NCBI GenBank assembly: GCA_018069465.1
Contig: JAGPUW010000006.1
Location: forward strand, 176,970 to 240,969
Source: Gammaproteobacteria bacterium
GTDB taxonomy: Bacteria; Pseudomonadota; Gammaproteobacteria; Pseudomonadales; Porticoccaceae
Direction of reading: 5' to 3'
DNA: 64,000 nt
Below are positions 1 to 64,000 of the stretch, one piece after another. The translations under genes and the position numbers were made by a program. The first letter of the stretch is position 1; the number at the start of each line of letters is the position of its first letter. The notes under the pieces were generated by a model. It searched no databases. It saw only the letters and a program-made list of their open reading frames with translations, and had not been told where the DNA came from.

Positions 1-202
1 CGTCAATACCCCGCAGGTCGCGATACTCGGTGTATCTAAAGCGCAAATTAAACCGCAGTGGAACGGCAGTGAATTTATAGCGCGCAACATGCTGCCGCTA
101 TCTCTATCCTACGACCACCGCATCGTTAACGGCGGCGATGCCGGTCGCTATATGACCGAGTTAGTGGCCCTGTTGAGTGATATTCGCGGTTTGCTTCTGT
201 AA
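1..202 (+). CDS. Dihydrolipoamide acyltransferase (E2), C-terminal end (partial)
   Basis: This is the last 66 codons of a gene that begins before the window. The reading frame opens at base 2 and ends in TAA at 202. It contains SYDHRIVNGGDAGRY, the catalytic DHRxxxGG motif of the 2-oxo-acid dehydrogenase acyltransferase domain. In that family the His acts as general base in acyl transfer from lipoyl-lysine to CoA. The motif and the short tail after it are typical of pyruvate dehydrogenase E2 (AceF), but a branched-chain or 2-oxoglutarate E2 cannot be excluded from this fragment. The 164 bases that follow hold no gene; a 7-bp inverted repeat (AGCCGTG...CACGGCT) after the stop is a weak terminator candidate. 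Confidence 0.85.
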   Translation, partial: VNTPQVAILGVSKAQIKPQWNGSEFIARNMLPLSLSYDHRIVNGGDAGRYMTELVALLSDIRGLLL

Positions 203-366
203 GCCGTGGCTCGGTTTTATATTTCACGGCTAGCGGTTTAGCGGAAAAGAGAATGTTTTATAATCAATAACTTCACCGTAAAGTAACAGGCCCACAGCCG
301 CAGCACACGGTTGGTAATACCAGCGCAAAAGTGTACGTACATCATTGAAAAGCAAGGATCGGCAAA

Positions 367-1722
367 GTGAGCCTGTATACCAAAATAGCATCATCAGTAG
401 CCTTCCCCCTACATGAGCGGCTTAAACAACACACCACCGTTAAAGTGCGTCGTGCTATGGAGAAAAGCCAATGGTTGTCGCCTGAAGATTTAGCGCAGTT
501 GCAGATTGAGCGCTTGCGCGAGTTTCTTATTGGCGTCGGCCGTGACGTGCCTTATTACCGACAGAAATTTGCAGCGTTAAATTTTGACCCGGCCACGATT
601 CAGTCACTACAAGATTTACAGCGCCTGCCGCTGACAGGCAAGTCTGAAATACGTCAATTTACCGAAGAGTTAAAAGCGGATGGCGCCAGGGGTTTAGCCA
701 GCTTTAATACCGGTGGCTCAAGTGGTGAGCCACTGACATTTTTTATTGGTAGAGAACGGGTTAGCCATGATGTTGCTGCGAAGTGGCGTGCCACGCGTTG
801 GTGGAATGTGGATATTGGCGATCCCGAGATTGTCGTGTGGGGTTCGCCCATAGAACTCGGTACACAGGACAAAATAAAACAGCTCAGAGACCGGGTTTTT
901 CGTACCCACCTCCTGCCAGCCTTTGAAATGTCAGAAAAAAACCTCGAAAGCTTTGTTGCTCAAATACAAAGCATTAAGCCGGCAATGCTCTTTGGCTATC
1001 CTTCATCGATAGCGCATATCGCCTCTTTTGCTCAGAGCCGGGGGTATGCGATGGATAAGCTGGGTATCAAAGCGGCATTTGTAACCTCAGAGCGGCTCTA
1101 TGACCACCAGCGAGAAAAGATAGAAGAAGTCTTTGGCTGCCCAGTGGCAAATGGTTACGGCGGTCGAGACGCGGGGTTTATCGCCCATCAATGCCCCGCT
1201 GGCGGGATGCACATTACCGCCGAAGATATTATTGTCGAGATAGTCGACGCGCAAGGCAAGGTTTTGGGGCAGGGTGAGTCGGGTGAAATAGTCGTTACCC
1301 ACATGGCGACTTCTGAGTTCCCCTTTATTCGTTATCGAACCGGAGACGTAGGCGTATTGAGTGCGAATGTCTGTAGCTGTGGTCGAGGCTTGCCGCTATT
1401 AGAGGAGATACAGGGTCGCACAACCGATTTTGTGATCGCTCAAGATGGCACCGTTATGCACGGCCTGGCGTTGATTTATGTTTTGCGCGAGTTGCCGGGG
1501 GTAGAGAACTTTCGTATTACGCAAAACAGCATAGATCAAATTGACGTTGAAATTGTTCGCTCTGAAAGCTTTGAAGATAAATCAGTCGGTGAGATTGTCA
1601 GGGTGTTTAAAGAACGATTAGGGTCGAGCGTAGAAGTGACTGTGGTTTTTAAAGAGCATATTGAGCGCGAGAAATCCGGAAAATTCCGCTATGTAATTAG
1701 TCATGTGCAAGCTCCTACTTAA
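367..1722 (+). CDS. PaaK/CapK-family adenylate-forming enzyme (phenylacetate-CoA ligase-like)
   Basis: The 451-residue protein has the layout of the phenylacetate-CoA ligase/CapK branch of the ANL superfamily. A Gly/Ser-rich AMP-binding loop, NTGGSSGEPL, lies near residue 115, YRTGD near residue 322, and a Cys pair (CSCGRG) follows. These enzymes activate a carboxylate as an acyl-adenylate. CapK-like members are common in capsule and exopolysaccharide loci, where their substrates are mostly unknown. The start is GTG at 367, chosen because AAGGA lies about 9 bases upstream. It sits at the edge of the glycan locus and is followed on the same strand by a sulfotransferase, so a role in acylating a sugar or amino-sugar is more likely than aromatic catabolism. 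That assignment is inference. Confidence 0.8.
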   Translation: MSLYTKIASSVAFPLHERLKQHTTVKVRRAMEKSQWLSPEDLAQLQIERLREFLIGVGRDVPYYRQKFAALNFDPATIQSLQDLQRLPLTGKSEIRQFTEELKADGARGLASFNTGGSSGEPLTFFIGRERVSHDVAAKWRATRWWNVDIGDPEIVVWGSPIELGTQDKIKQLRDRVFRTHLLPAFEMSEKNLESFVAQIQSIKPAMLFGYPSSIAHIASFAQSRGYAMDKLGIKAAFVTSERLYDHQREKIEEVFGCPVANGYGGRDAGFIAHQCPAGGMHITAEDIIVEIVDAQGKVLGQGESGEIVVTHMATSEFPFIRYRTGDVGVLSANVCSCGRGLPLLEEIQGRTTDFVIAQDGTVMHGLALIYVLRELPGVENFRITQNSIDQIDVEIVRSESFEDKSVGEIVRVFKERLGSSVEVTVVFKEHIEREKSGKFRYVISHVQAPT

Positions 1723-1893
1723 TAACGCAGTCGGTAAATAATCAGCTGTGGTGTGATTTGTTTTGTCGTTTTTCGATGTGCGTCTTCCATGCGTAATAGC
1801 AGAGGCTGCTTGTCAGCAATCACCCTCATCTATATTTTAGAAAATTGGGTTTGAAATATTTTCGTAAAAAGAAGCAATAAGAAGGCTTGGCGG

Positions 1894-2811
1894 ATGAATG
1901 AGTTGTTTATAAAATTTGAAAAAACGGGACGCTTCTATCTCAAAAAGTGCTTGTCCTCTTTACGGAAATGTCGGTATTCACTTTGGCCAATAGAATTACA
2001 GGCGCCAATTTTTGTTGTTGGCTGTAGCAGGGCAGGTACTACCCTGGTCTACAAAACCTTCTCCGAATCGAGGGAGCTCGGTTCTTTACAGAAGGAGACC
2101 CACGACTTTTGGGCAGGCCTGCATCCCACATCAAAACGCGATTGGGCGAGCCACCAAATACCCAAAGAGCAGGCCTGTGACCTTGACCGAAAGCAGGCCG
2201 GGGAGCTGTTTTATTGCGGTACCGGAAAAACGCGTATCGTTGATAAGAATAATCAAAATGGTCTTTCAATACCCTACCTGCATGCTTTATTTCCCGATGC
2301 ACACTTTGTTTTCATCAAGCGTAACCCCGGTGACAATATTGAGTCTTTGATCAAAGGCTGGGGCAAGGCATCGGAGTTTGGTGCCTGGTCAAAGGATTTG
2401 CCGGTAACTATTGAAGTTGATGGCGGGGCGTATCGTAATTGGTGCTTTTTTCTGGCAGAGGGGTGGAAGAATTACTCTCGCGCCTCTATTGAAGAAGTGT
2501 GTGCTTTTCAGTACGAGTCAATGAATCGAGCTATTCTTGATGCGCGAGATGCTATACCTGCGCAGCAGTGGCATGAAGTGAGTTACGAGGCGGTACTGGC
2601 CAACCCTGTTGATGAGTTTAGAGGCTTATTCGAGGCATGTGATTTACCGTTTGACTCAAGGCTCGAACAGCACTGTGCCAAGGTTTTGGACAATCCATAC
2701 AATACTTTTTCAGAAATAGGCGTTGATAAATGGATGGGGGGGGAATATAAATCCAAAATTCAAAAAGTCTTGCAGTCGATGAACTCTATCAGCAAAGATT
2801 TAGGCTATTGA
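1894..2811 (+). CDS. Sulfotransferase family protein
   Basis: The 305-residue protein carries the 5'-phosphosulfate-binding loop of PAPS-dependent sulfotransferases near residue 40 (VVGCSRAGTTLVY) and a 3'-phosphate-binding region near residue 142 (RNPGDNIESLIKGW). Family members move sulfate from PAPS to hydroxyls of sugars or other acceptors. No signal peptide or membrane segment is evident, so it should act in the cytoplasm. It runs convergently into the ligase-like gene that ends 26 bases downstream. A run of eight G at 2736-2743, near codon 281, is a possible slippage site that would alter the last 25 or so residues. Whether the acceptor is the glycan of this locus is inference from position. 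Confidence 0.82.
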   Translation: MNELFIKFEKTGRFYLKKCLSSLRKCRYSLWPIELQAPIFVVGCSRAGTTLVYKTFSESRELGSLQKETHDFWAGLHPTSKRDWASHQIPKEQACDLDRKQAGELFYCGTGKTRIVDKNNQNGLSIPYLHALFPDAHFVFIKRNPGDNIESLIKGWGKASEFGAWSKDLPVTIEVDGGAYRNWCFFLAEGWKNYSRASIEEVCAFQYESMNRAILDARDAIPAQQWHEVSYEAVLANPVDEFRGLFEACDLPFDSRLEQHCAKVLDNPYNTFSEIGVDKWMGGEYKSKIQKVLQSMNSISKDLGY

Positions 2812-2837
2812 GATTAGTTTGTAGCGTAAGCCCTGTG

Positions 2838-4124
2838 CTATCTGCCGGCAGATAATTTCATTTGATGCTTCTTTAGCGCTAGCCCCTTGCCCAAAACAGG
2901 GTTTCGCAAGTGCTTCTCGGCAAGCTCCTCCAGGGCGAATTTTTTGACCAATACGGCTATAAAAATAATATGGTACAACAAATCCCAGTAAGACAAGCCT
3001 AAAAATAGAGTGCCGGTCATATAGGCGATCAGCGAAGCTCTTAGCATATAGCAGTAATTGGCGACCCATTCCAGGCCCTCTATATTTTTTGTTTTTCGCG
3101 GCAATGACGAAAGACTGAAAAGTGTTCCCAGTATTAACGACATCCACAGCGCGAAGGCAATAAAGCCGTGTTCGGAGAACATCTCAACATAGGAGCTGTG
3201 CCAGTCGCGTTCAGAAACCCATCGCCAGCCTTCAAAGCCTGAGCCGACAAAGGGGTGCTGCAGCGTATGATGCCAGCCATCGGACCAGACTCGGATGCGA
3301 CTCATCGCAGATTCATCCTCCTGATAGGTTTCCAGCGTTTCCATACGGCCAAACCAAGTCTCAGGCAAAAACATAGGTGCTAGAAGAATAGCGCTTATAA
3401 GAATAGGTATGACTAAATACTTGCGCTTACTATGCCAGAGTAATATTAGTGTCAATACGCCCATGGTGAGAAAGGCACCGCGAGACCAGGATGAGATGGC
3501 GCAGGCTATCATTATAGGTATGCATGCCGTAATCCCGTAGCGGATTATTTGGCGCGGCGTTTCTTTATACCAGAGAAGCAACAGTGGTATGGCGATTAGT
3601 ACGGCGATAGCAAAGGCATTGTTTTCATAAAACTGCGTGCCTGGGGGGCCATAAACTCGGTGGGCAAAGCCGCTTGTTATTGCAAAAACCCCGCCCTTTA
3701 CAGCCACAAAGCCAATTGAACAGGCGATGGTGACGATCAGATAATAGAGCTTTTGTCGGGTATCAATCAACACTAAGGTAAAGGCAAAGGGCAGATAGAT
3801 TTTGGTGACGAACCAAAATTTTTCCCAGGCAAGCGCAGGGAAATACGCCTGGGTAGTGGTTAATATAAAATATAGCCAGAGTAGAACGAATACGGGAATA
3901 CGCCAGTCCTTTGGTATAGGCTGACGTTCTTTTGACATTATCGTGGCGATAAGCACTACAAAAAATAGGATTTGATAGGCGGGTAGCGTGCGCACAAATC
4001 CCCAAGCAAATGCATGGGGATTAAGATAGCTGAAAATGGCCAGAGCCAGTACCCCGTGCCAGGCGCAGCGAATACTCGCAATTATGCACGCTGATAAAAA
4101 AATTAAAACAGCAATATCACGCAT
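2838..4124 (-). CDS. O-antigen ligase-like membrane protein (exosortase-associated O-glycosylation ligase type)
   Basis: This polytopic membrane protein of about 428 residues has alternating hydrophobic segments and a large loop containing WSRGAFL and a region around HPFVGSGFEGW. It resembles the probable O-glycosylation ligases reported near exosortase A systems, a branch of the Wzy/WaaL superfamily that polymerises glycan or transfers it to an acceptor in the inner membrane. I prefer the ATG at 4124 (MRDIAVLIFL) because the family normally starts this way. An in-frame ATG at 4190 overlaps the stop of the upstream sulfatase-like gene (ATGA) and would add 22 basic, non-hydrophobic residues. 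A C6 run lies directly upstream of the 4124 start. No exosortase or PEP-CTERM protein is visible in the window. Confidence 0.75.
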   Translation of the reverse strand: MRDIAVLIFLSACIIASIRCAWHGVLALAIFSYLNPHAFAWGFVRTLPAYQILFFVVLIATIMSKERQPIPKDWRIPVFVLLWLYFILTTTQAYFPALAWEKFWFVTKIYLPFAFTLVLIDTRQKLYYLIVTIACSIGFVAVKGGVFAITSGFAHRVYGPPGTQFYENNAFAIAVLIAIPLLLLWYKETPRQIIRYGITACIPIMIACAISSWSRGAFLTMGVLTLILLWHSKRKYLVIPILISAILLAPMFLPETWFGRMETLETYQEDESAMSRIRVWSDGWHHTLQHPFVGSGFEGWRWVSERDWHSSYVEMFSEHGFIAFALWMSLILGTLFSLSSLPRKTKNIEGLEWVANYCYMLRASLIAYMTGTLFLGLSYWDLLYHIIFIAVLVKKFALEELAEKHLRNPVLGKGLALKKHQMKLSAGR

Positions 4125-4186
4125 TGGGGGGTGTTCTCTACTTCTTCGGGAGGGTGGTTTTGAACGTGCGCGGTTTCCGCCACATT

Positions 4187-6301
4187 TCAATTGTGCACTA
4201 TGGGGTCATCGTTAATCAGTGCGTCAAGTCTAGCTTTCATACGCGTAAAAATTACGGGCTGGCTATCAGCAATATTGTGAGAACAGTCAGGGTCGTTTTT
4301 CAGGTCATAAAGCCGATATAGCATGCCTGTATCAGTGGCCAGAGCTATAAGCTTCCAGTCGTCATGGCTTAGAGCGCGATCCTTTGCCTTGATTACCTGT
4401 GTATAGAATTCCTTTTTGATACAAAGCATGCCCGTGTTTTTGTTGGGGATATCGAGCAGTTCGAGAATGTTGGGGTAGCAAAGGTGTTGAGGGTGCGCGC
4501 CAGGCATGGGGCTCAGCCATAAGCCGGTTTCTTGATAAGCGAATAAACCTAACACCACCTCTGGGCTCCGCATAACAGGGGCCAGACTTACACCGTCTGC
4601 GGTTTTCAAGGCGGGTAACTGAAGGAGCTCAAGCAGAGTTGGGGCGACATCAATAGTGCGAGTGGTTTGCCCGACAATATGGCCGTGCGCCTGTCGCGGG
4701 TCGTGAATGATGAGTGGCACCTTGCCGCTAGGGTCAGAGCCCATCAGTGTATTGCCTTGCCCCCAGCTTCCCGTTTCAAAAAAATCGGCGCCGTGGTCAC
4801 TATAGATAACGACAATCGTATTGTCGGCCAAACCACAGGCTTCAAGGTGGGTGATGAGCTTGCCTACCTCCTCGTCAAATTGCACAACACAGCCATCATA
4901 GAGGTTGAGTATTTGCGGTACATCAAAGGCCTCAGGTCCTAAAACTTGTTTTTCCATGATTTCCTCGGGGGAGGCAAGCTTGGTCATAATGAACTGAGAG
5001 TCACCGCTGTAATTACTGGGTGTGAATAAGTTGTAGTAAGGGTAGTCAGAGCCAAAGGGCACGTGTGTAGTTGCTGTAAACAGATTAATGAAGAAGGGTT
5101 GATCTTTATCGGCCATTTCGGAGATAAGTGTGCGTGTGTCACTGAATAGCTGCTTTGTTAGAGGGATGCCAGCCAGGTAGTACAGCTCGGGGAGGCACTT
5201 TTTACCGAAACGGTTGTGACAAAATAGACTCAAAAATAAGCGAATGGTAGCGGGGCCCTGGCGTAGTAAATACTTTAGGTTCCACTGATCGTCTGGGACG
5301 CTATTTTGCGTAAATCCAAAGTTAATCTTAGCTAAATCTGCGCCCGCCCAATCGGCAATGGCAGCCGTTTCATAACCAGCCTCGTTCAGGGTTTCAATAA
5401 GGTTATCGACGGGTAGTGCAAGCTGGTCGGCATAAGGGTAGTTGGTGCGTATGCCATGTTTGTGGGGCCAGGTGCCAGTAAATAATGACGTCAGGCTGGG
5501 AGCGGTGCGCGCTAATGGGGTGTAGCAATTGCTGAAAGTAACACCCTGCTCGGCAAGTTGGTCGATATTCGGCGTGAGATTGCGCACGTAATCGGCAGCA
5601 CCCAGGCGATCGGCTCGCAAGGTGTCCGACCCTATCATTAAAATGTTAGGGGTTTTCTTGTCGGCTTCTGATGTTGGTTTGGCTTGCGTAACTGGTGTCG
5701 ATTTAGTATCAGTGACCCAAATATAAAAGCACACATAAAGAGCACACTGCAGGGTATAAAAAACAGCGCTCGGCCACTGAGCCAGTGTTATTAGTTGGTA
5801 AAAGCCAGCGAGGTAAATACCTGCTACACATAGCATTAAAAACCAACGCGCTAGCTTTAGCCGTTGCGGGTTCAATTGTTTCCAAAACGGTGTGAGGCGA
5901 GAAAAACGGAAACGCACCGAGCTAATAAGCAGGCTTGGAATATGCAATAGATAGTGGCTGAAAAGGTAAGTTGATACTAAGGCAACACTGAGTAGACACG
6001 CTAAAAAAAGTACTAGGCTACTGTATTGCAGGCTCAATGCCTGTGCCGCTAGAAAGTAAAGTGAGCCACCCACAGTCGCCAGTGCCATGCAGATAATAAA
6101 ACACCACATGCCAAGTCGTGCCAGTGCATACACGGTGTAATGCGCGTAGTGCTGGGCAATTTCATCTTTTATTCGCGGGCCGGTGCGGGTGTGGTCGCGC
6201 AGGGAAAAATACAACAGAACGGCAGTAACCAGAGCACCCACTAATGCTGAGCTGGCTAAGTTCTGTAGTATTTGGGTAGACAGGGGCAAGTACGTATTCA
6301 T
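4187..6301 (-). CDS. Membrane-anchored sulfatase-superfamily enzyme with Thr in the catalytic site
   Basis: The protein has about 704 residues from the ATG at 6301; an ATG 39 bases further upstream is possible but overlaps the neighbour. Roughly six membrane segments lie in residues 10-200, followed by an alkaline-phosphatase/sulfatase-type domain. Visible metal-site motifs are GSDTLRADR (Asp226) and YSDHGADFFE. At the modification motif CxPSRxxLxTG of true sulfatases this protein reads TAPSLTSLFTG, so the formylglycine Cys/Ser is Thr266 and the Arg is Leu. Thr nucleophiles are known in the phosphoethanolamine and phosphoglycerol transferases of this superfamily, so a glycan phospho-substituent transferase is a real alternative to sulfatase. 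The active domain should face the periplasm. It is 4 bases from the upstream glycosyltransferase. Confidence 0.75.
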   Translation of the reverse strand: MNTYLPLSTQILQNLASSALVGALVTAVLLYFSLRDHTRTGPRIKDEIAQHYAHYTVYALARLGMWCFIICMALATVGGSLYFLAAQALSLQYSSLVLFLACLLSVALVSTYLFSHYLLHIPSLLISSVRFRFSRLTPFWKQLNPQRLKLARWFLMLCVAGIYLAGFYQLITLAQWPSAVFYTLQCALYVCFYIWVTDTKSTPVTQAKPTSEADKKTPNILMIGSDTLRADRLGAADYVRNLTPNIDQLAEQGVTFSNCYTPLARTAPSLTSLFTGTWPHKHGIRTNYPYADQLALPVDNLIETLNEAGYETAAIADWAGADLAKINFGFTQNSVPDDQWNLKYLLRQGPATIRLFLSLFCHNRFGKKCLPELYYLAGIPLTKQLFSDTRTLISEMADKDQPFFINLFTATTHVPFGSDYPYYNLFTPSNYSGDSQFIMTKLASPEEIMEKQVLGPEAFDVPQILNLYDGCVVQFDEEVGKLITHLEACGLADNTIVVIYSDHGADFFETGSWGQGNTLMGSDPSGKVPLIIHDPRQAHGHIVGQTTRTIDVAPTLLELLQLPALKTADGVSLAPVMRSPEVVLGLFAYQETGLWLSPMPGAHPQHLCYPNILELLDIPNKNTGMLCIKKEFYTQVIKAKDRALSHDDWKLIALATDTGMLYRLYDLKNDPDCSHNIADSQPVIFTRMKARLDALINDDPIVHN

Positions 6302-6305
6302 AACT

Positions 6306-7241
6306 TTATTTGGTATGCCCCCAATATCCGGCAATCTCACCCAATGTGGCGGCGACTCGCATCATATAAAAGCGTGCTTTGGTTCGAGAAAAGCTGAGTA
6401 GCCCCTGTCTAGAATAGTCAAAAAGTTTACGCCACAAATAGCGCGGAGTATGACTGTGCTCTGGGTTACGTGCCAAAGTGATAGACCGCGTGCGTTGGAA
6501 GCTCTTTTGTAAGAGGTAGCGAAGTTGAAGCCGTTCAATATCGACATAGTGATATTGAACGATATCCGGCTCATAGCGGAGTTCTTCTTTCGCTGCTAAT
6601 GCTCGCAATACAAAGTCGCTGTCTTCACTGCCCAATAAGTTGTGGCCCTTGGGCCCAAGTTTAATATTAAACCCGCCAATTCTTTGGAATAAGCTCGTAT
6701 GTGCGATCAGGTTTCCACCACCGGGTATGCTTTGATCTTCATCCAATACAGCCGGTTCATTACCAAGTTCAAAATGAGGAACGGGTAAGGGGTAAATACG
6801 AAAATGGCCAGTGATGTGTACCCATGCTGGTTCCTCACCCGTCCAGTCGGGAATGATACGGCCACAGAAGAGGGGGCAGGTTGGTTTGTTTCTAATAGCC
6901 TCGGTGATTGCTCGCAAATAGTTAGAATCAACCCTATGGTCGTCATCGACAAAACACAGGTAGCCATCCTTTATTTTCTTGATGGCCAGATTAAGCGCGT
7001 GAGACTTACCTGGGCGAGGCTCTTCCCGATATTGCAGGGTGATTACATCAGAGGTTTTTTGCTGCCTTATATAATTTTTAAGCTCTTGACTGGTTTCGTC
7101 TCGGCAGGCATTGGCAATAACGAGAATCGAAAGATCACAGTTATCTGGCCGTAGCGCGGTATTAAGCGATGCAATGGTGTGCATTAATAAATTGGCACGA
7201 TTGTGGGTGCAAATGACGATGCTTAGTTTTAATGGTGACAT
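6306..7241 (-). CDS. Glycosyltransferase family 2
   Basis: The 311-residue protein is a GT-A fold transferase. It begins with the nucleotide-binding strand LSIVICTHNRA and carries FVDDDHRV at about residue 97, which supplies the Asp cluster that binds the metal and nucleotide-sugar. A W-rich acceptor segment with EEPAW follows, and then LLGSEDSDFVLRA, the typical ED motif that includes the catalytic base. It is expected to add one sugar to a lipid-linked intermediate on the cytoplasmic face. It lies 13 bases downstream of the sulfotransferase gene and 4 bases upstream of the sulfatase-like gene, clearly co-transcribed. Donor and acceptor cannot be told from sequence. Confidence 0.85.
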   Translation of the reverse strand: MSPLKLSIVICTHNRANLLMHTIASLNTALRPDNCDLSILVIANACRDETSQELKNYIRQQKTSDVITLQYREEPRPGKSHALNLAIKKIKDGYLCFVDDDHRVDSNYLRAITEAIRNKPTCPLFCGRIIPDWTGEEPAWVHITGHFRIYPLPVPHFELGNEPAVLDEDQSIPGGGNLIAHTSLFQRIGGFNIKLGPKGHNLLGSEDSDFVLRALAAKEELRYEPDIVQYHYVDIERLQLRYLLQKSFQRTRSITLARNPEHSHTPRYLWRKLFDYSRQGLLSFSRTKARFYMMRVAATLGEIAGYWGHTK

Positions 7242-7254
7242 AAACGTTATTCGT

Positions 7255-8217
7255 TCACCGAGGTAAACGCCACTTATAATAGCGGGTCAGCAGCCTATTA
7301 TGTAGGTGCCAAAAAGCTTTGATGGGTAACGATAATGCTTCTGCGTCTGTGGTGACAGGGTAGTTACAATTTCGGAGCGAGTCAGCTACGGTGCGGTCGA
7401 ACATCCGGATTTGCTTTGGGGTCATTTGATTGCGCCATTTGGCCTGATTGCTTTTTTGTATAGGTTTTTGCAATAGAGGTGTCTTACCGGCCTCGCCAGA
7501 TTTTTCAAAATTGACTAGTGAATCGCTATAATCTTCTCCGAGAAAATGACAGATGCTAGCCATCACTGTTTTTGGATTTTCTAATAAGTCCTCATAGCGA
7601 ATCTCGTGGTAGTTGGCAGTGCCAATCTCTCGTCCTGTTTCTTTCCCGATTTCTACGTACATTTCCCAATATTTGGCAGCAAAGAAGGTGTTGTATACAC
7701 GGAAGTCATGTTTTCGCTCAAACATAGAAAGTGCACAGTCGCGCCCATCGCGAATAAGATGTATAAATTGAGCGCCCGGAAATTTATCCAATAGCAATTT
7801 CATATGTAACACATAATAAGGTGTTTTTTCACCCCAGCGTAAGGCATTTTCACCGGCAGCATTAAGCTCGAAAAGTGCTGCGATTAATTGAGCCATAGAA
7901 CTAGGTTGTTGTTGATGCAAGGTATTGGCTAATTTTTCAATATCAAATTTAATGCCATGTAGATCGGTATCCAGGAAATGAGCACTCTGTTGGTACATGC
8001 GTTCAAGCACACGGCGAATATTGTTGATTTGACGTAAGTCGCCGTATTCGCTTTCCTGGCGAAACAAGGGAATAAAAAAATGAGATTCACCAGTAGGGAT
8101 AGTAATACTGGGGTGGGACCTCAACATATATTGCAATAGTGTGGTGCCAGAGCGCGGGGCGCCAACAATAAAAATTGGTGCTTTCAGTTTAGACCCAGAG
8201 ATTTGTTGTTCGGACAT
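7255..8217 (-). CDS. Sulfotransferase family protein
   Basis: The protein has about 320 residues from the ATG at 8217, which gives MSEQQISGSKLK followed at once by the PAPS loop PIFIVGAPRSGTTLLQY. The longer frame from 8304 would overlap the upstream gene by 47 bases, and GGAAAT precedes the 8217 start. The 3'-phosphate site is visible as LIRDGRDCALSMFE, and a conserved IRYEDLLENP segment follows, both standard for bacterial sulfotransferase_1/3 proteins. The enzyme should use PAPS in the cytoplasm. It is one of two sulfotransferases in the locus and is sandwiched between two GT2 genes, so a sugar acceptor is the simplest inference. Confidence 0.85.
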   Translation of the reverse strand: MSEQQISGSKLKAPIFIVGAPRSGTTLLQYMLRSHPSITIPTGESHFFIPLFRQESEYGDLRQINNIRRVLERMYQQSAHFLDTDLHGIKFDIEKLANTLHQQQPSSMAQLIAALFELNAAGENALRWGEKTPYYVLHMKLLLDKFPGAQFIHLIRDGRDCALSMFERKHDFRVYNTFFAAKYWEMYVEIGKETGREIGTANYHEIRYEDLLENPKTVMASICHFLGEDYSDSLVNFEKSGEAGKTPLLQKPIQKSNQAKWRNQMTPKQIRMFDRTVADSLRNCNYPVTTDAEALSLPIKAFWHLHNRLLTRYYKWRLPR

Positions 8218-8257
8218 GGAGCTATTTCCAGTGGGGTTTAGATAAAGCAAGCTGTTG

Positions 8258-9181
8258 TCATGATTGTTCTTTGTTTCTTTGAGCAAGTCCGAAAATAGTC
8301 CCAATGAAGTGACATGTAATGATGTCTTTAAGCAAGGTTTCTTCGGGCGTTCCGTATATCCTACTTTTTACTGAGTTTAAAATGGCGCGGGCTAATTGAG
8401 GGAAAATATATAGAGGTATACCTGCTATCTTTCTTTCCCCAGGCCAGCCGTTACTAAGGGCGATATTGCGGCTGGTTTGGTAGCGCCATTTTCTAAAATA
8501 TTTTTTTGTTAATCGGAAACCCTCAACTTTGTGGTGTACTTTCGCGCTGGCAATAAACACCACTTTCCCGCCTGCGTTAAGCAGTCGTTCAAACATTTCA
8601 CCATCTTCGCCACTGGCCAGAACGTTACCTTTTCGGCCTCTATTAACATCAAAGCCTCCAAAATCATCAAAGACACTTCGCTTAAAAGCCATGTTTGCAC
8701 CAAATGGTAACTGTGACGATTCGTTGATAATGTAATCTTCAGTGCGATCAGTGCGTATGGCTAAGAAGCCATGGAATTTTTCGGTAAGCCAAGTCGGTGG
8801 TGCTTTCTCCCAAATTGGCGCTATAAAGCCGCCGCAGGCATCTGCCTTATGCTTTTCTAAACCGTTAAGTGATTTTTCAATCCAATCAGGCTCCGGAAGT
8901 ACGTCGTCATCAGTAAAAAATAATATTTCGCCATTTGAGCAGGCAATGCCGTGGTTTCTTGCAAACGATAAGCCTTGTTGATTCTCGAACTCATAACGCA
9001 GGTTTGGCCATGTGTCTTGCAGCTGACTCACAACATCGTGAGTATGATCCGCTGAGTTATTATCAACCACGATAACTTCCCAGTCGCAATTAGATGGGGT
9101 CGCCAAATTTTTAACATAGGCCAGGGTTTCTTTTAGCGACTCAGCACGGTTATATGTGCAAATTATAAGGGATACCTTCAT
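8258..9181 (-). CDS. Glycosyltransferase family 2
   Basis: The 307-residue GT-A transferase starts MKVSLIICTYNRAESL and has the metal-binding FFTDDDVLPEPDW near residue 90. The acceptor-side motif ASGEDGEMFERL lies near residue 190. AGGAG lies 8 bases before the ATG, a good ribosome site that supports this start. It resembles the neighbouring GT2 at 6306-7241 in overall layout and may be an old duplicate. It should act at the inner face of the cytoplasmic membrane in repeat-unit assembly. It is the first gene after a 100-base gap, so a promoter could lie in 9182-9281, although I see no clear one. Confidence 0.85.
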   Translation of the reverse strand: MKVSLIICTYNRAESLKETLAYVKNLATPSNCDWEVIVVDNNSADHTHDVVSQLQDTWPNLRYEFENQQGLSFARNHGIACSNGEILFFTDDDVLPEPDWIEKSLNGLEKHKADACGGFIAPIWEKAPPTWLTEKFHGFLAIRTDRTEDYIINESSQLPFGANMAFKRSVFDDFGGFDVNRGRKGNVLASGEDGEMFERLLNAGGKVVFIASAKVHHKVEGFRLTKKYFRKWRYQTSRNIALSNGWPGERKIAGIPLYIFPQLARAILNSVKSRIYGTPEETLLKDIITCHFIGTIFGLAQRNKEQS

Positions 9182-9281
9182 AAGGAATTCTCCTGATTTT
9201 TCCCTAACAAAAGTCTACTAATAGAAATATTTATTGCTTCATATCTACAAGAGGTTTTATGAGTATTCATGATGGCTTATC

Positions 9282-10049
9282 TTAAGAGCGATCTGTAAGT
9301 CGGTCGACATAATACTTCACCGGAAAAAATAGGCTGGCATCATTGTGGCCAAAAGTTATTTTTTGCTTTAGCTTCCACTTGGGGTCTGTGCCGTACACTT
9401 CTATGCGGTGCAAGGCGAAAGGGCTACGCTCATTGTTGTTAAAGCCAGAGCGGGTGGAGCAGCCTAATGTAAAACCAGCCTCCTTAACCAGTTCGGTAGT
9501 TTGTTCAATGAAATCGCCATAGGGGTAGGCGAAGTGCTCGCAAGCGCTGCCTAGCTGCTCTTCTATCTCTTGCTTGCTGTCGTAAATTTCTGCGTGTGCG
9601 GCAGTCTTTTGCAAAGTGGAGAGCCGAGGGTGGTTAACACTGTGTGCACCAAAAGCGATACCGTGACGGGCCATTTCCTTGACCTGTGTCCAATTCAGCA
9701 TGGGTCTGCTCGGGAAGCCCTCGCCTTGCATCCAGCTATTTTGGCCACCCATATAGCCCGTGGTAAGAAAAATAGTCGCGGGAATATTGAATTCAGACAT
9801 GATCGCAAAAGCATTGGTGTAATTGTCTTCAAGGCCATCATCAATAGTGATGGCTATAGCGTTTCTAGGCAGAGCGGCCTTTCCGGACATGGCTAGCCCC
9901 ACTTGTTTCAATGAAACGGGTTCAAAGCCTTTGTCTTTAATTGTCTGCATATGCTGTCGAAATCGCTGAGGTGGACAGGCATAGCGCGCTTCCTTTGCCG
10001 TACGGGGCTCGCAGATCATGTGATACATAAGAATAGTGAAGCGCTCCAT
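9282..10049 (-). CDS. Polysaccharide deacetylase family protein
   Basis: The 255-residue protein has the NodB-homology fold. The metal and catalytic Asp motif is AITIDDGLEDN (TFDDG-like) near residue 67, the metal-binding HxxxH is GAHSVNHPRL near residue 136, and FAYPYGDF is the usual groove motif. These enzymes remove N- or O-acetyl groups from amino sugars in a metal-dependent way. There is no signal peptide, so a cytoplasmic substrate such as a lipid-linked or sugar precursor is likely; the N-terminus, FTILMYHMI, matches soluble members of exopolysaccharide clusters. It is separated from its neighbours by about 100 bases on both sides and is transcribed with the minus-strand glycan block. 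Confidence 0.85.
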   Translation of the reverse strand: MERFTILMYHMICEPRTAKEARYACPPQRFRQHMQTIKDKGFEPVSLKQVGLAMSGKAALPRNAIAITIDDGLEDNYTNAFAIMSEFNIPATIFLTTGYMGGQNSWMQGEGFPSRPMLNWTQVKEMARHGIAFGAHSVNHPRLSTLQKTAAHAEIYDSKQEIEEQLGSACEHFAYPYGDFIEQTTELVKEAGFTLGCSTRSGFNNNERSPFALHRIEVYGTDPKWKLKQKITFGHNDASLFFPVKYYVDRLTDRS

Positions 10050-10148
10050 AGTCTTTGTTCTATTCCCTTCTACTAAGTTGCAAAATAGCGGGCCAGGTTA
10101 TCGGTGTAATTATATGCGCAAAACGTAGTAATGACGGCGGATGGCTGC

Positions 10149-11072
10149 TCATTTAGCGCTTACCGCTGTGATCAGCTTTCTGTGCAGTGAATAGGGTAGT
10201 AGTGAAGGCAGCATATATTTCCAATCATCAAAATTGCCATAGCCGCATTTCATCACCTGTTTGAAAATTGATCGTGCATTACGCAAATCACGATTCCAAT
10301 AACAAGCAAAGCCTTGCTTGAGCAGCTCACCATACATCAGCTGCCTTACTTGTGAAGCGCCAAGTGTCGTTATGGCCTCAGGGTGTTGGCTAAGAAATAA
10401 TCTTTGAGCTAGACAGTGGTTAATCGCAATTTTAGCCTTATCTTGCGTAGCCTGTTCGCCAGCGTGAAAATGGTAATACGCTAGTACTTCAGGTACTCGT
10501 GTTAAAGGGTGCTTAATGGCGATGTTAAGCCAAAGTAGGTAATCTTCAGAGGTTAGAATGGACTCATTGAACAAGCCAGCTTCAATAATGGCAGTCTTAT
10601 ACGTCAGGCATGCATGAATCGGCCAGCGGCAGTTTTGAAACAGTAATTCAAGTTTTTTGGGTGTTTCATAGTCTGGTGGTACAAAGGGTTCACCCTGGCC
10701 TCCAGCCAGACCGATATTTTGCCACCCGCAGTACACGAGGGTAGCATCGCTATTGGTAAGAGCCCCATGCAGTTGCGATAAGTAGTCTGGGTGCCAGGTA
10801 TCGTCGGTATCTAAAAAAGCGATAAGTGAACCTTGCGCATGGTCGATGCCAGCGTTACGTGCTCGGCACACGCCACTATTTTTTTGTGTATGTAGCTTGA
10901 TTCGTCGATCATTAAAACTTTGTGTAATCTCCGCACTGCCATCGGTAGAGCCGTCATCGACAATGACCAGCTCCCAGTCGGTGAATGACTGAGCTAGCAC
11001 AGATTCAATGCTAGTTGCGATGGTATCCGCGCGGTTATAACACGGCATGATGATTGAAATTAAAGGGCCCAT
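10149..11072 (-). CDS. Glycosyltransferase family 2
   Basis: The 307-residue GT-A transferase begins GPLISIIMPCYNRAD, has ELVIVDDGSTDGS near residue 35 and the metal-binding FLDTDDTWHPDYL near residue 92. TSEDYLLWL near residue 180 provides the acceptor/base motif. This is the classical layout of O-antigen and capsule GT2 enzymes. The C-terminal 90 residues are helical and lack membrane segments, so it is not a polymerising synthase. It follows the WbsX-like genes in the same transcript, with 29 bases between them. The sugar specificity cannot be read from sequence. Confidence 0.87.
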   Translation of the reverse strand: MGPLISIIMPCYNRADTIATSIESVLAQSFTDWELVIVDDGSTDGSAEITQSFNDRRIKLHTQKNSGVCRARNAGIDHAQGSLIAFLDTDDTWHPDYLSQLHGALTNSDATLVYCGWQNIGLAGGQGEPFVPPDYETPKKLELLFQNCRWPIHACLTYKTAIIEAGLFNESILTSEDYLLWLNIAIKHPLTRVPEVLAYYHFHAGEQATQDKAKIAINHCLAQRLFLSQHPEAITTLGASQVRQLMYGELLKQGFACYWNRDLRNARSIFKQVMKCGYGNFDDWKYMLPSLLPYSLHRKLITAVSAK

Positions 11073-11101
11073 ATTTTATTTTTCATCAAGGCTTGAGTGG
11101 G

Positions 11102-12169
11102 CTACTTTGGGCTAACGACAGACTTTATAACGTCAAGATACTTATGGCCATTGCGTAAATCAGGTTCAACATAATTGCCCTCAGCCCATTCATTCCAGGC
11201 TTTTAAAAATACGAGCTTTCTGTTTGTTGGTTTGTCCTCAACACGCGTAAGCGCTCGCTCTAATTGCTTTTGGAATAACTCTATAGTGACACCTTCAAAA
11301 ACAACTCCGTTAGTACCTGAACGCGGTGTGTTATCCCAATTGGGTATCACACAAGGGTAACTTTCATATCGGGGCTTCTCTTCTCTGACCAGCTTATTAA
11401 TAAGCTTTGGATACGAGTAAATGGTTGGCAGTTTTTTCCCCATTAATGCCTGTAGCTTTAGTAAGGGGTATTCGGAGGGGATCGTGGGTGTTGGTCCGGG
11501 CATTCTTTGGTCAACGACAGCATCTAAGCCGAGTGTCTCGGGGTCGTTATTGCTGAGGTGTGAAACCCCGATCAAATACAAACCAGGTAAACCTTCACGT
11601 AAAGCCAGCTCGCGCCAATAATCTGTAACCTTGTTTATCTCGGGCAGTTCGGTGGGGCGATAAATCAGAAAAACTGGTTTGTTATCGACAGTAATATAGC
11701 GAGCGTCTCGAAAGGCTTTTAGCAATACATAAAAATGTTCTTTATGGTCATCCATACTTGGGTACGTTTGCTCGATCAGTATGCGGTTTGGTTCCCCATG
11801 CCATATGCCGCTCCACGTCTGGTTAGCCCAGCATAAGCAAAAGGGGAAGTCGGGCTCGCCTGATTCCAGTACCTCATTAAAAGGCTGCTCAATCAGGCGT
11901 TTGCCAGCAAACCAGTAATGGTAATAACAAAAACCTTCTATGCCGTTCTCTTTGGCCAATTCAGCCTGGGCCATTCTGGTTTCGGGTACACGTAGATCAT
12001 AAAAGCCAAGATCGGCAGGTACGTTGGGTTGCTGGTGTCCTTTGTACAAGGGCTTAGCCTTTGCGGTATTTGTCCACTCGGTAAAGCCTTTTCCCCACCA
12101 CTCGTCGTTTTCAGGGATTGGGTGAAACTGCGGTAGATAGAAAGCTATAATTCTGGCGAGGTTAGGCAT
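11102..12169 (-). CDS. WbsX-like / GH99-like domain protein (copy 1)
   Basis: The 355-residue protein belongs to the WbsX family, which has a glycoside-hydrolase 99-like TIM-barrel and is found in O-antigen clusters. Visible family motifs are FYLPQFHPIPENDEWW at the N-terminus, FCYYHYWFAGKR near residue 80, FCLCWANQTWSG near residue 110 and KAWNEWAEGNYVEPD near the C-terminus. Such proteins are annotated as glycosyltransferases or lipopolysaccharide biosynthesis proteins, although the fold is that of a glycan hydrolase acting on alpha-mannosides. There is no signal peptide, so a cytoplasmic role is likely. It is the shorter of two adjacent paralogues, separated by 6 bases from the second. Confidence 0.83.
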   Translation of the reverse strand: MPNLARIIAFYLPQFHPIPENDEWWGKGFTEWTNTAKAKPLYKGHQQPNVPADLGFYDLRVPETRMAQAELAKENGIEGFCYYHYWFAGKRLIEQPFNEVLESGEPDFPFCLCWANQTWSGIWHGEPNRILIEQTYPSMDDHKEHFYVLLKAFRDARYITVDNKPVFLIYRPTELPEINKVTDYWRELALREGLPGLYLIGVSHLSNNDPETLGLDAVVDQRMPGPTPTIPSEYPLLKLQALMGKKLPTIYSYPKLINKLVREEKPRYESYPCVIPNWDNTPRSGTNGVVFEGVTIELFQKQLERALTRVEDKPTNRKLVFLKAWNEWAEGNYVEPDLRNGHKYLDVIKSVVSPK

Positions 12170-12175
12170 GTCAGG

Positions 12176-13435
12176 TTATTTCCAGAGTCTAAAGTATTTA
12201 TATAAGCCAGAAAATTGTTTTACACAGCTAGTAAGGCGCCAATAAGCAGCTCTTAAAAATGTGGTCTCGGGCCTAGGCGATTGACTCAGTTTGGCTTCAT
12301 TGATTTTAGTGGTTTCTGGCCTTGTGCTTTTGTAACGCTCTGCTGCCTTAGTCAGAGCTTGCTGGGTAGCTTTAAGGTACTGATTACCCCATTTTAAATC
12401 AGGCTCAAGGTGGTTCCCCTCAGCCCATTCGTTCCATGCGTTTATAAAAACAATATGCTCATCATTACTGGGGTTTAACACAGCTTTTTCAGTAGCTTTT
12501 TCCAACCATGCTTGGTATTTAGCAGGCGATGAATCAGTAAAAATGTTTGCGCCGATTTTTCTTCTAGCGCTATTGTCCCATGAAGGGCTTACGCCAGGGA
12601 AACGTACCGACTTAGACGCGGGGCGATTAAGAATGCCTTGCGCCATGTCCTCATAATCGATAATAGTATTTTGAATAAGCTGTTTTGGTAATATCCCCAG
12701 TTTACAAAGTATTTTTTCAAGAGGGGAACGGAACATTACGTTGCCCATTGACCAGCTAAAAGGTGGGAACTCGACATCAGCATCAAAATTGATCTCTTTA
12801 GCACTTATGCCCGCTTTTACACTTTCATAATCTTCCACGCGAGCCAGGTAAATACCCTCTAATCCGGCGGCTTCTGCTTCCTCACGCCATATACGAGCAG
12901 TCTCAATAGGGTTGGGTAATAGATGTGAACGATAGACAAGGAAGAGCGGTTTGTTATTGATACGTATATAGCGCTTGTCCTTAAAAGCGGGTATCAAGCT
13001 GCGGATGTGATCAATATCATCTTGATGGGAGTAGTTTTGCTGTAGTAAAACATCTCTATTGTTGCCGTCCCATGCTCTAGTCCAGTTTTCATTGGCCCAG
13101 CAGAGACAAAAAGGGAAGTCAGGTTTTTGTGATTCTAAAACCTCATTGAAAGGTTGCTCTAATATGCGCCGCCCATTAAACCAATAATGGTAGTAACAGA
13201 AGCCATGTATGCCATGCTCTCGCGCTAGATCTGCTTGTGCTTGTCGTGTCTCTGGCAGCCTTAAATCATAAAACCCCAATTCTTCGGGCAAATGCGGTTG
13301 ATAATGGCCGTTGAACTTTGGAGTTGCGCGGGTGACGTTAGTCCATTCAGTAAAGCCCTTACCCCACCATTCATCGTTTTCTGGAACTGGATGGTATTGT
13401 GGGAGGTAGAAGGAAATTGCGCGAATTTCAGTCAT
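12176..13435 (-). CDS. WbsX-like / GH99-like domain protein (copy 2)
   Basis: The 419-residue paralogue of the downstream gene has the same motifs in the same order: FYLPQYHPVPENDEWW, FCYYHYWFNGRR, FCLCWANENWTRAWDG and NAWNEWAEGNHLEPD. The extra length is a C-terminal tail of about 60 residues after the barrel, rich in basic and aromatic residues, which may be a membrane-contact or partner-binding region. Its start overlaps the stop of the GT4 gene by 4 bases, so the two are translationally coupled. The two WbsX proteins are clearly homologous but far from identical, so they probably act on different linkages. Function in this family is still poorly proven. Confidence 0.83.
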   Translation of the reverse strand: MTEIRAISFYLPQYHPVPENDEWWGKGFTEWTNVTRATPKFNGHYQPHLPEELGFYDLRLPETRQAQADLAREHGIHGFCYYHYWFNGRRILEQPFNEVLESQKPDFPFCLCWANENWTRAWDGNNRDVLLQQNYSHQDDIDHIRSLIPAFKDKRYIRINNKPLFLVYRSHLLPNPIETARIWREEAEAAGLEGIYLARVEDYESVKAGISAKEINFDADVEFPPFSWSMGNVMFRSPLEKILCKLGILPKQLIQNTIIDYEDMAQGILNRPASKSVRFPGVSPSWDNSARRKIGANIFTDSSPAKYQAWLEKATEKAVLNPSNDEHIVFINAWNEWAEGNHLEPDLKWGNQYLKATQQALTKAAERYKSTRPETTKINEAKLSQSPRPETTFLRAAYWRLTSCVKQFSGLYKYFRLWK

Positions 13436-14652
13436 GATTGTTCTTCTGAGTGAAGCTTATACGGGTGATTGTGAACGACATCTGAAATGGTAGTTTGGAC
13501 ATGGTGTGCGTGGGCCTCCAGTGTAAAGGTCTCATGAAGCCTTGCTAGCCCGGCGGCAGACATTCGGGCCGCCTCGGTAGTATTGCCAATAATACGCTCA
13601 ATGGCCTCCGCAAGAGCGTCAGCGTCACCTTTCGGTACCAGCAAGCCAGTACATTCGTCTATCACTATCTCCTCAGGACCACCGCAACGTGTTGAAACAA
13701 CTGGCGTCCCGGCTGCCATTGCCTCTATCACTGTGCGACCGAAAGGCTCCTCATCTGACGTTACGACGAGAAGATCAGATGCTGCTAGAATTCGTGGAAT
13801 ATCATGTCGCCAGCCAAGGAAACGTATCTGTTTCTGTATGCCCTTGGATTCACTGAATGCCTTAATTTTAGAGATGTAATTGGCTTCGCCCTCGCCGATA
13901 AAAAGAAAGGTGATACTTGGTATACGACTACTGATAAGAGCTGCGGCTTCCGCGAGTAACATTTGCCCTTTGCGTGGAATGATTGAGCCAATTAAAACGA
14001 CGAGCTGTGATGGGGCCGCGAGCCCTAGCTCCATGCGCAATGAGTAAGCAGAATCAGCAGGGTCAAGGTTGAAAGAAGCCGGGTCGATTCCGTTGTAGAT
14101 TACTTGAGTTTTATTTCTAGTCTGGTTGCTATCATAGGCTTTGCCAAGGTAGTGCGAGTTGACGATAACTCTGTCGGAGAATCGACCAACAATTTGGGGT
14201 ATCAGGCTTGATGGCACCAGCGATTTCAGCTGGCTATTTCCTGGTACTTGCTCGCGCAGGTGCCAGATGTGAGGTCGCCGTGTTAGGCGTGCGGCTAGTG
14301 CGCCCTCGATAGATACCACTGTGTTGGTATATACAACATCAATTTGATTGTGCTCGATCTGGTGGGCTAAGGCCCATACCCGTGACTTGAGCCCGGCTAA
14401 AAAATTCCGACCAATTTGAAAATGATTCAGCTTTACTTCATCACCTGTGGCAATCCAGTGGGCGATAGAACGCACGACAACAGGAATGCCTAGGGCTGCT
14501 ATGGAATCATTGAGTGGCCCCTTATGCGGGGCCACTACGAGAGGTTCAAATTCGCTCCGATCTAGTCGTGACAGAAGGCCCAACAACGAGAGTTGTGCCC
14601 CATATAGCGAGGAGTCGTGCGATAAAAATAATATGCGAATCATCGTACTCAA
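13432..14652 (-). CDS. Glycosyltransferase family 4
   Basis: The 406-residue GT-B transferase shows LFLSHDSSLYGAQLSL at the N-terminus (the glycine-rich acceptor loop), VIYNGIDPASF near residue 190, and IPRKGQMLLAEA of the donor half. Near residue 300 it has SDEEPFGRTVIEAMAAGTP, the EX7E-type motif that binds the nucleotide-sugar. It should retain donor stereochemistry and act in the cytoplasm at the membrane. The gene is coupled to the WbsX gene downstream by a 4-base overlap. There is a 101-base gap upstream (14653-14753) to the methyltransferase gene. Confidence 0.87.
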   Translation of the reverse strand: MSTMIRILFLSHDSSLYGAQLSLLGLLSRLDRSEFEPLVVAPHKGPLNDSIAALGIPVVVRSIAHWIATGDEVKLNHFQIGRNFLAGLKSRVWALAHQIEHNQIDVVYTNTVVSIEGALAARLTRRPHIWHLREQVPGNSQLKSLVPSSLIPQIVGRFSDRVIVNSHYLGKAYDSNQTRNKTQVIYNGIDPASFNLDPADSAYSLRMELGLAAPSQLVVLIGSIIPRKGQMLLAEAAALISSRIPSITFLFIGEGEANYISKIKAFSESKGIQKQIRFLGWRHDIPRILAASDLLVVTSDEEPFGRTVIEAMAAGTPVVSTRCGGPEEIVIDECTGLLVPKGDADALAEAIERIIGNTTEAARMSAAGLARLHETFTLEAHAHHVQTTISDVVHNHPYKLHSEEQS

Positions 14653-14753
14653 TAATTAGGAAAACTTGTGATCGATCTTAAAGGTGGAAAGTAAGTTTTA
14701 TGGGGAAAACGGTATGCAATTTGCGTTGTTCCGCGCAGACCGTAAATGCATAG

Positions 14754-15560
14754 TCAGGCTCCCAAAGTAAAGATAGCTACACCTTTTCCTTCCGTTGCAT
14801 GGTATAGGCTAAATTCAGGGTATTTTTCTTGCCATGCTTTGACGACATTCTGCTCCCCTACGCGATTTGCGTCATCTAGTATGATTACCGCATTATCCGC
14901 TAGATATGGTCTAAGCACTGTCAGGGCTGGCTCTCTTGTTCTACCTAAGCCGTCCTCATATGCGGGTGGGCCATCTATCAAAACAAAATCAAATTTAAGC
15001 GAGCCCGCTAGAGCTGGAATACGTGAATACCATGGGTGAGGGAAGCCATCTTCTGGTTGCAATGGGCAATATTCGAACTGGATCAGTTCATCAACGCTGT
15101 TCAAGCGAGCCAATTCTTTTGTGTTGTTTAAAAAGCGCTCTTCGTGATCTACTGAAATATGCCTGTTAGGTGATGCGCCCATAAGTTGTAATGCACGTGC
15201 AATAATTATCGTGGAACTACCAGAACCCAATTCTAAAATTGCTTGCGGTTTGCGTTCTTGTAGCAGGAACAGAAGATTGCGTGCGTGATGTGTGTCAATA
15301 CTTGGGCCTCCCATAAAAACTGGAAATTCAAAACCGAGTGAGTTAATACACGAAGCATTAACGGATTCAGCTGCTATATTACTAGCTGCTGTTAGGATTT
15401 TGGCATTTGCTTTCTCATTTGATCTTTTAAAGGTGCTGAGTTCATCTCGAATGTTGTAAATATCGTGACGCATGCTGCGCACCCAAGTTTTCAGCCTTAA
15501 GGCTAAGGTGAGAAGATAAATAAATATTGCAAAAGCAATAAGGAAAATCAAGATATTCAT
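14754..15560 (-). CDS. Membrane-anchored SAM-dependent methyltransferase-like protein
   Basis: The protein has about 268 residues from the ATG at 15560. The first 22 residues (MNILIFLIAFAIFIYLL) form one membrane anchor, followed by a short helical linker. A Rossmann methyltransferase domain then shows motif I as ILELGSGSSTIIIA near residue 108, HISVDHEERF (motif II), FDFVLIDGPPAYEDG and VIILDDANRVGE. The start is preferred because the upstream wzt stop and this ATG are only one base apart (TGAAATG), indicating coupling. In ABC-type O-antigen systems, methylation of the non-reducing end can be the termination mark read by the Wzt C-terminal domain. That role is inferred here from gene order. 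Confidence 0.75.
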   Translation of the reverse strand: MNILIFLIAFAIFIYLLTLALRLKTWVRSMRHDIYNIRDELSTFKRSNEKANAKILTAASNIAAESVNASCINSLGFEFPVFMGGPSIDTHHARNLLFLLQERKPQAILELGSGSSTIIIARALQLMGASPNRHISVDHEERFLNNTKELARLNSVDELIQFEYCPLQPEDGFPHPWYSRIPALAGSLKFDFVLIDGPPAYEDGLGRTREPALTVLRPYLADNAVIILDDANRVGEQNVVKAWQEKYPEFSLYHATEGKGVAIFTLGA

Positions 15561-15561
15561 T

Positions 15562-16854
15562 TCATAATTCCATATTTTTAAGTGGTTGATGTGGGTTCTT
15601 GTTTTCGATAATGGTATTTCTACCATCCGAAATTGACCATTGCGCAGGCATGTAGGCCAGTGTCCCTTGTGGCAATTTAGTAGCGAATTCCGAAGACGCC
15701 TCTATTAATAACCAAATCAGTTGATTGCCGGTCCAAAGTGGTCGTCTAATCCTGTCATAAATGCCGATACCGATACCATAGCTGCCTGGACACAGTGACA
15801 ATTTATCGATAATCATTTCGATTGTATGGGTGCCAGCGATAAGGTCAATAGGACTGTCTAATAGCGAGGTGCTGGATTTGGTCATAAAAACCATTTCTGG
15901 GTTATGAAGACCAATATTGATTTCTACATTCTTAATTAACTTAGGTACGTAGAGTGTAACTTGCAGGTGGAAATCAGAGAATAACGGACATACTGGGGTT
16001 CCGTCGATGTGCTTATTGGTAGTAACCTCAATTGCCCTTACTTCAATCTCATTAGTGTCGATAGATGGTTTTATGACGTTGTTAGTTTTGCGGACCCCGT
16101 CTAGTTGCGCTAGGGTCGTTTCATCCAGAAATAGCTTGGTAGCCTCGGCGGGCGCCCCGTCGAATATCACTTGCCCATGCTTCAAAAGAATCATGCGAGA
16201 GCATATCCGCTCAAGTTGTCGGACGTTGTGGCCTACGATCAGTACCGTTCGGCCTTGCTTGTTGATCATATTTTCCATACGAGTCAAACATTTTCGCTGA
16301 AAGGCGATGTCACCTACGGCTAGCACTTCATCAACGATCAGGATGTCTGCTTCCATGCTAGTGGCGATGGAAAAACCTAGCTTTACTGTCATTCCAGAGC
16401 TGTAGCGTTTTACTGGTGTGTCGATAAATTGTTCTAGTTCCGAAAAGTCGATTATTTCGTCTAACTTACTTTGAATAATATTTTTGGGTATACCTAGAAT
16501 TGCACCATTAAGGAAGATGTTTTCCCGCCCTGTTAGCTCAGGGTTTACCCCAGCACCAACTTCAATGAGTGGGGCGATACTGCCATTTACAATGACTTCA
16601 CCGCTGGTGGGCTTGGTGATATTAGCGAGGTGTTTGAGTAGGGTGCTTTTACCTGCGCCGTTATGGCCGATAATGCCGACCACTTCGCCTTCTTCAATAG
16701 TGAAGTTGACATCATCCAACGCCTTGAAGCGTTCTCTTTGCCAGGTGCCTTTGCCCTGAATTTTAGCCAAGGTGTGGCGTAGTGTGTCCTTTATGCTGGT
16801 AACGGTACCAAGGTCATACTCTTTGGTGAGATGTTTTACTTCAATGATTGGCAT
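15562..16854 (-). CDS. wzt: Polysaccharide ABC exporter, ATP-binding protein with carbohydrate-binding C-terminus (Wzt type)
   Basis: The 430-residue protein has two parts. Residues 1-250 are an ABC ATPase with Walker A GHNGAGKST near residue 66, signature YSSGMTVKLGFS, Walker B ILIVDEVLAVGD and the H-loop IVGHNVRQ. Residues 275-420 form a beta-rich domain like the Wzt C-terminal carbohydrate-binding domain, which in known O-antigen exporters recognises a terminal modification of the finished chain. The protein should pair with the permease gene 48 bases upstream to flip undecaprenyl-linked polymer to the periplasm. The next gene is a methyltransferase, coupled by one base. The symbol reflects the type of system, not proven orthology. 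Confidence 0.88.
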   Translation of the reverse strand: MPIIEVKHLTKEYDLGTVTSIKDTLRHTLAKIQGKGTWQRERFKALDDVNFTIEEGEVVGIIGHNGAGKSTLLKHLANITKPTSGEVIVNGSIAPLIEVGAGVNPELTGRENIFLNGAILGIPKNIIQSKLDEIIDFSELEQFIDTPVKRYSSGMTVKLGFSIATSMEADILIVDEVLAVGDIAFQRKCLTRMENMINKQGRTVLIVGHNVRQLERICSRMILLKHGQVIFDGAPAEATKLFLDETTLAQLDGVRKTNNVIKPSIDTNEIEVRAIEVTTNKHIDGTPVCPLFSDFHLQVTLYVPKLIKNVEINIGLHNPEMVFMTKSSTSLLDSPIDLIAGTHTIEMIIDKLSLCPGSYGIGIGIYDRIRRPLWTGNQLIWLLIEASSEFATKLPQGTLAYMPAQWSISDGRNTIIENKNPHQPLKNMEL

Positions 16855-16902
16855 AAATGCTTTTACTCGTTGATCAGTATTTTAGCGTGTTTATTTATAG
16901 GC

Positions 16903-17721
16903 TTAGATAATATCGGCAAACCAGTTTTCAGCACGCTTAAAAAACAGATAACTCAGGGGTAGAAGTATCGCGGTGGCGATAAAGCCTGGTAGTAGTGCAG
17001 TAAAGTCGGGTGCTATGCCTTGTAGCAGGCATTTTTGAAAGCTGTCAATAATCCCTGCGAGGGGGTTGATATTGTAAATGGTGTACAGGGTTTCAGACCA
17101 TTCACCGGCAGCGCGCTCGTCAAGTAGTTTTGTTTTGACCAGGCTTAATGGGTAGATTACGGGTGAGGCATACATGGCGAGGGATAATAATACGGGTAGT
17201 GCCTGGGCGACATCACGATAGTAAACATTCAGCGCCGAGCCGAAGAGGCTGATTGTTAAAGCCACTAGCATGGTATAAAAAATAATGAGCGGCACCCACA
17301 GTACTTGTACAGTGGGTAGCATTTGGTAGTACACCATTAGTGCGGCCAGAATAAGGAAGCCGATAGCTAGCTCTACCAATTTGGTAACCATAGCTGTAAG
17401 GGGGAAGACTTCTCTGGGGAAGTAAATTTTCTTAATTAATGAGGTGTTGGCGGTTATGCTGTTTACACCCTCTGATGCTGATTCCTGGAAAAATATCCAC
17501 GGCATTAATGCGGCGAATGTCAGTATAGGGTAGGGGATGTCGCCTGTTTCAATCCCGACGAAGCTTTTTACCAAAGTAAAAATTAGCATTAGCATAAGGG
17601 GCTTGATTACCGCCCAAAGTAAACCAAGGTAGGCCTGCTTATAGCGTACCACTATGTTTTTCCACGCCAGTGCTGCTATGAGTTCCCGATATTGGTAAAG
17701 GTTTTTTGGTGAGGCTATCAT
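16903..17721 (-). CDS. wzm: Polysaccharide ABC exporter permease (Wzm type)
   Basis: The 272-residue integral membrane protein belongs to the ABC-2 permease family. The N-terminus has YRELIAALAWKNIVVRYKQ, the amphipathic coupling region seen in Wzm/TagG/KpsM proteins, followed by YLGLLWAVIKPLMLM and about six membrane segments. It forms the channel through which lipid-linked polysaccharide leaves the cytoplasm, with the adjacent ATPase as partner. AAGGA lies about 11 bases before the ATG. It is the first gene of the exporter pair in this minus-strand block, 58 bases after the stop of the TPR protein gene. Confidence 0.9.
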   Translation of the reverse strand: MIASPKNLYQYRELIAALAWKNIVVRYKQAYLGLLWAVIKPLMLMLIFTLVKSFVGIETGDIPYPILTFAALMPWIFFQESASEGVNSITANTSLIKKIYFPREVFPLTAMVTKLVELAIGFLILAALMVYYQMLPTVQVLWVPLIIFYTMLVALTISLFGSALNVYYRDVAQALPVLLSLAMYASPVIYPLSLVKTKLLDERAAGEWSETLYTIYNINPLAGIIDSFQKCLLQGIAPDFTALLPGFIATAILLPLSYLFFKRAENWFADII

Positions 17722-17779
17722 CGTAACTTTTTTCCTTAACTTTCAGTACATGCCATTAAGATAGTAAAACAACAGCTTG

Positions 17780-18367
17780 TTACTTTCTGGCGACTTCTAT
17801 TTTTTTCAGACGTCTTTTAAGGGCTTTGCTGTTTTTTTGCGTAAGCCCCTGACGGGCTATGGTTTCCGCTGAATCATAATCTTTCAATGCTATGTATGAA
17901 TCAGCCAATTTGATATAGGCGGGTATGTACTTTCTATTGATTTTAAGTGCGATTTGAAAATCATGTATTGCATCGATGTGACGATTGAGCATTTGCAACA
18001 AGTCGCCGTGCTCTGTGTGCAAATAGGGCAAAAGGGCAAAACCTGGTTTTTTGGGATGAGTTATTGAGTATTCGATCCCATGAAGCTGACTTGTCAGGCA
18101 TTCATTGCGCTCTTTTTGTGGGTAGCGTAAACAGATCGGGATTTTTACTTTGCTGCTGCAGTAATGGTTCATCCACACAAAGTCGCTACCATACTTTTTA
18201 TGCCAGCGAGCTTGTGTATATTTGGGGTTGTCCCATTGGCATATTATCGGCACCAACGTGGAGTTGCGGAAATTTACTTTTTGTACGGCGGCTCGCCATG
18301 GTTCTTGCCCACTTGCTGGCAGGGCATTAAGTGCTATTAGCAAGAGTGCGAGGTAGGGCATTTTCAT
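17780..18367 (-). CDS. Secreted protein with C-terminal tetratricopeptide-like repeats, unknown function
   Basis: From the ATG at 18367 this is a protein of about 195 residues with a clear signal peptide (MKMPYLALLLIALNAL, probable cleavage after PASG). An ATG 21 bases further upstream is possible. The middle third has four cysteines (ICQW, HYCSS, PICLR, NECLT) that could form disulfides in the periplasm. The last 75 residues fit two TPR-like helical pairs (HIDAIHDFQIALKINRKY, YDSAETIARQGL). I do not recognise the N-terminal half. Its place just upstream of wzm suggests a periplasmic partner or quality factor of polysaccharide export, but this is inference. Confidence 0.6.
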   Translation of the reverse strand: MKMPYLALLLIALNALPASGQEPWRAAVQKVNFRNSTLVPIICQWDNPKYTQARWHKKYGSDFVWMNHYCSSKVKIPICLRYPQKERNECLTSQLHGIEYSITHPKKPGFALLPYLHTEHGDLLQMLNRHIDAIHDFQIALKINRKYIPAYIKLADSYIALKDYDSAETIARQGLTQKNSKALKRRLKKIEVARK

Positions 18368-18406
18368 GACGTGTACTCGGTTGCGCATAAGATTTTTCAG
18401 CTTGTC

Positions 18407-19396
18407 TTATTGCAGTGCGTTGATGATTTTATTTGCAAGCTTGGGGTAAATAAGGCGATGGAATCTATTTTCCCCAACAAAATGCACAAAGGTGCCGTCT
18501 TTAGCACGATCTGCATTCACTTGAGTGAATACAAAATAATCGTCAATGGGTAGTGCTTCAGCGCCCTTTGAGCACAACAGCAGGCCGTGTGTGGTTTGCT
18601 CTGAGCCCCATTTGAATATCTTATCGCCGAATTTTTTATAGAGTAGCGAAAAGAGTGTGTCGAGCTCAGGCAGCTCAATGGCTGTGCTGTCGTAGCCGAT
18701 AAAGCCGGAGCAAAAGCCTTGTTCAATACTGTAATTTGTATCGAGCGTGCTATTGATGTCGTCAAGGTTCTTCATTATCAGCGTTTGAATATGGTCTTTC
18801 TCTGTGACGACGTCGCTGCTGGTTTTATTATCATTTAAGGGTTTTACTTTTTCTTTGATTTTCATTTTGCCCTTGGGGGCGAGGTGGTACCAGGGTTTGC
18901 CGCCCTTGGCCGCCCATTCTATGATTTGGTCGGGGCGCTTTAAAAACAGGGTGTCGGTGTCAACAATAATGACGCGCTTTGATTGGCTGGAATAGCTGGT
19001 GTCAAACAGCTTTATATAGCTGGTGTAGCTGTTGCGCACCTTCGATAAAAAGGGGTTGTTTAGGCTGTCAAAATCTTTGTTGGCCTGGGTTCTTTCTATA
19101 ATTCTGCAATGGGGTAGGTGCTGGCTTATCAGGTCTTTGTCAGCCTGGTTCAAGCTGCCGTCGTCGTGCACAACAATGGAGAGATCGGCGTAGTACTGTA
19201 ACAGGGACTTTATGGCGACAAGGTAGGCATAGACGTAACGATGGGGTACGGCTGAGTGAACTTCAGTCTCTGCCTCAGGGTTAGTCGCAATGGGTTGGGT
19301 TTTGATGATTTTCCTAAATAAGTACCTGTCGCCATAGGTGTTTAGAAAGGGGTTGAGGCCGCGAAAACTCCACGGCAGCAGGTCGATTAGATTCAT
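18407..19396 (-). CDS. Putative GT-A-type nucleotide-sugar transferase (DTD motif)
   Basis: I do not recognise the 329-residue protein as a standard glycan-locus GT2. It has YAYLVAIKSLLQYYADLSIVVHDDGSL early on and KRVIIVDTDTLFLKRP near residue 135, which fits the DxD metal site of GT-A enzymes such as GT8-like or putative nucleotide-diphospho-sugar transferases. Later segments (EQGFCSGFIGYD, KWGSEQTTHGLLL) resemble acceptor-side motifs of such enzymes. Its ATG shares one base with the stop of the GT4 gene upstream (TAATG), so the two are translationally coupled. It has no signal peptide and is expected to be cytoplasmic. Confidence 0.6.
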   Translation of the reverse strand: MNLIDLLPWSFRGLNPFLNTYGDRYLFRKIIKTQPIATNPEAETEVHSAVPHRYVYAYLVAIKSLLQYYADLSIVVHDDGSLNQADKDLISQHLPHCRIIERTQANKDFDSLNNPFLSKVRNSYTSYIKLFDTSYSSQSKRVIIVDTDTLFLKRPDQIIEWAAKGGKPWYHLAPKGKMKIKEKVKPLNDNKTSSDVVTEKDHIQTLIMKNLDDINSTLDTNYSIEQGFCSGFIGYDSTAIELPELDTLFSLLYKKFGDKIFKWGSEQTTHGLLLCSKGAEALPIDDYFVFTQVNADRAKDGTFVHFVGENRFHRLIYPKLANKIINALQ

Positions 19397-20631
19397 TATG
19401 GTGTTCTCAGCAGGTCAGAATATAAAGTTTGAATTAAGTCAGTATGTTTTTCTACCGCAAAGGTGGCTAGTGCATGCTGCCTTGCGGCTGCGCCAAGATG
19501 TATTCGCTTTGCTGGCGCTTGATAAAAGCTGTTAATAGCCCGCGCAAGGCTTGCGGCATCACCGGGCGTGAATAATAAACCGGTTTTTTCATGGCTCATC
19601 ATTTCCGCCGCCCCACCGTGATTTGGCCCGATAAGTGGTCGGCCCATGGCCATGGCTTCGATGACTACTGTGCCGAGTGGTTCTGGGCTGGTTGATGCGG
19701 AGACGACGACATCAACACCTTTGTACACGGCGGGCATGTCGGTATTGTGGCCGGTAAAAATTACCGTATCGCTCAAGCCTTCCTGTTCAACTCGCTGGCG
19801 CAGGTGGCTTTCAAAGGCGACGCAGTCATCGGGCGTACCACCAATGATGAGCATTTTTAGGCAGGGTATTTTATCTTTAAGCGCTTTAGCGGCGTCGAGA
19901 AAAATTTCCTGACCCTTCCAGGGAATCAACAGGCCGACCAGGCCGACGGCAAAGTCTTCGTCACTGAGTTCGTGCTGCTGGCGAAAGGGTTGACCGCTGA
20001 TGTTGGGGTCGAGGCCGTCGAGTTCAAGCCCGTCGTAAATAACGCTAATTTTATTTTCAGGTACGGCCAGTTTGCTTTGTATGCTTGCTGATACCCAGTG
20101 AGATACCGGGGTGAAGTGACTCGGCAGGCTGAAGGCCCAGCTCATGAGGCGTGAGCCGTCCTGGTCGCCGCGCACATGGCACACGGTAGGGATCTTTAGC
20201 ACTTTGCCGACTAATAATGCGGCGCGGTTGCACAGGGGTTCGTTATTGGCGTGTATCAGGTCGGCTTTAAAGCGCCGGGCTGTCCACAGTAAATGGAGGA
20301 AGAAGGGCAGGAAGTTAAACAGGTCGTCGGCGCGGGCGAGTATCTGGTTGACCACAAAGCGCAAGCCGGGGACTTTGTCGATCCAGGTTATGGGGTCAAC
20401 TTTTTGGTGTGCGCCAACAATATCGAGATGGCGGTCGGGGATGTGCTGCCACTGGGCTTCGTTGGCGATTTCCCGATACTGGGGGCCAGTGCGGCCAGTA
20501 ACGACCATGGGGGTGAAGCGCGAGCGGTCGAGATTTCTCACTAAATGACGAAGGCAAATAATGGCGCCACCGTAACCGATGCCATTTTCGACGTAGAGAA
20601 TATGCTGCTGTTTGCCCCTGCCCTGCTTCAA
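19396..20631 (-). CDS. Glycosyltransferase family 4
   Basis: The 411-residue GT-B transferase begins with an acceptor loop ENGIGYGGAIICL. It has HANNEPLCNRAALL in the N-terminal half, VIYDGLELDGLDP near residue 200, LLIPWKGQEIFLDA in the donor domain and SPEPLGTVVIEAMAMGRP near residue 310, the EX7E-like donor-binding motif. It should add a sugar in the cytoplasm at the membrane. Its start overlaps the stop of the GT2 gene by 4 bases (ATGA) and its stop overlaps the next start, so it lies inside a tightly coupled run of four genes (22849 to 18407). Confidence 0.87.
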   Translation of the reverse strand: MKQGRGKQQHILYVENGIGYGGAIICLRHLVRNLDRSRFTPMVVTGRTGPQYREIANEAQWQHIPDRHLDIVGAHQKVDPITWIDKVPGLRFVVNQILARADDLFNFLPFFLHLLWTARRFKADLIHANNEPLCNRAALLVGKVLKIPTVCHVRGDQDGSRLMSWAFSLPSHFTPVSHWVSASIQSKLAVPENKISVIYDGLELDGLDPNISGQPFRQQHELSDEDFAVGLVGLLIPWKGQEIFLDAAKALKDKIPCLKMLIIGGTPDDCVAFESHLRQRVEQEGLSDTVIFTGHNTDMPAVYKGVDVVVSASTSPEPLGTVVIEAMAMGRPLIGPNHGGAAEMMSHEKTGLLFTPGDAASLARAINSFYQAPAKRIHLGAAARQHALATFAVEKHTDLIQTLYSDLLRTP

Positions 20632-21587
20632 TTACCGATCCTTTTTATGCTTTGTGTCACTTTCCTTGCGAGCGAAATTATAACAGGTGGCAGTGCGCAT
20701 GCGTGGTAAAAAATGCGTGTGCGTAGCGTTGGGCAGGCTTGTTTACACTGGCCGAAAGTTTGCCGGGCTTTGTTGTATTCGCCTCGATCAAAGTGCCAGT
20801 AGGCGAGATCCCACAATGTATTCGCGACTAACTGGTCGGCGTTCACACCCTGATCCGCTAGCGTGTTGCCTGCGAAATGTTTTATCGACTGCATAACCTT
20901 GACCAGGTCTTCGAGCATTGGCTCGGTGCTGCTGGTGGCATTTGCGCCGTGTAGGCGGCGTAACATGTGGATGGCAGGCAGGCAGGTAATGGGGTGGTGG
21001 CAGGCTATTTTTGCCCACAGTTCAAGGTCTTCGCCGAAGCGAATCTCACGGTTGAACAGGCCTGCGTTTAATAGTGCTTCGCGTTTGACTAACACGGTGC
21101 CGGTGGGGATGACGTTTTTGCGTACCAAGTGGGCCAGGGCATTGGGTAGAGGTGCGCCGTTGAGATTTTGAAAAAACGCGCGCTGCTGGTGTTTGGCCAG
21201 CACAGACTCGGTGATAAGTTTGTGCTGGCTGTCGATTTCTGCCATGTCAGAGGCTATTAAGCTGAGTTCAGGGTATTGCTTGAGGGCTGCGAGCTGCTGC
21301 GCTGTTTTCTCGGCTGTCCATTGGTCATCGGCATCGAGAAAGGCTATCCAGTCGCCACTCGCCGCTGCTATGCCTTTGTTGCGCGCCGCCGATGGCCCCT
21401 GGTTTTGCTGGCGTAGATAGATGGCACCGGGGGCGATTGCGTGCACGACGGCTTGCGTATTATCGGTAGAGCCGTCGTCAACGACAATAATTTCATCGAC
21501 GGGGTGGGTCTGCTTGTGGATGCTTTCTAGCGCCTGGCCGATAAAACTTTCGGCATTATAGGCCGGTATGACAGCGCTAATTTTCAA
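20628..21587 (-). CDS. Glycosyltransferase family 2
   Basis: The 319-residue GT-A transferase opens with MKISAVIPAYNAESFIGQA. It has EIIVVDDGSTDNT near residue 35, FLDADDQWTAEKT near residue 90 (DxD site) and IRFGEDLELWAKIA near residue 180, the acceptor/base motif. This pattern is standard for O-antigen GT2 enzymes. It has 4-base overlaps both upstream (with the deacetylase-like gene) and downstream (with the GT4 gene). Codon use is GC-richer than the WbsX region. Donor sugar unknown. Confidence 0.88.
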   Translation of the reverse strand: MKISAVIPAYNAESFIGQALESIHKQTHPVDEIIVVDDGSTDNTQAVVHAIAPGAIYLRQQNQGPSAARNKGIAAASGDWIAFLDADDQWTAEKTAQQLAALKQYPELSLIASDMAEIDSQHKLITESVLAKHQQRAFFQNLNGAPLPNALAHLVRKNVIPTGTVLVKREALLNAGLFNREIRFGEDLELWAKIACHHPITCLPAIHMLRRLHGANATSSTEPMLEDLVKVMQSIKHFAGNTLADQGVNADQLVANTLWDLAYWHFDRGEYNKARQTFGQCKQACPTLRTRIFYHACALPPVIISLARKVTQSIKRIGN

Positions 21588-22849
21588 GCTTTAATCCTGC
21601 GTCCGGCCAAGGCTTGAATTAACAAAATAGGCAGTGCCAAGCCCGTTAGCAGGGCCACGGCCTTTAATTTTGGGTGGCGATAGCGCAGCCGGTATAGGTA
21701 GGCGGCGATTTTTGGCCAGCCGCGCAGGGTGAGCAAGGGCGGTGATAATTCGGTTGCAAAAGGGTTGTTTAATTCGGCACTGGGTTTGGCTATTGCTTGT
21801 GCTAGCTCGGGCGAGGACAGGAAACGCACTTGGCCGAGGCCAGACAATTTACTGAGTAAAGTCTTTAGCCCGGCGAGTGAGTCGCGGTGCTCGGGCTCAC
21901 TGCGGGTGAAGTTGTAGCGGTGGCTTGAAATCGTCACCGGTAGGGCTTGAGCGATAGCGGCGCGGCTTTCCTGCCAGGCGGTGTCGGCATTGGTGCGCCC
22001 GTCGGTGGGTTCGAACATGACGTTTCTGGCGAGATAAATGTGTCCATCATCGCTCTGTTCGCCCGGTCGAATTAGCGGCTTATCTTGATGATAATGGCCC
22101 TGGCTATCACGACCAGTGCAGCGATAACCGGCCGTTTGAATGGATTTTATACCGTGTTGAAACCACAAGCTTTCAACCTCGCCATTCCACAAATAGCAGG
22201 GGGCAACCGTGCTGTAACTGGCTGTGCCAAAGAGGCGTTCGAAGTATTCGGCAGCCATTTTGATGATGGTACTGGCCTGGGCGGGATCAATGGGCTGGGT
22301 AGGTAGCGAGCTGCCATCGACATAGTGGCCCTGGAGTGGTGAGTCGAGGCTTTCCCAATCCCACCAGCCGGGCTGGCTAAAGGCTTCGTCGGTTCTGGGG
22401 TCAGCAATATTACGAAGATGGGTGAGTGCTTCGCCGTTGAGGTGCTCCATGCCGTGTAATTGCGGGACAAAGGCACCGTCTTTGGCGGCGCTTTGGAATG
22501 CCTGGGTGAGCGCGGGGAAACCCTGATCTAACAATAGCCGATGGTAGCGTTTGGTATCGGCCTGTATTTTTTCAATATCGGGAACGGCCAGCACCATATT
22601 GGCGGTGAGTACCGGGTGTCTTCCCTGGCTGTCGGAATATTGTTTGAGGGTATTGAGTAGATCGTTTAATCGATCAATATGGAAAGCGCCGCCGGGGCCC
22701 CAGTCGTCACTTTCGAGCAGGACGGGGATATCGGCGAAATAGGGCTCTCGCCAGGTTTGCTGAAATAAAGGTTTTTTCCACAGCCAGAGCAGCAGTACGC
22801 ATGAGGTCCACCAGCTGAATAAAATGAGTAGTGCAAAGAAAAAATCCAT
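21584..22849 (-). CDS. Membrane-anchored polysaccharide-deacetylase-like protein
   Basis: The 421-residue protein has an N-terminal membrane segment (FFFALLILFSWWTSCVLLLW). A soluble domain follows with PVLLESDDWGPGG near residue 45 and FVPQLHGMEHLNGEAL near residue 130. The Asp pair and the HxxxH arrangement recall the NodB/polysaccharide-deacetylase fold, and a late TISSHRYNF could supply the second His. A second hydrophobic stretch near the C-terminus (VALLTGLALPILLIQAL) may be a tail anchor. No well-described family comes to mind. It is the first gene of the large minus-strand glycan block, and its promoter probably lies in the 270-base divergent region 22850-23120. Confidence 0.55.
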   Translation of the reverse strand: MDFFFALLILFSWWTSCVLLLWLWKKPLFQQTWREPYFADIPVLLESDDWGPGGAFHIDRLNDLLNTLKQYSDSQGRHPVLTANMVLAVPDIEKIQADTKRYHRLLLDQGFPALTQAFQSAAKDGAFVPQLHGMEHLNGEALTHLRNIADPRTDEAFSQPGWWDWESLDSPLQGHYVDGSSLPTQPIDPAQASTIIKMAAEYFERLFGTASYSTVAPCYLWNGEVESLWFQHGIKSIQTAGYRCTGRDSQGHYHQDKPLIRPGEQSDDGHIYLARNVMFEPTDGRTNADTAWQESRAAIAQALPVTISSHRYNFTRSEPEHRDSLAGLKTLLSKLSGLGQVRFLSSPELAQAIAKPSAELNNPFATELSPPLLTLRGWPKIAAYLYRLRYRHPKLKAVALLTGLALPILLIQALAGRRIKA

Positions 22850-23120
22850 ATTTTAAATGCGCGGTGTAATATTCCTAAGTGTTTGAAACGTGGCCGCTAG
22901 TATAACCATAAGGCGGGCGGGGTGTTGTTTGAGGGTTCAATATGTGTCTGGCTTCACCATAAACGTTAAATAACGTGACTTTCTGCTTGCGGGTTCTGTC
23001 TGCTTTGAGCAAAAAAACATACAGCGCAGGTGTGAAGTTTAACCTTTGGCTGTTTTACATTACGTTGGCATGAATATCATGCTTTAGTGTGCCGAGCCAT
23101 TGTTGGTGTGGGGATATTAT
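22850..23120. promoter_or_regulatory. Divergent intergenic region between two glycan transcription units
   Basis: These 271 bases separate the minus-strand deacetylase-like gene from the plus-strand VanZ/ligase gene and must hold start signals for both long units. I see a TATACT hexamer on the minus strand about 50 bases before the minus-strand start, but no -35 box at a good distance. On the plus strand GGGGA lies 6 bases before the ATG at 23121. No coding sequence or repeat was recognised here. Confidence 0.35.
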
Positions 23121-26100
23121 ATGTTCAACCGCAGTCAAGTTTTCGGGTTCTTTCTGGCCTATCTGTTGTTTATTGTCTACGGCAGTCTTATTCCCTTCGA
23201 GTACCGCGCCTATAGCTTTGATCAGGCGCTGGCGCAGTTTGCCGATATTCGCTATTTAGATTTGGGTTTGGGCTCGCGTGCCGACTGGATCGCCAACATC
23301 ATTCTGTACATCCCCCTGTCGTTTTTATCGTGCTTGTGGCTGGCTGGGGCGGGCCGTCGTTCAACTGTCGATTATCTGGTTTTGCCGCTGGTACTGGCGC
23401 TGGTATTGGTGGTCGCGGCCAGTGTTGAGTTTACCCAGATATTTTTTGCCCCGCGCACGGTGTCTATCAATGACCTGATTGCCGAAACTCTCGGCGGCCT
23501 TGGGGGCATGGCCCTGTGGTTGTTTGGGCGGGACTGGTTGGCACATTTGTGGCGCTCCTTTAGCGACGGTGGGCATCAGTCCATTGTCGCTATGTTGAGT
23601 GTTTACTCTGTGTTTTATATTGGCCAGTCACTCTTCCCCTTTGATTTTGTAGTCTCCTCTGCGGAGCTGGGCTGGAAGCTCGATTCCGATAATTACGGTT
23701 TATTGGTCGCCGGTGATTGTGAGTCTTTGCTCCGTTGCTTGGCGCGTTTGTTGGGTGAGGCGGTGGCCATCGTGCCGCTGGGTGTGCTGGCGGCCTTGGC
23801 CTACCCCACCTTCGGTTTGGACAGTGGCGGTGGCCTGCGGCGTGTATTGCTGATTGGCGCGTTGCTCGGTGTTTTACTTGAGTTTGTACAGTTCTTTACG
23901 GCCTCGGGGGTTAGTCAGGGGCTTTCGGTAGTGATGCGCAGTTTCGGGCTGGGTGCGGGGGTTTTTATCGGCCATATTCTGCGCCAGCTGGGGGCGGGCT
24001 TTCTTGCCAGAACCATTCGCCAGTTTACGCCGTGGCTGCTGCTACCCTATTTGCTGGCGCTGGTCGCTCTGGCGGGTTGGTTTAACGAAGCCTGGCGGCC
24101 CTTGAGTGAATTTTCTGCGCGCCTGGCCGATGTGCGGGTCATGCCTTTTTACTATCACTATTATTCGACAGAGCCACAAGCCATGGCCAGCTTGTTGGCG
24201 AATATGGCGATGTATCTGCCGCTCGGTTTGGCCATGTGGGCGGGGCGCACGGTCAGGGCCAATACGGCGCTGCGGCTGGGGCGGTCGCGCAATATCAATT
24301 ATCGTAAGGGCGCGCTGCGGCTCACGGCTGCGGTGGCCATGGGTCTGGCCTTGTTGGTGGAGCTGGGTAAAGTGCTGGTGCCTGCCAAGCACCCCGACTT
24401 TACCAATCTGTTGATAGCGGCTGTGGCGGCGGTGTTGACGTATGCCTTTATGCGCTGGTTGGAGGGGGCATTACTTGATAAGCAGACTGATAAACAGGCC
24501 TTAGGCGTAGCGAGGCCAGCGGCGCGAAAGTCGCAAGACACTGCACAGCCTGCGTTGCAGCGCACTCGAACTGTCGACTCCAACGCTGCTTTAAGTGCTG
24601 ACAGCAGCACTGACACAAGCCCCGCTTTCAGTCTTGAGCCGCTGGCTGACGGTGGTCTGGCAGGGCGTGATGTGGCGCCACCTTCTGGGCCGAGCACTAT
24701 TGGTTTGCTTTATACCTTGCCCCTGATGGCGGCGATTGGCCTCGGTGTTTACGGCTACCCGCTGCTGATGCCGCTTCTGGTTATGGCGCTATTGGTCTAT
24801 GGGGCGCTGCTTTGGCGCTGGCCTCTGCTGTGGTTTTTTGTGTTGCCGCTGTTGCTGCCCTTACTCGATTTTAGCCAGCATACGGGGCAGCTGGCCCTCG
24901 ATGAATTTGATCTGTTTGTATTAATGACCCTGCTGATTGGCACTTTGCGCGGTGGTCGCTCTGCGCCTTTGCCCTGGCCAAACCCATTGCTACCCATGGT
25001 GCTGGCCTTGTTGTGGTTGAGTTGGCTGCTGTCAACGCTGCCCCCATTGTGGCCCTTGCTGGGTGGGGCCGATCTACGCCAGCCAGGCTCCCACTCACCC
25101 ATCGCCGCGTGGATGGTGGCCAAAGGTTTGCTGTGGGCTTTACTGCTGGTGCCCCTTATCCGGCGCACGCCGGGCGAGCAGCTGGCAAGGGCCAAGCAAT
25201 GTATTTTGTGGAGTCTCAGCGCGGGTCTGGTTTGTTTATCACTGGTGGTGATGGCGCAGCGCCAGGCTTTTGTCGGCCTAGCTGATTTCGATAATATCTT
25301 TCGGGTGACGGGTACTTTTTCGAGCATGAATACCGGGGGTGCTTATATAGAAGCGTATATCGGCCTTGCCTTCCCGGCACTGCTGCTTTGGGTCTTGAAT
25401 CAAAGGGCTTGGTGGTGGCGCTTGTGTGGGGGTGTCGCCGTTGCCATGGCGGTTTACGCGATGCTGGTGACTTACTCGCGGGTCGGTTATGTGGCACTTG
25501 GCCTGGGTTTTACCGTGGTTTTTCTTGCCTGGGTAGGCAAAAGGGAGGCGCTTGCCAGGGGCAAAAAATTGCTGGTTTTTGTGGGTTTATTACTGGCGGG
25601 GCTGGCCGTGTTAACACCGCTGGTCTCGGCAGGCTTTGCCCAATATCGACTCGCCCGCTCGGCGGATGACTTTACCTTTCGCCTTCACCATTGGCAGCAG
25701 GCTATGGCTTTGATGAATGGGGGCGTGTTGAGCAAAATAATGGGCGATGGCTTTGGGCAATACCCGGTTCACCATTTGCTGTATGCCGATGAAGAGGCGG
25801 TGGCGAGTCGCTATCGTTTAAAAAATGAAGCGGGTCTTAACTTCTTGCAGATGAGAGCGGGCAAGACAGCCTACCTTGAGCAGATTGTTGATATTGAGCC
25901 CAACCAGCACTACCAGTTAAGTCTGCGGCTGCGTCGGCCCGAGTTCTCCCCGCTTGATGAATTTGGCGCAGTGGCTAGCAGCGCGAAAAACACCGCCCTG
26001 ACAGCCTTCGTTTGTGAAAAGGCGCTGTTGTATTCCTTCGGCTGTATCCGCCTGCCGGTGGATATGGATTTGATCAATTCAAGCTGGGGCGATGTGGTCT

Positions 26101-26624
26101 TGCCCTTTGATTCCGGCCAACTGGGTAGTGGGTTTTGGCCCCGGCGCCCGGTCAAGCTTTCGCTATTGAATGGGAGTGGTGTGGTCGATATTGCTGCAGT
26201 CGCGCTTACAGCGCCCGGCGGTGGCGATGCCCTGGCCAACGGTGATTTTGCCGATGGCACAAAGCATTGGCTCTTCGTCACCGATCAGGATTTGGCCTGG
26301 CATATCCACCAGCAATGGCTTGAAGTGTATTTTGCTCAAGGCCTACTCGGCATTATTGCGCTGGTGTTATTGCTGTTGCTACTAGCGCGTGTGCTGTATC
26401 GACCCGTGCTGCAGGGTGACATTGTTGCCGCCGCCTTCGCCGCTGCGCTGCTGGCTTTTTTAACCGTCGGTTTGCTGGGCAGCACGCTGGATAGTGCGCG
26501 CAGTTCAATGTTGTTTTACTTGTTAGCTTTTTGTGTGATAGTGCTGTCCACTAAACAAAGGCGGTCCAATGAGGCGCATAGCCAAGCACTGGGCCGCCAT
26601 AAAGCAGGGCATAAGAGGGAGTGA
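23121..26624 (+). CDS. VanZ-repeat / O-antigen ligase-like fusion membrane protein
   Basis: This is an unusually long polytopic protein of about 1167 residues. The first 450 residues hold what look like three VanZ-type units: VYGSLIPFEYRAY then ADWIANIILYIPLSF; YIGQSLFPFDFVVS; and a third with LLANMAMYLPLGLAMW. A flexible Ala/Ser/Thr-rich linker of about 90 residues follows. The second half resembles an O-antigen ligase/polymerase (GTFSSMNTGGAYIEAY, LVTYSRVGYVALGL, LSKIMGDGFGQYP). It is interrupted by a soluble beta-rich insert of about 200 residues before the last membrane segments, which may bind carbohydrate. ATG 23121 is preferred over an upstream TTG because GGGGA precedes it by 6 bases. 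A role in polymerising or attaching the glycan is inferred. Confidence 0.72.
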   Translation: MFNRSQVFGFFLAYLLFIVYGSLIPFEYRAYSFDQALAQFADIRYLDLGLGSRADWIANIILYIPLSFLSCLWLAGAGRRSTVDYLVLPLVLALVLVVAASVEFTQIFFAPRTVSINDLIAETLGGLGGMALWLFGRDWLAHLWRSFSDGGHQSIVAMLSVYSVFYIGQSLFPFDFVVSSAELGWKLDSDNYGLLVAGDCESLLRCLARLLGEAVAIVPLGVLAALAYPTFGLDSGGGLRRVLLIGALLGVLLEFVQFFTASGVSQGLSVVMRSFGLGAGVFIGHILRQLGAGFLARTIRQFTPWLLLPYLLALVALAGWFNEAWRPLSEFSARLADVRVMPFYYHYYSTEPQAMASLLANMAMYLPLGLAMWAGRTVRANTALRLGRSRNINYRKGALRLTAAVAMGLALLVELGKVLVPAKHPDFTNLLIAAVAAVLTYAFMRWLEGALLDKQTDKQALGVARPAARKSQDTAQPALQRTRTVDSNAALSADSSTDTSPAFSLEPLADGGLAGRDVAPPSGPSTIGLLYTLPLMAAIGLGVYGYPLLMPLLVMALLVYGALLWRWPLLWFFVLPLLLPLLDFSQHTGQLALDEFDLFVLMTLLIGTLRGGRSAPLPWPNPLLPMVLALLWLSWLLSTLPPLWPLLGGADLRQPGSHSPIAAWMVAKGLLWALLLVPLIRRTPGEQLARAKQCILWSLSAGLVCLSLVVMAQRQAFVGLADFDNIFRVTGTFSSMNTGGAYIEAYIGLAFPALLLWVLNQRAWWWRLCGGVAVAMAVYAMLVTYSRVGYVALGLGFTVVFLAWVGKREALARGKKLLVFVGLLLAGLAVLTPLVSAGFAQYRLARSADDFTFRLHHWQQAMALMNGGVLSKIMGDGFGQYPVHHLLYADEEAVASRYRLKNEAGLNFLQMRAGKTAYLEQIVDIEPNQHYQLSLRLRRPEFSPLDEFGAVASSAKNTALTAFVCEKALLYSFGCIRLPVDMDLINSSWGDVVLPFDSGQLGSGFWPRRPVKLSLLNGSGVVDIAAVALTAPGGGDALANGDFADGTKHWLFVTDQDLAWHIHQQWLEVYFAQGLLGIIALVLLLLLLARVLYRPVLQGDIVAAAFAAALLAFLTVGLLGSTLDSARSSMLFYLLAFCVIVLSTKQRRSNEAHSQALGRHKAGHKRE

Positions 26625-26628
26625 AGTA

Positions 26629-27012
26629 ATGAAAAAGATGGTGCTAGTTGGTGCGATTTTAACCTTGGGGGCGGCTAATGTATTGGCCGATTGTACACCC
26701 GATACGATAGTACTTGATGCTGGTGTTGCCTTATCGGGTCAGCGTATTGAGGCAACGGGTGGCGAAGATTGGAAGGAAATCCATTGCTCTGGTGGTCGGC
26801 TGTTTAAAGTGGGTGCTGGTACGGTGGTTGACCCCGAGACCGACATTGGGGCGTGGACGACGGACGGTGCCGTGGTGACCTATAAGTACGATAAACCCGG
26901 TGGTGGCACAAATAATTTTACTTTTGAGCTGCATGAATCGGGCGGTACATATTTTTTCTGCGACGGTCTTTCTGTAAAAGCCTCGGGTACCTTGTCGCCG
27001 GAAAGCTGCTAG
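26629..27012 (+). CDS. Small secreted four-cysteine protein, unknown function
   Basis: The protein has 127 residues from the ATG at 26629, with GAGGGAG 10-17 bases upstream. A signal peptide is clear: MKKMVLVGAILTLGAANVLA, cut before DCTPD. The mature part is about 107 residues, Gly- and Thr-rich and acidic, with four cysteines (DCTP, HCSGG, FCDG, ESC at the very end), so two disulfides are plausible. The pattern suggests a small beta-sheet periplasmic or exported protein. No family was recognised. It lies 4 bases after the VanZ/ligase gene and is almost surely co-transcribed with it. Confidence 0.7.
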   Translation: MKKMVLVGAILTLGAANVLADCTPDTIVLDAGVALSGQRIEATGGEDWKEIHCSGGRLFKVGAGTVVDPETDIGAWTTDGAVVTYKYDKPGGGTNNFTFELHESGGTYFFCDGLSVKASGTLSPESC

Positions 27013-27089
27013 CTGTTCCTGTTCAGTCTAAAGGGGCAGGCTCCAAGAGGATAGAGCTGGGCGTGAGCCCTTAATGACAGCCCAAATTG

Positions 27090-28994
27090 TTACTGCGTAA
27101 AGTGGGTATCTAACCACAACTCCAGCACCGTCAAAATCCAAATTAACTCACCGTAATAGGCCGCATGGCCATTGCGGTGCAGATCAATCAGTTCATCAAT
27201 AAAAGCAGGATTGAGCCAGTTGCGCTTTTTTAGCTTTAGCAGGTTGTCGTAGGCCAGTTCTTGCAGGGGCTGATGACTTTGCATCCACACGCCGAAGGGC
27301 AGGCCGAAGCCTTGTTTTTTCTTATTAATCGTTTCGTCGGGCAGCCAGTTTGTCAGGGCTTTTTTGTAGAAGTGCCGCAGGTTTTGCCCCTTCATTTTCC
27401 ATTTGCCGGGTATTTGGCAGGCAAAGGCGATGAGTTCGTCATCGAGCATGGGGTAGGTGACGTCAACACCGGCCACTGCGCACATGTGGTTGACCTTGCG
27501 CAGGTCGTTGTCGGCGAGGGTGAATTGCCAGTCGAGATAGAGCATGCGATTGAGGGTCGAGGCATCGGGCGGCAGTTGGTAAACCTCTTGCTGCAAGGCA
27601 GCCGGTGAGGCGGTATTAATTTGGCTGAGGAAGTCGCTGGAAAATATTTCCTCCGGGCGGTGGCGGTTGAGAAAGTTATAGCTTTGCAGGCGGTCGGGCA
27701 GGGGCACATTCGCCTGGTCGATATAACTTTTTGCCTTTGCCGCCAGGGCGATTTGGCTCGGCAGGGCCTGGGTGAAGGGTTCTATAAAATGCTTGCGCAG
27801 TGCCGGGGGGATTTTTTGGTAGGCCTCAAAAACCCCCTGTTTGGCGTAGCGTTCGTTACCGGCGAATATTTCATCGCCGCCGTCACCGGCGAGCAGACAG
27901 GTGATGCCGTCTTCGGCAGCCAGCTTGGCGCAAAAGTAAGCGGGCAGTGCCGATGAGTTGCCAAAGGGTTCGTCGTAGCTGGTGGCGATGTCGGGCAGTG
28001 CGTCGACCACATCGTCGGGGGTGACGTAGTACTCATTGAGTTTGACGCCAAATTTCTTCGCACTAATGCGCGCGTAGGCCATCTCGTCATAGCCCTCGGC
28101 GGCAAAGCCGATGGAGTAGGCGCGGGCCTGGTGTTCGCTCAATTCACTGAGCATGCCGGTGACGCTGGAGCTGTCGAGCCCGCCACTAAGAAACGCGCCG
28201 GTGGTGCTGTAGTCGGTGATGGAGCGAGCGACGGCAGACTTAAGCTGGGGGCGCAGCTCTTTGGCCATGGCGCGAAAGCTCTTATCTGAGCTTTCGGCGA
28301 AGCGCGGTTGCCAGTAGTTGAGTATTTCTATTTTGTCGCCACTGTATTTTAAGACGTGTCCGGCGGGCAGTTTAGACAGGCCCTGATAGATGGATACCGG
28401 GCTGGGCACCATGTGAAAATAAATAAAGTCGTAAATACCCTGGGGCAGAATTTTGCGTTCGATGTCGCTATGTGCCAGCACGGCGCTGGCGGATGATCCG
28501 AAGACCAGGCCGCCGCTCTCTCGACTATTGGTGTTTGTTGGTTGGGCATAGTACAGGGGGTAGTGGCAGAGCCGATCAACCCCTGCAAGCACGGTGTTTT
28601 TGGCGCTATCAATAATCACAAAGGCAAAGTTGCCGCCGAGCTGGGCAAGAAAGTTGTCGTTGTCTTGACGATAGGCAGCGGCGAGTGCGGCGCTATGGCT
28701 GGACTCGGCAGCCAGTGTGGCCAGGTGGGCACTGTGCCACTGGGGGTGGCCAATAATGGCGACCATGCCGCTGTCTGCACTGCTGTTACTCAGGGCGAAA
28801 AGCCTGTCGGTCGCGGCGCAGGAATAGGTTTTTCCGGCGTGGGTATTGACGTTGAGTGAGGTGTTTAAGCCGGCCAGCATGGCATCGAGCTCAATATAGG
28901 CATTGTGCGGGGTGGCATTGGGAAGGAACCAGCCCGCGAGGCCGCGAGTGAGTGTCGGGCGTTTAAGGCTATTGGGGCTGCGAGTGGTGGGCAT
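27090..28994 (-). CDS. Asparagine synthetase-like protein without the glutaminase Cys
   Basis: The 634-residue protein has the two-domain layout of class B asparagine synthetases. The C-terminal synthetase domain is intact, with the ATP PP-loop GAFLSGGLDSSSVTGML near residue 270, SYDEPFGNSSALP and LLAGDGGDEIFAGNERY. The N-terminal part keeps the late glutaminase segment LGGNFAFVIIDS and PLYYAQ. However, the N-terminus reads MPTTRSPNSL rather than MCGI, so the nucleophilic Cys needed to release ammonia from glutamine is missing. It could use free ammonia, or form an amide or ester-activated product by other chemistry. It follows rfbC by 35 bases and probably amidates a sugar acid or other glycan substituent (inference). 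Confidence 0.8.
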   Translation of the reverse strand: MPTTRSPNSLKRPTLTRGLAGWFLPNATPHNAYIELDAMLAGLNTSLNVNTHAGKTYSCAATDRLFALSNSSADSGMVAIIGHPQWHSAHLATLAAESSHSAALAAAYRQDNDNFLAQLGGNFAFVIIDSAKNTVLAGVDRLCHYPLYYAQPTNTNSRESGGLVFGSSASAVLAHSDIERKILPQGIYDFIYFHMVPSPVSIYQGLSKLPAGHVLKYSGDKIEILNYWQPRFAESSDKSFRAMAKELRPQLKSAVARSITDYSTTGAFLSGGLDSSSVTGMLSELSEHQARAYSIGFAAEGYDEMAYARISAKKFGVKLNEYYVTPDDVVDALPDIATSYDEPFGNSSALPAYFCAKLAAEDGITCLLAGDGGDEIFAGNERYAKQGVFEAYQKIPPALRKHFIEPFTQALPSQIALAAKAKSYIDQANVPLPDRLQSYNFLNRHRPEEIFSSDFLSQINTASPAALQQEVYQLPPDASTLNRMLYLDWQFTLADNDLRKVNHMCAVAGVDVTYPMLDDELIAFACQIPGKWKMKGQNLRHFYKKALTNWLPDETINKKKQGFGLPFGVWMQSHQPLQELAYDNLLKLKKRNWLNPAFIDELIDLHRNGHAAYYGELIWILTVLELWLDTHFTQ

Positions 28995-29029
28995 CTTGGT
29001 CGACAGGGCCTTTGGTAGTGGTGGCTGGC

Positions 29030-29596
29030 TTAGTTTTGGTCAGTAGCAATTTTCAGGGCTGAGTCGGCCAGCGACTTGCCCTGTTGATCCTTGCCCGACA
29101 GGCTGGGCGCGCCCTCTATACGGTCGAGGGGCCAGTCTATGCCAATGCTCGGGTCGTCCCAGCGCAGGCAGCCTTCGTCGGCGGGGTGGTAGAGATCGGT
29201 GCATTTATAGGTGATTAATGCGGTGTCGCTGGTGACCAGAAAACCGTGGGCAAAGCCCTCGGGTATCCACAGTTGGTGATGATTGTCTGATGATAAAAAG
29301 CGTCCTACCCAGCGGCCAAAGGTGGGCGAGTCGGCGCGAATATCCACCGCAACATCGAAGATTTCACCCTGCAATACATAGAGCAATTTGCCCTGGGGAT
29401 TGGGCCACTGATAGTGCAGGCCGCGCAACACTCCGCGGCTGGAGAAGGACACATTGTCCTGCACAAAGTTGCGCTCAATGCCTAGTTCGGCGTAGCGCTG
29501 CTGGTGGAAGGTCTCCTTAAAGTAGCCCCTGGCGTCGCCGTAGACTGCGGGCTTAATCAGCAAGACTTCGGGTATTTCGGTTTGTTCAACTTCCAT
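29030..29596 (-). CDS. rfbC: dTDP-4-dehydrorhamnose 3,5-epimerase
   Basis: The 188-residue cupin enzyme of dTDP-L-rhamnose synthesis epimerises C3 and C5 of the 4-keto-6-deoxy intermediate. Family motifs are RGYFKETFHQQRYAELG, the catalytic His in RGLHYQWPNPQGKL, PEGFAHGFLV and YKCTDLYHPADEGCLRW; the Tyr in the last segment is the acid. Length matches the family. The gene is third-to-last in the order rfbB, rfbD, rfbA, rfbC, asparagine synthetase-like gene, all on the minus strand with gaps under 50 bases. Confidence 0.95.
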   Translation of the reverse strand: MEVEQTEIPEVLLIKPAVYGDARGYFKETFHQQRYAELGIERNFVQDNVSFSSRGVLRGLHYQWPNPQGKLLYVLQGEIFDVAVDIRADSPTFGRWVGRFLSSDNHHQLWIPEGFAHGFLVTSDTALITYKCTDLYHPADEGCLRWDDPSIGIDWPLDRIEGAPSLSGKDQQGKSLADSALKIATDQN

Positions 29597-29634
29597 GGTG
29601 GGCCTTTTTACGGTGCATTGGTTTTAGCGCGCGA

Positions 29635-30519
29635 TTAAAAAATATCTTCTTTGAGAATTTGCAGCAGGTACTGGCCATAGCCGTTTTTCTTCAGTGGCTC
29701 GGCAAGTTTTTCAACTTGTGCGGCATCGATATAATTCATGCGATAGGCGATTTCTTCGAGGCAGGCGATTTTTAAACCCTGCCGGGTTTCGATGGTTTTA
29801 ATAAAGGTGGAGGCTTCAAGCAGGGATTCGTGGGTGCCCGTGTCGAGCCAGGCGGCACCACGGCCTAAATTCTCAACATTGAGCTGCTGCCTGTCGAGGT
29901 AGACCTGGTTGACGTCGGTGATCTCGAGCTCGCCACGGGGGCTGGGCACAATGTGCTCGGCGATATCGACCACTTGATTGTCGTAAAAATACAGGCCAGT
30001 CACGGCGTAGCGCGACTTGGGCTGCGTCGGCTTTTCTTCAATACTAATGGCTTTACCTGCCGCATCGAATTCAACCACACCGTAGCGCTCGGGGTCGTGC
30101 ACCGGATAAGCAAAAACGGTGCTGCCACTTTCAACGGCATTGGCGCGCTGTAACAGCTCGCTAAGATTGTGGCCGTAATACAGGTTGTCACCAAGCACGA
30201 GAGCCGAGGGGCTATTACCGATAAATGCTTTGCCGATAATAAAGGCCTGGGCGAGCCCGTCGGGCGAGGGCTGCACCGCGTACTGAATATTCAAACCCCA
30301 CTGGCTACCGTCGCCGAGCAACTGCTCAAAGCGGGGGGTGTCCTGGGGTGTTGATATCAGCAGAATATCTTTAATACCGGCCAGCATCAGCGTCGATAGG
30401 GGGTAGTAAATCATCGGCTTGTCGTAGATTGGCAATAGCTGTTTGGAGATAACCTGGGTGATGGGGTAGAGGCGTGTGCCCGAACCACCGGCGAGAATAA
30501 TGCCTTTGCGTTGACTCAT
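29635..30519 (-). CDS. rfbA: Glucose-1-phosphate thymidylyltransferase
   Basis: The 294-residue enzyme makes dTDP-glucose from glucose-1-phosphate and dTTP, the first step to dTDP-rhamnose. It shows the nucleotide-binding signature [16 protein letters not shown] at residue 6, [25 protein letters not shown], the [18 protein letters not shown] core and [17 protein letters not shown]. Length and order of motifs are normal for RmlA, including the allosteric C-terminal region. It lies between rfbD (45 bases) and rfbC (38 bases). Confidence 0.96.
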
Positions 30520-30564
30520 TTCTTATTCGGTCCTTGTTTTACGGCACGTTAGCAGATGTGCACT

Positions 30565-31458
30565 TTAGCCCTTGGCGCTGATTTCCCGCAGCAGGTGTAT
30601 CAGCGGTTGTCGCCAGTCGGGTAAGTGTATCTGGAAAGCGTGTGTCAGTTTATCGGTATTCATCAGCGAATTTGCCGGTCGTTGCGCCGGGGTAGGGTAG
30701 CCAGAGGTCGGTGTCGGCTTAATGTCATCGGGCTGTAGTTTAAGGGGCATGTCGAGTGCTAGCGCCTGGCAAACAATTTCTTGTGCCAGGCCGTGCCAGC
30801 TGGTTTGTCCTGTGGGCGCTAGTTGGTAAACCCCTTCCTGGCCCCTACCGGCAGCGAGCAGGTGCAAGCAGTTGGCGGTGACATCGGCAATCAGGCTGGC
30901 CGGTGTTGGGCTGCCGATTTGATCGCTGACAATGCTCAGCTCATCACGCTCGGCGGCGAGGCGCAGAATGGTCTTAATAAAATTGCCGCGCCGTGACGAG
31001 TAAACCCAGCTGACGCGAAACACTAAATGGCGACAGCCGCTATTTTGCAGTGCCAGCAGGCCAGCCAGTTTGCTAGCGCCGTAGATATTGGCCGGTGCTG
31101 TGGGGTCGCGCTCGATATAGGGGGTATTTTTACTGCCGTCAAACACATAGTCAGTGGAGTAGTCGACCACCAGAATATCGCGCTGGCGGGCGAGTTCACC
31201 GAGCAGGGTGGGCAGATCACGGTTGAGGGCATAGGCCTGTTCGCTTTCGCTCTCGGCCAAATCAACCGCCGTGTAGGCCGCGGCGTTAACAATAATGTCG
31301 GGTTTGTGGCTGGCGACGAGGGCGCTAAGGGCGGCCTTGTCGGTGAGCGCGCAGTCCTGGCGGGTAATGGCCGACACCTTGCCAACGCTCAGTAGTGAGC
31401 GGCGCAATTCCCAACCGACCTGTCCGTCGGCACCGAGCAGTAGAATATTAGTCGTCAT
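30565..31458 (-). CDS. rfbD: dTDP-4-dehydrorhamnose reductase
   Basis: This reductase has 297 residues from the ATG at 31458, where [18 protein letters not shown] gives the usual start of the family. A longer frame from 31500 would add a non-homologous leader overlapping rfbB further. It has the NAD(P)-binding GADGQVG motif, [13 protein letters not shown], the catalytic YxxxK in IYGASKLAG and the [13 protein letters not shown] segment. It reduces dTDP-4-keto-rhamnose to dTDP-L-rhamnose, the last step. Its start lies 11 bases inside the 3' end of rfbB, so the two are translationally coupled. Confidence 0.95.
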
Positions 31459-32521
31459 AGTGTTCTTCCATCCACTGCTGATAGGCGCCGCTACTGACAT
31501 TGTCGACCCAGCTTGAATTGTTGAGAAACCATTCGACGGTTTTTAGTAAGCCGCTATCGAAGGTTTCCTGGGGCTGCCAGCCCAGCTCGCGCTGAATTTT
31601 ACTGGCGTCGATGGCGTAGCGCAGATCGTGACCGGGCCGGTCGCTGACATAAGTAATGAGGTCGACGTAGTTTGCCACCCCGGCTGGTTTTTCTGGTGCC
31701 AGTTGTTCGAGTATTTGGCAGAGGGTAGTGACCACCTCAAGATTGGTTTTTTCGTTGTGGCCGCCGATATTATAGGTCTCGCCAACCTGCCCCGTGGTCA
31801 ATACGCAATACAGGGCGCGCACGTGATCTTCCACATACAGCCAGTCGCGAATCTGCTGGCCGTCGCCGTAAATGGGCAAGGCTTTACCCGCCAGAGCATT
31901 GAGAATCATCAGCGGGATGAGTTTTTCGGGGAAGTGGTTGGGGCCATAATTATTGGAGCAATTAGTGATAAGCACCGGGAAGCCATAAGTGCGCTGCCAG
32001 GCTCTGACCAAATGGTCAGACGCCGCCTTGCTGGCGGAGTAGGGTGAGCTGGGTGCATAGGGGGTTTGTTCGGTGAACAGCAGGCCGGGCTGCAAATCGC
32101 CATAAACCTCGTCGGTAGAAATGTGGTGAAAGCGAAATGCCGCCCTGCGCTCGCCCTCTAGCTGATTCCAGTACTGGCGTGCGGCTTCGAGCAAGGTAAA
32201 GGTGCCGTTAATGTTGGTTTCGATAAAGGCAGCGGGGCCGCTAATAGAGCGGTCGACATGGCTCTCCGCCGCCAGGTGCATAATGGCGTCGGGCTGATAG
32301 TGGGCGATAAGCCGTGTCATCGCCGCCGTGTCGCAGATGTCTTCTCGCTCGAAGTGATAGCGCTCGCTGTTGGCGACGCTGGCCAGGGATTCGAGATTGC
32401 CGGCGTAGGTGAGCTTGTCGATATTGACCACGTGGCAGGGTGTTTCAGCGATTAAGTAACGCACCAGCGCGGAGCCGATAAAGCCGGCACCGCCGGTGAT
32501 AAAAATGGTTTTGGCGGTCAT
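31448..32521 (-). CDS. rfbB: dTDP-glucose 4,6-dehydratase
   Basis: The extended SDR enzyme has about 357 residues and converts dTDP-glucose to the 4-keto-6-deoxy sugar. Motifs: NAD-binding [27 protein letters not shown], the catalytic STDEVYGDL (Asp-Glu pair) and [14 protein letters not shown] (YxxxK), then [16 protein letters not shown] place the start at ATG 32521 ([11 protein letters not shown]), with AAGGG about 12 bases before it. ATGs at 32533 and 32542 are in frame, but the former abuts the AAGGG. It is the first gene of the rhamnose operon and is divergent from galE. Confidence 0.94.
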
Positions 32522-32599
32522 TGACAGTGTCATCCCTTGCACGCGTGTGTGGTATTTGTTTTTCGAGCATTGTCCCGCTCGCAGCGGGGGTGATTGTAA

Positions 32600-32605
32600 T
32601 ATAAT
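32600..32605 (+). promoter_or_regulatory. Candidate -10 box for galE
   Basis: A perfect TATAAT lies 70 bases before the galE ATG in the divergent rfbB-galE spacer. No good -35 hexamer sits 16-18 bases upstream; the nearest TTGTCC is 24 bases away. This is therefore only a weak candidate. Confidence 0.25.
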
Positions 32606-32674
32606 TTAGCGCTTGGGATTTTATTATCAGACGGCGACGCCTGGTCGGGCACAAATTACAGGAAGACAGTATTG

Positions 32675-33724
32675 ATGAATGGAAACAAAACAGTTTTGGT
32701 CACCGGCGGCGCCGGTTATATCGGCAGCCACGCCTGTGTTGCACTGCTCGATGCGGGCTATCAATTGGTGGTGATCGACAATCTGGTGAATAGCTCGCCA
32801 CTGTCTATGGCCCGAGTGAAAACCATTACCGGCAAAGACTTTGATTTTATCGAGGGCGATGTTTGCGATGCCCAAACCCTTGATACGCTATTTAGCCAGT
32901 ACTCAATCGATGCCGTTATGCACTTTGCCGGTTTAAAAGCGGTCGGCGAGTCCTGCTCTAATCCACTGTTGTACTACCAAAACAATGTTGCCGGAACACT
33001 GACGCTTTGCGAGGTGATGCAAAAGCACGGTGTCGGGCGCATTATTTTTAGCTCCTCGGCGACAGTGTACGGCGAACCCCATGCGGTGCCGATTGATGAA
33101 AGCTTTCCCCTGCAAACCACCAACCCCTACGGGGCATCAAAAAAAATGGTGGAGGATGTGTTCCGCGATTTGGCGGCGGCGGATTGTTTACGCGAGCAGT
33201 CATTTTGGCAAGTGGGTTTACTGCGCTATTTCAACCCCGTGGGTGCCCATCCCAGCGGCATGATCGGCGAGGCGCCCAATGGCATCCCCAATAATTTGCT
33301 GCCCTATATGCTGCAAGTGGCTCTGGGTAAGCAGCCACAACTCACGGTTTACGGTGACGACTACCCCACGCCCGATGGCACCGGGGTGAGGGACTATATC
33401 CACGTTGTCGACCTTGTTGCCGGCCACGTAAAAGCCCTGCAATATTTGTTCGATGAGAATAATCACGCCGGTTGCCACACCTGGAATCTGGGCACTGGGC
33501 AGGGCTACTCCGTACTGGAAATGATCAAAGCGTTTGAGGCGGCAACCGCTGCCAAAGTGCCCTATAAAATAGCGCCGCGCCGCCCCGGTGATATTCCAGA
33601 ATGCTGGGCCGACCCGGCTAAAGCGCTACGGGAAATTCATTGGCAGGCAGAGCAAAGTCTGCCGCAAATGATGCAAGATAGCTGGCGCTGGCAGTGCCAG
33701 AATCCTGAGGGTTATGTTGGCTAA
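32675..33724 (+). CDS. galE: UDP-glucose 4-epimerase
   Basis: This extended SDR epimerase has 349 residues from the ATG at 32675, with AGGAAGA 8-14 bases upstream. It interconverts UDP-glucose and UDP-galactose (or their N-acetyl forms) with bound NAD. Motifs: VTGGAGYIGSHACVALL, VMHFAGLKAVGES, the catalytic Ser in FSSSATVYGEP, NPYGASKKMVEDV (YxxxK), RYFNPVGAHPSG and RRPGDIPECWADP. Length and order are those of the GalE family. It sits opposite rfbB at the edge of the polysaccharide locus and would feed galactose units into the glycan. Confidence 0.95.
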   Translation: MNGNKTVLVTGGAGYIGSHACVALLDAGYQLVVIDNLVNSSPLSMARVKTITGKDFDFIEGDVCDAQTLDTLFSQYSIDAVMHFAGLKAVGESCSNPLLYYQNNVAGTLTLCEVMQKHGVGRIIFSSSATVYGEPHAVPIDESFPLQTTNPYGASKKMVEDVFRDLAAADCLREQSFWQVGLLRYFNPVGAHPSGMIGEAPNGIPNNLLPYMLQVALGKQPQLTVYGDDYPTPDGTGVRDYIHVVDLVAGHVKALQYLFDENNHAGCHTWNLGTGQGYSVLEMIKAFEAATAAKVPYKIAPRRPGDIPECWADPAKALREIHWQAEQSLPQMMQDSWRWQCQNPEGYVG

Positions 33725-33798
33725 ATCAGCCCTAGCTCGCTAATACCCTCGCTAGCCAACACAGCTGTCGGGTGCTGCGGGCCAGGCACTACTTTTGA

Positions 33799-33826
33799 TT
33801 GGCATGGCGGATTCTTCCGCTATGAT
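33799..33826 (+). promoter_or_regulatory. Candidate sigma-70 promoter for the methyltransferase gene
   Basis: TTGGCA (33799-33804) and TATGAT (33821-33826) are separated by 16 bases, each matching the consensus at five of six positions. Transcription would begin near 33833, about 65 bases before the TTG start at 33899. Confidence 0.45.
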
Positions 33827-33898
33827 GTGCGCTATTAATAGCGTAAAGCCGCAACGCACTGAAAGAACAATTCTCCTTGTCAGGAGTGGGATAGTAGA

Positions 33899-34579
33899 TT
33901 GAGTAAGAAACGTAAAAAAAGCAAAGAAGAAGTCGCCAGTAAATATTACCGGGCTGGCCGGGATGAAATGCTGCCCTTTATTCCCGAGGGTGAAAAAAAC
34001 TATCTTGAAGTGGGTTGTGGCGATGGCGCCTTTGGCGAAGCCCTGCAGGCCCAGGGCCGAGTGAAAGAGTATTGGGGCCTGGAAATACACCCGCCCTCCG
34101 GTACCACGGCTGCGCAAAAGCTCGATAAAGTGCTGGTCGGTAATGCCGAGCAATTAGTGGATGAATTGCCCGATGCCTACTTTGATGTGATGGTGTTTAA
34201 CGACAGCCTTGAGCATTTAGTCGACCCTTTTCTTTTTTTAGAAAAGGCGAAAAAGAAGTTAAAGCCGGGTGGCACGGTGGTGGCGTCTATTCCCAATGTT
34301 CGGCATTTCAGGAATATGTACCAGCTGATTTTCAAGAAGCAATGGCGTTATGTTGACTCGGGTATTTTAGATCGAACCCATCTGCGCTTTTTTACCTGTG
34401 AGTCGATTAAAGAGATGTTTAATAATGCCGGGTTTAGCATTGTTCAGCTGGAAGGCATTCACGGCACCCGAAAAAGAAAAATCAAACTCCTGCAGTTCTT
34501 GAGCTTTGGTTTGCTCAGTGATATCGGCTATTTACAATTTGCTGTGGTGGCGAAAGTGGCAGCGACTGCCGACGCTTGA
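33899..34579 (+). CDS. Class I SAM-dependent methyltransferase
   Basis: The 226-residue protein has a Lys-rich N-terminus (SKKRKKSKEE) and then a methyltransferase domain with motif I NYLEVGCGDGAFGEAL near residue 40. FDVMVFNDSLEHLVDP near residue 100 and LKPGGTVVASIPNVRH near residue 125 are typical of the Methyltransf_23/11 type. The start is TTG, supported by an AGGAG 10-14 bases upstream; no in-frame ATG precedes the domain. The acceptor is unknown. Glycan-locus methyltransferases of this type often modify sugars, and its place just after galE supports that. It may have its own promoter. Confidence 0.82.
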   Translation: MSKKRKKSKEEVASKYYRAGRDEMLPFIPEGEKNYLEVGCGDGAFGEALQAQGRVKEYWGLEIHPPSGTTAAQKLDKVLVGNAEQLVDELPDAYFDVMVFNDSLEHLVDPFLFLEKAKKKLKPGGTVVASIPNVRHFRNMYQLIFKKQWRYVDSGILDRTHLRFFTCESIKEMFNNAGFSIVQLEGIHGTRKRKIKLLQFLSFGLLSDIGYLQFAVVAKVAATADA

Positions 34580-34611
34580 ACTCAATGAGTAGATCGCGCT
34601 GCTATTAGGCT

Positions 34612-34774
34612 AGGGAGCCTCTGATCAACTCATGAACTCGCATCTTGCGCCCACAATATGCAGCTTCATCGTTACAAGCCTTCGCAATAGCTAGCTATTA
34701 CGTGCGGTTTGCGCCTTGAATCTACACATTGTGAACTGCACTCTGCCTCGTCCAGAGTTAATCAGAGGCTCCCT
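34612..34774. mobile_element. MITE-like inverted-repeat element, 163 bp
   Basis: A 20-bp terminal inverted repeat bounds the element. AGGGAGCCTCTGATCAACTC at 34612-34631 pairs with the reverse complement of 34755-34774 with a single mismatch. A perfect 14-bp palindrome, AATAGCTAGCTATT (34686-34699), lies at the centre. No coding frame is present. The structure fits a non-autonomous miniature element mobilised by a transposase elsewhere, or a large intergenic hairpin repeat. No other copy was noticed in this window. It sits between convergent genes, so it could also act as a transcription barrier. Confidence 0.65.
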
Positions 34775-34789
34775 GATCATCACTGCCGC

Positions 34790-36010
34790 TTAATAGTCCC
34801 CGCTCGCTAGTACGCCCGCCGTGACTAAGGCGTCTATTTCAGCGTCACTGCGCTTGAGCACCTCGCTCAGTATCTCGCGGTTGTGTTCGCCGAGGGTCGG
34901 GGCGCGGTAATCGGGTTCGGCGGGGTAGGCGCTGGTTTTAATCGGCATGCCGGGTATCTGGAATTCTCCCGCCAGGCGATCATTGACGGTGCGCACCGTG
35001 CCGCGTTCGACTAAATGGGGATGGCTCAGTGTTTCCTCGACGCTGAGCACCGGTGCGCAGGGTATGCCGTGAGCTTCGAGTTTTGCCACCGCGCTGTGCA
35101 CATCGGCAAAGGTGGCCAGCCAGCCTTCAATGATCTTAACCACTGCGTCGCGACGTTCGAGACGCACGGCGTCGGTGGCAAACAGTGGGTCGTCAATCAG
35201 TTCGGGGCGATTCATTGCCGCGCAGACATCCTTCCAGTGATGCATAAAGCCCATCAGTACGATATTGCCGCCAGTGCCATTAAATAGCCCCGCCGGGCAG
35301 AGGTAGCTGAGGTGTCGGCCACCGCGCATCGGTTTAATGGCACCGCCACTGCCGCTGGCCTGATGCACATTAATTTCGTGGCAGTGGTAGTAGCAGTCGA
35401 GTATGGCAATGTCGAGGTGCTGGCCCTGCCCGGTGTTGGCGCGGTTTAACAGGGCGGCGGCAATGGCAAAGGCGCCGTGCACGCCGGTGCTAACATCGCC
35501 AATACCGGCCAGTGGAATATGGGGCGCTTCATCGGCCTCACCGATCATCGAGGTAATGCCGGCATAGGCCTGGGCGATGTAGTCGTAGCCGGGCTTGTGG
35601 GAGAGGGGGCCCGTTTGGCCGAGGGCGGAGATGGAGCAGAGAATGATGTCGCTTTTGAGTTTACACAGGTCTTCATAGCCGAGGCCCATGTCGGCCATAA
35701 TACCCGGCTTAAAATTTTCGACCACGGCGTCACAGTGGGGCACCAGTTCGCGCACCAGGGCCAGACCCTCGGGGTCGCGTAAATTCACGCAGAGGCTTTT
35801 TTTGTTGAGGCTTTGTTGAATGATGTAAAGACTGCGCTCGCCGCGAAGTTTGGATATGCCGCGCACCATGTCACCACTTGTCGCCGGTTCGACTTTAATC
35901 ACCTCTGCACCGAGCTCGGCAAACATGCGCGTGCAGCTGGGCCCGGCCAGTGCGCGAGTGAGGTCGAGAATGCGGATGCCGCTAAGCATATGTTGCTGGT
36001 TGCTGGTCAT
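34790..36010 (-). CDS. CaiB/BaiF family (class III) CoA-transferase
   Basis: The 406-residue protein moves CoA between carboxylic acids through an Asp-bound anhydride/thioester. Family motifs: RILDLTRALAGPSCTRMFAELGA with EVIKVEPATSGD following, NKKSLCVNLRDPEG, YDYIAQAYAG and AGIGDVSTGVHGAFAIAAAL; the Asp in GIGD is the likely nucleophile. The length is normal. Substrates are not predictable, as the family includes formyl-, carnitine-, succinyl- and bile-acid-CoA transferases. The gene stands alone on the minus strand, next to the inverted-repeat element. It may serve the same fatty or cyclic acid catabolism as the enoyl-CoA hydratase nearby. Confidence 0.9.
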   Translation of the reverse strand: MTSNQQHMLSGIRILDLTRALAGPSCTRMFAELGAEVIKVEPATSGDMVRGISKLRGERSLYIIQQSLNKKSLCVNLRDPEGLALVRELVPHCDAVVENFKPGIMADMGLGYEDLCKLKSDIILCSISALGQTGPLSHKPGYDYIAQAYAGITSMIGEADEAPHIPLAGIGDVSTGVHGAFAIAAALLNRANTGQGQHLDIAILDCYYHCHEINVHQASGSGGAIKPMRGGRHLSYLCPAGLFNGTGGNIVLMGFMHHWKDVCAAMNRPELIDDPLFATDAVRLERRDAVVKIIEGWLATFADVHSAVAKLEAHGIPCAPVLSVEETLSHPHLVERGTVRTVNDRLAGEFQIPGMPIKTSAYPAEPDYRAPTLGEHNREILSEVLKRSDAEIDALVTAGVLASGDY

Positions 36011-36283
36011 GTCTGTTACTCCCTGAATTATTATTGCCCCCTCGATGTGCTTGGCGCACTTGTCGTACTGGCGTCTATACTGAGAGGGTCGTATTATTTT
36101 GTGATTACAAACTAACAGATAAGTAAATTTTGTACCGTAATTTTCGCCAGTATGGGCTTGCAGTGTTTACTTTATGGTGAGTAAAAAATGAGCAAACTGG
36201 GTTTAAATGACTCCAGTGTTGTCTTGGGCGTAGCGCGAGACGGCTTGCTGACAGTGTTAGAGCATCGAGAAAAGGGGAATATC

Positions 36284-36976
36284 TTGCAGCAAAAAAATCT
36301 GAAAAATAAGCGTCATCGCTGGTGGCTTTTCAGCTTGCTGACGCTGCTCTGTGTGGTGAGCAGCGGCTGTGCCAGAAACCAGATCCATGCCTCGGTGAAA
36401 TTCGAAAATATTGCCTTGACCGTGGATGATCTTGAAACGCATGGCCTGGCGTTTATTACCCCATCGACGGTGACTGGCCGCGAACAGGATATACAGAGCC
36501 TGGCCTTTATTTTTGCGCGAGTGCTGGAGGAGGACAGGCCGCAAATTCGCGTGGTGAGCCTGCCGGAAACATTGAGTGCGATTAACCAGGCCGGCCTTGC
36601 CGATGAATACAAGCACATGTACATCGACTATAGCGATACCGGGATTTTCAATCAGACTTCACTAAAGAAGACGGGCGAAGTTTCGGGGGTGCGCTACCTG
36701 GCGCAATTGAAACTCTCCGGTTTTGAGCAGGGCGCCAAAGGGCGTTTTGGCATGCTGGGCTGGCGCATGGTGCAGACCAAACAGGCCAATATTCGCTTGT
36801 TTCTGCAAGTCTGGGATAGTGGCAATGGCGCGATTGTTTGGGAGGGAACCGAAGAATTAAGTTATGCCCACGATACCTTTTCGGAAAGGCCTGTGACATT
36901 TCAGCTGGTTGTCGAAGAGGTGGCTCGCAACCTGCTTGACAAGTTGCCGCAAAAAAACGAAGGCGCTTCTCATTAA
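36284..36976 (+). CDS. Outer-membrane lipoprotein of unknown function
   Basis: I choose TTG at 36284 because AAAGGGGAA ends 4 bases before it and the result is a classic lipoprotein signal: a basic start (QQKNLKNKRHRWW), a hydrophobic core and the lipobox VSSGC. An ATG at 36188 is in frame but would put 32 extra polar residues before the signal. The mature protein of about 200 residues has an alpha/beta pattern, with IRVVSLPETLSAINQAGL in the middle and IRLFLQVWDSGNGAIVWEGTEE split by short loops later. This is reminiscent of CsgG/LpoB-like lipoproteins that gauge or bind an assembly, but I cannot place it firmly. No partner genes adjoin. Confidence 0.62.
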   Translation: MQQKNLKNKRHRWWLFSLLTLLCVVSSGCARNQIHASVKFENIALTVDDLETHGLAFITPSTVTGREQDIQSLAFIFARVLEEDRPQIRVVSLPETLSAINQAGLADEYKHMYIDYSDTGIFNQTSLKKTGEVSGVRYLAQLKLSGFEQGAKGRFGMLGWRMVQTKQANIRLFLQVWDSGNGAIVWEGTEELSYAHDTFSERPVTFQLVVEEVARNLLDKLPQKNEGASH

Positions 36977-37006
36977 ATCTGCGAGTTCATAGCTTGTTGA
37001 GCTTGC

Positions 37007-38359
37007 CTAAGTTCTTACGTTTTGCACAAATATAATAATGACCAGCACCGGGCAGACAAAGCGGATATAGCTGGGCCAGATTTTCCAGAACAGACCTTGT
37101 TCTGCCGCGCTGTAGCCAGCGCTGATTTCACTGAGTAATTTATCGCGGTGCAGAGCCCAGCCGGCAAAGAGGCAGAGCATCGCGCCGAGCAGTGGTTGAC
37201 TGTATTTTGTGGTGATATTAATCACGCTGCCAAACAGCTCGTCAAAGTTGAACAGAATCAGCAGACTGATAGCGAAGATGCCGCTGGCAATTAGCCAGGT
37301 GGCGCGGCTGCGGCTTATGGTGAACTGTTCCAGGGCATAGGTGACGGGCACTTCAAGCATGGAAATTGATGAGGTCAGCGCGGCAATGCTCAGCAGTAGA
37401 AAGAACACCAGGCCAATAAGGGCACCGCTCAGGCCGAGTGAATTAAACAGAGTGGGCAGGGTTTTGAGGATTAAATCGGGCCCGGCAATCAAGGTGTTGT
37501 CGGCGCTGTAAATCTCGATGCCCTGTTGGTGGGCGACGAACATGGCGGGGATAATCAACAGCCCGGCAAGAAAGGCGATGCCGCTATCAATCAGTGCCAC
37601 GTAAGCGCCGGTGAGGGGCAGGTTGTCGGTTTTGCTCATATAGGAGCCGTAAACCAGCATCGTGCCGACACCGAGGGACAGTGAAAAAAACGCCTGGCCC
37701 ATGGCGCTGGTCAACAGGCTCGGGTGTGCAATAAGGCTGAAATCAGGCACCAGATAAAGACGCAGGCCCTCCATCGCACCGGGCAGAGTGAGTACCACGG
37801 CAGTGAGGCCGAGGATGAGTAGTAGCAGAGCGGGCATCAATCGGCTCGACCAGCGTTCAATACCGTCTTTGACGCCACGGGCGACAATGGCTGCGGTGAG
37901 TGCCAAAAATAGTACGCAAAAAAGGCTATCTCGCAGCAAGCTCGACTGGGTGAACCAACTGGCCGCTGGCTGCTGGCCACCGATATTGGCCACTGCGGCG
38001 GGCACCTGAGCCATCAGCCAGGCGGCGACAATGGCGTAAAAACTGAGGATTAAACTGGCGATAAGCACGCCGTAGAGGCCCGTTGCCCTGCCAATAACTT
38101 GCAGCGCGGGCCTCTGTGTTAATTGGGGCAGGGCGCCAACCATGTTGTGCCGGGTGTGGCGACCGATGATCAGCTCGGCCATCAGGGCCGGATAGGCCAA
38201 CAGGAAGGCGAGGATGAGATAAACCAGCACAAAGGCACCACCACCGTGGCTGGCAGTCTGGGTGGGAAAACCCCAGATATTGCCAAGGCCCACGGCGGAG
38301 CCGGTCGCCGCAGAGATAAAACCGAAGCGTGAAGAAAACTGCCCGCGCTCGCTAGACAT
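37007..38359 (-). CDS. Sodium-dependent transporter, NSS (SNF) family
   Basis: The 450-residue protein has about 11-12 membrane helices in the LeuT fold. The family signature around the unwound helix 1 is present: FISAATGSAVGLGNIWGFP, followed by GGGAFVLVYLILAFLLAYP and AELIIGR. These residues form the Na+ and substrate sites. NSS proteins import amino acids or related amines with sodium. The substrate cannot be inferred. The gene stands alone on the minus strand between the lipoprotein and the enoyl-CoA hydratase, with about 120 bases separating it from the latter. Confidence 0.92.
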   Translation of the reverse strand: MSSERGQFSSRFGFISAATGSAVGLGNIWGFPTQTASHGGGAFVLVYLILAFLLAYPALMAELIIGRHTRHNMVGALPQLTQRPALQVIGRATGLYGVLIASLILSFYAIVAAWLMAQVPAAVANIGGQQPAASWFTQSSLLRDSLFCVLFLALTAAIVARGVKDGIERWSSRLMPALLLLILGLTAVVLTLPGAMEGLRLYLVPDFSLIAHPSLLTSAMGQAFFSLSLGVGTMLVYGSYMSKTDNLPLTGAYVALIDSGIAFLAGLLIIPAMFVAHQQGIEIYSADNTLIAGPDLILKTLPTLFNSLGLSGALIGLVFFLLLSIAALTSSISMLEVPVTYALEQFTISRSRATWLIASGIFAISLLILFNFDELFGSVINITTKYSQPLLGAMLCLFAGWALHRDKLLSEISAGYSAAEQGLFWKIWPSYIRFVCPVLVIIIFVQNVRT

Positions 38360-38480
38360 GGTGTTTGCCTGTCACCAACGAGGGGCCCCTTGGGTAAGGG
38401 GCCGGGTGAGCCTTGTATCTGGTCTGGCGATTACTCTTGTCATCACTTTTGTTATTGTCAGCGCGGCTGATATGAAACAC

Positions 38481-39242
38481 TTATTTGAAAACGGGCTTGC
38501 GCTTTTCTTTAAAGGCAGCGACGCCCTCTTTGGTGTCGTCATCAAGAAACAGGAAGGGCATAACATCTTTCGCGTAGGTCAGGTCATCGCCGCCGAGTTC
38601 GCGATTGTAGATTGATTTGGCGTAGCGAATAGCCATTTGCGGCTTGCTGGCGAGTTCGTCGGCCAGCGCGAAGGCTTCGGCTAACAGTTGTTCGTGGGGC
38701 ACAACCTTCAGCACCAGGCCCATATCTTTCGCCTCTTCGGCACTGAGTTTCACCCCAGTCATGCTGATATATTTGGCTTGCTGGCGACCAATCAGTTTAT
38801 TGAGTCGGGCAATGGCAAAGCCGGGTAGCAGGCCGAGCTGGATTTCAGGCACTGAAAATTTGGCCTGTGAGGAGGCGATAATAAAGTCGCAGGCAATAGA
38901 GATTTCAAAGCCGCCACCAAAGGCGTAACCATTGACCGCCGCGATAACGGGTTTATTGATTTGCTCGGGCAGGGCGAGAATATCGAGCACTTCGTCGATA
39001 AAGTTTTTGGCGTAAGCGGGGGTGAATTGGAAGCCGCTAATATCGGCACCGGCGCAGAAGGATTTTTCACCGGCCCCGGTGAGCACAATCACCCGCACCG
39101 CGTCGTCATGGCGAGCTTCATCCAGTGCCTTGCAAAAGCCGGAGCGGATACCTGTACTCAGCGCATTGAGTTTGTCGGGCTCATCAAAAGTGATAAGGGC
39201 GGTGCTGCCTTTGGTTTCGTAATTAACGCTATCAAATCGCAT
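38481..39242 (-). CDS. Enoyl-CoA hydratase/isomerase family protein
   Basis: The 253-residue crotonase-fold enzyme has an oxyanion-hole loop SFCAGADISGF near residue 62, NGYAFGGGFEISIACDF near residue 105 and the catalytic segment FSVPEIQLGLLPGFA near residue 128. Only one Glu (PEIQ) is evident at the active site, so it could be a hydratase or a related isomerase or hydrolase. It acts on CoA thioesters in beta-oxidation-like pathways. The neighbourhood has a CoA-transferase at 34790-36010 but no thiolase or acyl-CoA dehydrogenase. AAGG precedes the ATG. Confidence 0.9.
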   Translation of the reverse strand: MRFDSVNYETKGSTALITFDEPDKLNALSTGIRSGFCKALDEARHDDAVRVIVLTGAGEKSFCAGADISGFQFTPAYAKNFIDEVLDILALPEQINKPVIAAVNGYAFGGGFEISIACDFIIASSQAKFSVPEIQLGLLPGFAIARLNKLIGRQQAKYISMTGVKLSAEEAKDMGLVLKVVPHEQLLAEAFALADELASKPQMAIRYAKSIYNRELGGDDLTYAKDVMPFLFLDDDTKEGVAAFKEKRKPVFK

Positions 39243-39324
39243 GGGTCGGCCTTTTTTTGCTTAGTTGATGCTAGCCCCAGTCAAGTGTGATTGGCTGGGG
39301 TGGCGTTTATTGCGCTGAGATAGT

Positions 39325-39374
39325 GCAACATTCTGCGCGGGGCTGACAAGTATCAGTGCCGCGCAGAATGTTGC
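39325..39374 (-). terminator. Strong hairpin after the RND operon
   Basis: GCAACATTCTGCGCGG (39325-39340) is exactly complementary to 39359-39374, giving a 16-bp perfect stem and an 18-base loop. It lies 20 bases beyond the stop of the RND permease gene. No T-run follows on either side, so it may act as a factor-dependent terminator or an mRNA-stabilising hairpin rather than a classical intrinsic terminator. Confidence 0.55.
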
Positions 39375-39394
39375 TGGTGGTTTAATGAGGGCGT

Positions 39395-42300
39395 TTATTT
39401 GAGTGCTTGATTGCGCTCTGCTCTGGCGGCCAGCTTGCGCTTAATCGTTTCGAGAAAGCCTTCCAGAATAGAGTAAACAGCGGGTACCACCACCAGCGTC
39501 AGCAGGGTGGATGACAGCATACCGCCAATTACCGCGATGGATAACGGGCCGTTGGTTTCGTGCCCGGCGCCAAAGCCCATGGCTGCAGGCAGCATGGCCA
39601 AAATAACCGTGAAAGAGGTCATCAATACCGGGCGCAGGCGAATCGGGCAGGCCTCTATCAAAGCCTCGTCAATAGCTTTGCCACTGTTGCGCCGCTGATT
39701 GGTGAGGTCGACCAGTAGAATCGCGTTTTTGGCGACCAGACCAACCAATAAAACCAGACCGATCATTGAATAAGTATTCAAAGTATTGTCGGTTAGCCAG
39801 AGCAGGGCGATGCCACCAATCATTGCCAGGGGTTGGGCGGTCATAATAATCAGCGGCTGCAAAAACGAATTGAACTGGCTGGCCAGTACCATATACAGCA
39901 GCACTGTTGCCAGCGAGAAGGCGAACAGCATATTGCGTGCGGTTTTGCCGAACTCTTCGGCCTGGCCTTTAAAGGTCAGCGTGTAGCCAACGGGCAATAT
40001 TTCATCCGACAGTTGTTTAACGGTATCGATGGCCTCGGCCAGGGGTAGCGTCGGTTTGCCATAAAAGGGCGCTGAATAGCGCAGGTCATAGCGTGAAATT
40101 GATGCTGGCCCGAGGGTCTCTTCAAGCCTGGCGACCGTGTCGATGCGGATCATAGTGCCGGTGCGCGAGCGCAGGTAAATGCGATCGATGTCGGCGGCGG
40201 ACTTAAAGTAGCCGTCGGCAGCTTTCATGCGCACGTCGTAGCGCTCGCCATCGCCGGGGTCGTCGTTAAACTTGGCGACATCCATACCGCCGACCAATAC
40301 GTTGACTGCCTCGGCAATATCTCTACTGGAAAAGCCCAGGTCGGCGGCGCGGGTAGTGTCGACCCGCAGCTGATACTGGGGCAGAGCCAGGTTGAGGTCG
40401 AGGTCGATATAGCCAATGCCATCAACGGTTGAAAGCTTTTCCTCAAGCTCGTAGGCGAGGCGGGCGACCTCATCGAGGTTGGGGCCGTTAACGGAGAACT
40501 GCAGGGGCTCTCCTCGCTGGCCACCCATCTTGGGGATGGGTGCCGGGAAGGCTTTGACGCCGGGAATGGTGGCGAATTTTTTGCCGAGAACGGCAATGAG
40601 TTCCTGCTGGCTCTGCTTGCGTTCTGAGGCAGGTGTCATGCGCACAAAGCCCATGGCGGTGGTCACCTGACGACCGCTGGTACCGAGACCAAAGAAGGCG
40701 CTCATGATGACGTCGTCGTGCTCGGCCAAAATGGCTTCGACTTCTGCCAGGCGGTTGCTGGAGTATTCCAGCCCGGAGCCGAGGGGGGTGCGCACGATGA
40801 CCATAAAGCTGCCTTCGTCCTGCCCCGGTGAGAATTCCTTGCCGATATCTTTGAGGAAGAAAGTACAGCCCAGAACTAGCAGCCAGGTAATGAAAATGAC
40901 GGTCCAACGAAAGCGCAGGGCCAGGCTGAGGAGTTTGGTATAGGCATTTTCCATAGCGCGAAAACCGCGCTCCAGCCAGTAGTAGAGGCCACCGGTATGT
41001 TCTTCGACCTGCAGGAAGTGGGAGCAGAGCATCGGTGTCAAGGTCATAGAAACAAACCAGGAGACCAGTACGCCAACGGTGACCACGACCGCAAAGGAGG
41101 AGAAAAACTGGCCGATAATGCCGCCGAGAAAGATCACCGGGACAAAGATGGAGACCAGGGACAGGGTCGCGGCGAGCACGGGAAAGACGACTTCTGCGGT
41201 GCCGTTAATGGCGGCGGAGCGGGGGTCGGGGTCGATGGATTCGCGGTGGCGATAAATGTTTTCGAGCACCACGATGGCATCATCGACGACGATGCCGATC
41301 AACAGGAGAAGTGCCAGCAAGGTCATCGAATTGAGGGTGTAACCGAGGAAGTAAATGCCGGCGATGGAGCCAAACAGTGAAATGGGAATGGCGATGGCGA
41401 TGATAATAGTGGAGCGAATACTTTTGAGGAAAATCCACACCACCAGGGCGGTCAGCACGGTGCCGAGAATTAAATGCTCTTCCAGGGCGCCGACCATGGC
41501 GCGGACAAAAAGGGAGTCATCGGAGGCGACGGTCAGTTTCATGCCGGGGGGCAGTTGCGGACGTATTTCCTCATTGATGCGGCGCATCGCTTCGTCAATG
41601 ATTTCAACCGTATTGGCCTCGGCAATTTTGGCGATGCCCAGACCAACAGTCGGCAAGCCGTTAACCCGAGCGAGACTGCGCGGATCGGACATACCATCTT
41701 CAATCTCGCCAATATCGCCGAGCTTGAGGGGGGCGCCATCACGGTAGGCAACGACCAGTTTTTCCAGTTCCCGAGGGTCGTGATACTCCATGTCGAGCTT
41801 GACCATGTGCTCGGTCTCGCCGCTGACCAGAAAGCCGCCGGGCATCATAAAGTGCTCATTTCTGACCGCCGCCAGCACCTCGCCAGTGGTGACATTGAAA
41901 GCGGCCATGCTGTCGAGGTCGAGGTTGATGCGGATGGTGCGCTCGCGTCGGCCGCCGATGACTATCTCGCCGACACCATTAATTGTTTCGAGGTTTTTCT
42001 TAATGGTGTTAATGGCGTAGCTGTTGAGCTGCTGTAAGGTGCGGTCACCTTCGAGCGCCAACCACATAATGGGTGAGGCGCCGAATTCGAGCTTGGCAAC
42101 GATGGGTGGATCGGCATCGGTGGGTAACTGGTTGATCACCTGGTTGACTTTGGACTGCACCTCGTCAAAGGCGACATTGACATCTTTGTCCATGTTAAAG
42201 GTAATGACCACCCTGGAATTGCCCGGCGATGAGGTGGACGATATATGTTCGATACCGGGCACCGCATTGACGGCGGTTTCAATAATATTGGTGATCGAGG

Positions 42301-42481
42301 CATCGATAACGCTGGGGTTGGCGCCAATCAGGTTGGTCTGCACCGCGACTAGGGGAAACTCTGTGGATGGGTAGCGATCGACGCCGACCCGTGAATAGCC
42401 AATCACGCCGAAGAGGATGAGCACTGCCGACAGCATGGTGGTCAGCACATGGCGCTCGATGGATAGCGATGGCAGGTTCAC
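39395..42481 (-). CDS. RND efflux transporter permease (HAE1/AcrB type)
   Basis: The 1028-residue inner-membrane pump has 12 predicted membrane helices and two large periplasmic loops. Signs are the N-terminal MNLPSLSIERHVLTTMLSA and the proton-relay Asp pair of helix 4 in GIVVDDAIVVLENIYRH near residue 405. The second half repeats the pattern around VGLVAKNAILLVDLTNQRR. It is driven by the proton gradient and expels drugs, detergents or metabolites through an adaptor and an outer-membrane channel. The GTG start overlaps the adaptor stop (GTGA), so the two genes are coupled. No TolC-like gene lies in the window. Confidence 0.94.
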   Translation of the reverse strand: MNLPSLSIERHVLTTMLSAVLILFGVIGYSRVGVDRYPSTEFPLVAVQTNLIGANPSVIDASITNIIETAVNAVPGIEHISSTSSPGNSRVVITFNMDKDVNVAFDEVQSKVNQVINQLPTDADPPIVAKLEFGASPIMWLALEGDRTLQQLNSYAINTIKKNLETINGVGEIVIGGRRERTIRINLDLDSMAAFNVTTGEVLAAVRNEHFMMPGGFLVSGETEHMVKLDMEYHDPRELEKLVVAYRDGAPLKLGDIGEIEDGMSDPRSLARVNGLPTVGLGIAKIAEANTVEIIDEAMRRINEEIRPQLPPGMKLTVASDDSLFVRAMVGALEEHLILGTVLTALVVWIFLKSIRSTIIIAIAIPISLFGSIAGIYFLGYTLNSMTLLALLLLIGIVVDDAIVVLENIYRHRESIDPDPRSAAINGTAEVVFPVLAATLSLVSIFVPVIFLGGIIGQFFSSFAVVVTVGVLVSWFVSMTLTPMLCSHFLQVEEHTGGLYYWLERGFRAMENAYTKLLSLALRFRWTVIFITWLLVLGCTFFLKDIGKEFSPGQDEGSFMVIVRTPLGSGLEYSSNRLAEVEAILAEHDDVIMSAFFGLGTSGRQVTTAMGFVRMTPASERKQSQQELIAVLGKKFATIPGVKAFPAPIPKMGGQRGEPLQFSVNGPNLDEVARLAYELEEKLSTVDGIGYIDLDLNLALPQYQLRVDTTRAADLGFSSRDIAEAVNVLVGGMDVAKFNDDPGDGERYDVRMKAADGYFKSAADIDRIYLRSRTGTMIRIDTVARLEETLGPASISRYDLRYSAPFYGKPTLPLAEAIDTVKQLSDEILPVGYTLTFKGQAEEFGKTARNMLFAFSLATVLLYMVLASQFNSFLQPLIIMTAQPLAMIGGIALLWLTDNTLNTYSMIGLVLLVGLVAKNAILLVDLTNQRRNSGKAIDEALIEACPIRLRPVLMTSFTVILAMLPAAMGFGAGHETNGPLSIAVIGGMLSSTLLTLVVVPAVYSILEGFLETIKRKLAARAERNQALK

Positions 42482-43584
42482 GGCTTATTTGCTCCGCTTA
42501 CGGTCACCAGCGAGCCATCGGTGAGAAAGCCCGCACCGTTGACAGCGATGGTTTCACCGCCTTTCAGGCCCGAGGTGATTTCGATGCCGCCGTCGATGTA
42601 TTCGCCGACTTCAACGATTTGCTGATGGGCGATCCCGTCGCGGATGATATAGACCACTTTGCCGGCCGGGCGCAGTACCACTGATGCCTTAGGGACGAGG
42701 ACGGCATTGTCTCGGGTGGTGAGAATGATCTCTCCCGTTACGCTGGCTCCCGGCTGCCAGGGGCCGGGATTATCGATAATAGTGAGAATATCTATTGCGC
42801 GGTTGCGGGAGCCGACCGTGGGCCTGATTTCCTGGATCGAACTTTCGATGACAACGCTCGGTGCCATGGGTGACACCAGCCTGAGCTTGAGCCCCAGGCT
42901 CAGCCGATTGGCGAGGGTTTCCGGTAGCGGTAAACGCGCTCTGAGTTTGTCGACTTTAATGATGCGAAATATCGGGTCGCCAACTTTCAGGAAGTCGCCG
43001 GGGCTGGCTAACTCTTCATCGACGATGCCGTCATAGGCTGATAGCACGCGGGTTTTGGTCAGGCCGCGCTGCTTCTGGTTGCGCCGCGCATTTGCAGCCT
43101 TGAGTTGCTCTTGCAGTGAATCGAGCTGCGCCCGTGCCTCATCGTAGCGATCGACGGAAATCAACTTGTCTTCGATCAGCTTGGTGAAGCGCTTCACCGT
43201 GCGCCGCTGGTTTTTCACCAGAGCGGAAAGTTGTGCGGCTTCGGCATCGGCTGCGCGGGCGGCAATGGCGTAATCTTCGGTATCCAGCTCGGCGAGGAGT
43301 TGTCCGGGCTTGACGCGCTGGCCGGTCATGACAAAGCCGCCGATGTAGCGACCCTCAATCTCGGCAGAGACTTCCGGCCTGATGATGCTTTCCAGGGAAC
43401 CGACGGAGTGTTCGATGACTTCAATGCTTATCGTTTTGGTCAGGGTAGTGCTGATAATGGTTGCCCGAGGTGCGGGCTTAGTTTTTTCTGCCGACGCGGG
43501 TGCAGCATTTTTGTCGTCACCACAGGCTACCAAAAACAAAGTGATGGCAATAGCGGGTAGCCAAATACGAAAGTTCGAACTCAT
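42478..43584 (-). CDS. RND efflux periplasmic adaptor (lipoprotein)
   Basis: The 368-residue membrane-fusion protein begins with a lipoprotein signal (ITLFLVACGDD), so it is probably anchored in the inner membrane by an acylated Cys20. Its parts are a lipoyl half-motif VKPGQLLAELDTEDY, an alpha-helical hairpin around residues 100-160 (ALVKNQRRTVKRFTKLIEDK), then the second lipoyl half LTKTRVLSAYDGIVDEEL and a beta-barrel with a membrane-proximal domain. It links the AcrB-type pump to an outer-membrane channel. It is the first gene of a two-gene operon with a candidate promoter about 40 bases upstream. Confidence 0.93.
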   Translation of the reverse strand: MSSNFRIWLPAIAITLFLVACGDDKNAAPASAEKTKPAPRATIISTTLTKTISIEVIEHSVGSLESIIRPEVSAEIEGRYIGGFVMTGQRVKPGQLLAELDTEDYAIAARAADAEAAQLSALVKNQRRTVKRFTKLIEDKLISVDRYDEARAQLDSLQEQLKAANARRNQKQRGLTKTRVLSAYDGIVDEELASPGDFLKVGDPIFRIIKVDKLRARLPLPETLANRLSLGLKLRLVSPMAPSVVIESSIQEIRPTVGSRNRAIDILTIIDNPGPWQPGASVTGEIILTTRDNAVLVPKASVVLRPAGKVVYIIRDGIAHQQIVEVGEYIDGGIEITSGLKGGETIAVNGAGFLTDGSLVTVSGANKP

Positions 43585-43622
43585 ATCAATCCTTTAGTAA
43601 AAATAGTGACCTTAAATTCGGG

Positions 43623-43650
43623 GGTATAAACTCGGCGACAGGTCGGTCAA
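43623..43650 (-). promoter_or_regulatory. Candidate sigma-70 promoter of the RND operon
   Basis: On the minus strand TTGACC (43645-43650) and TATACC (43623-43628) are 16 bases apart, matching the consensus at five and four positions. Transcription would start around 43616, about 32 bases before the adaptor ATG. Confidence 0.4.
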
Positions 43651-44131
43651 AGCCGTTACGCTGAGTATTAAAGACACGAGCTGGCGTATTTGCGTTGTCC
43701 GGCAGTCGTGTGATGGTGATATTTTGAAAAATCTGTTTTGTTCTCGTCCAACGGCGTTATGAAAGTTCATCTGTTTAGTGTGGCCGGGTGAACTCGTCTG
43801 AGCGGGATGGTACCACAGCGTACCCTTGAGTATAAGCTACTATAACCACCGGTAACTTAATGCTGGGACAAGTCAAGATTTTACGTTGTCATTTTAGTTG
43901 ATCCAGAACATTTTGCAGGCAAACTTTTTGGTTGCTAAAGATTATGGCTCTATGTTTGAATTCAACGCATTAGTTTTACTTTGTACTATATTTAAAAACC
44001 CTTGCTTAGCCCGGTAAATTAAGGCTTTCGAGGTGTTTTGACCACGGGTATTGGCCGTCCTGATCACTGCATCAGAGGCCGATTCAATTAAGTACTTTTT
44101 TTTAACCAACTGTTATTTTAAGGGGAAACCA
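43651..44131. other. Long AT-rich divergent spacer
   Basis: About 480 bases separate the RND operon from the catabolic cluster. No credible gene, RNA or repeat was seen. The region is AT-rich between 43900 and 44130 and ends in AAGGGG, 6 bases before the TTG start of the hydrolase gene. Control sites for the catabolic cluster probably lie here, but I could not define one. Confidence 0.3.
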
Positions 44132-44920
44132 TTGGCTACTTGGAAAGAAGAAACGCAAAACCTAGCCGGCTCAGATCTTGTCATGATCCGTGGTGGTTCA
44201 GGCAAACCACTATTGGTGCTTCACGACGAGCTCGGCTATACGGGTTGGATGAGCTGGAACGAAGAGCTGGCTAAAGTTAGGGAACTCATTATTCCTCTAC
44301 AGCCAGGTTTTGGTAAGTCGCCGCGTCAGGACTGGATGTGGCGACACCGTGATCTTGCCAACTATTATTTGAATGTGATTCGTGAGTTGGGTCTGGAAAA
44401 GCCCGATGTGCTGGCTTTTTCTGCTGGTGCGTATACGGCTGCTGAGATGGCCGCTGCGAACCCTGAGTTACTGGGTTCTATTACGCTGGTTGGCCCGATG
44501 GGCATTAAGCCCGATGAAGGCGAAATCTTCGACATCTTTGCTTGCACGATTAAAACCTGCTTGCGCCAGACGGTGTTTGATAAAGAGGCGAAAGAGTTCA
44601 GTGAAATCTACGGCGGCGAAATGTCGGCCGAGCAGTTTGAATGGTTCGAGGACGCACGGGCCGAGAGTGCGCGTCTCGGTTGGGAGCCCTATATGTTCAA
44701 CCCCAGCCTGCCCGACCTGTTGCGCAGTGCGAAAAATGCCAAGCTGCCAACCCTGCTAATTCGCGGTAGTGAAGATGCTATTGTGCCCCAGGATTGCATT
44801 AGGAAGTATCACGATGCTCTGCCTCAGGCTGATATCGTTACCATTAAGGGTACTGGCCACCGCCCAGAAATTGAAGATAGCGCTGAATTTGTTGCCGCTG
44901 TTAAACACTTCCTCGCTTAA
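44132..44920 (+). CDS. Alpha/beta hydrolase fold protein
   Basis: The protein has 262 residues from a TTG at 44132, chosen because AAGGGG lies 6 bases upstream and the sequence then starts MATWKEE and enters the fold at once. The oxyanion strand is LLVLHDELGYTGW, and the nucleophile elbow is VLAFSAGAYTAAEMA, where the first Gly of GxSxG is Ala but the Ser is kept. The acid is in GSEDAIVPQD and the catalytic His in GTGHRPEIED. It could be an esterase, lactonase or C-C hydrolase. It is 23 bases before the luciferase-like monooxygenase gene, so both probably belong to one pathway. Confidence 0.82.
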   Translation: MATWKEETQNLAGSDLVMIRGGSGKPLLVLHDELGYTGWMSWNEELAKVRELIIPLQPGFGKSPRQDWMWRHRDLANYYLNVIRELGLEKPDVLAFSAGAYTAAEMAAANPELLGSITLVGPMGIKPDEGEIFDIFACTIKTCLRQTVFDKEAKEFSEIYGGEMSAEQFEWFEDARAESARLGWEPYMFNPSLPDLLRSAKNAKLPTLLIRGSEDAIVPQDCIRKYHDALPQADIVTIKGTGHRPEIEDSAEFVAAVKHFLA

Positions 44921-44943
44921 ATAGATTCGGAGACTAATTAATC

Positions 44944-46269
44944 ATGCAAATTGCACATTTTACCGAGCGCCCCGTACGTTATCTTGCCGAGGAGCCTGTT
45001 CTGGAGAACCGCGCTTTCTTTGGTGTTTCCAATAAGTACTATGATCGAGAGAAGGCTGCTCACGATTACAATTTTTATCTCGACGAAGCCTGTTACTGCG
45101 AAGAAGTGGGTTTTGATGCGGTAGCGCTTAACGAGCACCACGGCAATCCTTTCTGCTCGGGTAGTGTTGTTAATATTGAAGCTGCGATCTTGGCGCGTAT
45201 TACGACTAAGGCTAAAATTGTCATCATTGGCAATATGTTACCCGGTGTTAAACATCCGCTTCGGGTTGCCGAAGAACTGGCAACCATCGATACCATTTCT
45301 CGTGGCCGTCTGGTGACGGGCTGGGTTCGTGGTGCGGGTAGTGAGCAGTTCTTCAACAATGCCAACCCAGCCTATAACCGTGAAATGTTCAACGAAGCCC
45401 ATTCGTTCATCATGGATTGCTGGACCAAAGACGGCCCCTGGCGCTATGAAGGTAAGCATTTTCACTATCGTCATGTGAACCCGTGGGTGAAGCCTTATCA
45501 GGAAATACCCCAGCAGTGGATTCCGGGTGTGCTGAGTGCTGAAACTGTCATGTGGTGTGCTGAGAAGCAGTACCCCTACCTCGGCTTAGGTACGGCACTG
45601 GGTCCAACCTGTGATTTGTGGGACATGTATGCCGATAAGTCGGCTGAGCTGGGTTATCAGGCTGGCCCTGAAAACTTTGGCTATCTGTTGCCTATCTTTT
45701 GTGCAGATACTGATGAAAAGGCTCAGGAGATTGGTAAGGGCTTTATTTTTGGCGGTGGTCAAAACGCCTTTTCTCGCCCTGAGCACACTCTGCCTCCAGG
45801 TTATAACTCTAAAAGCGCGATTCGCATGCTGGGTCAACAGCCTGGTGGTAGTTGGTTGGGCGTGAGTAAAGAGAAGTTGATGGCTGGTGCCGATGATAGC
45901 TGGGACGCCTCTGCCTATGACGGCTTGCGTGCCAAGCTGGTCGCCGGTTATGAAAAGGTTCAGGACCAGATGCAAATTGTTGTCGGTAGCCCTGAAACTT
46001 GTGCTCAGAAGATTAAGGACATCCTCAGCGTTATTCGCCCGGGTGTCTTTACCTGCTTTGCCGTACAGGGCAATGTTAGTGACAAGGATCGCTTGCGCAG
46101 TGTTGAGCTGTTGGGTAAGGAAGTACTGCCTGATATCCGCAAGTTTGCCGATGAAATCGGCTTGTTTGGACCCTTCGATCGTACTCCGGGTAGTGTCAAG
46201 TTGGCACCGGGCACCAAGCGTGCGCCTGTGGTTGACCGTGAAGCACTTGCCAAGCTGAATCTGTCCTGA
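44944..46269 (+). CDS. Luciferase-like (LLM class) flavin-dependent monooxygenase, long form
   Basis: The 441-residue TIM-barrel flavin enzyme has the family hallmark VALNEHHGNPF near residue 62, IIGNMLPGVKHPLRVAEE near residue 98 and a GRLVTGWVRG phosphate-binding segment. It is about 80 residues longer than usual, mainly in the C-terminal third (AIRMLGQQPGGSWLG). LLM enzymes use FMNH2 supplied by a separate reductase and O2 to hydroxylate, cleave C-S bonds or do Baeyer-Villiger oxidation. No flavin reductase gene is seen in the window. It follows the hydrolase by 23 bases and ends at a bidirectional terminator. Confidence 0.88.
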   Translation: MQIAHFTERPVRYLAEEPVLENRAFFGVSNKYYDREKAAHDYNFYLDEACYCEEVGFDAVALNEHHGNPFCSGSVVNIEAAILARITTKAKIVIIGNMLPGVKHPLRVAEELATIDTISRGRLVTGWVRGAGSEQFFNNANPAYNREMFNEAHSFIMDCWTKDGPWRYEGKHFHYRHVNPWVKPYQEIPQQWIPGVLSAETVMWCAEKQYPYLGLGTALGPTCDLWDMYADKSAELGYQAGPENFGYLLPIFCADTDEKAQEIGKGFIFGGGQNAFSRPEHTLPPGYNSKSAIRMLGQQPGGSWLGVSKEKLMAGADDSWDASAYDGLRAKLVAGYEKVQDQMQIVVGSPETCAQKIKDILSVIRPGVFTCFAVQGNVSDKDRLRSVELLGKEVLPDIRKFADEIGLFGPFDRTPGSVKLAPGTKRAPVVDREALAKLNLS

Positions 46270-46294
46270 TTTTAGTGGCGGCATGAAATAAAAA

Positions 46295-46321
46295 AGAGCG
46301 CCTTTAAGGCGCTCTTTTTTT
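46295..46321. terminator. Bidirectional intrinsic terminator
   Basis: AGAGCGCCTT and AAGGCGCTCT form a perfect 10-bp stem around one T (46295-46315), followed by a run of T and preceded by a run of A. It ends the plus-strand monooxygenase gene and the minus-strand SDR gene that converges on it. Confidence 0.9.
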
Positions 46322-46353
46322 GTCTGAAATTAAGGGTTTAGCCTCGTGCTTAT

Positions 46354-47112
46354 TTAACCTTCGAGGGAGAAGCCAGCAGTCAGGCCGCCGTCGGCAATAA
46401 ATTCAGAACCAGTGGAATAGGAGCTGTCGTCAGAGGCCAGATAGGCAGCCAGTGTCGCCATTTCTTCGGGCTGGCCAACGCGGCCCAGGGGTACCTTGCC
46501 GAAGATGCTCTCTATTGCCGACTCGTCCAGTCCCGTCTGCGTCACCATGGGTGTTAGCACGCCGCCGGGGTGAATGGAGTTGACACGAATATTATCTGGC
46601 CCCAATTCCATGGCCGCGACCTTGGTCATGCCGCGCACTGCGAATTTACTGGCGCAGTAGGCTGCACCACCGGTCATGCCGATTAAACCGTCAATGGATG
46701 AGATGTTGATAATGGAGCCACCGCCGGCATCTTTCATGGGTCCGGCAACCGTGCGCATACCAAGAAAAACACCGAGCTGATTGATCTCAATGACTTTCAT
46801 ATAGTCGGCAACGCTGCAATCGACCATGGCTTTAACCTGGACGATGCCGGCATTGTTGATCAGCACATTGAGCTTGCCAAAGCGTTCAACAGTTTCTTTG
46901 ACAGCTGCGGCCCAGGCATTTTCATCGGTGACATCCATATGAATGTAGTGGGCGGCGTCACCAATTTCGGCGGCGATCTGCTTGCCCTCTTTATCGAGCA
47001 CGTCGGTGATAACAACTTTGGCGCCGCGCTCGGCGAACAGACGTGCCTCTGCGGCACCCTGGCCACGTGCCGCTCCGGTGATCAGTGCAACTTTTCCCTG
47101 TAGGTTATTCAT
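46354..47112 (-). CDS. Short-chain dehydrogenase/reductase (tandem paralogue 1)
   Basis: The 252-residue classical SDR has GKVALITGAARGQGAAEA (TGxxxGxG cofactor site), NVLINNAGIV (NNAG), the catalytic Ser in SIINISSIDG, AAYCASKFAVRG (YxxxK) and NSIHPGGVLTP. An Asp after the second strand (VVITDVLDKEG) favours NAD over NADP. It is very similar to the SDR at 47246-48007 through the whole length, so they are tandem duplicates. The probable role is oxidation of an alcohol or reduction of a ketone in the catabolic cluster; the substrate is unknown. It ends at the shared terminator. Confidence 0.9.
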   Translation of the reverse strand: MNNLQGKVALITGAARGQGAAEARLFAERGAKVVITDVLDKEGKQIAAEIGDAAHYIHMDVTDENAWAAAVKETVERFGKLNVLINNAGIVQVKAMVDCSVADYMKVIEINQLGVFLGMRTVAGPMKDAGGGSIINISSIDGLIGMTGGAAYCASKFAVRGMTKVAAMELGPDNIRVNSIHPGGVLTPMVTQTGLDESAIESIFGKVPLGRVGQPEEMATLAAYLASDDSSYSTGSEFIADGGLTAGFSLEG

Positions 47113-47174
47113 AGCGTATTTCCTTTTTGTGGTTAATTATTTAAAGGTGAGTCGTTTTAACCCATTTAGCAGGC

Positions 47175-47201
47175 AAAAAAAAGCCCGTCGATCGACAGGC
47201 T
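47175..47201 (-). terminator. Intrinsic terminator of the second SDR gene
   Basis: On the minus strand AGCCTGTCGA and TCGACGGGCT pair (one mismatch) and are followed by eight or more T. It lies about 45 bases after the SDR stop at 47246 and separates the two SDR paralogues into different transcripts. Confidence 0.75.
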
Positions 47202-47245
47202 CTCTTTTACAGTATTCGCTGAAAAGTACTGTTTCAGCGAAAAGC

Positions 47246-48007
47246 CTAGCCTTCCAGCGCAAAGCCCGCTGTCAAACCACCATCGGCAACAAATTCAGAG
47301 CCGGTGGAGTAGGAGGCGTCGTCGGAGGCGAGATAGGCTGCCAGTGTCGCCATCTCTTCTGACTTGGCAATGCGCCCCAGAGGGATAGCTTTAAACGCAT
47401 CTTCCGCCTGCTCTTCTGTCATGCCCGTGTCATCGAGGATTTTGGTTTTTACACCACCGGGGTGGAGTGAGTTAACACGGATGCCGTGCTTACCCAACTC
47501 TAGAGCGGCGACCTTGGTCATGCCGCGTACCGCAAACTTGGTCGCACAGTAGGCAGTTGCGCCGTACATGCCCAGCAGGCCGTCGATGGATGAAATGTTG
47601 ACGATAGAGCCACCGCCCGCTTTTTTCATCGGCTCGACAACTTCGCGCATACCCAGAAACACACCAACCTGGTTGACGTTAATGACCTTGTTGTATTGCT
47701 CCAGCGTGGTGTCCTGGATTTCAACGATGGGGCTGATGATGCCCGCGTTGTTGACGAGTACGTTGAGTTTGCCGAATTTCTCGACAGTGGCGTTAACAAC
47801 ATTTTTCCAGTCTTGTTCACTGGTGACGTCGAGGCGCATATAGGCGGCGGAATCACCGATGTCTGCAGCAACTTGAGCACCTTCTTCATCCAGTACGTCA
47901 CACATCATCACCTTGGCGCCGCGAGAGGCGAACAGTCGTGCTTCTGCTGCGCCCTGGCCACGTGCTGCGCCAGTAATTAATGCTACTTTTCCGTCTAAAG
48001 CTCCCAT
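47246..48007 (-). CDS. Short-chain dehydrogenase/reductase (tandem paralogue 2)
   Basis: This classical SDR has 253 residues from the ATG at 48007, which has AGGGGA 8 bases upstream; a longer frame starting at 48151 lacks homology. Motifs match its neighbour: GKVALITGAARGQGAAEA, NVLVNNAGII, SIVNISSIDG, TAYCATKFAVRG and YSTGSEFVADGG. An Asp at the end of the second strand (MMCDVLDEEG) points to NAD. It is transcribed divergently from the LLM gene at 48283, with a 275-base spacer holding an inverted repeat that could bind a regulator. Paralogues may differ in stereochemistry or step in one pathway (inference). Confidence 0.9.
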   Translation of the reverse strand: MGALDGKVALITGAARGQGAAEARLFASRGAKVMMCDVLDEEGAQVAADIGDSAAYMRLDVTSEQDWKNVVNATVEKFGKLNVLVNNAGIISPIVEIQDTTLEQYNKVINVNQVGVFLGMREVVEPMKKAGGGSIVNISSIDGLLGMYGATAYCATKFAVRGMTKVAALELGKHGIRVNSLHPGGVKTKILDDTGMTEEQAEDAFKAIPLGRIAKSEEMATLAAYLASDDASYSTGSEFVADGGLTAGFALEG

Positions 48008-48137
48008 TGAATCTATCCCCTGAGTTGTTGAAATGAAAATTACAGCGGGCATTATTGCCCTGTCGGTATGGATCTTTTTATGCGCTGACAAATATAGTGT
48101 CTTTTGCAGTAAAAGGCGAGTCATATGCTTGTTGGCG

Positions 48138-48156
48138 AGCCGATTACTCATCGGCT
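48138..48156. promoter_or_regulatory. Inverted repeat in divergent promoter region (possible operator)
   Basis: AGCCGAT-TACTC-ATCGGCT is a perfect 7-bp inverted repeat with a 5-base centre. It lies between the divergent SDR and LLM genes, 131 bases from one start and 127 from the other. The symmetry fits a dimeric repressor such as a TetR- or GntR-type protein, but no regulator gene adjoins. Confidence 0.35.
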
Positions 48157-48282
48157 GGGATTGGGGTGGTATTGCGTTGGAGCCTTTTTTAGATTTGTTT
48201 ACCAGAGGGGGGCTGTGTAAAGATAGCCCTCATAAAACTTTAAACCTAGTCACAATAACAAATTTAAATAGAGGACTATGTC

Positions 48283-49383
48283 ATGGATATTGGCGTCTTA
48301 ATGCTGTTTCAGAATCATCCCAATTTGCCGATGGCGGATTACGATATGTACAAAAAGGAGCTGGGGGTCTGTGAAATGGCTGAGCCCCTGGGCTTTGATT
48401 CCATTTGGGCGGTGGAACATCACTTTACCGACTATACCCTGTGCCCCAATCCGATAGAAATGCTCACCTATCTGGCCGGTAAGACGGACAAAATTAAGCT
48501 GGGTACTGGGGCCATTATTATCCCCTGGCACAAGGATCCGCTACGCATTGCGACCGATGTGGCGATGTTGGATAACCTCAGTGACCGGCGCTTGTTACTG
48601 GGTATTGGCCGCGGTATTGGCCGTGTCGAGTACGATGGTTTTGGCGTTGATATGAACGATTCGCGGGGCATCTTTGAAGAATCGGCAGAGATGATTCTCG
48701 ATATGCTCGAGACCGGCCACGCCAAAGACCACGATGGCGAGTATTTCAAGCAAGTGGCTCGCGCTATTCGCCCGGCACCGCTGCCGCCTTATCTCGACCG
48801 CACTTACGTGACCTGCCAGTCGCCCGAAACCGCTGAGATTATTGCTCGCCTGGGTTTGGGCATGATGGTGTTTGCCATCTCGCCGTGGAAGTCACGGGCC
48901 GAAGATTGCCGCGTTTATCGCGAGGCTTTTCTCAAACATCAGGGCCGTGAAGCACCGCCCGTCGTCGCCAATGTTTTCGTGATGGTTGACGAAGACGGCG
49001 ATAAGGCGCGGCAGTTGGCTGAAAAGTATATGACCGACTACTGGATCTCTGCCCTGCAGCATTATGAAATGGATGGCACTCACTTTACCGATGTGAAGGG
49101 TTATGAGTTCTATGCTAAATCGGCGGGCATGATGCGCGACCGCAGTTCCGAGTCGATGGGCGACCTCTACGTCAATAATCAAATATTTGGCACGCCCCAG
49201 GAATGTATCGACCAAATGAATCATATTCAAGATTTGGCCGGGCCGGTGACCTTTAATGTTTCCTTCTCTTTTGCGGGACTGCCCTACGACATCGTGCATA
49301 AGCAGATGAAGCTGTTTGCCGAGAAATGTCTGCCGGTACTACAGTCGGCAGATGTCGGTCAGGCTGCAGATAAAGTCGCTTAA
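48283..49383 (+). CDS. Luciferase-like (LLM class) flavin-dependent oxidoreductase
   Basis: The 366-residue protein has the bacterial-luciferase fold: MDIGVLMLFQNH at the N-terminus, IWAVEHHFTDYTLCPNP near residue 43 (EHH motif), LGTGAIIIPWHKDPLRIA and LLLGIGRGIGRVEYDGFG, then YVTCQSPETAEIIARLGLG. It should use reduced flavin and O2, or F420-like deazaflavin less probably. AGAGGA lies 8 bases before the ATG. It differs from the other LLM gene (44944) in length and motifs and is not a recent duplicate. A terminator follows its stop. Confidence 0.88.
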   Translation: MDIGVLMLFQNHPNLPMADYDMYKKELGVCEMAEPLGFDSIWAVEHHFTDYTLCPNPIEMLTYLAGKTDKIKLGTGAIIIPWHKDPLRIATDVAMLDNLSDRRLLLGIGRGIGRVEYDGFGVDMNDSRGIFEESAEMILDMLETGHAKDHDGEYFKQVARAIRPAPLPPYLDRTYVTCQSPETAEIIARLGLGMMVFAISPWKSRAEDCRVYREAFLKHQGREAPPVVANVFVMVDEDGDKARQLAEKYMTDYWISALQHYEMDGTHFTDVKGYEFYAKSAGMMRDRSSESMGDLYVNNQIFGTPQECIDQMNHIQDLAGPVTFNVSFSFAGLPYDIVHKQMKLFAEKCLPVLQSADVGQAADKVA

Positions 49384-49421
49384 GTAAGGCTTTAAACAGT
49401 ACACAAAAAAGCACTTCAGGG

Positions 49422-49473
49422 CCTAAACTCGGCGTCGTTTTTCACGGCCCGGGTTTAGGACGTATTATTTTTT
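49422..49473 (+). terminator. Intrinsic terminator after the LLM gene
   Basis: CCTAAACTCGG (49422-49432) pairs with CCGGGTTTAGG (49449-49459) with one G-T wobble, and a T-rich run follows at 49466-49473. It ends the 48283-49383 gene and isolates it from the next cluster. Confidence 0.75.
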
Positions 49474-49535
49474 TCTTCGCTAGGTCCGGTAGATAGTCTG
49501 GCGGGCTGACACATTCAATCTAAAGGAAAAGCATT

Positions 49536-50315
49536 GTGGCAAGACTCAGTAAATTAAGCCGTTCAGTTAAAGGTAGTGTGGTTCACGTAACGGGCGCGGC
49601 CAGTGGTATGGGTAGGGCAACGGCAATCCTTTTCGCCGATGAGGGCGCGAAAGTCGCTGTCACCGATCGCGATATGGAAAAAGCCGAAGCGGTGGCCAAG
49701 GAGATCAATGACGCCGGTGGTATCGCCAAAGCCTGGGCTCTCGACGTCTGCGATGCGGACAAAATTATCGAAGTGACAAACGCCATTGACAGCGAATTTG
49801 GCGGTCTGGATATTCTTGTTAACAACGCCGGTCTGGGTGTGTTCGTCAAGCTGGACAGTGATAAATATGAAGAGCGCTGGCAGTTCGGCATGGACGTGCT
49901 GATCAATTCAGTACAGCGCCTGGTGCGGGCATCTCTGCCCATGTTGCGCAAAGCCGAGCACGGTCGCATTATCAATATCGCTTCGACCGAAGGGCTGGGT
50001 GCCACTGAGAACGCCGGTCCTTATACCGCAGCCAAGCACGCGGTGGTTGGCTTCACCAAATCGCTGGCTGTCGACCTTGGCCGCGAGGGCATTACCGCCA
50101 ATTGTGTTTGCCCCGGCCCGATTAAAACCCCGCTCACCGATTTTATTACCGACGAGCAAAAAGTCACCTTTGCCAAGCGCCGGGTGGCTCTGCGTCGCTA
50201 TGGCGACCCGGAAGAAGTGGCTCACGCGACCTTCAATTTTGCGCTGCCATCGGCTTCATTTATGACCGGTGTGATTATGCCGGTGGATGGTGGCCTGTGG
50301 ATTCGCAACGCTTAA
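49536..50315 (+). CDS. Short-chain dehydrogenase/reductase
   Basis: The 259-residue classical SDR starts at GTG, with AAGGA upstream. It has GSVVHVTGAASGMGRATA at the N-terminus (TGxxxGxG), VTDRDMEKAE (Asp of NAD preference), DILVNNAGLGV, the Ser of RIINIASTEGLG, GPYTAAKHAVVGF (YxxxK) and NCVCPGPIKTPL. It is more divergent than the tandem SDR pair upstream. It begins a plus-strand run of seven genes (49536-54501) with short gaps. It probably supplies a dehydrogenation step for the same substrate. Confidence 0.9.
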   Translation: MARLSKLSRSVKGSVVHVTGAASGMGRATAILFADEGAKVAVTDRDMEKAEAVAKEINDAGGIAKAWALDVCDADKIIEVTNAIDSEFGGLDILVNNAGLGVFVKLDSDKYEERWQFGMDVLINSVQRLVRASLPMLRKAEHGRIINIASTEGLGATENAGPYTAAKHAVVGFTKSLAVDLGREGITANCVCPGPIKTPLTDFITDEQKVTFAKRRVALRRYGDPEEVAHATFNFALPSASFMTGVIMPVDGGLWIRNA

Positions 50316-50352
50316 ATGAAGGGTAATACCATCAGTGTGAAGGAGAGCTGAA

Positions 50353-51204
50353 ATGGCAGATTGGCAAATTGGCGATGTCAAAATCACCAAAATTATTGAA
50401 GAGGATTCTCCCGTCCCCGGCAAGTTTGTGTTGCCGGATGCGACACCCGAGAAGTTACTGGAGATCGACTGGCTGAGCCCCAATTTCATTACCGATAGAG
50501 GCTGGCTAAAAATGAGTATCCACGCCCTGATTATAGAAACACAGGGTGTAAAAATTATGGTTGATACCTGCCTGGGCAATGATAAAGAGCGCACCACCGA
50601 AGCCTGGGCGATGCGCAAGGGATCGTTTCTTGAAGACCTGGTGGCAGCGGGTCATCCCCGTGAAAGTATCGACTATGTGATTTGCACCCACCTGCATGTT
50701 GACCACGTCGGCTGGAATACCATGCTGGTCGATGGGCAGTGGCTGCCGACCTTCCCCAATGCGCGCTATTTGTTTGGCCGCAAAGAGTGGGAGGCCTGGG
50801 AGAAAGAGCCCGATATCGAGCATTTTGGCCCGGTGCTTGAAGACTCCGTAAAGCCGGTGATCGATGCAGGTTTGGCCGACTTGGTGGCCTGCGATCACCA
50901 GGTCAACGATGAGGTGTGGTTTGAGCCCACCCACGGGCACACGGCGGGGCATATCAGTGTGCGTATATCGTCGGGTGGTGAAGATGCGGTGATCACCGGC
51001 GATATGACCCATCACCCCTGCCAGCTCGCGCGGCCCGAGTGGTCCTGCTTTGCCGACTACGATCCGCCGAAGGCCATCGACACCCGGTGGGATTTTTATG
51101 CCAAATATGTCGATAAGCAGGTGCTGGTTATCGGCACCCATTTCTCGCCACCCACGGCCGGTTACATCGTCGCCGATGGCGAGCGTTACAAACTGAAATG
51201 CTAG
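50353..51204 (+). CDS. MBL-fold metallo-hydrolase (lactonase-like)
   Basis: The 283-residue metallo-beta-lactamase fold protein has the metal motif YVICTHLHVDHVGW (HxHxDH) near residue 113, EPTHGHTAGHISV (third His) near residue 195 and VITGDMTHHP (bridging Asp). The spacing resembles N-acyl-homoserine-lactone lactonases and related enzymes found in catabolic clusters. It is likely a cytoplasmic two-metal hydrolase for an ester, lactone or thioester. AGGAGAG lies 7 bases before the ATG. It is 37 bases after the SDR. Confidence 0.88.
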   Translation: MADWQIGDVKITKIIEEDSPVPGKFVLPDATPEKLLEIDWLSPNFITDRGWLKMSIHALIIETQGVKIMVDTCLGNDKERTTEAWAMRKGSFLEDLVAAGHPRESIDYVICTHLHVDHVGWNTMLVDGQWLPTFPNARYLFGRKEWEAWEKEPDIEHFGPVLEDSVKPVIDAGLADLVACDHQVNDEVWFEPTHGHTAGHISVRISSGGEDAVITGDMTHHPCQLARPEWSCFADYDPPKAIDTRWDFYAKYVDKQVLVIGTHFSPPTAGYIVADGERYKLKC

Positions 51205-51256
51205 TACTGATTTTAACTAGTGTCTGATTTTAAAATTAACTTTTAAGGAAAGAAAA

Positions 51257-52273
51257 ATGAAAGCGACAAGATTTCATGGCGTGGGTAAGCCGCTGACGAT
51301 TGAAGAAGTTGCCGAGCCCGAAGTTGGGCCCACTGGGGTATTGGTACGTATTTCAGGTGCCGGGGTTTGCCACTCTGACCTGCACGTTATCGACGGCGAG
51401 GTCGGCACACGGCAGAAGCCGATCACTCTTGGCCACGAAAATGCAGGCATTGTTGAGGCCGTAGGTAGTGACGTTACGGATGTGGAGGTTGGCGATGGTG
51501 TGGCGGTGTTCGGTGCCTGGGGTTGTGGCAACTGTCGATACTGTGAAATGGGTGAAGAGAACCTCTGCCAGGACCCGATTTATCCGGGCATTATGGTTGA
51601 CGGCGGTTGGGCTGAGAAACTGTATGTGCCCCACTCGCGCAACTTGGTCAAGCTCAACGGCCTCGACCCCGTGGTTGCGGCTCCGCTGACCGATGCGGCA
51701 TTAACGCCCTATCGAGCGGTTAAAAAAGTACTACCCAAATTAGCCCCCGGTCGCAGTCTGGCGATTATCGGTGTCGGCGGTCTTGGCCATATGGCTCTGC
51801 AAATAGCCCGCGCTTTGGCCCCCTCTGTGCGTTTGATCGCGATTGATTTGAGCGATGAAAAATTGGCGATGGCGAAGGAATTAGGCGCTGATGTGACCAT
51901 CAATGGCAGTGGCGATGTCGGTGCCGAGGTAAAAGCGGCCACCGACGGTGCCGGTGCTGATGCCGTTATCGATTTTGTCGGTGCTGATGCAACACTGAAA
52001 AATGCTGCGGCCAGTGTCGCAGTGGCGGGCAAAATCGTGGTGGTGGGCATTGCCGGAGGCACTCTGCCGTTCACCTTCTGGGAGATTCCCCTGGAGTGCG
52101 AAGTGACCACCAGTATTTGGGGTAATCGTCAGGAGCTGAAAGAAGTCCTCGAGCTGGCAAGGTTGGGTCATATTACGCCCCATATCGAACGCCAACCGCT
52201 GGAGGCGATCAATGAAGTTGTGGCGCGTTTACACGCTGGAGAGATCAAGGGCCGCGTCGTACTCACGCCCTGA
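51257..52273 (+). CDS. Zinc-dependent alcohol dehydrogenase
   Basis: The 338-residue medium-chain dehydrogenase has catalytic zinc ligands in GVCHSDLHV (Cys) and LGHENAGIVEA (His-Glu). The structural zinc site is the four-Cys loop GCGNCRYCEMGEENLC. The Rossmann site is IIGVGGLGHMALQIA near residue 175, followed by LIAIDLSDEKLAMA (Asp, favouring NAD). It should interconvert an alcohol and an aldehyde or ketone. It lies between an MBL hydrolase and a DUF2889 gene in the same run and is probably part of the pathway. Confidence 0.92.
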   Translation: MKATRFHGVGKPLTIEEVAEPEVGPTGVLVRISGAGVCHSDLHVIDGEVGTRQKPITLGHENAGIVEAVGSDVTDVEVGDGVAVFGAWGCGNCRYCEMGEENLCQDPIYPGIMVDGGWAEKLYVPHSRNLVKLNGLDPVVAAPLTDAALTPYRAVKKVLPKLAPGRSLAIIGVGGLGHMALQIARALAPSVRLIAIDLSDEKLAMAKELGADVTINGSGDVGAEVKAATDGAGADAVIDFVGADATLKNAAASVAVAGKIVVVGIAGGTLPFTFWEIPLECEVTTSIWGNRQELKEVLELARLGHITPHIERQPLEAINEVVARLHAGEIKGRVVLTP

Positions 52274-52313
52274 TTTCCCGCAATACCGAAAGAAATAAAG
52301 AGACGTTTAACTT

Positions 52314-52952
52314 ATGCCCCTATCACCACCGAAAGCACGACAGCGCCTGCACACCCGCAAAATAGATCTCGCCGGTTATTATCGCGATGACGGCCTATGG
52401 GATATAGAAGCCCATATCGTCGATACCAAAACCTATACCTACGAGAGCAAATGGCGGGGCACGGTAGCTTCGGGCTACCCAGTACACGATATGTCGGTAC
52501 GCATGACGATTGACCGGGATCTCGTGGTGCAGGAAGTGGAAGCGGTGATGGACGTGCAGCCCTACACCATTTGCTCCAATGTGCTGGAAAACTTCCAGCG
52601 ACTTGTTGGTCTTAAAGTGGGTGGCGGCTGGAACCGGCGGGTGCGCGAAGCTGTTGGCGGTGTCGACGGCTGTACCCATATCACCGAACTATTTGGCCCC
52701 CTGGCAACAGTGACCTTTCAAACATTGTCTGCGGAATATGCAAAACAATTGATGGGTATTGAGGAGAAAGAGGAGGGCCAGGCGTCTGGCGGCAAACAAC
52801 AATCACCCTTTATGCTCAATGGCTGCTACACCTGGTCGTCGCAGAGTCCGGTGGTGGAAAAAGACTACCCGGACTTTTATCAGGCGCCTGATGTTAAGAC
52901 CTCTGGCGATGCCGACGTGAAAGCACTGCGGTTTAAAGAAAAGGCCCAATAA
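52314..52952 (+). CDS. DUF2889 domain protein
   Basis: The 212-residue protein carries the DUF2889 pattern: RQRLHTRKIDLAGYYRDDG near the N-terminus, LWDIEAHIVDTKTYTY, PVHDMSVRMTIDRDLVV and DGCTHITELFGPLATVTFQT. The domain function is not known. It occurs beside fatty-acid, sterol or aromatic degradation genes in many proteobacteria. There is no signal peptide. Its place between a Zn-alcohol dehydrogenase and an MBL hydrolase in a catabolic run suggests a ligand-binding or accessory role with a hydrophobic substrate (inference). Confidence 0.82.
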   Translation: MPLSPPKARQRLHTRKIDLAGYYRDDGLWDIEAHIVDTKTYTYESKWRGTVASGYPVHDMSVRMTIDRDLVVQEVEAVMDVQPYTICSNVLENFQRLVGLKVGGGWNRRVREAVGGVDGCTHITELFGPLATVTFQTLSAEYAKQLMGIEEKEEGQASGGKQQSPFMLNGCYTWSSQSPVVEKDYPDFYQAPDVKTSGDADVKALRFKEKAQ

Positions 52953-52991
52953 ATTGCCAATAATTGCTGTGTACCGTTTGCTTGTTCGTCG

Positions 52992-54044
52992 ATGACGTAC
53001 GAGACGAGTGAGCCAATCGGCGTAAAACGCTTTGAACGTATTTTGCGCATTCCCAGCCCGACGAGCTTTGATGTTGGCGATATCAACAGCTATGTGATTT
53101 TGCCGGAGCCTGGCTCAGACCAGCTGGTGCTGATTGATACCGGAGTGGGCACGGAGGCTGCGTGGCAAAGCTTGACCTCGGGTTTGCAAGAACACGGCTT
53201 CGCCATTGAAGATATTACCCTGCTGTTATTAACCCACGCTCACACCGATCACTTTGGTCAGGCCAGCCGAATTCGTGAAGCCTCTGGTTGCCAGGTGTGG
53301 GGGCACGAGCAGGTTGCCACCACCGTTGCCGGGTTCCTGCCATCGCCGGAGCGAATCGAGGTGGAGAAAGCCTTCCTGCAGCGTTTTGGATTTAGCGCAG
53401 AAATGTACGATAAGGCCTACGATTACCGGGCTTATATTGGCGATATTTTCAGGCCCTGTGAGCTCGACCGCCAATTTCAGGACAATGACGTGGTAGCCAT
53501 TGATGGCTTTGATTTAAAGGTGATCCATACCCCCGGTCACTGTCCTGAAGAAGTCGTTTTTTGGCAGCAAGAGAGTCGACAAATGTTTTCCGGCGACCAC
53601 CTTTTGCCGAACGTGACCCCGGTTTGCCTGCTGGATATCCCTGAGACCGTGGATGGCGAGCGGACTCACGCCCTGTCTCAGTACTACCGCTCAGCTGACA
53701 AGGTGATTCCCTACAATGTGCGCAACATTTACCCTAGCCACGGCGATGTTTTTCACGATCACCGAGAGTTAATTGCCGGTTATAAACTGTCGACCGAACG
53801 GCGTTTGTTGAAGGTATCGAAGATACTTGAGCAACATGGCCGACTGACACCCTTTGAGGTGGGTCAATATCTCTTCCCAAAAGTTTGGGAAGAGCAACTT
53901 TATGCGGTAATCTCTGAGGTAATGGGCCATCTTGATCTCTTGCTGGATGAAGGTTTTGTGAGTACGCGAGAGCTGAGCGGAGTGATCCATTACGAACTAC
54001 TTGCCATACCCGATCCCGGTGCAGTATTTAAGCCGGTAATGTAA
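52992..54044 (+). CDS. MBL-fold hydrolase with C-terminal winged-helix domain
   Basis: The 350-residue protein has the metal motif LLLTHAHTDHFGQA near residue 80, HTPGHCPEEVVFW near residue 180 and FSGDHLLPNVTP (bridging Asp). The last 80 residues (LLKVSKILEQHGRLTPFEV and onward) look like the winged-helix appendix of LACTB2-type beta-lactamase-like enzymes. The substrate could be an ester, thioester or nucleic acid, but position in the catabolic run supports a small-molecule ester. No clear ribosome site is visible before this ATG. Confidence 0.85.
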   Translation: MTYETSEPIGVKRFERILRIPSPTSFDVGDINSYVILPEPGSDQLVLIDTGVGTEAAWQSLTSGLQEHGFAIEDITLLLLTHAHTDHFGQASRIREASGCQVWGHEQVATTVAGFLPSPERIEVEKAFLQRFGFSAEMYDKAYDYRAYIGDIFRPCELDRQFQDNDVVAIDGFDLKVIHTPGHCPEEVVFWQQESRQMFSGDHLLPNVTPVCLLDIPETVDGERTHALSQYYRSADKVIPYNVRNIYPSHGDVFHDHRELIAGYKLSTERRLLKVSKILEQHGRLTPFEVGQYLFPKVWEEQLYAVISEVMGHLDLLLDEGFVSTRELSGVIHYELLAIPDPGAVFKPVM

Positions 54045-54066
54045 AAACTAATAAGGAAGGGCGACC

Positions 54067-54288
54067 ATGCAGCATGGCAAAGCGAATGAGTTAATCGGTA
54101 CCTCAGTGGTATCGTTTGAAGAAGCGCTCGAGCGTATTTTACAGCGAGCCAATAAAACATTACGGGGTATTCACACCATGGAGGTGGTGAGTAAAACCGT
54201 ATCGATAGAGGCCAGCGGCGAACTGGAATTCCAGGTTCGCGCACTTTTGAAATTTGCTATGACCCCCCCCGATTTATTACATCTATAG
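54067..54288 (+). CDS. Dodecin-like protein, copy 1
   Basis: The 73-residue protein follows the dodecin pattern (SFEEALERILQRANKTLRGI, then two beta strands). Dodecins form dodecameric shells that bind flavin or CoA. The Trp that stacks on the flavin in typical dodecins (after TLRGxx) is Thr here (GIHTMEVV), so flavin binding may be lost or changed. AAGGAAGGG lies before the ATG. A run of eight C at 54263-54270 lies in the last codons and may be prone to slippage. It is 9 bases before a second dodecin-like gene. Confidence 0.75.
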   Translation: MQHGKANELIGTSVVSFEEALERILQRANKTLRGIHTMEVVSKTVSIEASGELEFQVRALLKFAMTPPDLLHL

Positions 54289-54297
54289 GAGTTTAAA

Positions 54298-54501
54298 ATG
54301 AGCGTATTTAGTGTGTCTAGTGTGAGTGCCGCTTCGCCAGTCAGTTTTCAGGATGCCCTGGAAAAAGGCTATGCCCGGGCGAGCCAGACCCTGCGCGGTA
54401 TTGAGTCTATTGAGGTGATCGGCGAGCGTGCGAACGTTGAGGCTGGGACGATCAAAGAGTACGTGGTTGATTTGAAAATCGTGTTTGCGCTAGAGAAGTG
54501 A
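54298..54501 (+). CDS. Dodecin-like protein, copy 2
   Basis: The 67-residue dodecin-family protein is nearer the standard length. It reads VSFQDALEKGYARASQTLRG, then IESIEVIGERANVEAG and KEYVVDLKIVFALEK. The position of the flavin-stacking Trp is Ser (IESIEV). AGGAG lies 8 bases before the ATG. With its neighbour it forms a tandem pair that may build a mixed shell. It is the last gene of the catabolic run; 218 bases separate it from the chemosensory operon. Confidence 0.8.
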   Translation: MSVFSVSSVSAASPVSFQDALEKGYARASQTLRGIESIEVIGERANVEAGTIKEYVVDLKIVFALEK

Positions 54502-54719
54502 TAGTTGGTTCTCAAAGTTGAGTTTCTATAATAATAATACGGCTCGGGAACTCTAGTTTCAGAGTATTTGATGATAGCCTGCGTTTGCTGGCGATCAATG
54601 GTAGTTTCTTTCTATACCTGTATTGGCAGTTAGCAGTGGGGCACGATTCTATATAATTCAAAAATTCGGCCCCCGCGTGCAAATCGTTCAGAACAACAAA
54701 TTAGCTAACGGGTGTGCAA

Positions 54720-57530
54720 ATGGATGATATGGATGAAGAGGTTCTCCAGCTTTTCGTAGAGGAATCTAGAGAGCATTTGGGGGGTATCGAAGATGATTTA
54801 TTGGCGATGGAGGCAATGGATGGTCTTGATGAGGATCTTGTTAACAGGGTGTTCAGAACCCTGCATACGATCAAGGGTGGAGCCGGTTTTTTTGACCTGA
54901 TCAACCTGCAAAACCTCGCACATTCCATGGAAAATATACTCGACCTGATTCGTAAGGACGAGTTGCAAACCACCAAGATGATTGTCTCCTCTCTACTTTC
55001 TGGTGCCGATACGGTTGCCAGCATGGTCGATAACCTGGAGGCATCGAATGATTATGATATTTCCGATCATTTGTCGGTTTTTGATGGCATTCTCAAGGGC
55101 GAGCCGGCCGCTGAAGAAGCTTCTGTTGTAAGTGATAATACAGTCGTCAATGAGGCAGAAGATCAAGATGTGGAGCCGGAAGCGGCCGCAGACTTAGAGC
55201 TGGTGGATGAGGGTAGCAGTCCTGTTGCTGAGCTCATACCCGAAACGAGTGCGCCGCCTGAAGCCCCTGCACCTGACACCAGTGGCGTTGCAGCGACGGC
55301 CGATACTGAAACTCCAGCCGCTAAAGCAGCGCCAGCCAAAACCGCAGGCACGGGTGATCAAAGTATACGTGTCCATTTGACGCTTCTCGATCGACTGATG
55401 GAGCTGGCTGGTGAATTGGTACTGACCCGTAATGCACTGCTGCAAAGTGTAGAAACAGGTGACCCCGCATTATTACAACCTGCGGCGAAGAAGGTTGACG
55501 CCATTACCTCTCAGTTGCAGCGCGCGATTATGTCGACGCGAATGCAAACCATTGACATCGTTTTTAGTAAGTTTCGACGCATAGTACGGGATTTATCCGG
55601 GCAATTGGGTAAGCAGATTAACCTGGAGATTTTGGGTGAAGATGTCGAACTCGACAAAACCATTATTGAAGCCCTCGGTGATCCACTGACCCATTTGGTC
55701 CGAAACTCCATCGACCACGGTTTGGAAACGCCGGCACAACGCAAGGCTGCGGGCAAGCCACCCTTTGGGAAACTGCGTTTACATGCCTTCCATGAGGCTG
55801 GCCAGGTGGTGATTGAAGTCAGCGATAACGGCGCCGGTATCGACCCTAAAAGAATCGCTAATAAAGCCATTGAAAAGGGCATGGTGTCTGAAGAAGAAAT
55901 CGCTCGCATGACTGAGAAGGATGTTGTTCGGCTGATTTTCCAACCAGGCTTTTCGACGGCAGAAGAGGTTACGGATATTTCAGGCCGTGGTGTTGGCATG
56001 GATGTTGTCCGCCAAAATCTGGCGAAAGTGGGCGGTGTGGCGGATATTGAATCTGTGTTGGGTGGTGGAACAACTATTCGCGTTAAGTTGCCATTAACCC
56101 TGGCGATCATCCCCAGCGTGCTAGTCGGGATAAGCACTGAAAATTTTGCCATTCCACAGGTTAATGTGGTGGAAATGGTCGGTATTGCGCCGGATGAAAT
56201 CAAGAGCCGCATTCAACATGTTGGCGGTGTTGCCATGTTGCGTTTACGTGGTGAGCTTGTCCCCTTAATTGAGTTGACTGAATTCTTTGGCATCACAAAA
56301 ACCTATCGCGAGACAGACACGGGCTCTGTTAGCAATGACCGGCGTGACCGGCTCGCTGACCGCCGCGAGAATGATGATCCAGAAGAAATGACCACCAATG
56401 CGCGTGGTGGTGTTGAGCGTCGGGAAAGTGCTGATAGTAGTGTCAATATCGTTATCGTTGCCGCAGGGGCATTTAAATACGGTATTCGCGTTGACGAGCT
56501 GCATGAATCGGCAGAAATTGTTGTTAAACCGCTGGGTATGCATTTTCGTGGTAGTAATGAGTTTTCGGGCGCGACCATCCTCGGTGATGGCACGGTAGCT
56601 CTTATTCTTGATGTTGATGGGGTGCGCATGCTCAGCGGGGCTAGCGAGTCTCAGCAGACCGAAAGTGATATGCGCACGCGGGATAGTGAAGAAGCCAAGG
56701 ATGTGGATTCTTGCTCCATTCTTATTATTCAGCATGCAGACGATGAGGTGTACGCCGTTCCTTTGCAGCTGGTTGCAAGAATTGAAAGGTTCTCTACGTC
56801 AGACTTGCAAGATGTTGGTGATCGCAAAGCGATTAGCTATCGTGGTGGGATATTGCCCCTCCTTTCTCTAGATGGGATTGTCAGTTCGCAAGCACTGGAT
56901 ATGAGTGGGGGAGAGTTCTATGTGATCGTCTACACCGTGGGTAATGAAGAAATTGGTTTAATGGCCTCGGACATCAGAGATATTGTTGATTATAAAGATA
57001 CTATTGATAACCGTACCCACAAGCGAGCAGGGATCGCCGGCTCGATGATCGTCAATGGAGATATCCTTCAGTTTCTCGATCTTTATGAAATACTTGAGCT
57101 GGATGACCCTGAGTGGACTGAGCACCTTATTGGTGGTACTGAAGATACAGATTTAACAATATTGTTGGTTGAAGACTCTCCTTTTTTCCAGTCTCAAATG
57201 AAGAAAGAAATTGAAGCTGCAGGGTTTGTCGTTTTGACGGCGGACGATGGTCTGCTGGGTCTTGAAATGTTAAGCACTCACCCTGAGATCTGTATGGTAT
57301 TAACCGATATTGAAATGCCTAATATGGATGGCCTTGAAATGGTTCGAGCTATCAAGGCTAAGCCGGAATACGCAGGCTTGCCTCTAGTCGCGGTCACGTC
57401 GTTGGCAGGTGCATCGGCAGAGCAAAAGGGCCTTGATGCAGGGGTTGATGAGTACCAAATCAAGCTTGATCGTGAACAGTTGGTGGATGTGTGTCGCCGC
57501 TTGGCCAAGCCTCACGCAGTCAACGCCTAA
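54720..57530 (+). CDS. cheA: Hybrid CheA histidine kinase with C-terminal receiver domain
   Basis: The protein has about 936 residues; a GTG at 54714 is an alternative start. Domain order: Hpt (residues 1-105) with the phospho-His in RTLHTIKGGAGFF (about residue 49); an Ala/Pro/Glu-rich linker (130-205); a dimerisation helix pair (RVHLTLLDRLMELAGELV); an ATPase domain with LVRNSIDHGLE, VSDNGAGIDP and GRGVGMDVV. A CheW-like domain with a charged insert follows, then a second CheW-like domain around residues 660-800 and a receiver with LLVEDSP and the phospho-Asp in LTDIEMPNMDGLEM. Fused receiver and two coupling domains are unusual compared with E. coli CheA. It starts the chemosensory operon. 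Confidence 0.93.
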   Translation: MDDMDEEVLQLFVEESREHLGGIEDDLLAMEAMDGLDEDLVNRVFRTLHTIKGGAGFFDLINLQNLAHSMENILDLIRKDELQTTKMIVSSLLSGADTVASMVDNLEASNDYDISDHLSVFDGILKGEPAAEEASVVSDNTVVNEAEDQDVEPEAAADLELVDEGSSPVAELIPETSAPPEAPAPDTSGVAATADTETPAAKAAPAKTAGTGDQSIRVHLTLLDRLMELAGELVLTRNALLQSVETGDPALLQPAAKKVDAITSQLQRAIMSTRMQTIDIVFSKFRRIVRDLSGQLGKQINLEILGEDVELDKTIIEALGDPLTHLVRNSIDHGLETPAQRKAAGKPPFGKLRLHAFHEAGQVVIEVSDNGAGIDPKRIANKAIEKGMVSEEEIARMTEKDVVRLIFQPGFSTAEEVTDISGRGVGMDVVRQNLAKVGGVADIESVLGGGTTIRVKLPLTLAIIPSVLVGISTENFAIPQVNVVEMVGIAPDEIKSRIQHVGGVAMLRLRGELVPLIELTEFFGITKTYRETDTGSVSNDRRDRLADRRENDDPEEMTTNARGGVERRESADSSVNIVIVAAGAFKYGIRVDELHESAEIVVKPLGMHFRGSNEFSGATILGDGTVALILDVDGVRMLSGASESQQTESDMRTRDSEEAKDVDSCSILIIQHADDEVYAVPLQLVARIERFSTSDLQDVGDRKAISYRGGILPLLSLDGIVSSQALDMSGGEFYVIVYTVGNEEIGLMASDIRDIVDYKDTIDNRTHKRAGIAGSMIVNGDILQFLDLYEILELDDPEWTEHLIGGTEDTDLTILLVEDSPFFQSQMKKEIEAAGFVVLTADDGLLGLEMLSTHPEICMVLTDIEMPNMDGLEMVRAIKAKPEYAGLPLVAVTSLAGASAEQKGLDAGVDEYQIKLDREQLVDVCRRLAKPHAVNA

Positions 57531-57553
57531 GTCAAAGTTGAGGAGAATAAATA

Positions 57554-58003
57554 ATGAGTGAAGCTTTATTTTTGGAAGATACCGAGATTATTGTTTTCAG
57601 AGTCGAAGATATTACGATTGGCTTGCCAATTACAGAAGTTCGTGAGATTTTTAAATCCCCAACTATCACCCCCGTGCACACAGCATTTTCCTATGTCAAT
57701 GGCGTCATTAATTTACGCGGTAGCATCGTTACCATTATTGATTTAAGTAAGCGTATGGGCCTGACGATAAATCAGGATACCAAGGCAGTGCATATTGTTC
57801 TGGTTGAATTTGGTGAGGAGTTGATCGGCCTTTTGGTCGATGGTATTGAAGACTCAGTATTTGCCAGCAGCGATGATTTCTTTCCTGTCCCGGCAACAGT
57901 CAATGGTGCAGATAGTGATTTTTTCAGGGCTTTATTCCGACGTGAAGAAGATTTGGTAGCGATGCTTGATCTCGATAAAACCCTGGACACCGAGGCGGCA
58001 TAA
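57554..58003 (+). CDS. cheW: CheW coupling protein
   Basis: The 149-residue protein is a single CheW domain: IIVFRVEDITIGLPITEVREIF at the start is the SH3-like first subdomain, VNGVINLRGSIVTIIDLSKRMG is the signature around the receptor/kinase contact, and VDGIEDSVFASSDDFF follows. It links chemoreceptors to CheA. AGGAG lies before the ATG, and the stop shares its last base with the cheB start (TAATG). Order after cheA is standard. Confidence 0.94.
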   Translation: MSEALFLEDTEIIVFRVEDITIGLPITEVREIFKSPTITPVHTAFSYVNGVINLRGSIVTIIDLSKRMGLTINQDTKAVHIVLVEFGEELIGLLVDGIEDSVFASSDDFFPVPATVNGADSDFFRALFRREEDLVAMLDLDKTLDTEAA

Positions 58004-59142
58004 TGGCGGAGTTAAGGCTTTTAGTTGTCGATGATTCTGCGATGTATCGACAGGCCTTGACGAGTATTGCAGATGCCATACCCGGAGTACGTTGTATCGG
58101 GGTAGCCTGTGATGGCAAAGAAGCTATTGAAAAGATCGTTTCAGAAAAACCCGATGTTGTAACGCTGGATATGGAAATGCCGGTTATGTCCGGAATGGAT
58201 GTCATCAAGGCGGTGACTGCCAAAAAGTTGAATGCCAAATTAATTATTGTTAGTGCATGCTCGCAATCTGGAGCGGAAGTTGCCATTAATGCACTAAAGC
58301 TAGGGGCTTATGATTTTATAACCAAGCCTAGCCGATTGGGCGGAGGTGGCGCTAAAGAAGACATTCATCGACAACTACTTGAAAAGTTAGAGGTCTTGAG
58401 TGGCCGTCCAAATTCGGTATTAAAGCAATCGCCAAAGGTAATGCCAAAGGCTAAAAATAGTACGAAAGCTCCTGAGCTATTAGGTTCTTCAGCGACTGAG
58501 AAAACGACAGTGTCTCAGCCTACTTCTCGACCGAATTTGCCTCCTAAAGCAATTGCCATGGGCTGCTCCACAGGAGGGCCAAAGGCTTTACTAAAACTAT
58601 TTTCAGGCTTGCAGTGTGGGTTAGAGGTGCCTATCTTTATCGTGCAGCACATGCCCACTATGTTTACGAAGATCTTGGCAAAGTCAATTGATGAAATTAG
58701 TGCGGTTTCGGTGAAAGAAGCTGAAGATGGAGATAAGCCACAGCCTAATCATGCTTATATAGCGCCGGGCGGGCGACAAATGAAATTAGTCCAGTGCGCT
58801 GATGGAGTAGAAATAAAAATTACTGATGATGAGTCAGATAATTTTTGTAAACCCTCTGTGGATTATTTTTTTGCCAGCGTGGCTGAAATATATGAGGCAC
58901 GGGCATTGGCTGTTATCTTGAGCGGTATGGGTAGTGATGGTAGCGAAGGGCTGAAAAAAATGAAATGCCACGGGGTGACAGTAATCGGTCAGGATGAAGC
59001 GAGTTGTGTGGTGTATGGAATGCCTCGAGTAGCAAAGGAGTTAGGTTTGGTTGATACACAGGTAAGCATTGAGGAAATGGCCTCCGCGATAGAAAGCGTT
59101 TTTCAATTATCAGCCTCAAGACCTGAAGTGCATGCACGATAA
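58003..59142 (+). CDS. cheB: Protein-glutamate methylesterase CheB
   Basis: The 379-residue protein has an N-terminal receiver (LVVDDSAMYRQ, phospho-Asp in VVTLDMEMPVMSGMD) and a Lys/Ser/Pro-rich linker (140-180). The C-terminal methylesterase has the catalytic Ser in AMGCSTGGPKAL, the His in FIVQHMPTMFTK and the Asp in ILSGMGSDGSEG. It removes methyl groups from chemoreceptors after phosphorylation, giving adaptation. It is translationally coupled to cheW by one base. Confidence 0.95.
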   Translation: MAELRLLVVDDSAMYRQALTSIADAIPGVRCIGVACDGKEAIEKIVSEKPDVVTLDMEMPVMSGMDVIKAVTAKKLNAKLIIVSACSQSGAEVAINALKLGAYDFITKPSRLGGGGAKEDIHRQLLEKLEVLSGRPNSVLKQSPKVMPKAKNSTKAPELLGSSATEKTTVSQPTSRPNLPPKAIAMGCSTGGPKALLKLFSGLQCGLEVPIFIVQHMPTMFTKILAKSIDEISAVSVKEAEDGDKPQPNHAYIAPGGRQMKLVQCADGVEIKITDDESDNFCKPSVDYFFASVAEIYEARALAVILSGMGSDGSEGLKKMKCHGVTVIGQDEASCVVYGMPRVAKELGLVDTQVSIEEMASAIESVFQLSASRPEVHAR

Positions 59143-59362
59143 TGAAGCTGAAGAAGTTAATAATTATAAGCCGAAATTAGCTCTAGTCGGATTAGTGCGT
59201 GGCTTTCAACTAAAAGATAAAGTACATAAATTTGATTTCGCTAAGGCATCAATACATTGCGATGTTACGTGCAAAGAGGCCATTAGGTTTAATAACGAGA
59301 CGGATGGCCTTTGTGTCTCAAATGAAACGATGTCAAGTTTTAGCAGTTCTGGACCGAGGTAG
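59132..59362 (+). CDS. Small ORF between cheB and cheR, unknown
   Basis: A 76-codon frame begins within the last 11 bases of cheB and ends 55 bases before cheR. No family was recognised. It has three Cys, a polar Ser-rich C-terminus and no membrane segment. Its position suggests coupling to cheB translation, but there is no strong ribosome site and the codon pattern does not clearly mark it as coding. It is not similar to CheD, which often occurs at this place. It may be a real accessory gene or an eroded remnant. Confidence 0.35.
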   Translation: MHDNEAEEVNNYKPKLALVGLVRGFQLKDKVHKFDFAKASIHCDVTCKEAIRFNNETDGLCVSNETMSSFSSSGPR

Positions 59363-59417
59363 AGCTAGTGTTTTCTAGAATGGGATCTTGTGAATGGTGA
59401 CTGAAGGAAGCTGTTCG

Positions 59418-60227
59418 ATGACAGATCGTGAGTTGAGGCAGTTTATTGACCATGTGAAATCTCAGACGGGGATCAACTTGGACGCATCAAAGCGTTATTT
59501 ACTTGAATCTAGGCTAAGTCCAGTTTTGCAGAAATTCAACCTTAATTCCTATGCTGAGTTGTGGGGGTGTGTAAGCGATGACAGATCAATCGAAAATCAA
59601 GCTCTTATTAGTGCTATAACTACAAATGAAACGTATTTTTTTAGGGATGAGCATCCTTTTGAGTTGCTAAAGTACAAACTTATACCAGACTTACTTGGAG
59701 AAGATCAGAATGTCGTAGTCAAAATTGCAAGTGCAGCTTGTTCTAGTGGTCAGGAGGCTTATAGCATGGCGATGGTCTTGAAAGAGATCCTTTTTAATTT
59801 GACAGATTTTAGAGTGCAAATTAATGCCTTCGACATATCTGATGATATTATTGCTGCAGCTAGCAAGGGTGAATACACAAAGTTTGAAGTGCAGCGTGGA
59901 TTGTCTGATGAGAAAATCCGCAGTTATTTTGATTGTGTTAACGATCGTTATCAAGTTAAGGCAGAACTTCGCTCGATTATATCATTTAGTAAAAGAAATT
60001 TATTAAAGCCAGCGAGGGTAGTAGCAAAGTTTAATATTATATTTTGTCGAAATGTCGTGAACTACTTTGAAGATAAAGATAGAGCATTATTGTTTGATAA
60101 CCTGGCTGCTATGTTGTTGCCACGGGGTATTTTAGTGATTGGGGCTACCGAGTTCCTTAATAACCAGTTTGGTCATTTTGTAAAGAAAAGTTATAAAGGT
60201 TCAGTGTATTACGAAAAGGCGGGCTAA
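59418..60227 (+). CDS. cheR: Chemotaxis protein methyltransferase CheR
   Basis: The protein has 269 residues from the ATG at 59418, which has GAAGGAAG 7 bases before it; an in-frame ATG at 59394 is less well placed. The N-terminal helical domain (FIDHVKSQTGINLDASKRY) is followed by TTNETYFFRDEHPF, the SAM site IASAACSSGQEAYSMA, INAFDISDDII, and IIFCRNVVNYFEDKDRAL. It methylates receptor glutamates using SAM. Here it serves the NIT-domain receptor encoded downstream. The region is AT-richer than the catabolic cluster. Confidence 0.94.
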   Translation: MTDRELRQFIDHVKSQTGINLDASKRYLLESRLSPVLQKFNLNSYAELWGCVSDDRSIENQALISAITTNETYFFRDEHPFELLKYKLIPDLLGEDQNVVVKIASAACSSGQEAYSMAMVLKEILFNLTDFRVQINAFDISDDIIAAASKGEYTKFEVQRGLSDEKIRSYFDCVNDRYQVKAELRSIISFSKRNLLKPARVVAKFNIIFCRNVVNYFEDKDRALLFDNLAAMLLPRGILVIGATEFLNNQFGHFVKKSYKGSVYYEKAG

Positions 60228-60321
60228 TGCCAAAACTGAGATAGGCTTGGACTTTTTTTATGGGTATTGTTAGTAATATGTCTATAGGCTTGATGGTATA
60301 AAGTAATTATGGAGTTGGTAA

Positions 60322-60678
60322 ATGAAAGTGCTTGTTGTTGACGACAGCGTCGCAATGCGAATGATTGTCAAGAAAATGGTTAAGGCTGCGGGATTTAGTG
60401 CAGACTTCATAGAGGCTGCTGATGGACAGCTAGGCTTGGATAAAATCAAGTCTGATTCACCGGATTTAGTCTTGTGTGATTGGAATATGCCTAATATGTC
60501 AGGAATTGAGTTGCTAACGGCTCTCAATGATGAGGGCATTACGGTTGATTTTGGTTTTGTTACAACGGAGTCTTCTGACGAAATGAGAACGAAAGCTGAA
60601 GGCCTTGGTGCCAAATTTCTCATTTCGAAGCCATTTACCAAAGAATCTGTTTTTGATGCATTAAAATCTTTCTTTTAA
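60322..60678 (+). CDS. cheY: CheY-like response regulator
   Basis: The 118-residue single receiver has the acid pair VLVVDDSVAMR, the phospho-Asp in LVLCDWNMPNMSG (about residue 53), the Thr/Ser switch in GFVTTESSD and the Lys in LISKPFT. It lacks an output domain, so it should signal by protein contact, as CheY does at the flagellar switch or another target. GGAG lies 7 bases before the ATG. No flagellar genes are present in the window, so the target is open. Confidence 0.93.
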   Translation: MKVLVVDDSVAMRMIVKKMVKAAGFSADFIEAADGQLGLDKIKSDSPDLVLCDWNMPNMSGIELLTALNDEGITVDFGFVTTESSDEMRTKAEGLGAKFLISKPFTKESVFDALKSFF

Positions 60679-60702
60679 ATAAATTTAGTAAGGGGGTCGC
60701 TT

Positions 60703-61182
60703 GTGAGTTTTAGTACACCGTCAAAAGCAGAATTAAAAGATATGCTGGGCATGCTTTTTACAAATCTAGACGTTCAGGATTGTGAGCCTCTAGCTTTGGA
60801 TGCAGATGATCTTTTCTTTGGTTTATATCTAGATGATAGTGATAATCCGGTGACCCTAGTGGTTTGTGATATGCCCTTCTCTGCTTATATGGGTAGTTCG
60901 ATGACTATGTTGCCACCGCCTGTAGCTGCTGATGTGATAAAAAGTGGAAAGTTAGAAGATATGATGGTTGGTAATATTAAAGAAGTTATGAATATTGTAT
61001 CCCGGCTTTTTATGCTGCGCGGAGGGGGCCACCTAAGGTTTTCAACCTTGCATTCTGTGAAGGATGGCTTGCCCGATTCTGTATCTGGATTGCTGGCCAG
61101 TATTGATCAGCAGGTTTTCTTTGACGTGGAAGTTCCTCGTTATGGATTAGGAAAAGTGGGGTTTTTAGTACCTGGTGGTTAG
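60703..61182 (+). CDS. CheX/CheC-like putative CheY phosphatase
   Basis: The 159-residue protein starts at GTG with AAGGGGG 8 bases upstream. It has one ExxN motif in GNIKEVMNIVSRLF near residue 93, as in the CheC/CheX/FliY phosphatase family, preceded by the alternating alpha/beta pattern and DMPFSAYMGSSMTMLPP. CheX-type proteins dephosphorylate CheY. The match is to the fold and the short motif, so assignment is moderate. Position immediately after cheY fits a signal-terminating phosphatase for it. Confidence 0.62.
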   Translation: MSFSTPSKAELKDMLGMLFTNLDVQDCEPLALDADDLFFGLYLDDSDNPVTLVVCDMPFSAYMGSSMTMLPPPVAADVIKSGKLEDMMVGNIKEVMNIVSRLFMLRGGGHLRFSTLHSVKDGLPDSVSGLLASIDQQVFFDVEVPRYGLGKVGFLVPGG

Positions 61183-61328
61183 TAGGTTTGTAACCAATAT
61201 AGCCAGGGAACTATGTAGGTCAGAAATACTGTTTACTTGATTTTAGTAGGATATTTATATAAACAGTAAATGAATATATTCACGGATGATTCTACCTTAA
61301 AAATAATTATGCTGGGAGAATTAAAGCT

Positions 61329-63587
61329 ATGCTTGGATCGCTAAAAAATATTTTTGGAGCAGGAGCTGAAGAGTTTCTGAATCGTTATAGCTTGGCAGGT
61401 CGTATTGGTGGCCTCGCGTTTGCTCCAATTCTAGCACTTGTCATGTTCTTGGTATTCAATTCTTATGGTGCCTATCAGGACTATCAGCAGAATGTGCGTA
61501 TTGAGCGGCTTGCTGAGATTTCAAAGTTGGTGGGTAATGCCATTCATGAAACTCAAAAAGAAAGAGGGCTTAGCGCTGCTTTCATCGGAAAAGAGGGCTC
61601 TGAAGATACGGTAAAATTCTTGAAGGAGCAATGGCTTGTCACTGATGACTCTGTTGGAAACCTAAGCGCTGCTCTAAATAATGATTTAAGTGCTTATGGA
61701 GATAGCTTTGTTACAACAGCTGATGCAGCCCGTGAGGCTTTAGGTAGGTTTAAAGAAACGCGAGATTTCGTTTTAAATATTGATTTTCGTGCGTTTAATC
61801 GGGAAGTGTCCAGGCGTGAAGCATTGCTTTATGTGGAGCGGAACGTTTTGACTCCTTTGGTTCCTCTGGCCGATAATGCTGGTGTACGTTTTGCGAGCAT
61901 AGAGAGTGATTTGGCTGCTTTGATTGAGCAGATGCTAGGCCTGGCATCAAGCGCAGAAATGAGCGCTAAACTTTCGTCTCTATCAACCTTGTTAAAAGTG
62001 AAAGAAATGAGTGCGAATGAACGGGCGCTCGTCGTTACAGCTTTCAGTGATGGTCTTTTTACACCTGAATCTTATTCCGAATTTCTTCGCCTTAAAGGTG
62101 CCCAGGATACATTCCTAACGGTTTTTCACAGTAGTGCTACTGCGGCTAATAACGAGGCATATGATAATACTGTGACGGGTGAGGCTGTTGTCGATGCGGA
62201 GGATGTCCGCATTTTTATTACTGACATGGAGGGTGGTGACATGACTGGGTCTGGTTATTCCGGCCTGGAATGGTACGAAATGTCGACAAGGAAAATTAAT
62301 TTAATCAAGTCTGTTGAAGATATTGTGACTGCAGACATTGTGACTGATGCCAGTGATAAAGCATCAGGCGCATTTATTGAGGTGCTGATATTTGGTATTG
62401 TCGCAGCGGTTGTTGCTCTGCTCGCTTTTTTTGTGTTCATTGTTTCGAGAAGTATTTCAAAGCCTTTGTCAATGATGAATGAAGCTATGTTGAGCCTGGC
62501 TGATGGTGACATGGCTGTTGAAGTTCCATGCTTGGGTTACGGTTCAGAAGTAGGGCAAATGGCGAGTGCTGTAGATAACTTTAAGCAAGGTCGTATTGAG
62601 CGCCTTCGCCTTGAGGAAGACGCTCAAGAGGCAGAAAAAATTGCGCGTCAGCGTGAAGAAGAGCAGCGAATCGAAGCTGAAAAAGCGAAGCAGGTTGAAC
62701 AAGAGCGAGAGTTAGAGACGAGCCGTCGCCGCCAGGCGAGAGCTGAAAAACTCGAGTCCAGAATTGCAGAGTTTGATCAGAGTATTTTACAAAAAATTGG
62801 CTCATTTAATACTGCAATCGCTGAGATGGAGCAAGCAGCTGTTACCTTGTCCGATACTGCCAAACAGACTGAAACACAAAGTGTCGCGGCTGCTTCGGGA
62901 GCATCCGAAGCTTCGCAAAACGTGCAAACGGTGGCTGCAGCGAGTGAGGAAATGGCCTCTACAGTTGCGGGTATTAACGAGCAGATGAATCACTCTTCCA
63001 AGATTACGGGTCAAGCCATGGATACGATTGATTCGACAGCACAAATTGCCGTTGAATTACAAAGCTCATCTAAAAATATTGGCAATGTCATTGATTTGAT
63101 TAACGAGATTGCTGAGCAGACCAATTTGCTTGCTTTGAACGCAACGATAGAAGCTGCGCGTGCAGGCGATGCAGGTAAGGGTTTTGCTGTAGTTGCCTCC
63201 GAGGTTAAAGAGTTGTCCAACCAGACTTCATCCGCAACCAATGATATATCTGAGCATATTAAGCGGCTACAGGAAATTAGCGCGAACGTCGTGAATTCGG
63301 TTGACAAGACTCGGGATGCTTTGAAGGAGAACACTGAAGTTGCTCTTAATGTTACTGGAGCCGTTGAACAGCAGGCCCTCGCGACACAGGAAATCTCGCA
63401 AAATATTCAGCAGGTCGCCACAGGTACGGCTGATGCCAGTAACCAAATTACCCAAGTTCAGGGTGGAGCCGCTACTGTTCTTCGCTCATCTGAGCAGGTT
63501 CAGGTTTCATCTGCCAGCTTAGCGGGAGACAGCCGGGAATTGAAGTCTACTATTGAAGAATTTCTTTCTGATATTCGAGAAATCTAG
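61329..63587 (+). CDS. Methyl-accepting chemotaxis protein with NIT sensor domain
   Basis: The 752-residue chemoreceptor has a first membrane helix ([14 protein letters not shown]) near residue 35. A periplasmic NIT-type sensor follows with the family hallmark [14 protein letters not shown] near residue 78; NIT domains are linked to nitrate/nitrite sensing. A second membrane helix lies near residues 350-375 ([19 protein letters not shown]), then HAMP, a coiled Glu/Arg-rich segment around 430-480 and the signalling hairpin with [20 protein letters not shown]. It should feed CheA through CheW. It ends the operon at a strong hairpin. Confidence 0.92.
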
Positions 63588-63588
63588 C

Positions 63589-63627
63589 AATTTATCCCGC
63601 CCTGCTTTAAAGGGGGCGGGATAAATT
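63589..63627 (+). terminator. Hairpin at the end of the chemosensory operon
   Basis: AATTTATCCCGCCC (63589-63602) and GGGCGGGATAAATT (63614-63627) form a perfect 14-bp stem with an 11-base loop just after the MCP stop. The T-run after it is weak. The stem is strong enough to act as a terminator in both directions. Confidence 0.7.
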
Positions 63628-63693
63628 GTATTTATAAAATCTAAAATATTATTTCTCGATCTTGTTAAGCGGGAATTCCTAGCAGTTCACTCT

Positions 63694-63805
63694 AATCAAC
63701 TATGGGTGGCGGATATTACCTATGTAGCCACTTGGTCGTGGATTGTCGGGTGCTCAAACACATGCAAACAGATTTGATTATAGATACGCTATAGCAAGTA
63801 ATATG
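63694..63805 (+). pseudogene. IS3-family transposase remnant (integrase core)
   Basis: Frame 1 from 63694 reads NQLWVADITYVATWS, the DDE (rve) integrase core opening of IS3-type transposases. It then skips the following segment and shifts frame; the next visible piece is VLKHMQTDLIIDTL, followed by a stop and QVIWVR. The intact protein would have many more residues between these blocks, so this is a decayed fragment with an internal deletion, a frameshift and a stop. Confidence 0.72.
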
Positions 63806-63860
63806 GGTGCGAGGCAAGCGTAAGCGTCTCGCAAACCACCCCTAATCCGGCATATTCCAC

Positions 63861-63884
63861 GAGGGTGTTCAAAACTCTGTGTCA
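63861..63884. repeat. Probable terminal inverted repeat of an IS256-family element
   Basis: GAGGGTGTTCAAAACTCTGT, extending to GTCA at 63884, lies just outside the stop of an IS256-type transposase fragment. It has the look of the element's outer end. The other end lies beyond the window, so the boundary is inferred. Confidence 0.5.
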
Positions 63885-63895
63885 ACCTAACCAGC

Positions 63896-64000
63896 TTACA
63901 GGCTGATGTATTTGTTTAGGCGATCTGGAAAATGAATCGCCAATTGTGACAGGGTTAAATTCCAATTCTGAACAGGGTGTGTCCAGCGTTCAGATGCTTT
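63896..64000 (-). CDS. IS256-family transposase, C-terminal fragment (partial)
   Basis: On the minus strand the last 34 codons of a gene enter from the window edge and end in TAA at 63896. They read ERWTHPVQNWNLTLSQLAIH and then FPDRLNKYISL. The W-x-x-P-x-x-N-W segment and the short tail are typical of IS256/mutator transposases. The rest lies outside, so whether the element is intact cannot be judged. Confidence 0.75.
   Translation of the reverse strand, partial: KASERWTHPVQNWNLTLSQLAIHFPDRLNKYISL

What the first reader, a model, noticed from the sequence alone, without database searches (positions are those of the whole stretch)
23121..26624. Giant fusion: three VanZ-like units plus an O-antigen ligase with a soluble insert
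About 1167 residues join VanZ-type repeats, a long disordered linker and a ligase-like half with a beta-rich insert near the end. I know of no characterised protein with this layout. It is on the opposite strand to the surrounding glycan genes, forming an island with one small secreted protein.
Basis: partly seen in the sequence, partly recalled or inferred. Interest (0 to 1): 0.7.

Follow-up and report, generated by a model that had tools for sequence, protein, structure and literature searches.

The report
Triple VanZ platform fused to ligase
A bacterium and many related proteobacteria carry one giant membrane protein that joins three VanZ domains to a glycan ligase-like half with a carbohydrate-binding-like insert; it is predicted to attach exported sugar chains while handling the lipid they ride on, which would give the poorly understood VanZ domains a testable job.

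Summary
The ORF at 23121-26624 (1167 aa) contains three VanZ domains (Pfam), a low-confidence linker, and a WaaL-like half whose periplasmic loop carries a CBM4/CBM16-like beta-sandwich just before the HxH motif. It is not an assembly error: full-length relatives occur in gamma- and betaproteobacteria, some on contigs above 4 Mb. The three copies diverged before the partner domains did: copy 1 keeps an invariant N / ExxQ / RTxSxND set, copies 2 and 3 keep other sets. The triple-VanZ block (VanZ3) is the stable part; elsewhere it stands alone, or is fused to a heparinase II/III-like lyase, or to an unknown membrane domain, the last at the syntenic locus in sister species. The small secreted neighbour (26629-27012), a predicted lipocalin-like barrel, follows VanZ3: 9 of 369 class genomes have it, and all 9 have a VanZ3 match. 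Best explanation: a lipid-carrier-handling platform coupled to a glycan-transfer (elsewhere glycan-cutting) enzyme. Architecture and conservation are shown; carrier chemistry, ligation and the lipocalin's role are inferred. A VanZ-1/WaaL association is already in print (PMC12419801); I found no description of this layout. New variant of a known kind.

The parts
23121..26624 (+). VanZ3-ligase fusion gene, 1167 aa
23130..23567 (+). VanZ copy 1 (residues 4-149): N59, E103xxQ106, R112TxSxND118xxAE122 invariant or nearly so
23571..24008 (+). VanZ copy 2 (residues 151-296): E254xxQ257, S262G263, R273 kept; no H4 Asp
24012..24506 (+). VanZ copy 3 (residues 298-462): P342, Y347, E351, Y365, E414xxK417, D426
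24510..24671 (+). low-confidence linker (residues 464-517), placed in the cytoplasm by alternation of helices
24696..26594 (+). WaaL-like GT-C half (residues 526-1158), insert included
25479..25481 (+). R787, equivalent of E. coli WaaL R215
25680..25682 (+). R854 (RxxHW), placed at E. coli WaaL R288 by motif
25803..26282 (+). CBM-like beta-sandwich insert (residues 895-1054), with C965 and C975 kept in 120 of 120 rows that have letters there
26301..26309 (+). H1061-I-H1063, equivalent of the WaaL HLH (H336/H338)
26629..27012 (+). small secreted, predicted lipocalin-like partner (127 aa)
15562..17721 (-). context: Wzt/Wzm-type ABC glycan exporter of the same cluster
2838..4190 (-). context: a second ligase of the cluster, TIGR03097 (exosortase A system-associated)

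Best explanation
This 1,167-residue membrane protein carries three VanZ-type domains and a ligase-like half with an inserted carbohydrate-binding-like domain, and it likely transfers exported glycan chains off their undecaprenyl carrier while its first VanZ domain is predicted to process the carrier's phosphate head group left behind. Shown: domain order, invariant residues, the two WaaL-type Arg and an HxH motif, partner exchange, and co-occurrence with the small secreted protein. Predicted by model or topology: conserved VanZ residues, ligase active site and insert all face the periplasm, so one protein could hold the carrier (VanZ3), grip the chain (CBM-like insert) and move it to an acceptor (ligase). 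Inferred: VanZ copy 1 hydrolyses or exchanges the head group; copies 2 and 3 bind lipid or support the fold; the lipocalin-like protein takes up a released lipid or small glycan. A single job, release of a chain from its carrier plus carrier salvage, would explain why VanZ3 is joined to a ligase here and to a polysaccharide lyase elsewhere.
Against: No biochemistry exists here. In copy 1 the published VanZ-1 H4 motif DxDDxxxN reads SxNDxxxE, so activity is not assured. The position of the WaaL catalytic His (H1063 here) is H in 63 of 120 rows and D, K, E or other in the rest; the neighbouring H1061 is kept in 112 of 120. No Foldseek match reaches E 0.001 (7tpg E 0.013). The cluster already has a TIGR03097 ligase, so the fusion may not be its main ligase. 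Some genomes have the ligase-CBM half without VanZ3: G191, G359, G029, G036, and G020 by match range only. Of the 23 class genomes with VanZ3, 14 lack a detected lipocalin-like gene, as do the sister species with the unknown-membrane-domain type (G001, G004).
Confidence: 0.4

Rival explanations
1. VanZ3 is a non-catalytic lipid-binding scaffold that recruits lipid-linked glycan to whichever enzyme it is fused to; only the fused enzyme does chemistry.
For: Copies 2 and 3 lack the full VanZ-1 set yet keep their own invariant residues. Partner exchange is what a docking platform would give.
Against: Copy 1 keeps N, ExxQ, D and the RTxSxND stretch in nearly all rows and through all partner types, with few departures: more than lipid binding alone seems to need.
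Confidence: 0.3
2. The ligase half is a Wzy-type polymerase that joins repeat units, not a terminal ligase.
For: Ligases and inverting polymerases share the GT-C1 clan, most polymerase families having Asp or Glu at the His position (PMC10920833, section 11); that position varies as H, D, K or E here. Relatives such as L098 lie beside exosortase-A-type EPS genes.
Against: In the window the cluster has a Wzm/Wzt-type exporter, a pathway that in general (recalled) needs no periplasmic polymerase. WaaL is the top fold match, although polymerase structures may be missing from the PDB.
Confidence: 0.15
3. It is a protein O-oligosaccharyltransferase (PglL-like) and the neighbouring small secreted protein is its glycosylation target.
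For: PglL-type genes often lie beside their targets (PMC3643930, passages). The small gene follows within 4 bases here and adjoins the fusion in 7 of 11 genome loci, three of them from the window's genus.
Against: Five genomes with the small protein (G078, G225, G333, G298, G394) have VanZ3 without a detected ligase-CBM half; the small protein follows VanZ3, not the ligase.
Confidence: 0.1
4. Assembly chimera or chance fusion.
For: None found.
Against: Single open frames of the same layout in many genomes, some on contigs above 4 Mb.
Confidence: 0.01

Closest known systems
VanZ-1 family of the lipocone superfamily (PF04892; PMC12419801)
   Same: Pfam match, helix order with a helical handle between H1 and H2, H2 Asn, H3 ExxQ and H4 Asp in copy 1, periplasmic side, polysaccharide gene context.
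   Different: Three divergent tandem copies; H4 motif SxNDxxxE instead of DxDDxxxN; fused to a ligase or a lyase. The passages read report neighbourhood associations or direct fusions of VanZ with polysaccharide genes, name a WaaL-like transferase among VanZ-1 associations, a betaproteobacterial VanZ duplication, and VanZ joined to lectin-type domains; none describes this layout. Its source-data tables were not readable here and may list it.
WaaL O-antigen ligase (PF04932, GT121, 7tpg)
   Same: Fold over 355 of 403 residues; two key Arg (one aligned, one placed by motif); HxH after the long periplasmic loop.
   Different: About 160-residue CBM-like insert in that loop, two helices before the WaaL-like part, weak sequence similarity, variable catalytic-His column.
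TIGR03097 exosortase-A-associated O-glycosylation ligase (window 2838-4190)
   Same: Wzy_C ligase superfamily, same gene cluster.
   Different: 450 aa, no VanZ domain and no insert among its Pfam matches.
Heparinase II/III-like lyases (PF07940)
   Same: Alternative C-terminal partner of the same VanZ3 block in other genomes.
   Different: Unrelated enzyme; below the NCBIfam HepB cut-off in G298; substrate unknown.
CBM4/CBM16-type carbohydrate-binding modules (4mgq, CBM4-2)
   Same: Beta-sandwich fold; sequence similarity around the NGxF stretch.
   Different: Inserted inside a ligase loop, with a conserved CEKxLLYSFxC segment; ligand unknown.

Membership tests
VanZ (PF04892 / VanZ-1 lipocone) | Pfam gathering score | tested here: met
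   three copies at 53.4, 31.0 and 30.9 bits against 30.1
VanZ (PF04892 / VanZ-1 lipocone) | four-helix core with helical handle in the H1-H2 linker | tested here: met
   helices H4-23, H33-41, H50-75, H82-106, H116-149 and two further repeats in the model; no VanZ structure was compared
VanZ (PF04892 / VanZ-1 lipocone) | Asn in H2 and, shared with the Skillet families, ExxQ in H3 | tested here: met
   copy 1: N59, E103 and Q106 in 117 of 117 rows that have letters there; copies 2 and 3 only in part
VanZ (PF04892 / VanZ-1 lipocone) | DxDDxxxN in H4 | tested here: inconclusive
   copy 1 reads SxNDxxxE; copy 2 has no Asp; copy 3 reads DxTN or DxTD
VanZ (PF04892 / VanZ-1 lipocone) | head-group enzyme activity | not testable with these tools
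   predicted in PMC12419801, not measured for this layout
WaaL-type O-antigen ligase | WaaL fold | tested here: met
WaaL-type O-antigen ligase | Pfam Wzy_C gathering score | tested here: inconclusive
   24.8 against 31.7 bits; 34.8 bits
WaaL-type O-antigen ligase | two functional Arg (E. coli R215, R288) | tested here: met
   R787 and R854 in 121 of 121 rows; R215 aligned by hhalign, itself of low probability; R288 matched by motif only, as MAFFT did not align it
WaaL-type O-antigen ligase | catalytic His (E. coli H338) | tested here: inconclusive
   H1063 in the window; H in 63 of 120 rows; the adjacent H1061 in 112 of 120
WaaL-type O-antigen ligase | transfer of glycan to lipid A-core | not testable with these tools
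   acceptor unknown
Carbohydrate-binding module (insert) | CBM beta-sandwich fold | tested here: met
Carbohydrate-binding module (insert) | carbohydrate binding | not testable with these tools
   no ligand data
Lipocalin (small partner) | eight-stranded lipocalin barrel | tested here: inconclusive

The most novel reading that the evidence does not exclude
VanZ3 is a general lipid-carrier salvage platform into which different chain-release enzymes are plugged (ligase, polysaccharide lyase, others), with a dedicated periplasmic lipocalin shuttling the freed lipid: a coupled 'release and recycle' machine for surface glycans and the first defined job for VanZ.
Probability: 0.27. Interest if true: 0.85.

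Novelty: new variant of a known kind. Interest (0 to 1): 0.6.

Why it matters
VanZ domains are widespread in bacteria (PMC12419801), yet their reaction is predicted, not proven. A natural fusion to a glycan ligase-like enzyme, replaced elsewhere by a polysaccharide lyase on the same VanZ block, points to the lipid-linked glycan as the shared substrate and gives a single-protein test. One search names methane-oxidising genera that carry it (Methylomonas, Methylococcus, Methylotuvimicrobium), where deletion and lipid-pool measurements should be possible.

Tried and rejected
Rejected: an assembly chimera. Rejected as the main reading: the small protein as the ligase's glycosylation target, since it occurs with VanZ3 in five genomes without a detected ligase-CBM half. 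Considered and not adopted: membership of the exosortase system. The genome has two exosortases on another contig and the window cluster has a TIGR03097 ligase; but among the ORFs listed for loci L022 and L027 I recognised no exosortase-type genes by eye (not searched by family).

Limits of the counts: one search scored at most 2 candidates a genome and at most 10, so absences are not firm; one search scored only the 7993 candidates sharing most words and listed 120 of 157.

Led nowhere: a Shine-Dalgarno pattern scan of the window (169 matches against 160 expected); a promoter/terminator scan (near the shuffled means); profile search of the PDB (one CBM hit, the other three at E 1.2 or worse, no VanZ or WaaL); the window's other ligase against the PDB (none). 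Profile alignment of the ligase half to E. coli WaaL was weak (hhalign probability under 2%; 93 to 96% for the core of an ordinary ligase of the same genome, from a single sequence), so residue equivalence rests on local motifs, with R288 left unaligned by MAFFT, and on the fold match. The fold search of the whole model lists no VanZ structure and barely tests the VanZ part; this absence says nothing. The C-terminal membrane part of the 816-aa sister protein matched no Pfam family. Search by short words for the small protein found only 4 proteins, one of them the window's own. The copy tree had not fully settled; copy 2 of the 816-aa type fell outside the other copy-2 rows. In the module tree (44 rows) the five lyase rows fell together with weak support (80/60), and row L030 was labelled 'alone' although its ligase half lies in another frame.

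Full report
WHAT IS THERE. The ORF at 23121-26624 (+) encodes 1167 aa. Pfam finds VanZ three times and Wzy_C once. In the genome scan the three VanZ units score 53.4, 31.0 and 30.9 bits against a cut-off of 30.1 and the Wzy_C stretch 34.8 bits (24.8, under the cut-off). The AlphaFold2 model, made from 121 aligned rows, has mean pLDDT 89.1 and pTM 0.68: three repeats of helix, short handle helix and three more helices; a low-confidence stretch 464-517; a second membrane half from 526; and a beta domain at about 895-1054 between helices 881-888 and 1065-1097.

THE VANZ COPIES. Lipocone paper PMC12419801 (abstract, section 7 and searched passages seen) gives the VanZ-1 marks as Asn in H2 and DxDDxxxN in H4, with ExxQ in H3 shared with the Skillet families, and predicts action on undecaprenyl-linked head groups of the outer leaflet. 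Copy 1 keeps N59, E103, Q106, R112 and T113 in 117 of 117 rows with letters there, and S115, N117 and D118 in 118 of 118. Copy 2 keeps E254, Q257 and R273 in 118 of 118 but no H4 Asp. Copy 3 keeps P342, Y347, E351, Y365, E414 and D426 in 121 of 121. In a tree of 54 copies from 18 proteins each copy groups with its own kind (copy 1: 99/97; copy 3: 92/79; copy 2 except for the two 816-aa-type rows). The triplication thus precedes the exchange of partners, and the copies were kept for different tasks (inference). With loop sides assigned by alternation from a cytoplasmic N-terminus, the cytoplasmic VanZ loops are richer in Lys/Arg than the others in 121 of 121 rows (means 0.185 and 0.066, N-terminus and linker left out). 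This puts the conserved VanZ loops, the ligase loops and the insert on the periplasmic side.

DISTRIBUTION. 157 proteins at E <= 1e-3, 120 listed; sources name Cellvibrionales, Reddybacter, Methylocaldum, Methylococcus, Methylomonas, Methylotuvimicrobium, Thiodictyon, Thiohalocapsa and Casimicrobiaceae among others; further loci from Rhodoferax, Sulfuricella, Tepidiphilus, Thiobacillaceae and Sedimenticola. Of 369 genomes drawn from the class, 29 match the profile at E <= 1e-15. Sorting these 29: VanZ3-ligase 10; VanZ3-lyase 6 (G109, G118, G127, G256, G298, G394; Pfam PF07940 confirmed for G298 and G109, the others by similarity to G298's domain); VanZ3 alone 6; VanZ3 plus unknown membrane domain 1 (G067, with a separate ligase-CBM); ligase-CBM without VanZ3 2 (G191, G359); partial weak VanZ matches 4. 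Of 15 genomes whose VanZ3 is not joined to the ligase, 14 had no match to the ligase-CBM half.

THE LOCUS. The window cluster has a Wzm/Wzt-type exporter (15562-17721), WbsX-type and other glycosyltransferases, a sulfatase-family protein, rml genes and an asparagine-synthase-like amidotransferase, and a TIGR03097 ligase at 2838-4190. In the same genus, G004 keeps this order, from the TIGR03097 ligase (80.5% identity) through Wzm (90.6%) to the rml genes, but has an 818-aa VanZ3-membrane protein instead of the fusion and the small gene; G001 has the like as far as its contig goes. In another family, G394 has VanZ3-lyase, the small protein, Wzm (71.7%) and Wzt within some 9 kb. So a VanZ3 protein recurs in this kind of cluster and its partner domain is what changes.

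MECHANISM. Two partners of opposite kind (ligase, lyase) both could end the life of a carrier-bound chain: one moves it, the other cuts it. What remains in both cases would be undecaprenyl-PP or a short stub. A VanZ copy with a near-complete lipocone site next to either enzyme is best explained as processing that remainder, with the other copies holding lipid. This is inference; the scaffold reading is the main rival.

KNOWN OR NEW. Databases name such proteins 'VanZ family protein' and similar. PMC12419801 reports that VanZ families show neighbourhood associations or direct fusions with polysaccharide genes and lists a WaaL-like transferase among those of VanZ-1; a VanZ-WaaL link as such is therefore in print. 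The passages I saw do not describe three VanZ copies, the CBM-like insert, the lyase exchange or the lipocalin-like partner ('heparinase', 'lyase' and 'lipocalin' do not occur in its main text); its source data were not readable. Searches of the paper library for VanZ with O-antigen ligase, exopolysaccharide (14), teicoplanin and undecaprenyl (15), exosortase (23), heparinase (53), carrier recycling (87), and for VanZ-domain and Wzy_C terms (88) showed, in their listings, no description of this layout; most subscription papers are not held. I call it a new variant of a known kind: known folds in a conserved assembly that I found undescribed.

Noticed in passing
L075:1-3522 and L117 (G394): A second protein with a divergent VanZ-like N-terminal half, joined by eye to the same type of heparinase-like lyase, lies directly upstream of the VanZ3-lyase gene.
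   Followed up: partly
L026, L070, L072, L074, L076, L083, L101, L105: A homologous protein with beta-helix similarity (PF13229 in L070; no Pfam hit in L101) lies close to the VanZ3 gene, directly upstream in 6 of these 8 loci; possibly a polysaccharide-modifying enzyme.
   Followed up: partly
15 hits, e.g. L027, L028, L076, L087, L098, L099, L101: A small HtrA-like peptidase gene recurs near VanZ3 or ligase-CBM genes (some hits are one genome fetched twice).
   Followed up: no
L093, L094 (G004, G001), L088 (G067): VanZ3 fused to about 350 residues of membrane protein without a Pfam match in the one tested (L094); in the two sister species it lies at the syntenic locus.
   Followed up: partly
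window 21584-22849: A 421-aa membrane-anchored protein without Pfam or NCBIfam match between the glycosyltransferases and the fusion; it looks deacetylase-like by eye.
   Followed up: no
window 15000-19000: This part of the glycan cluster has lower GC (0.41-0.46) than 19000-34000 (0.51-0.58), as expected for an exchanged sugar-specific core; the fusion lies in the high-GC part.
   Followed up: no
L030:1842-4981: In one betaproteobacterial contig the VanZ3 and ligase halves lie in two different frames; a frame break or a true split was not resolved.
   Followed up: no
G000 C21:534505-535263 and C21:686010-686762: The genome encodes two exosortases on another contig; the first lies about 11 kb from a further Wzy_C ligase (C21:546058-546465).
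   Followed up: no
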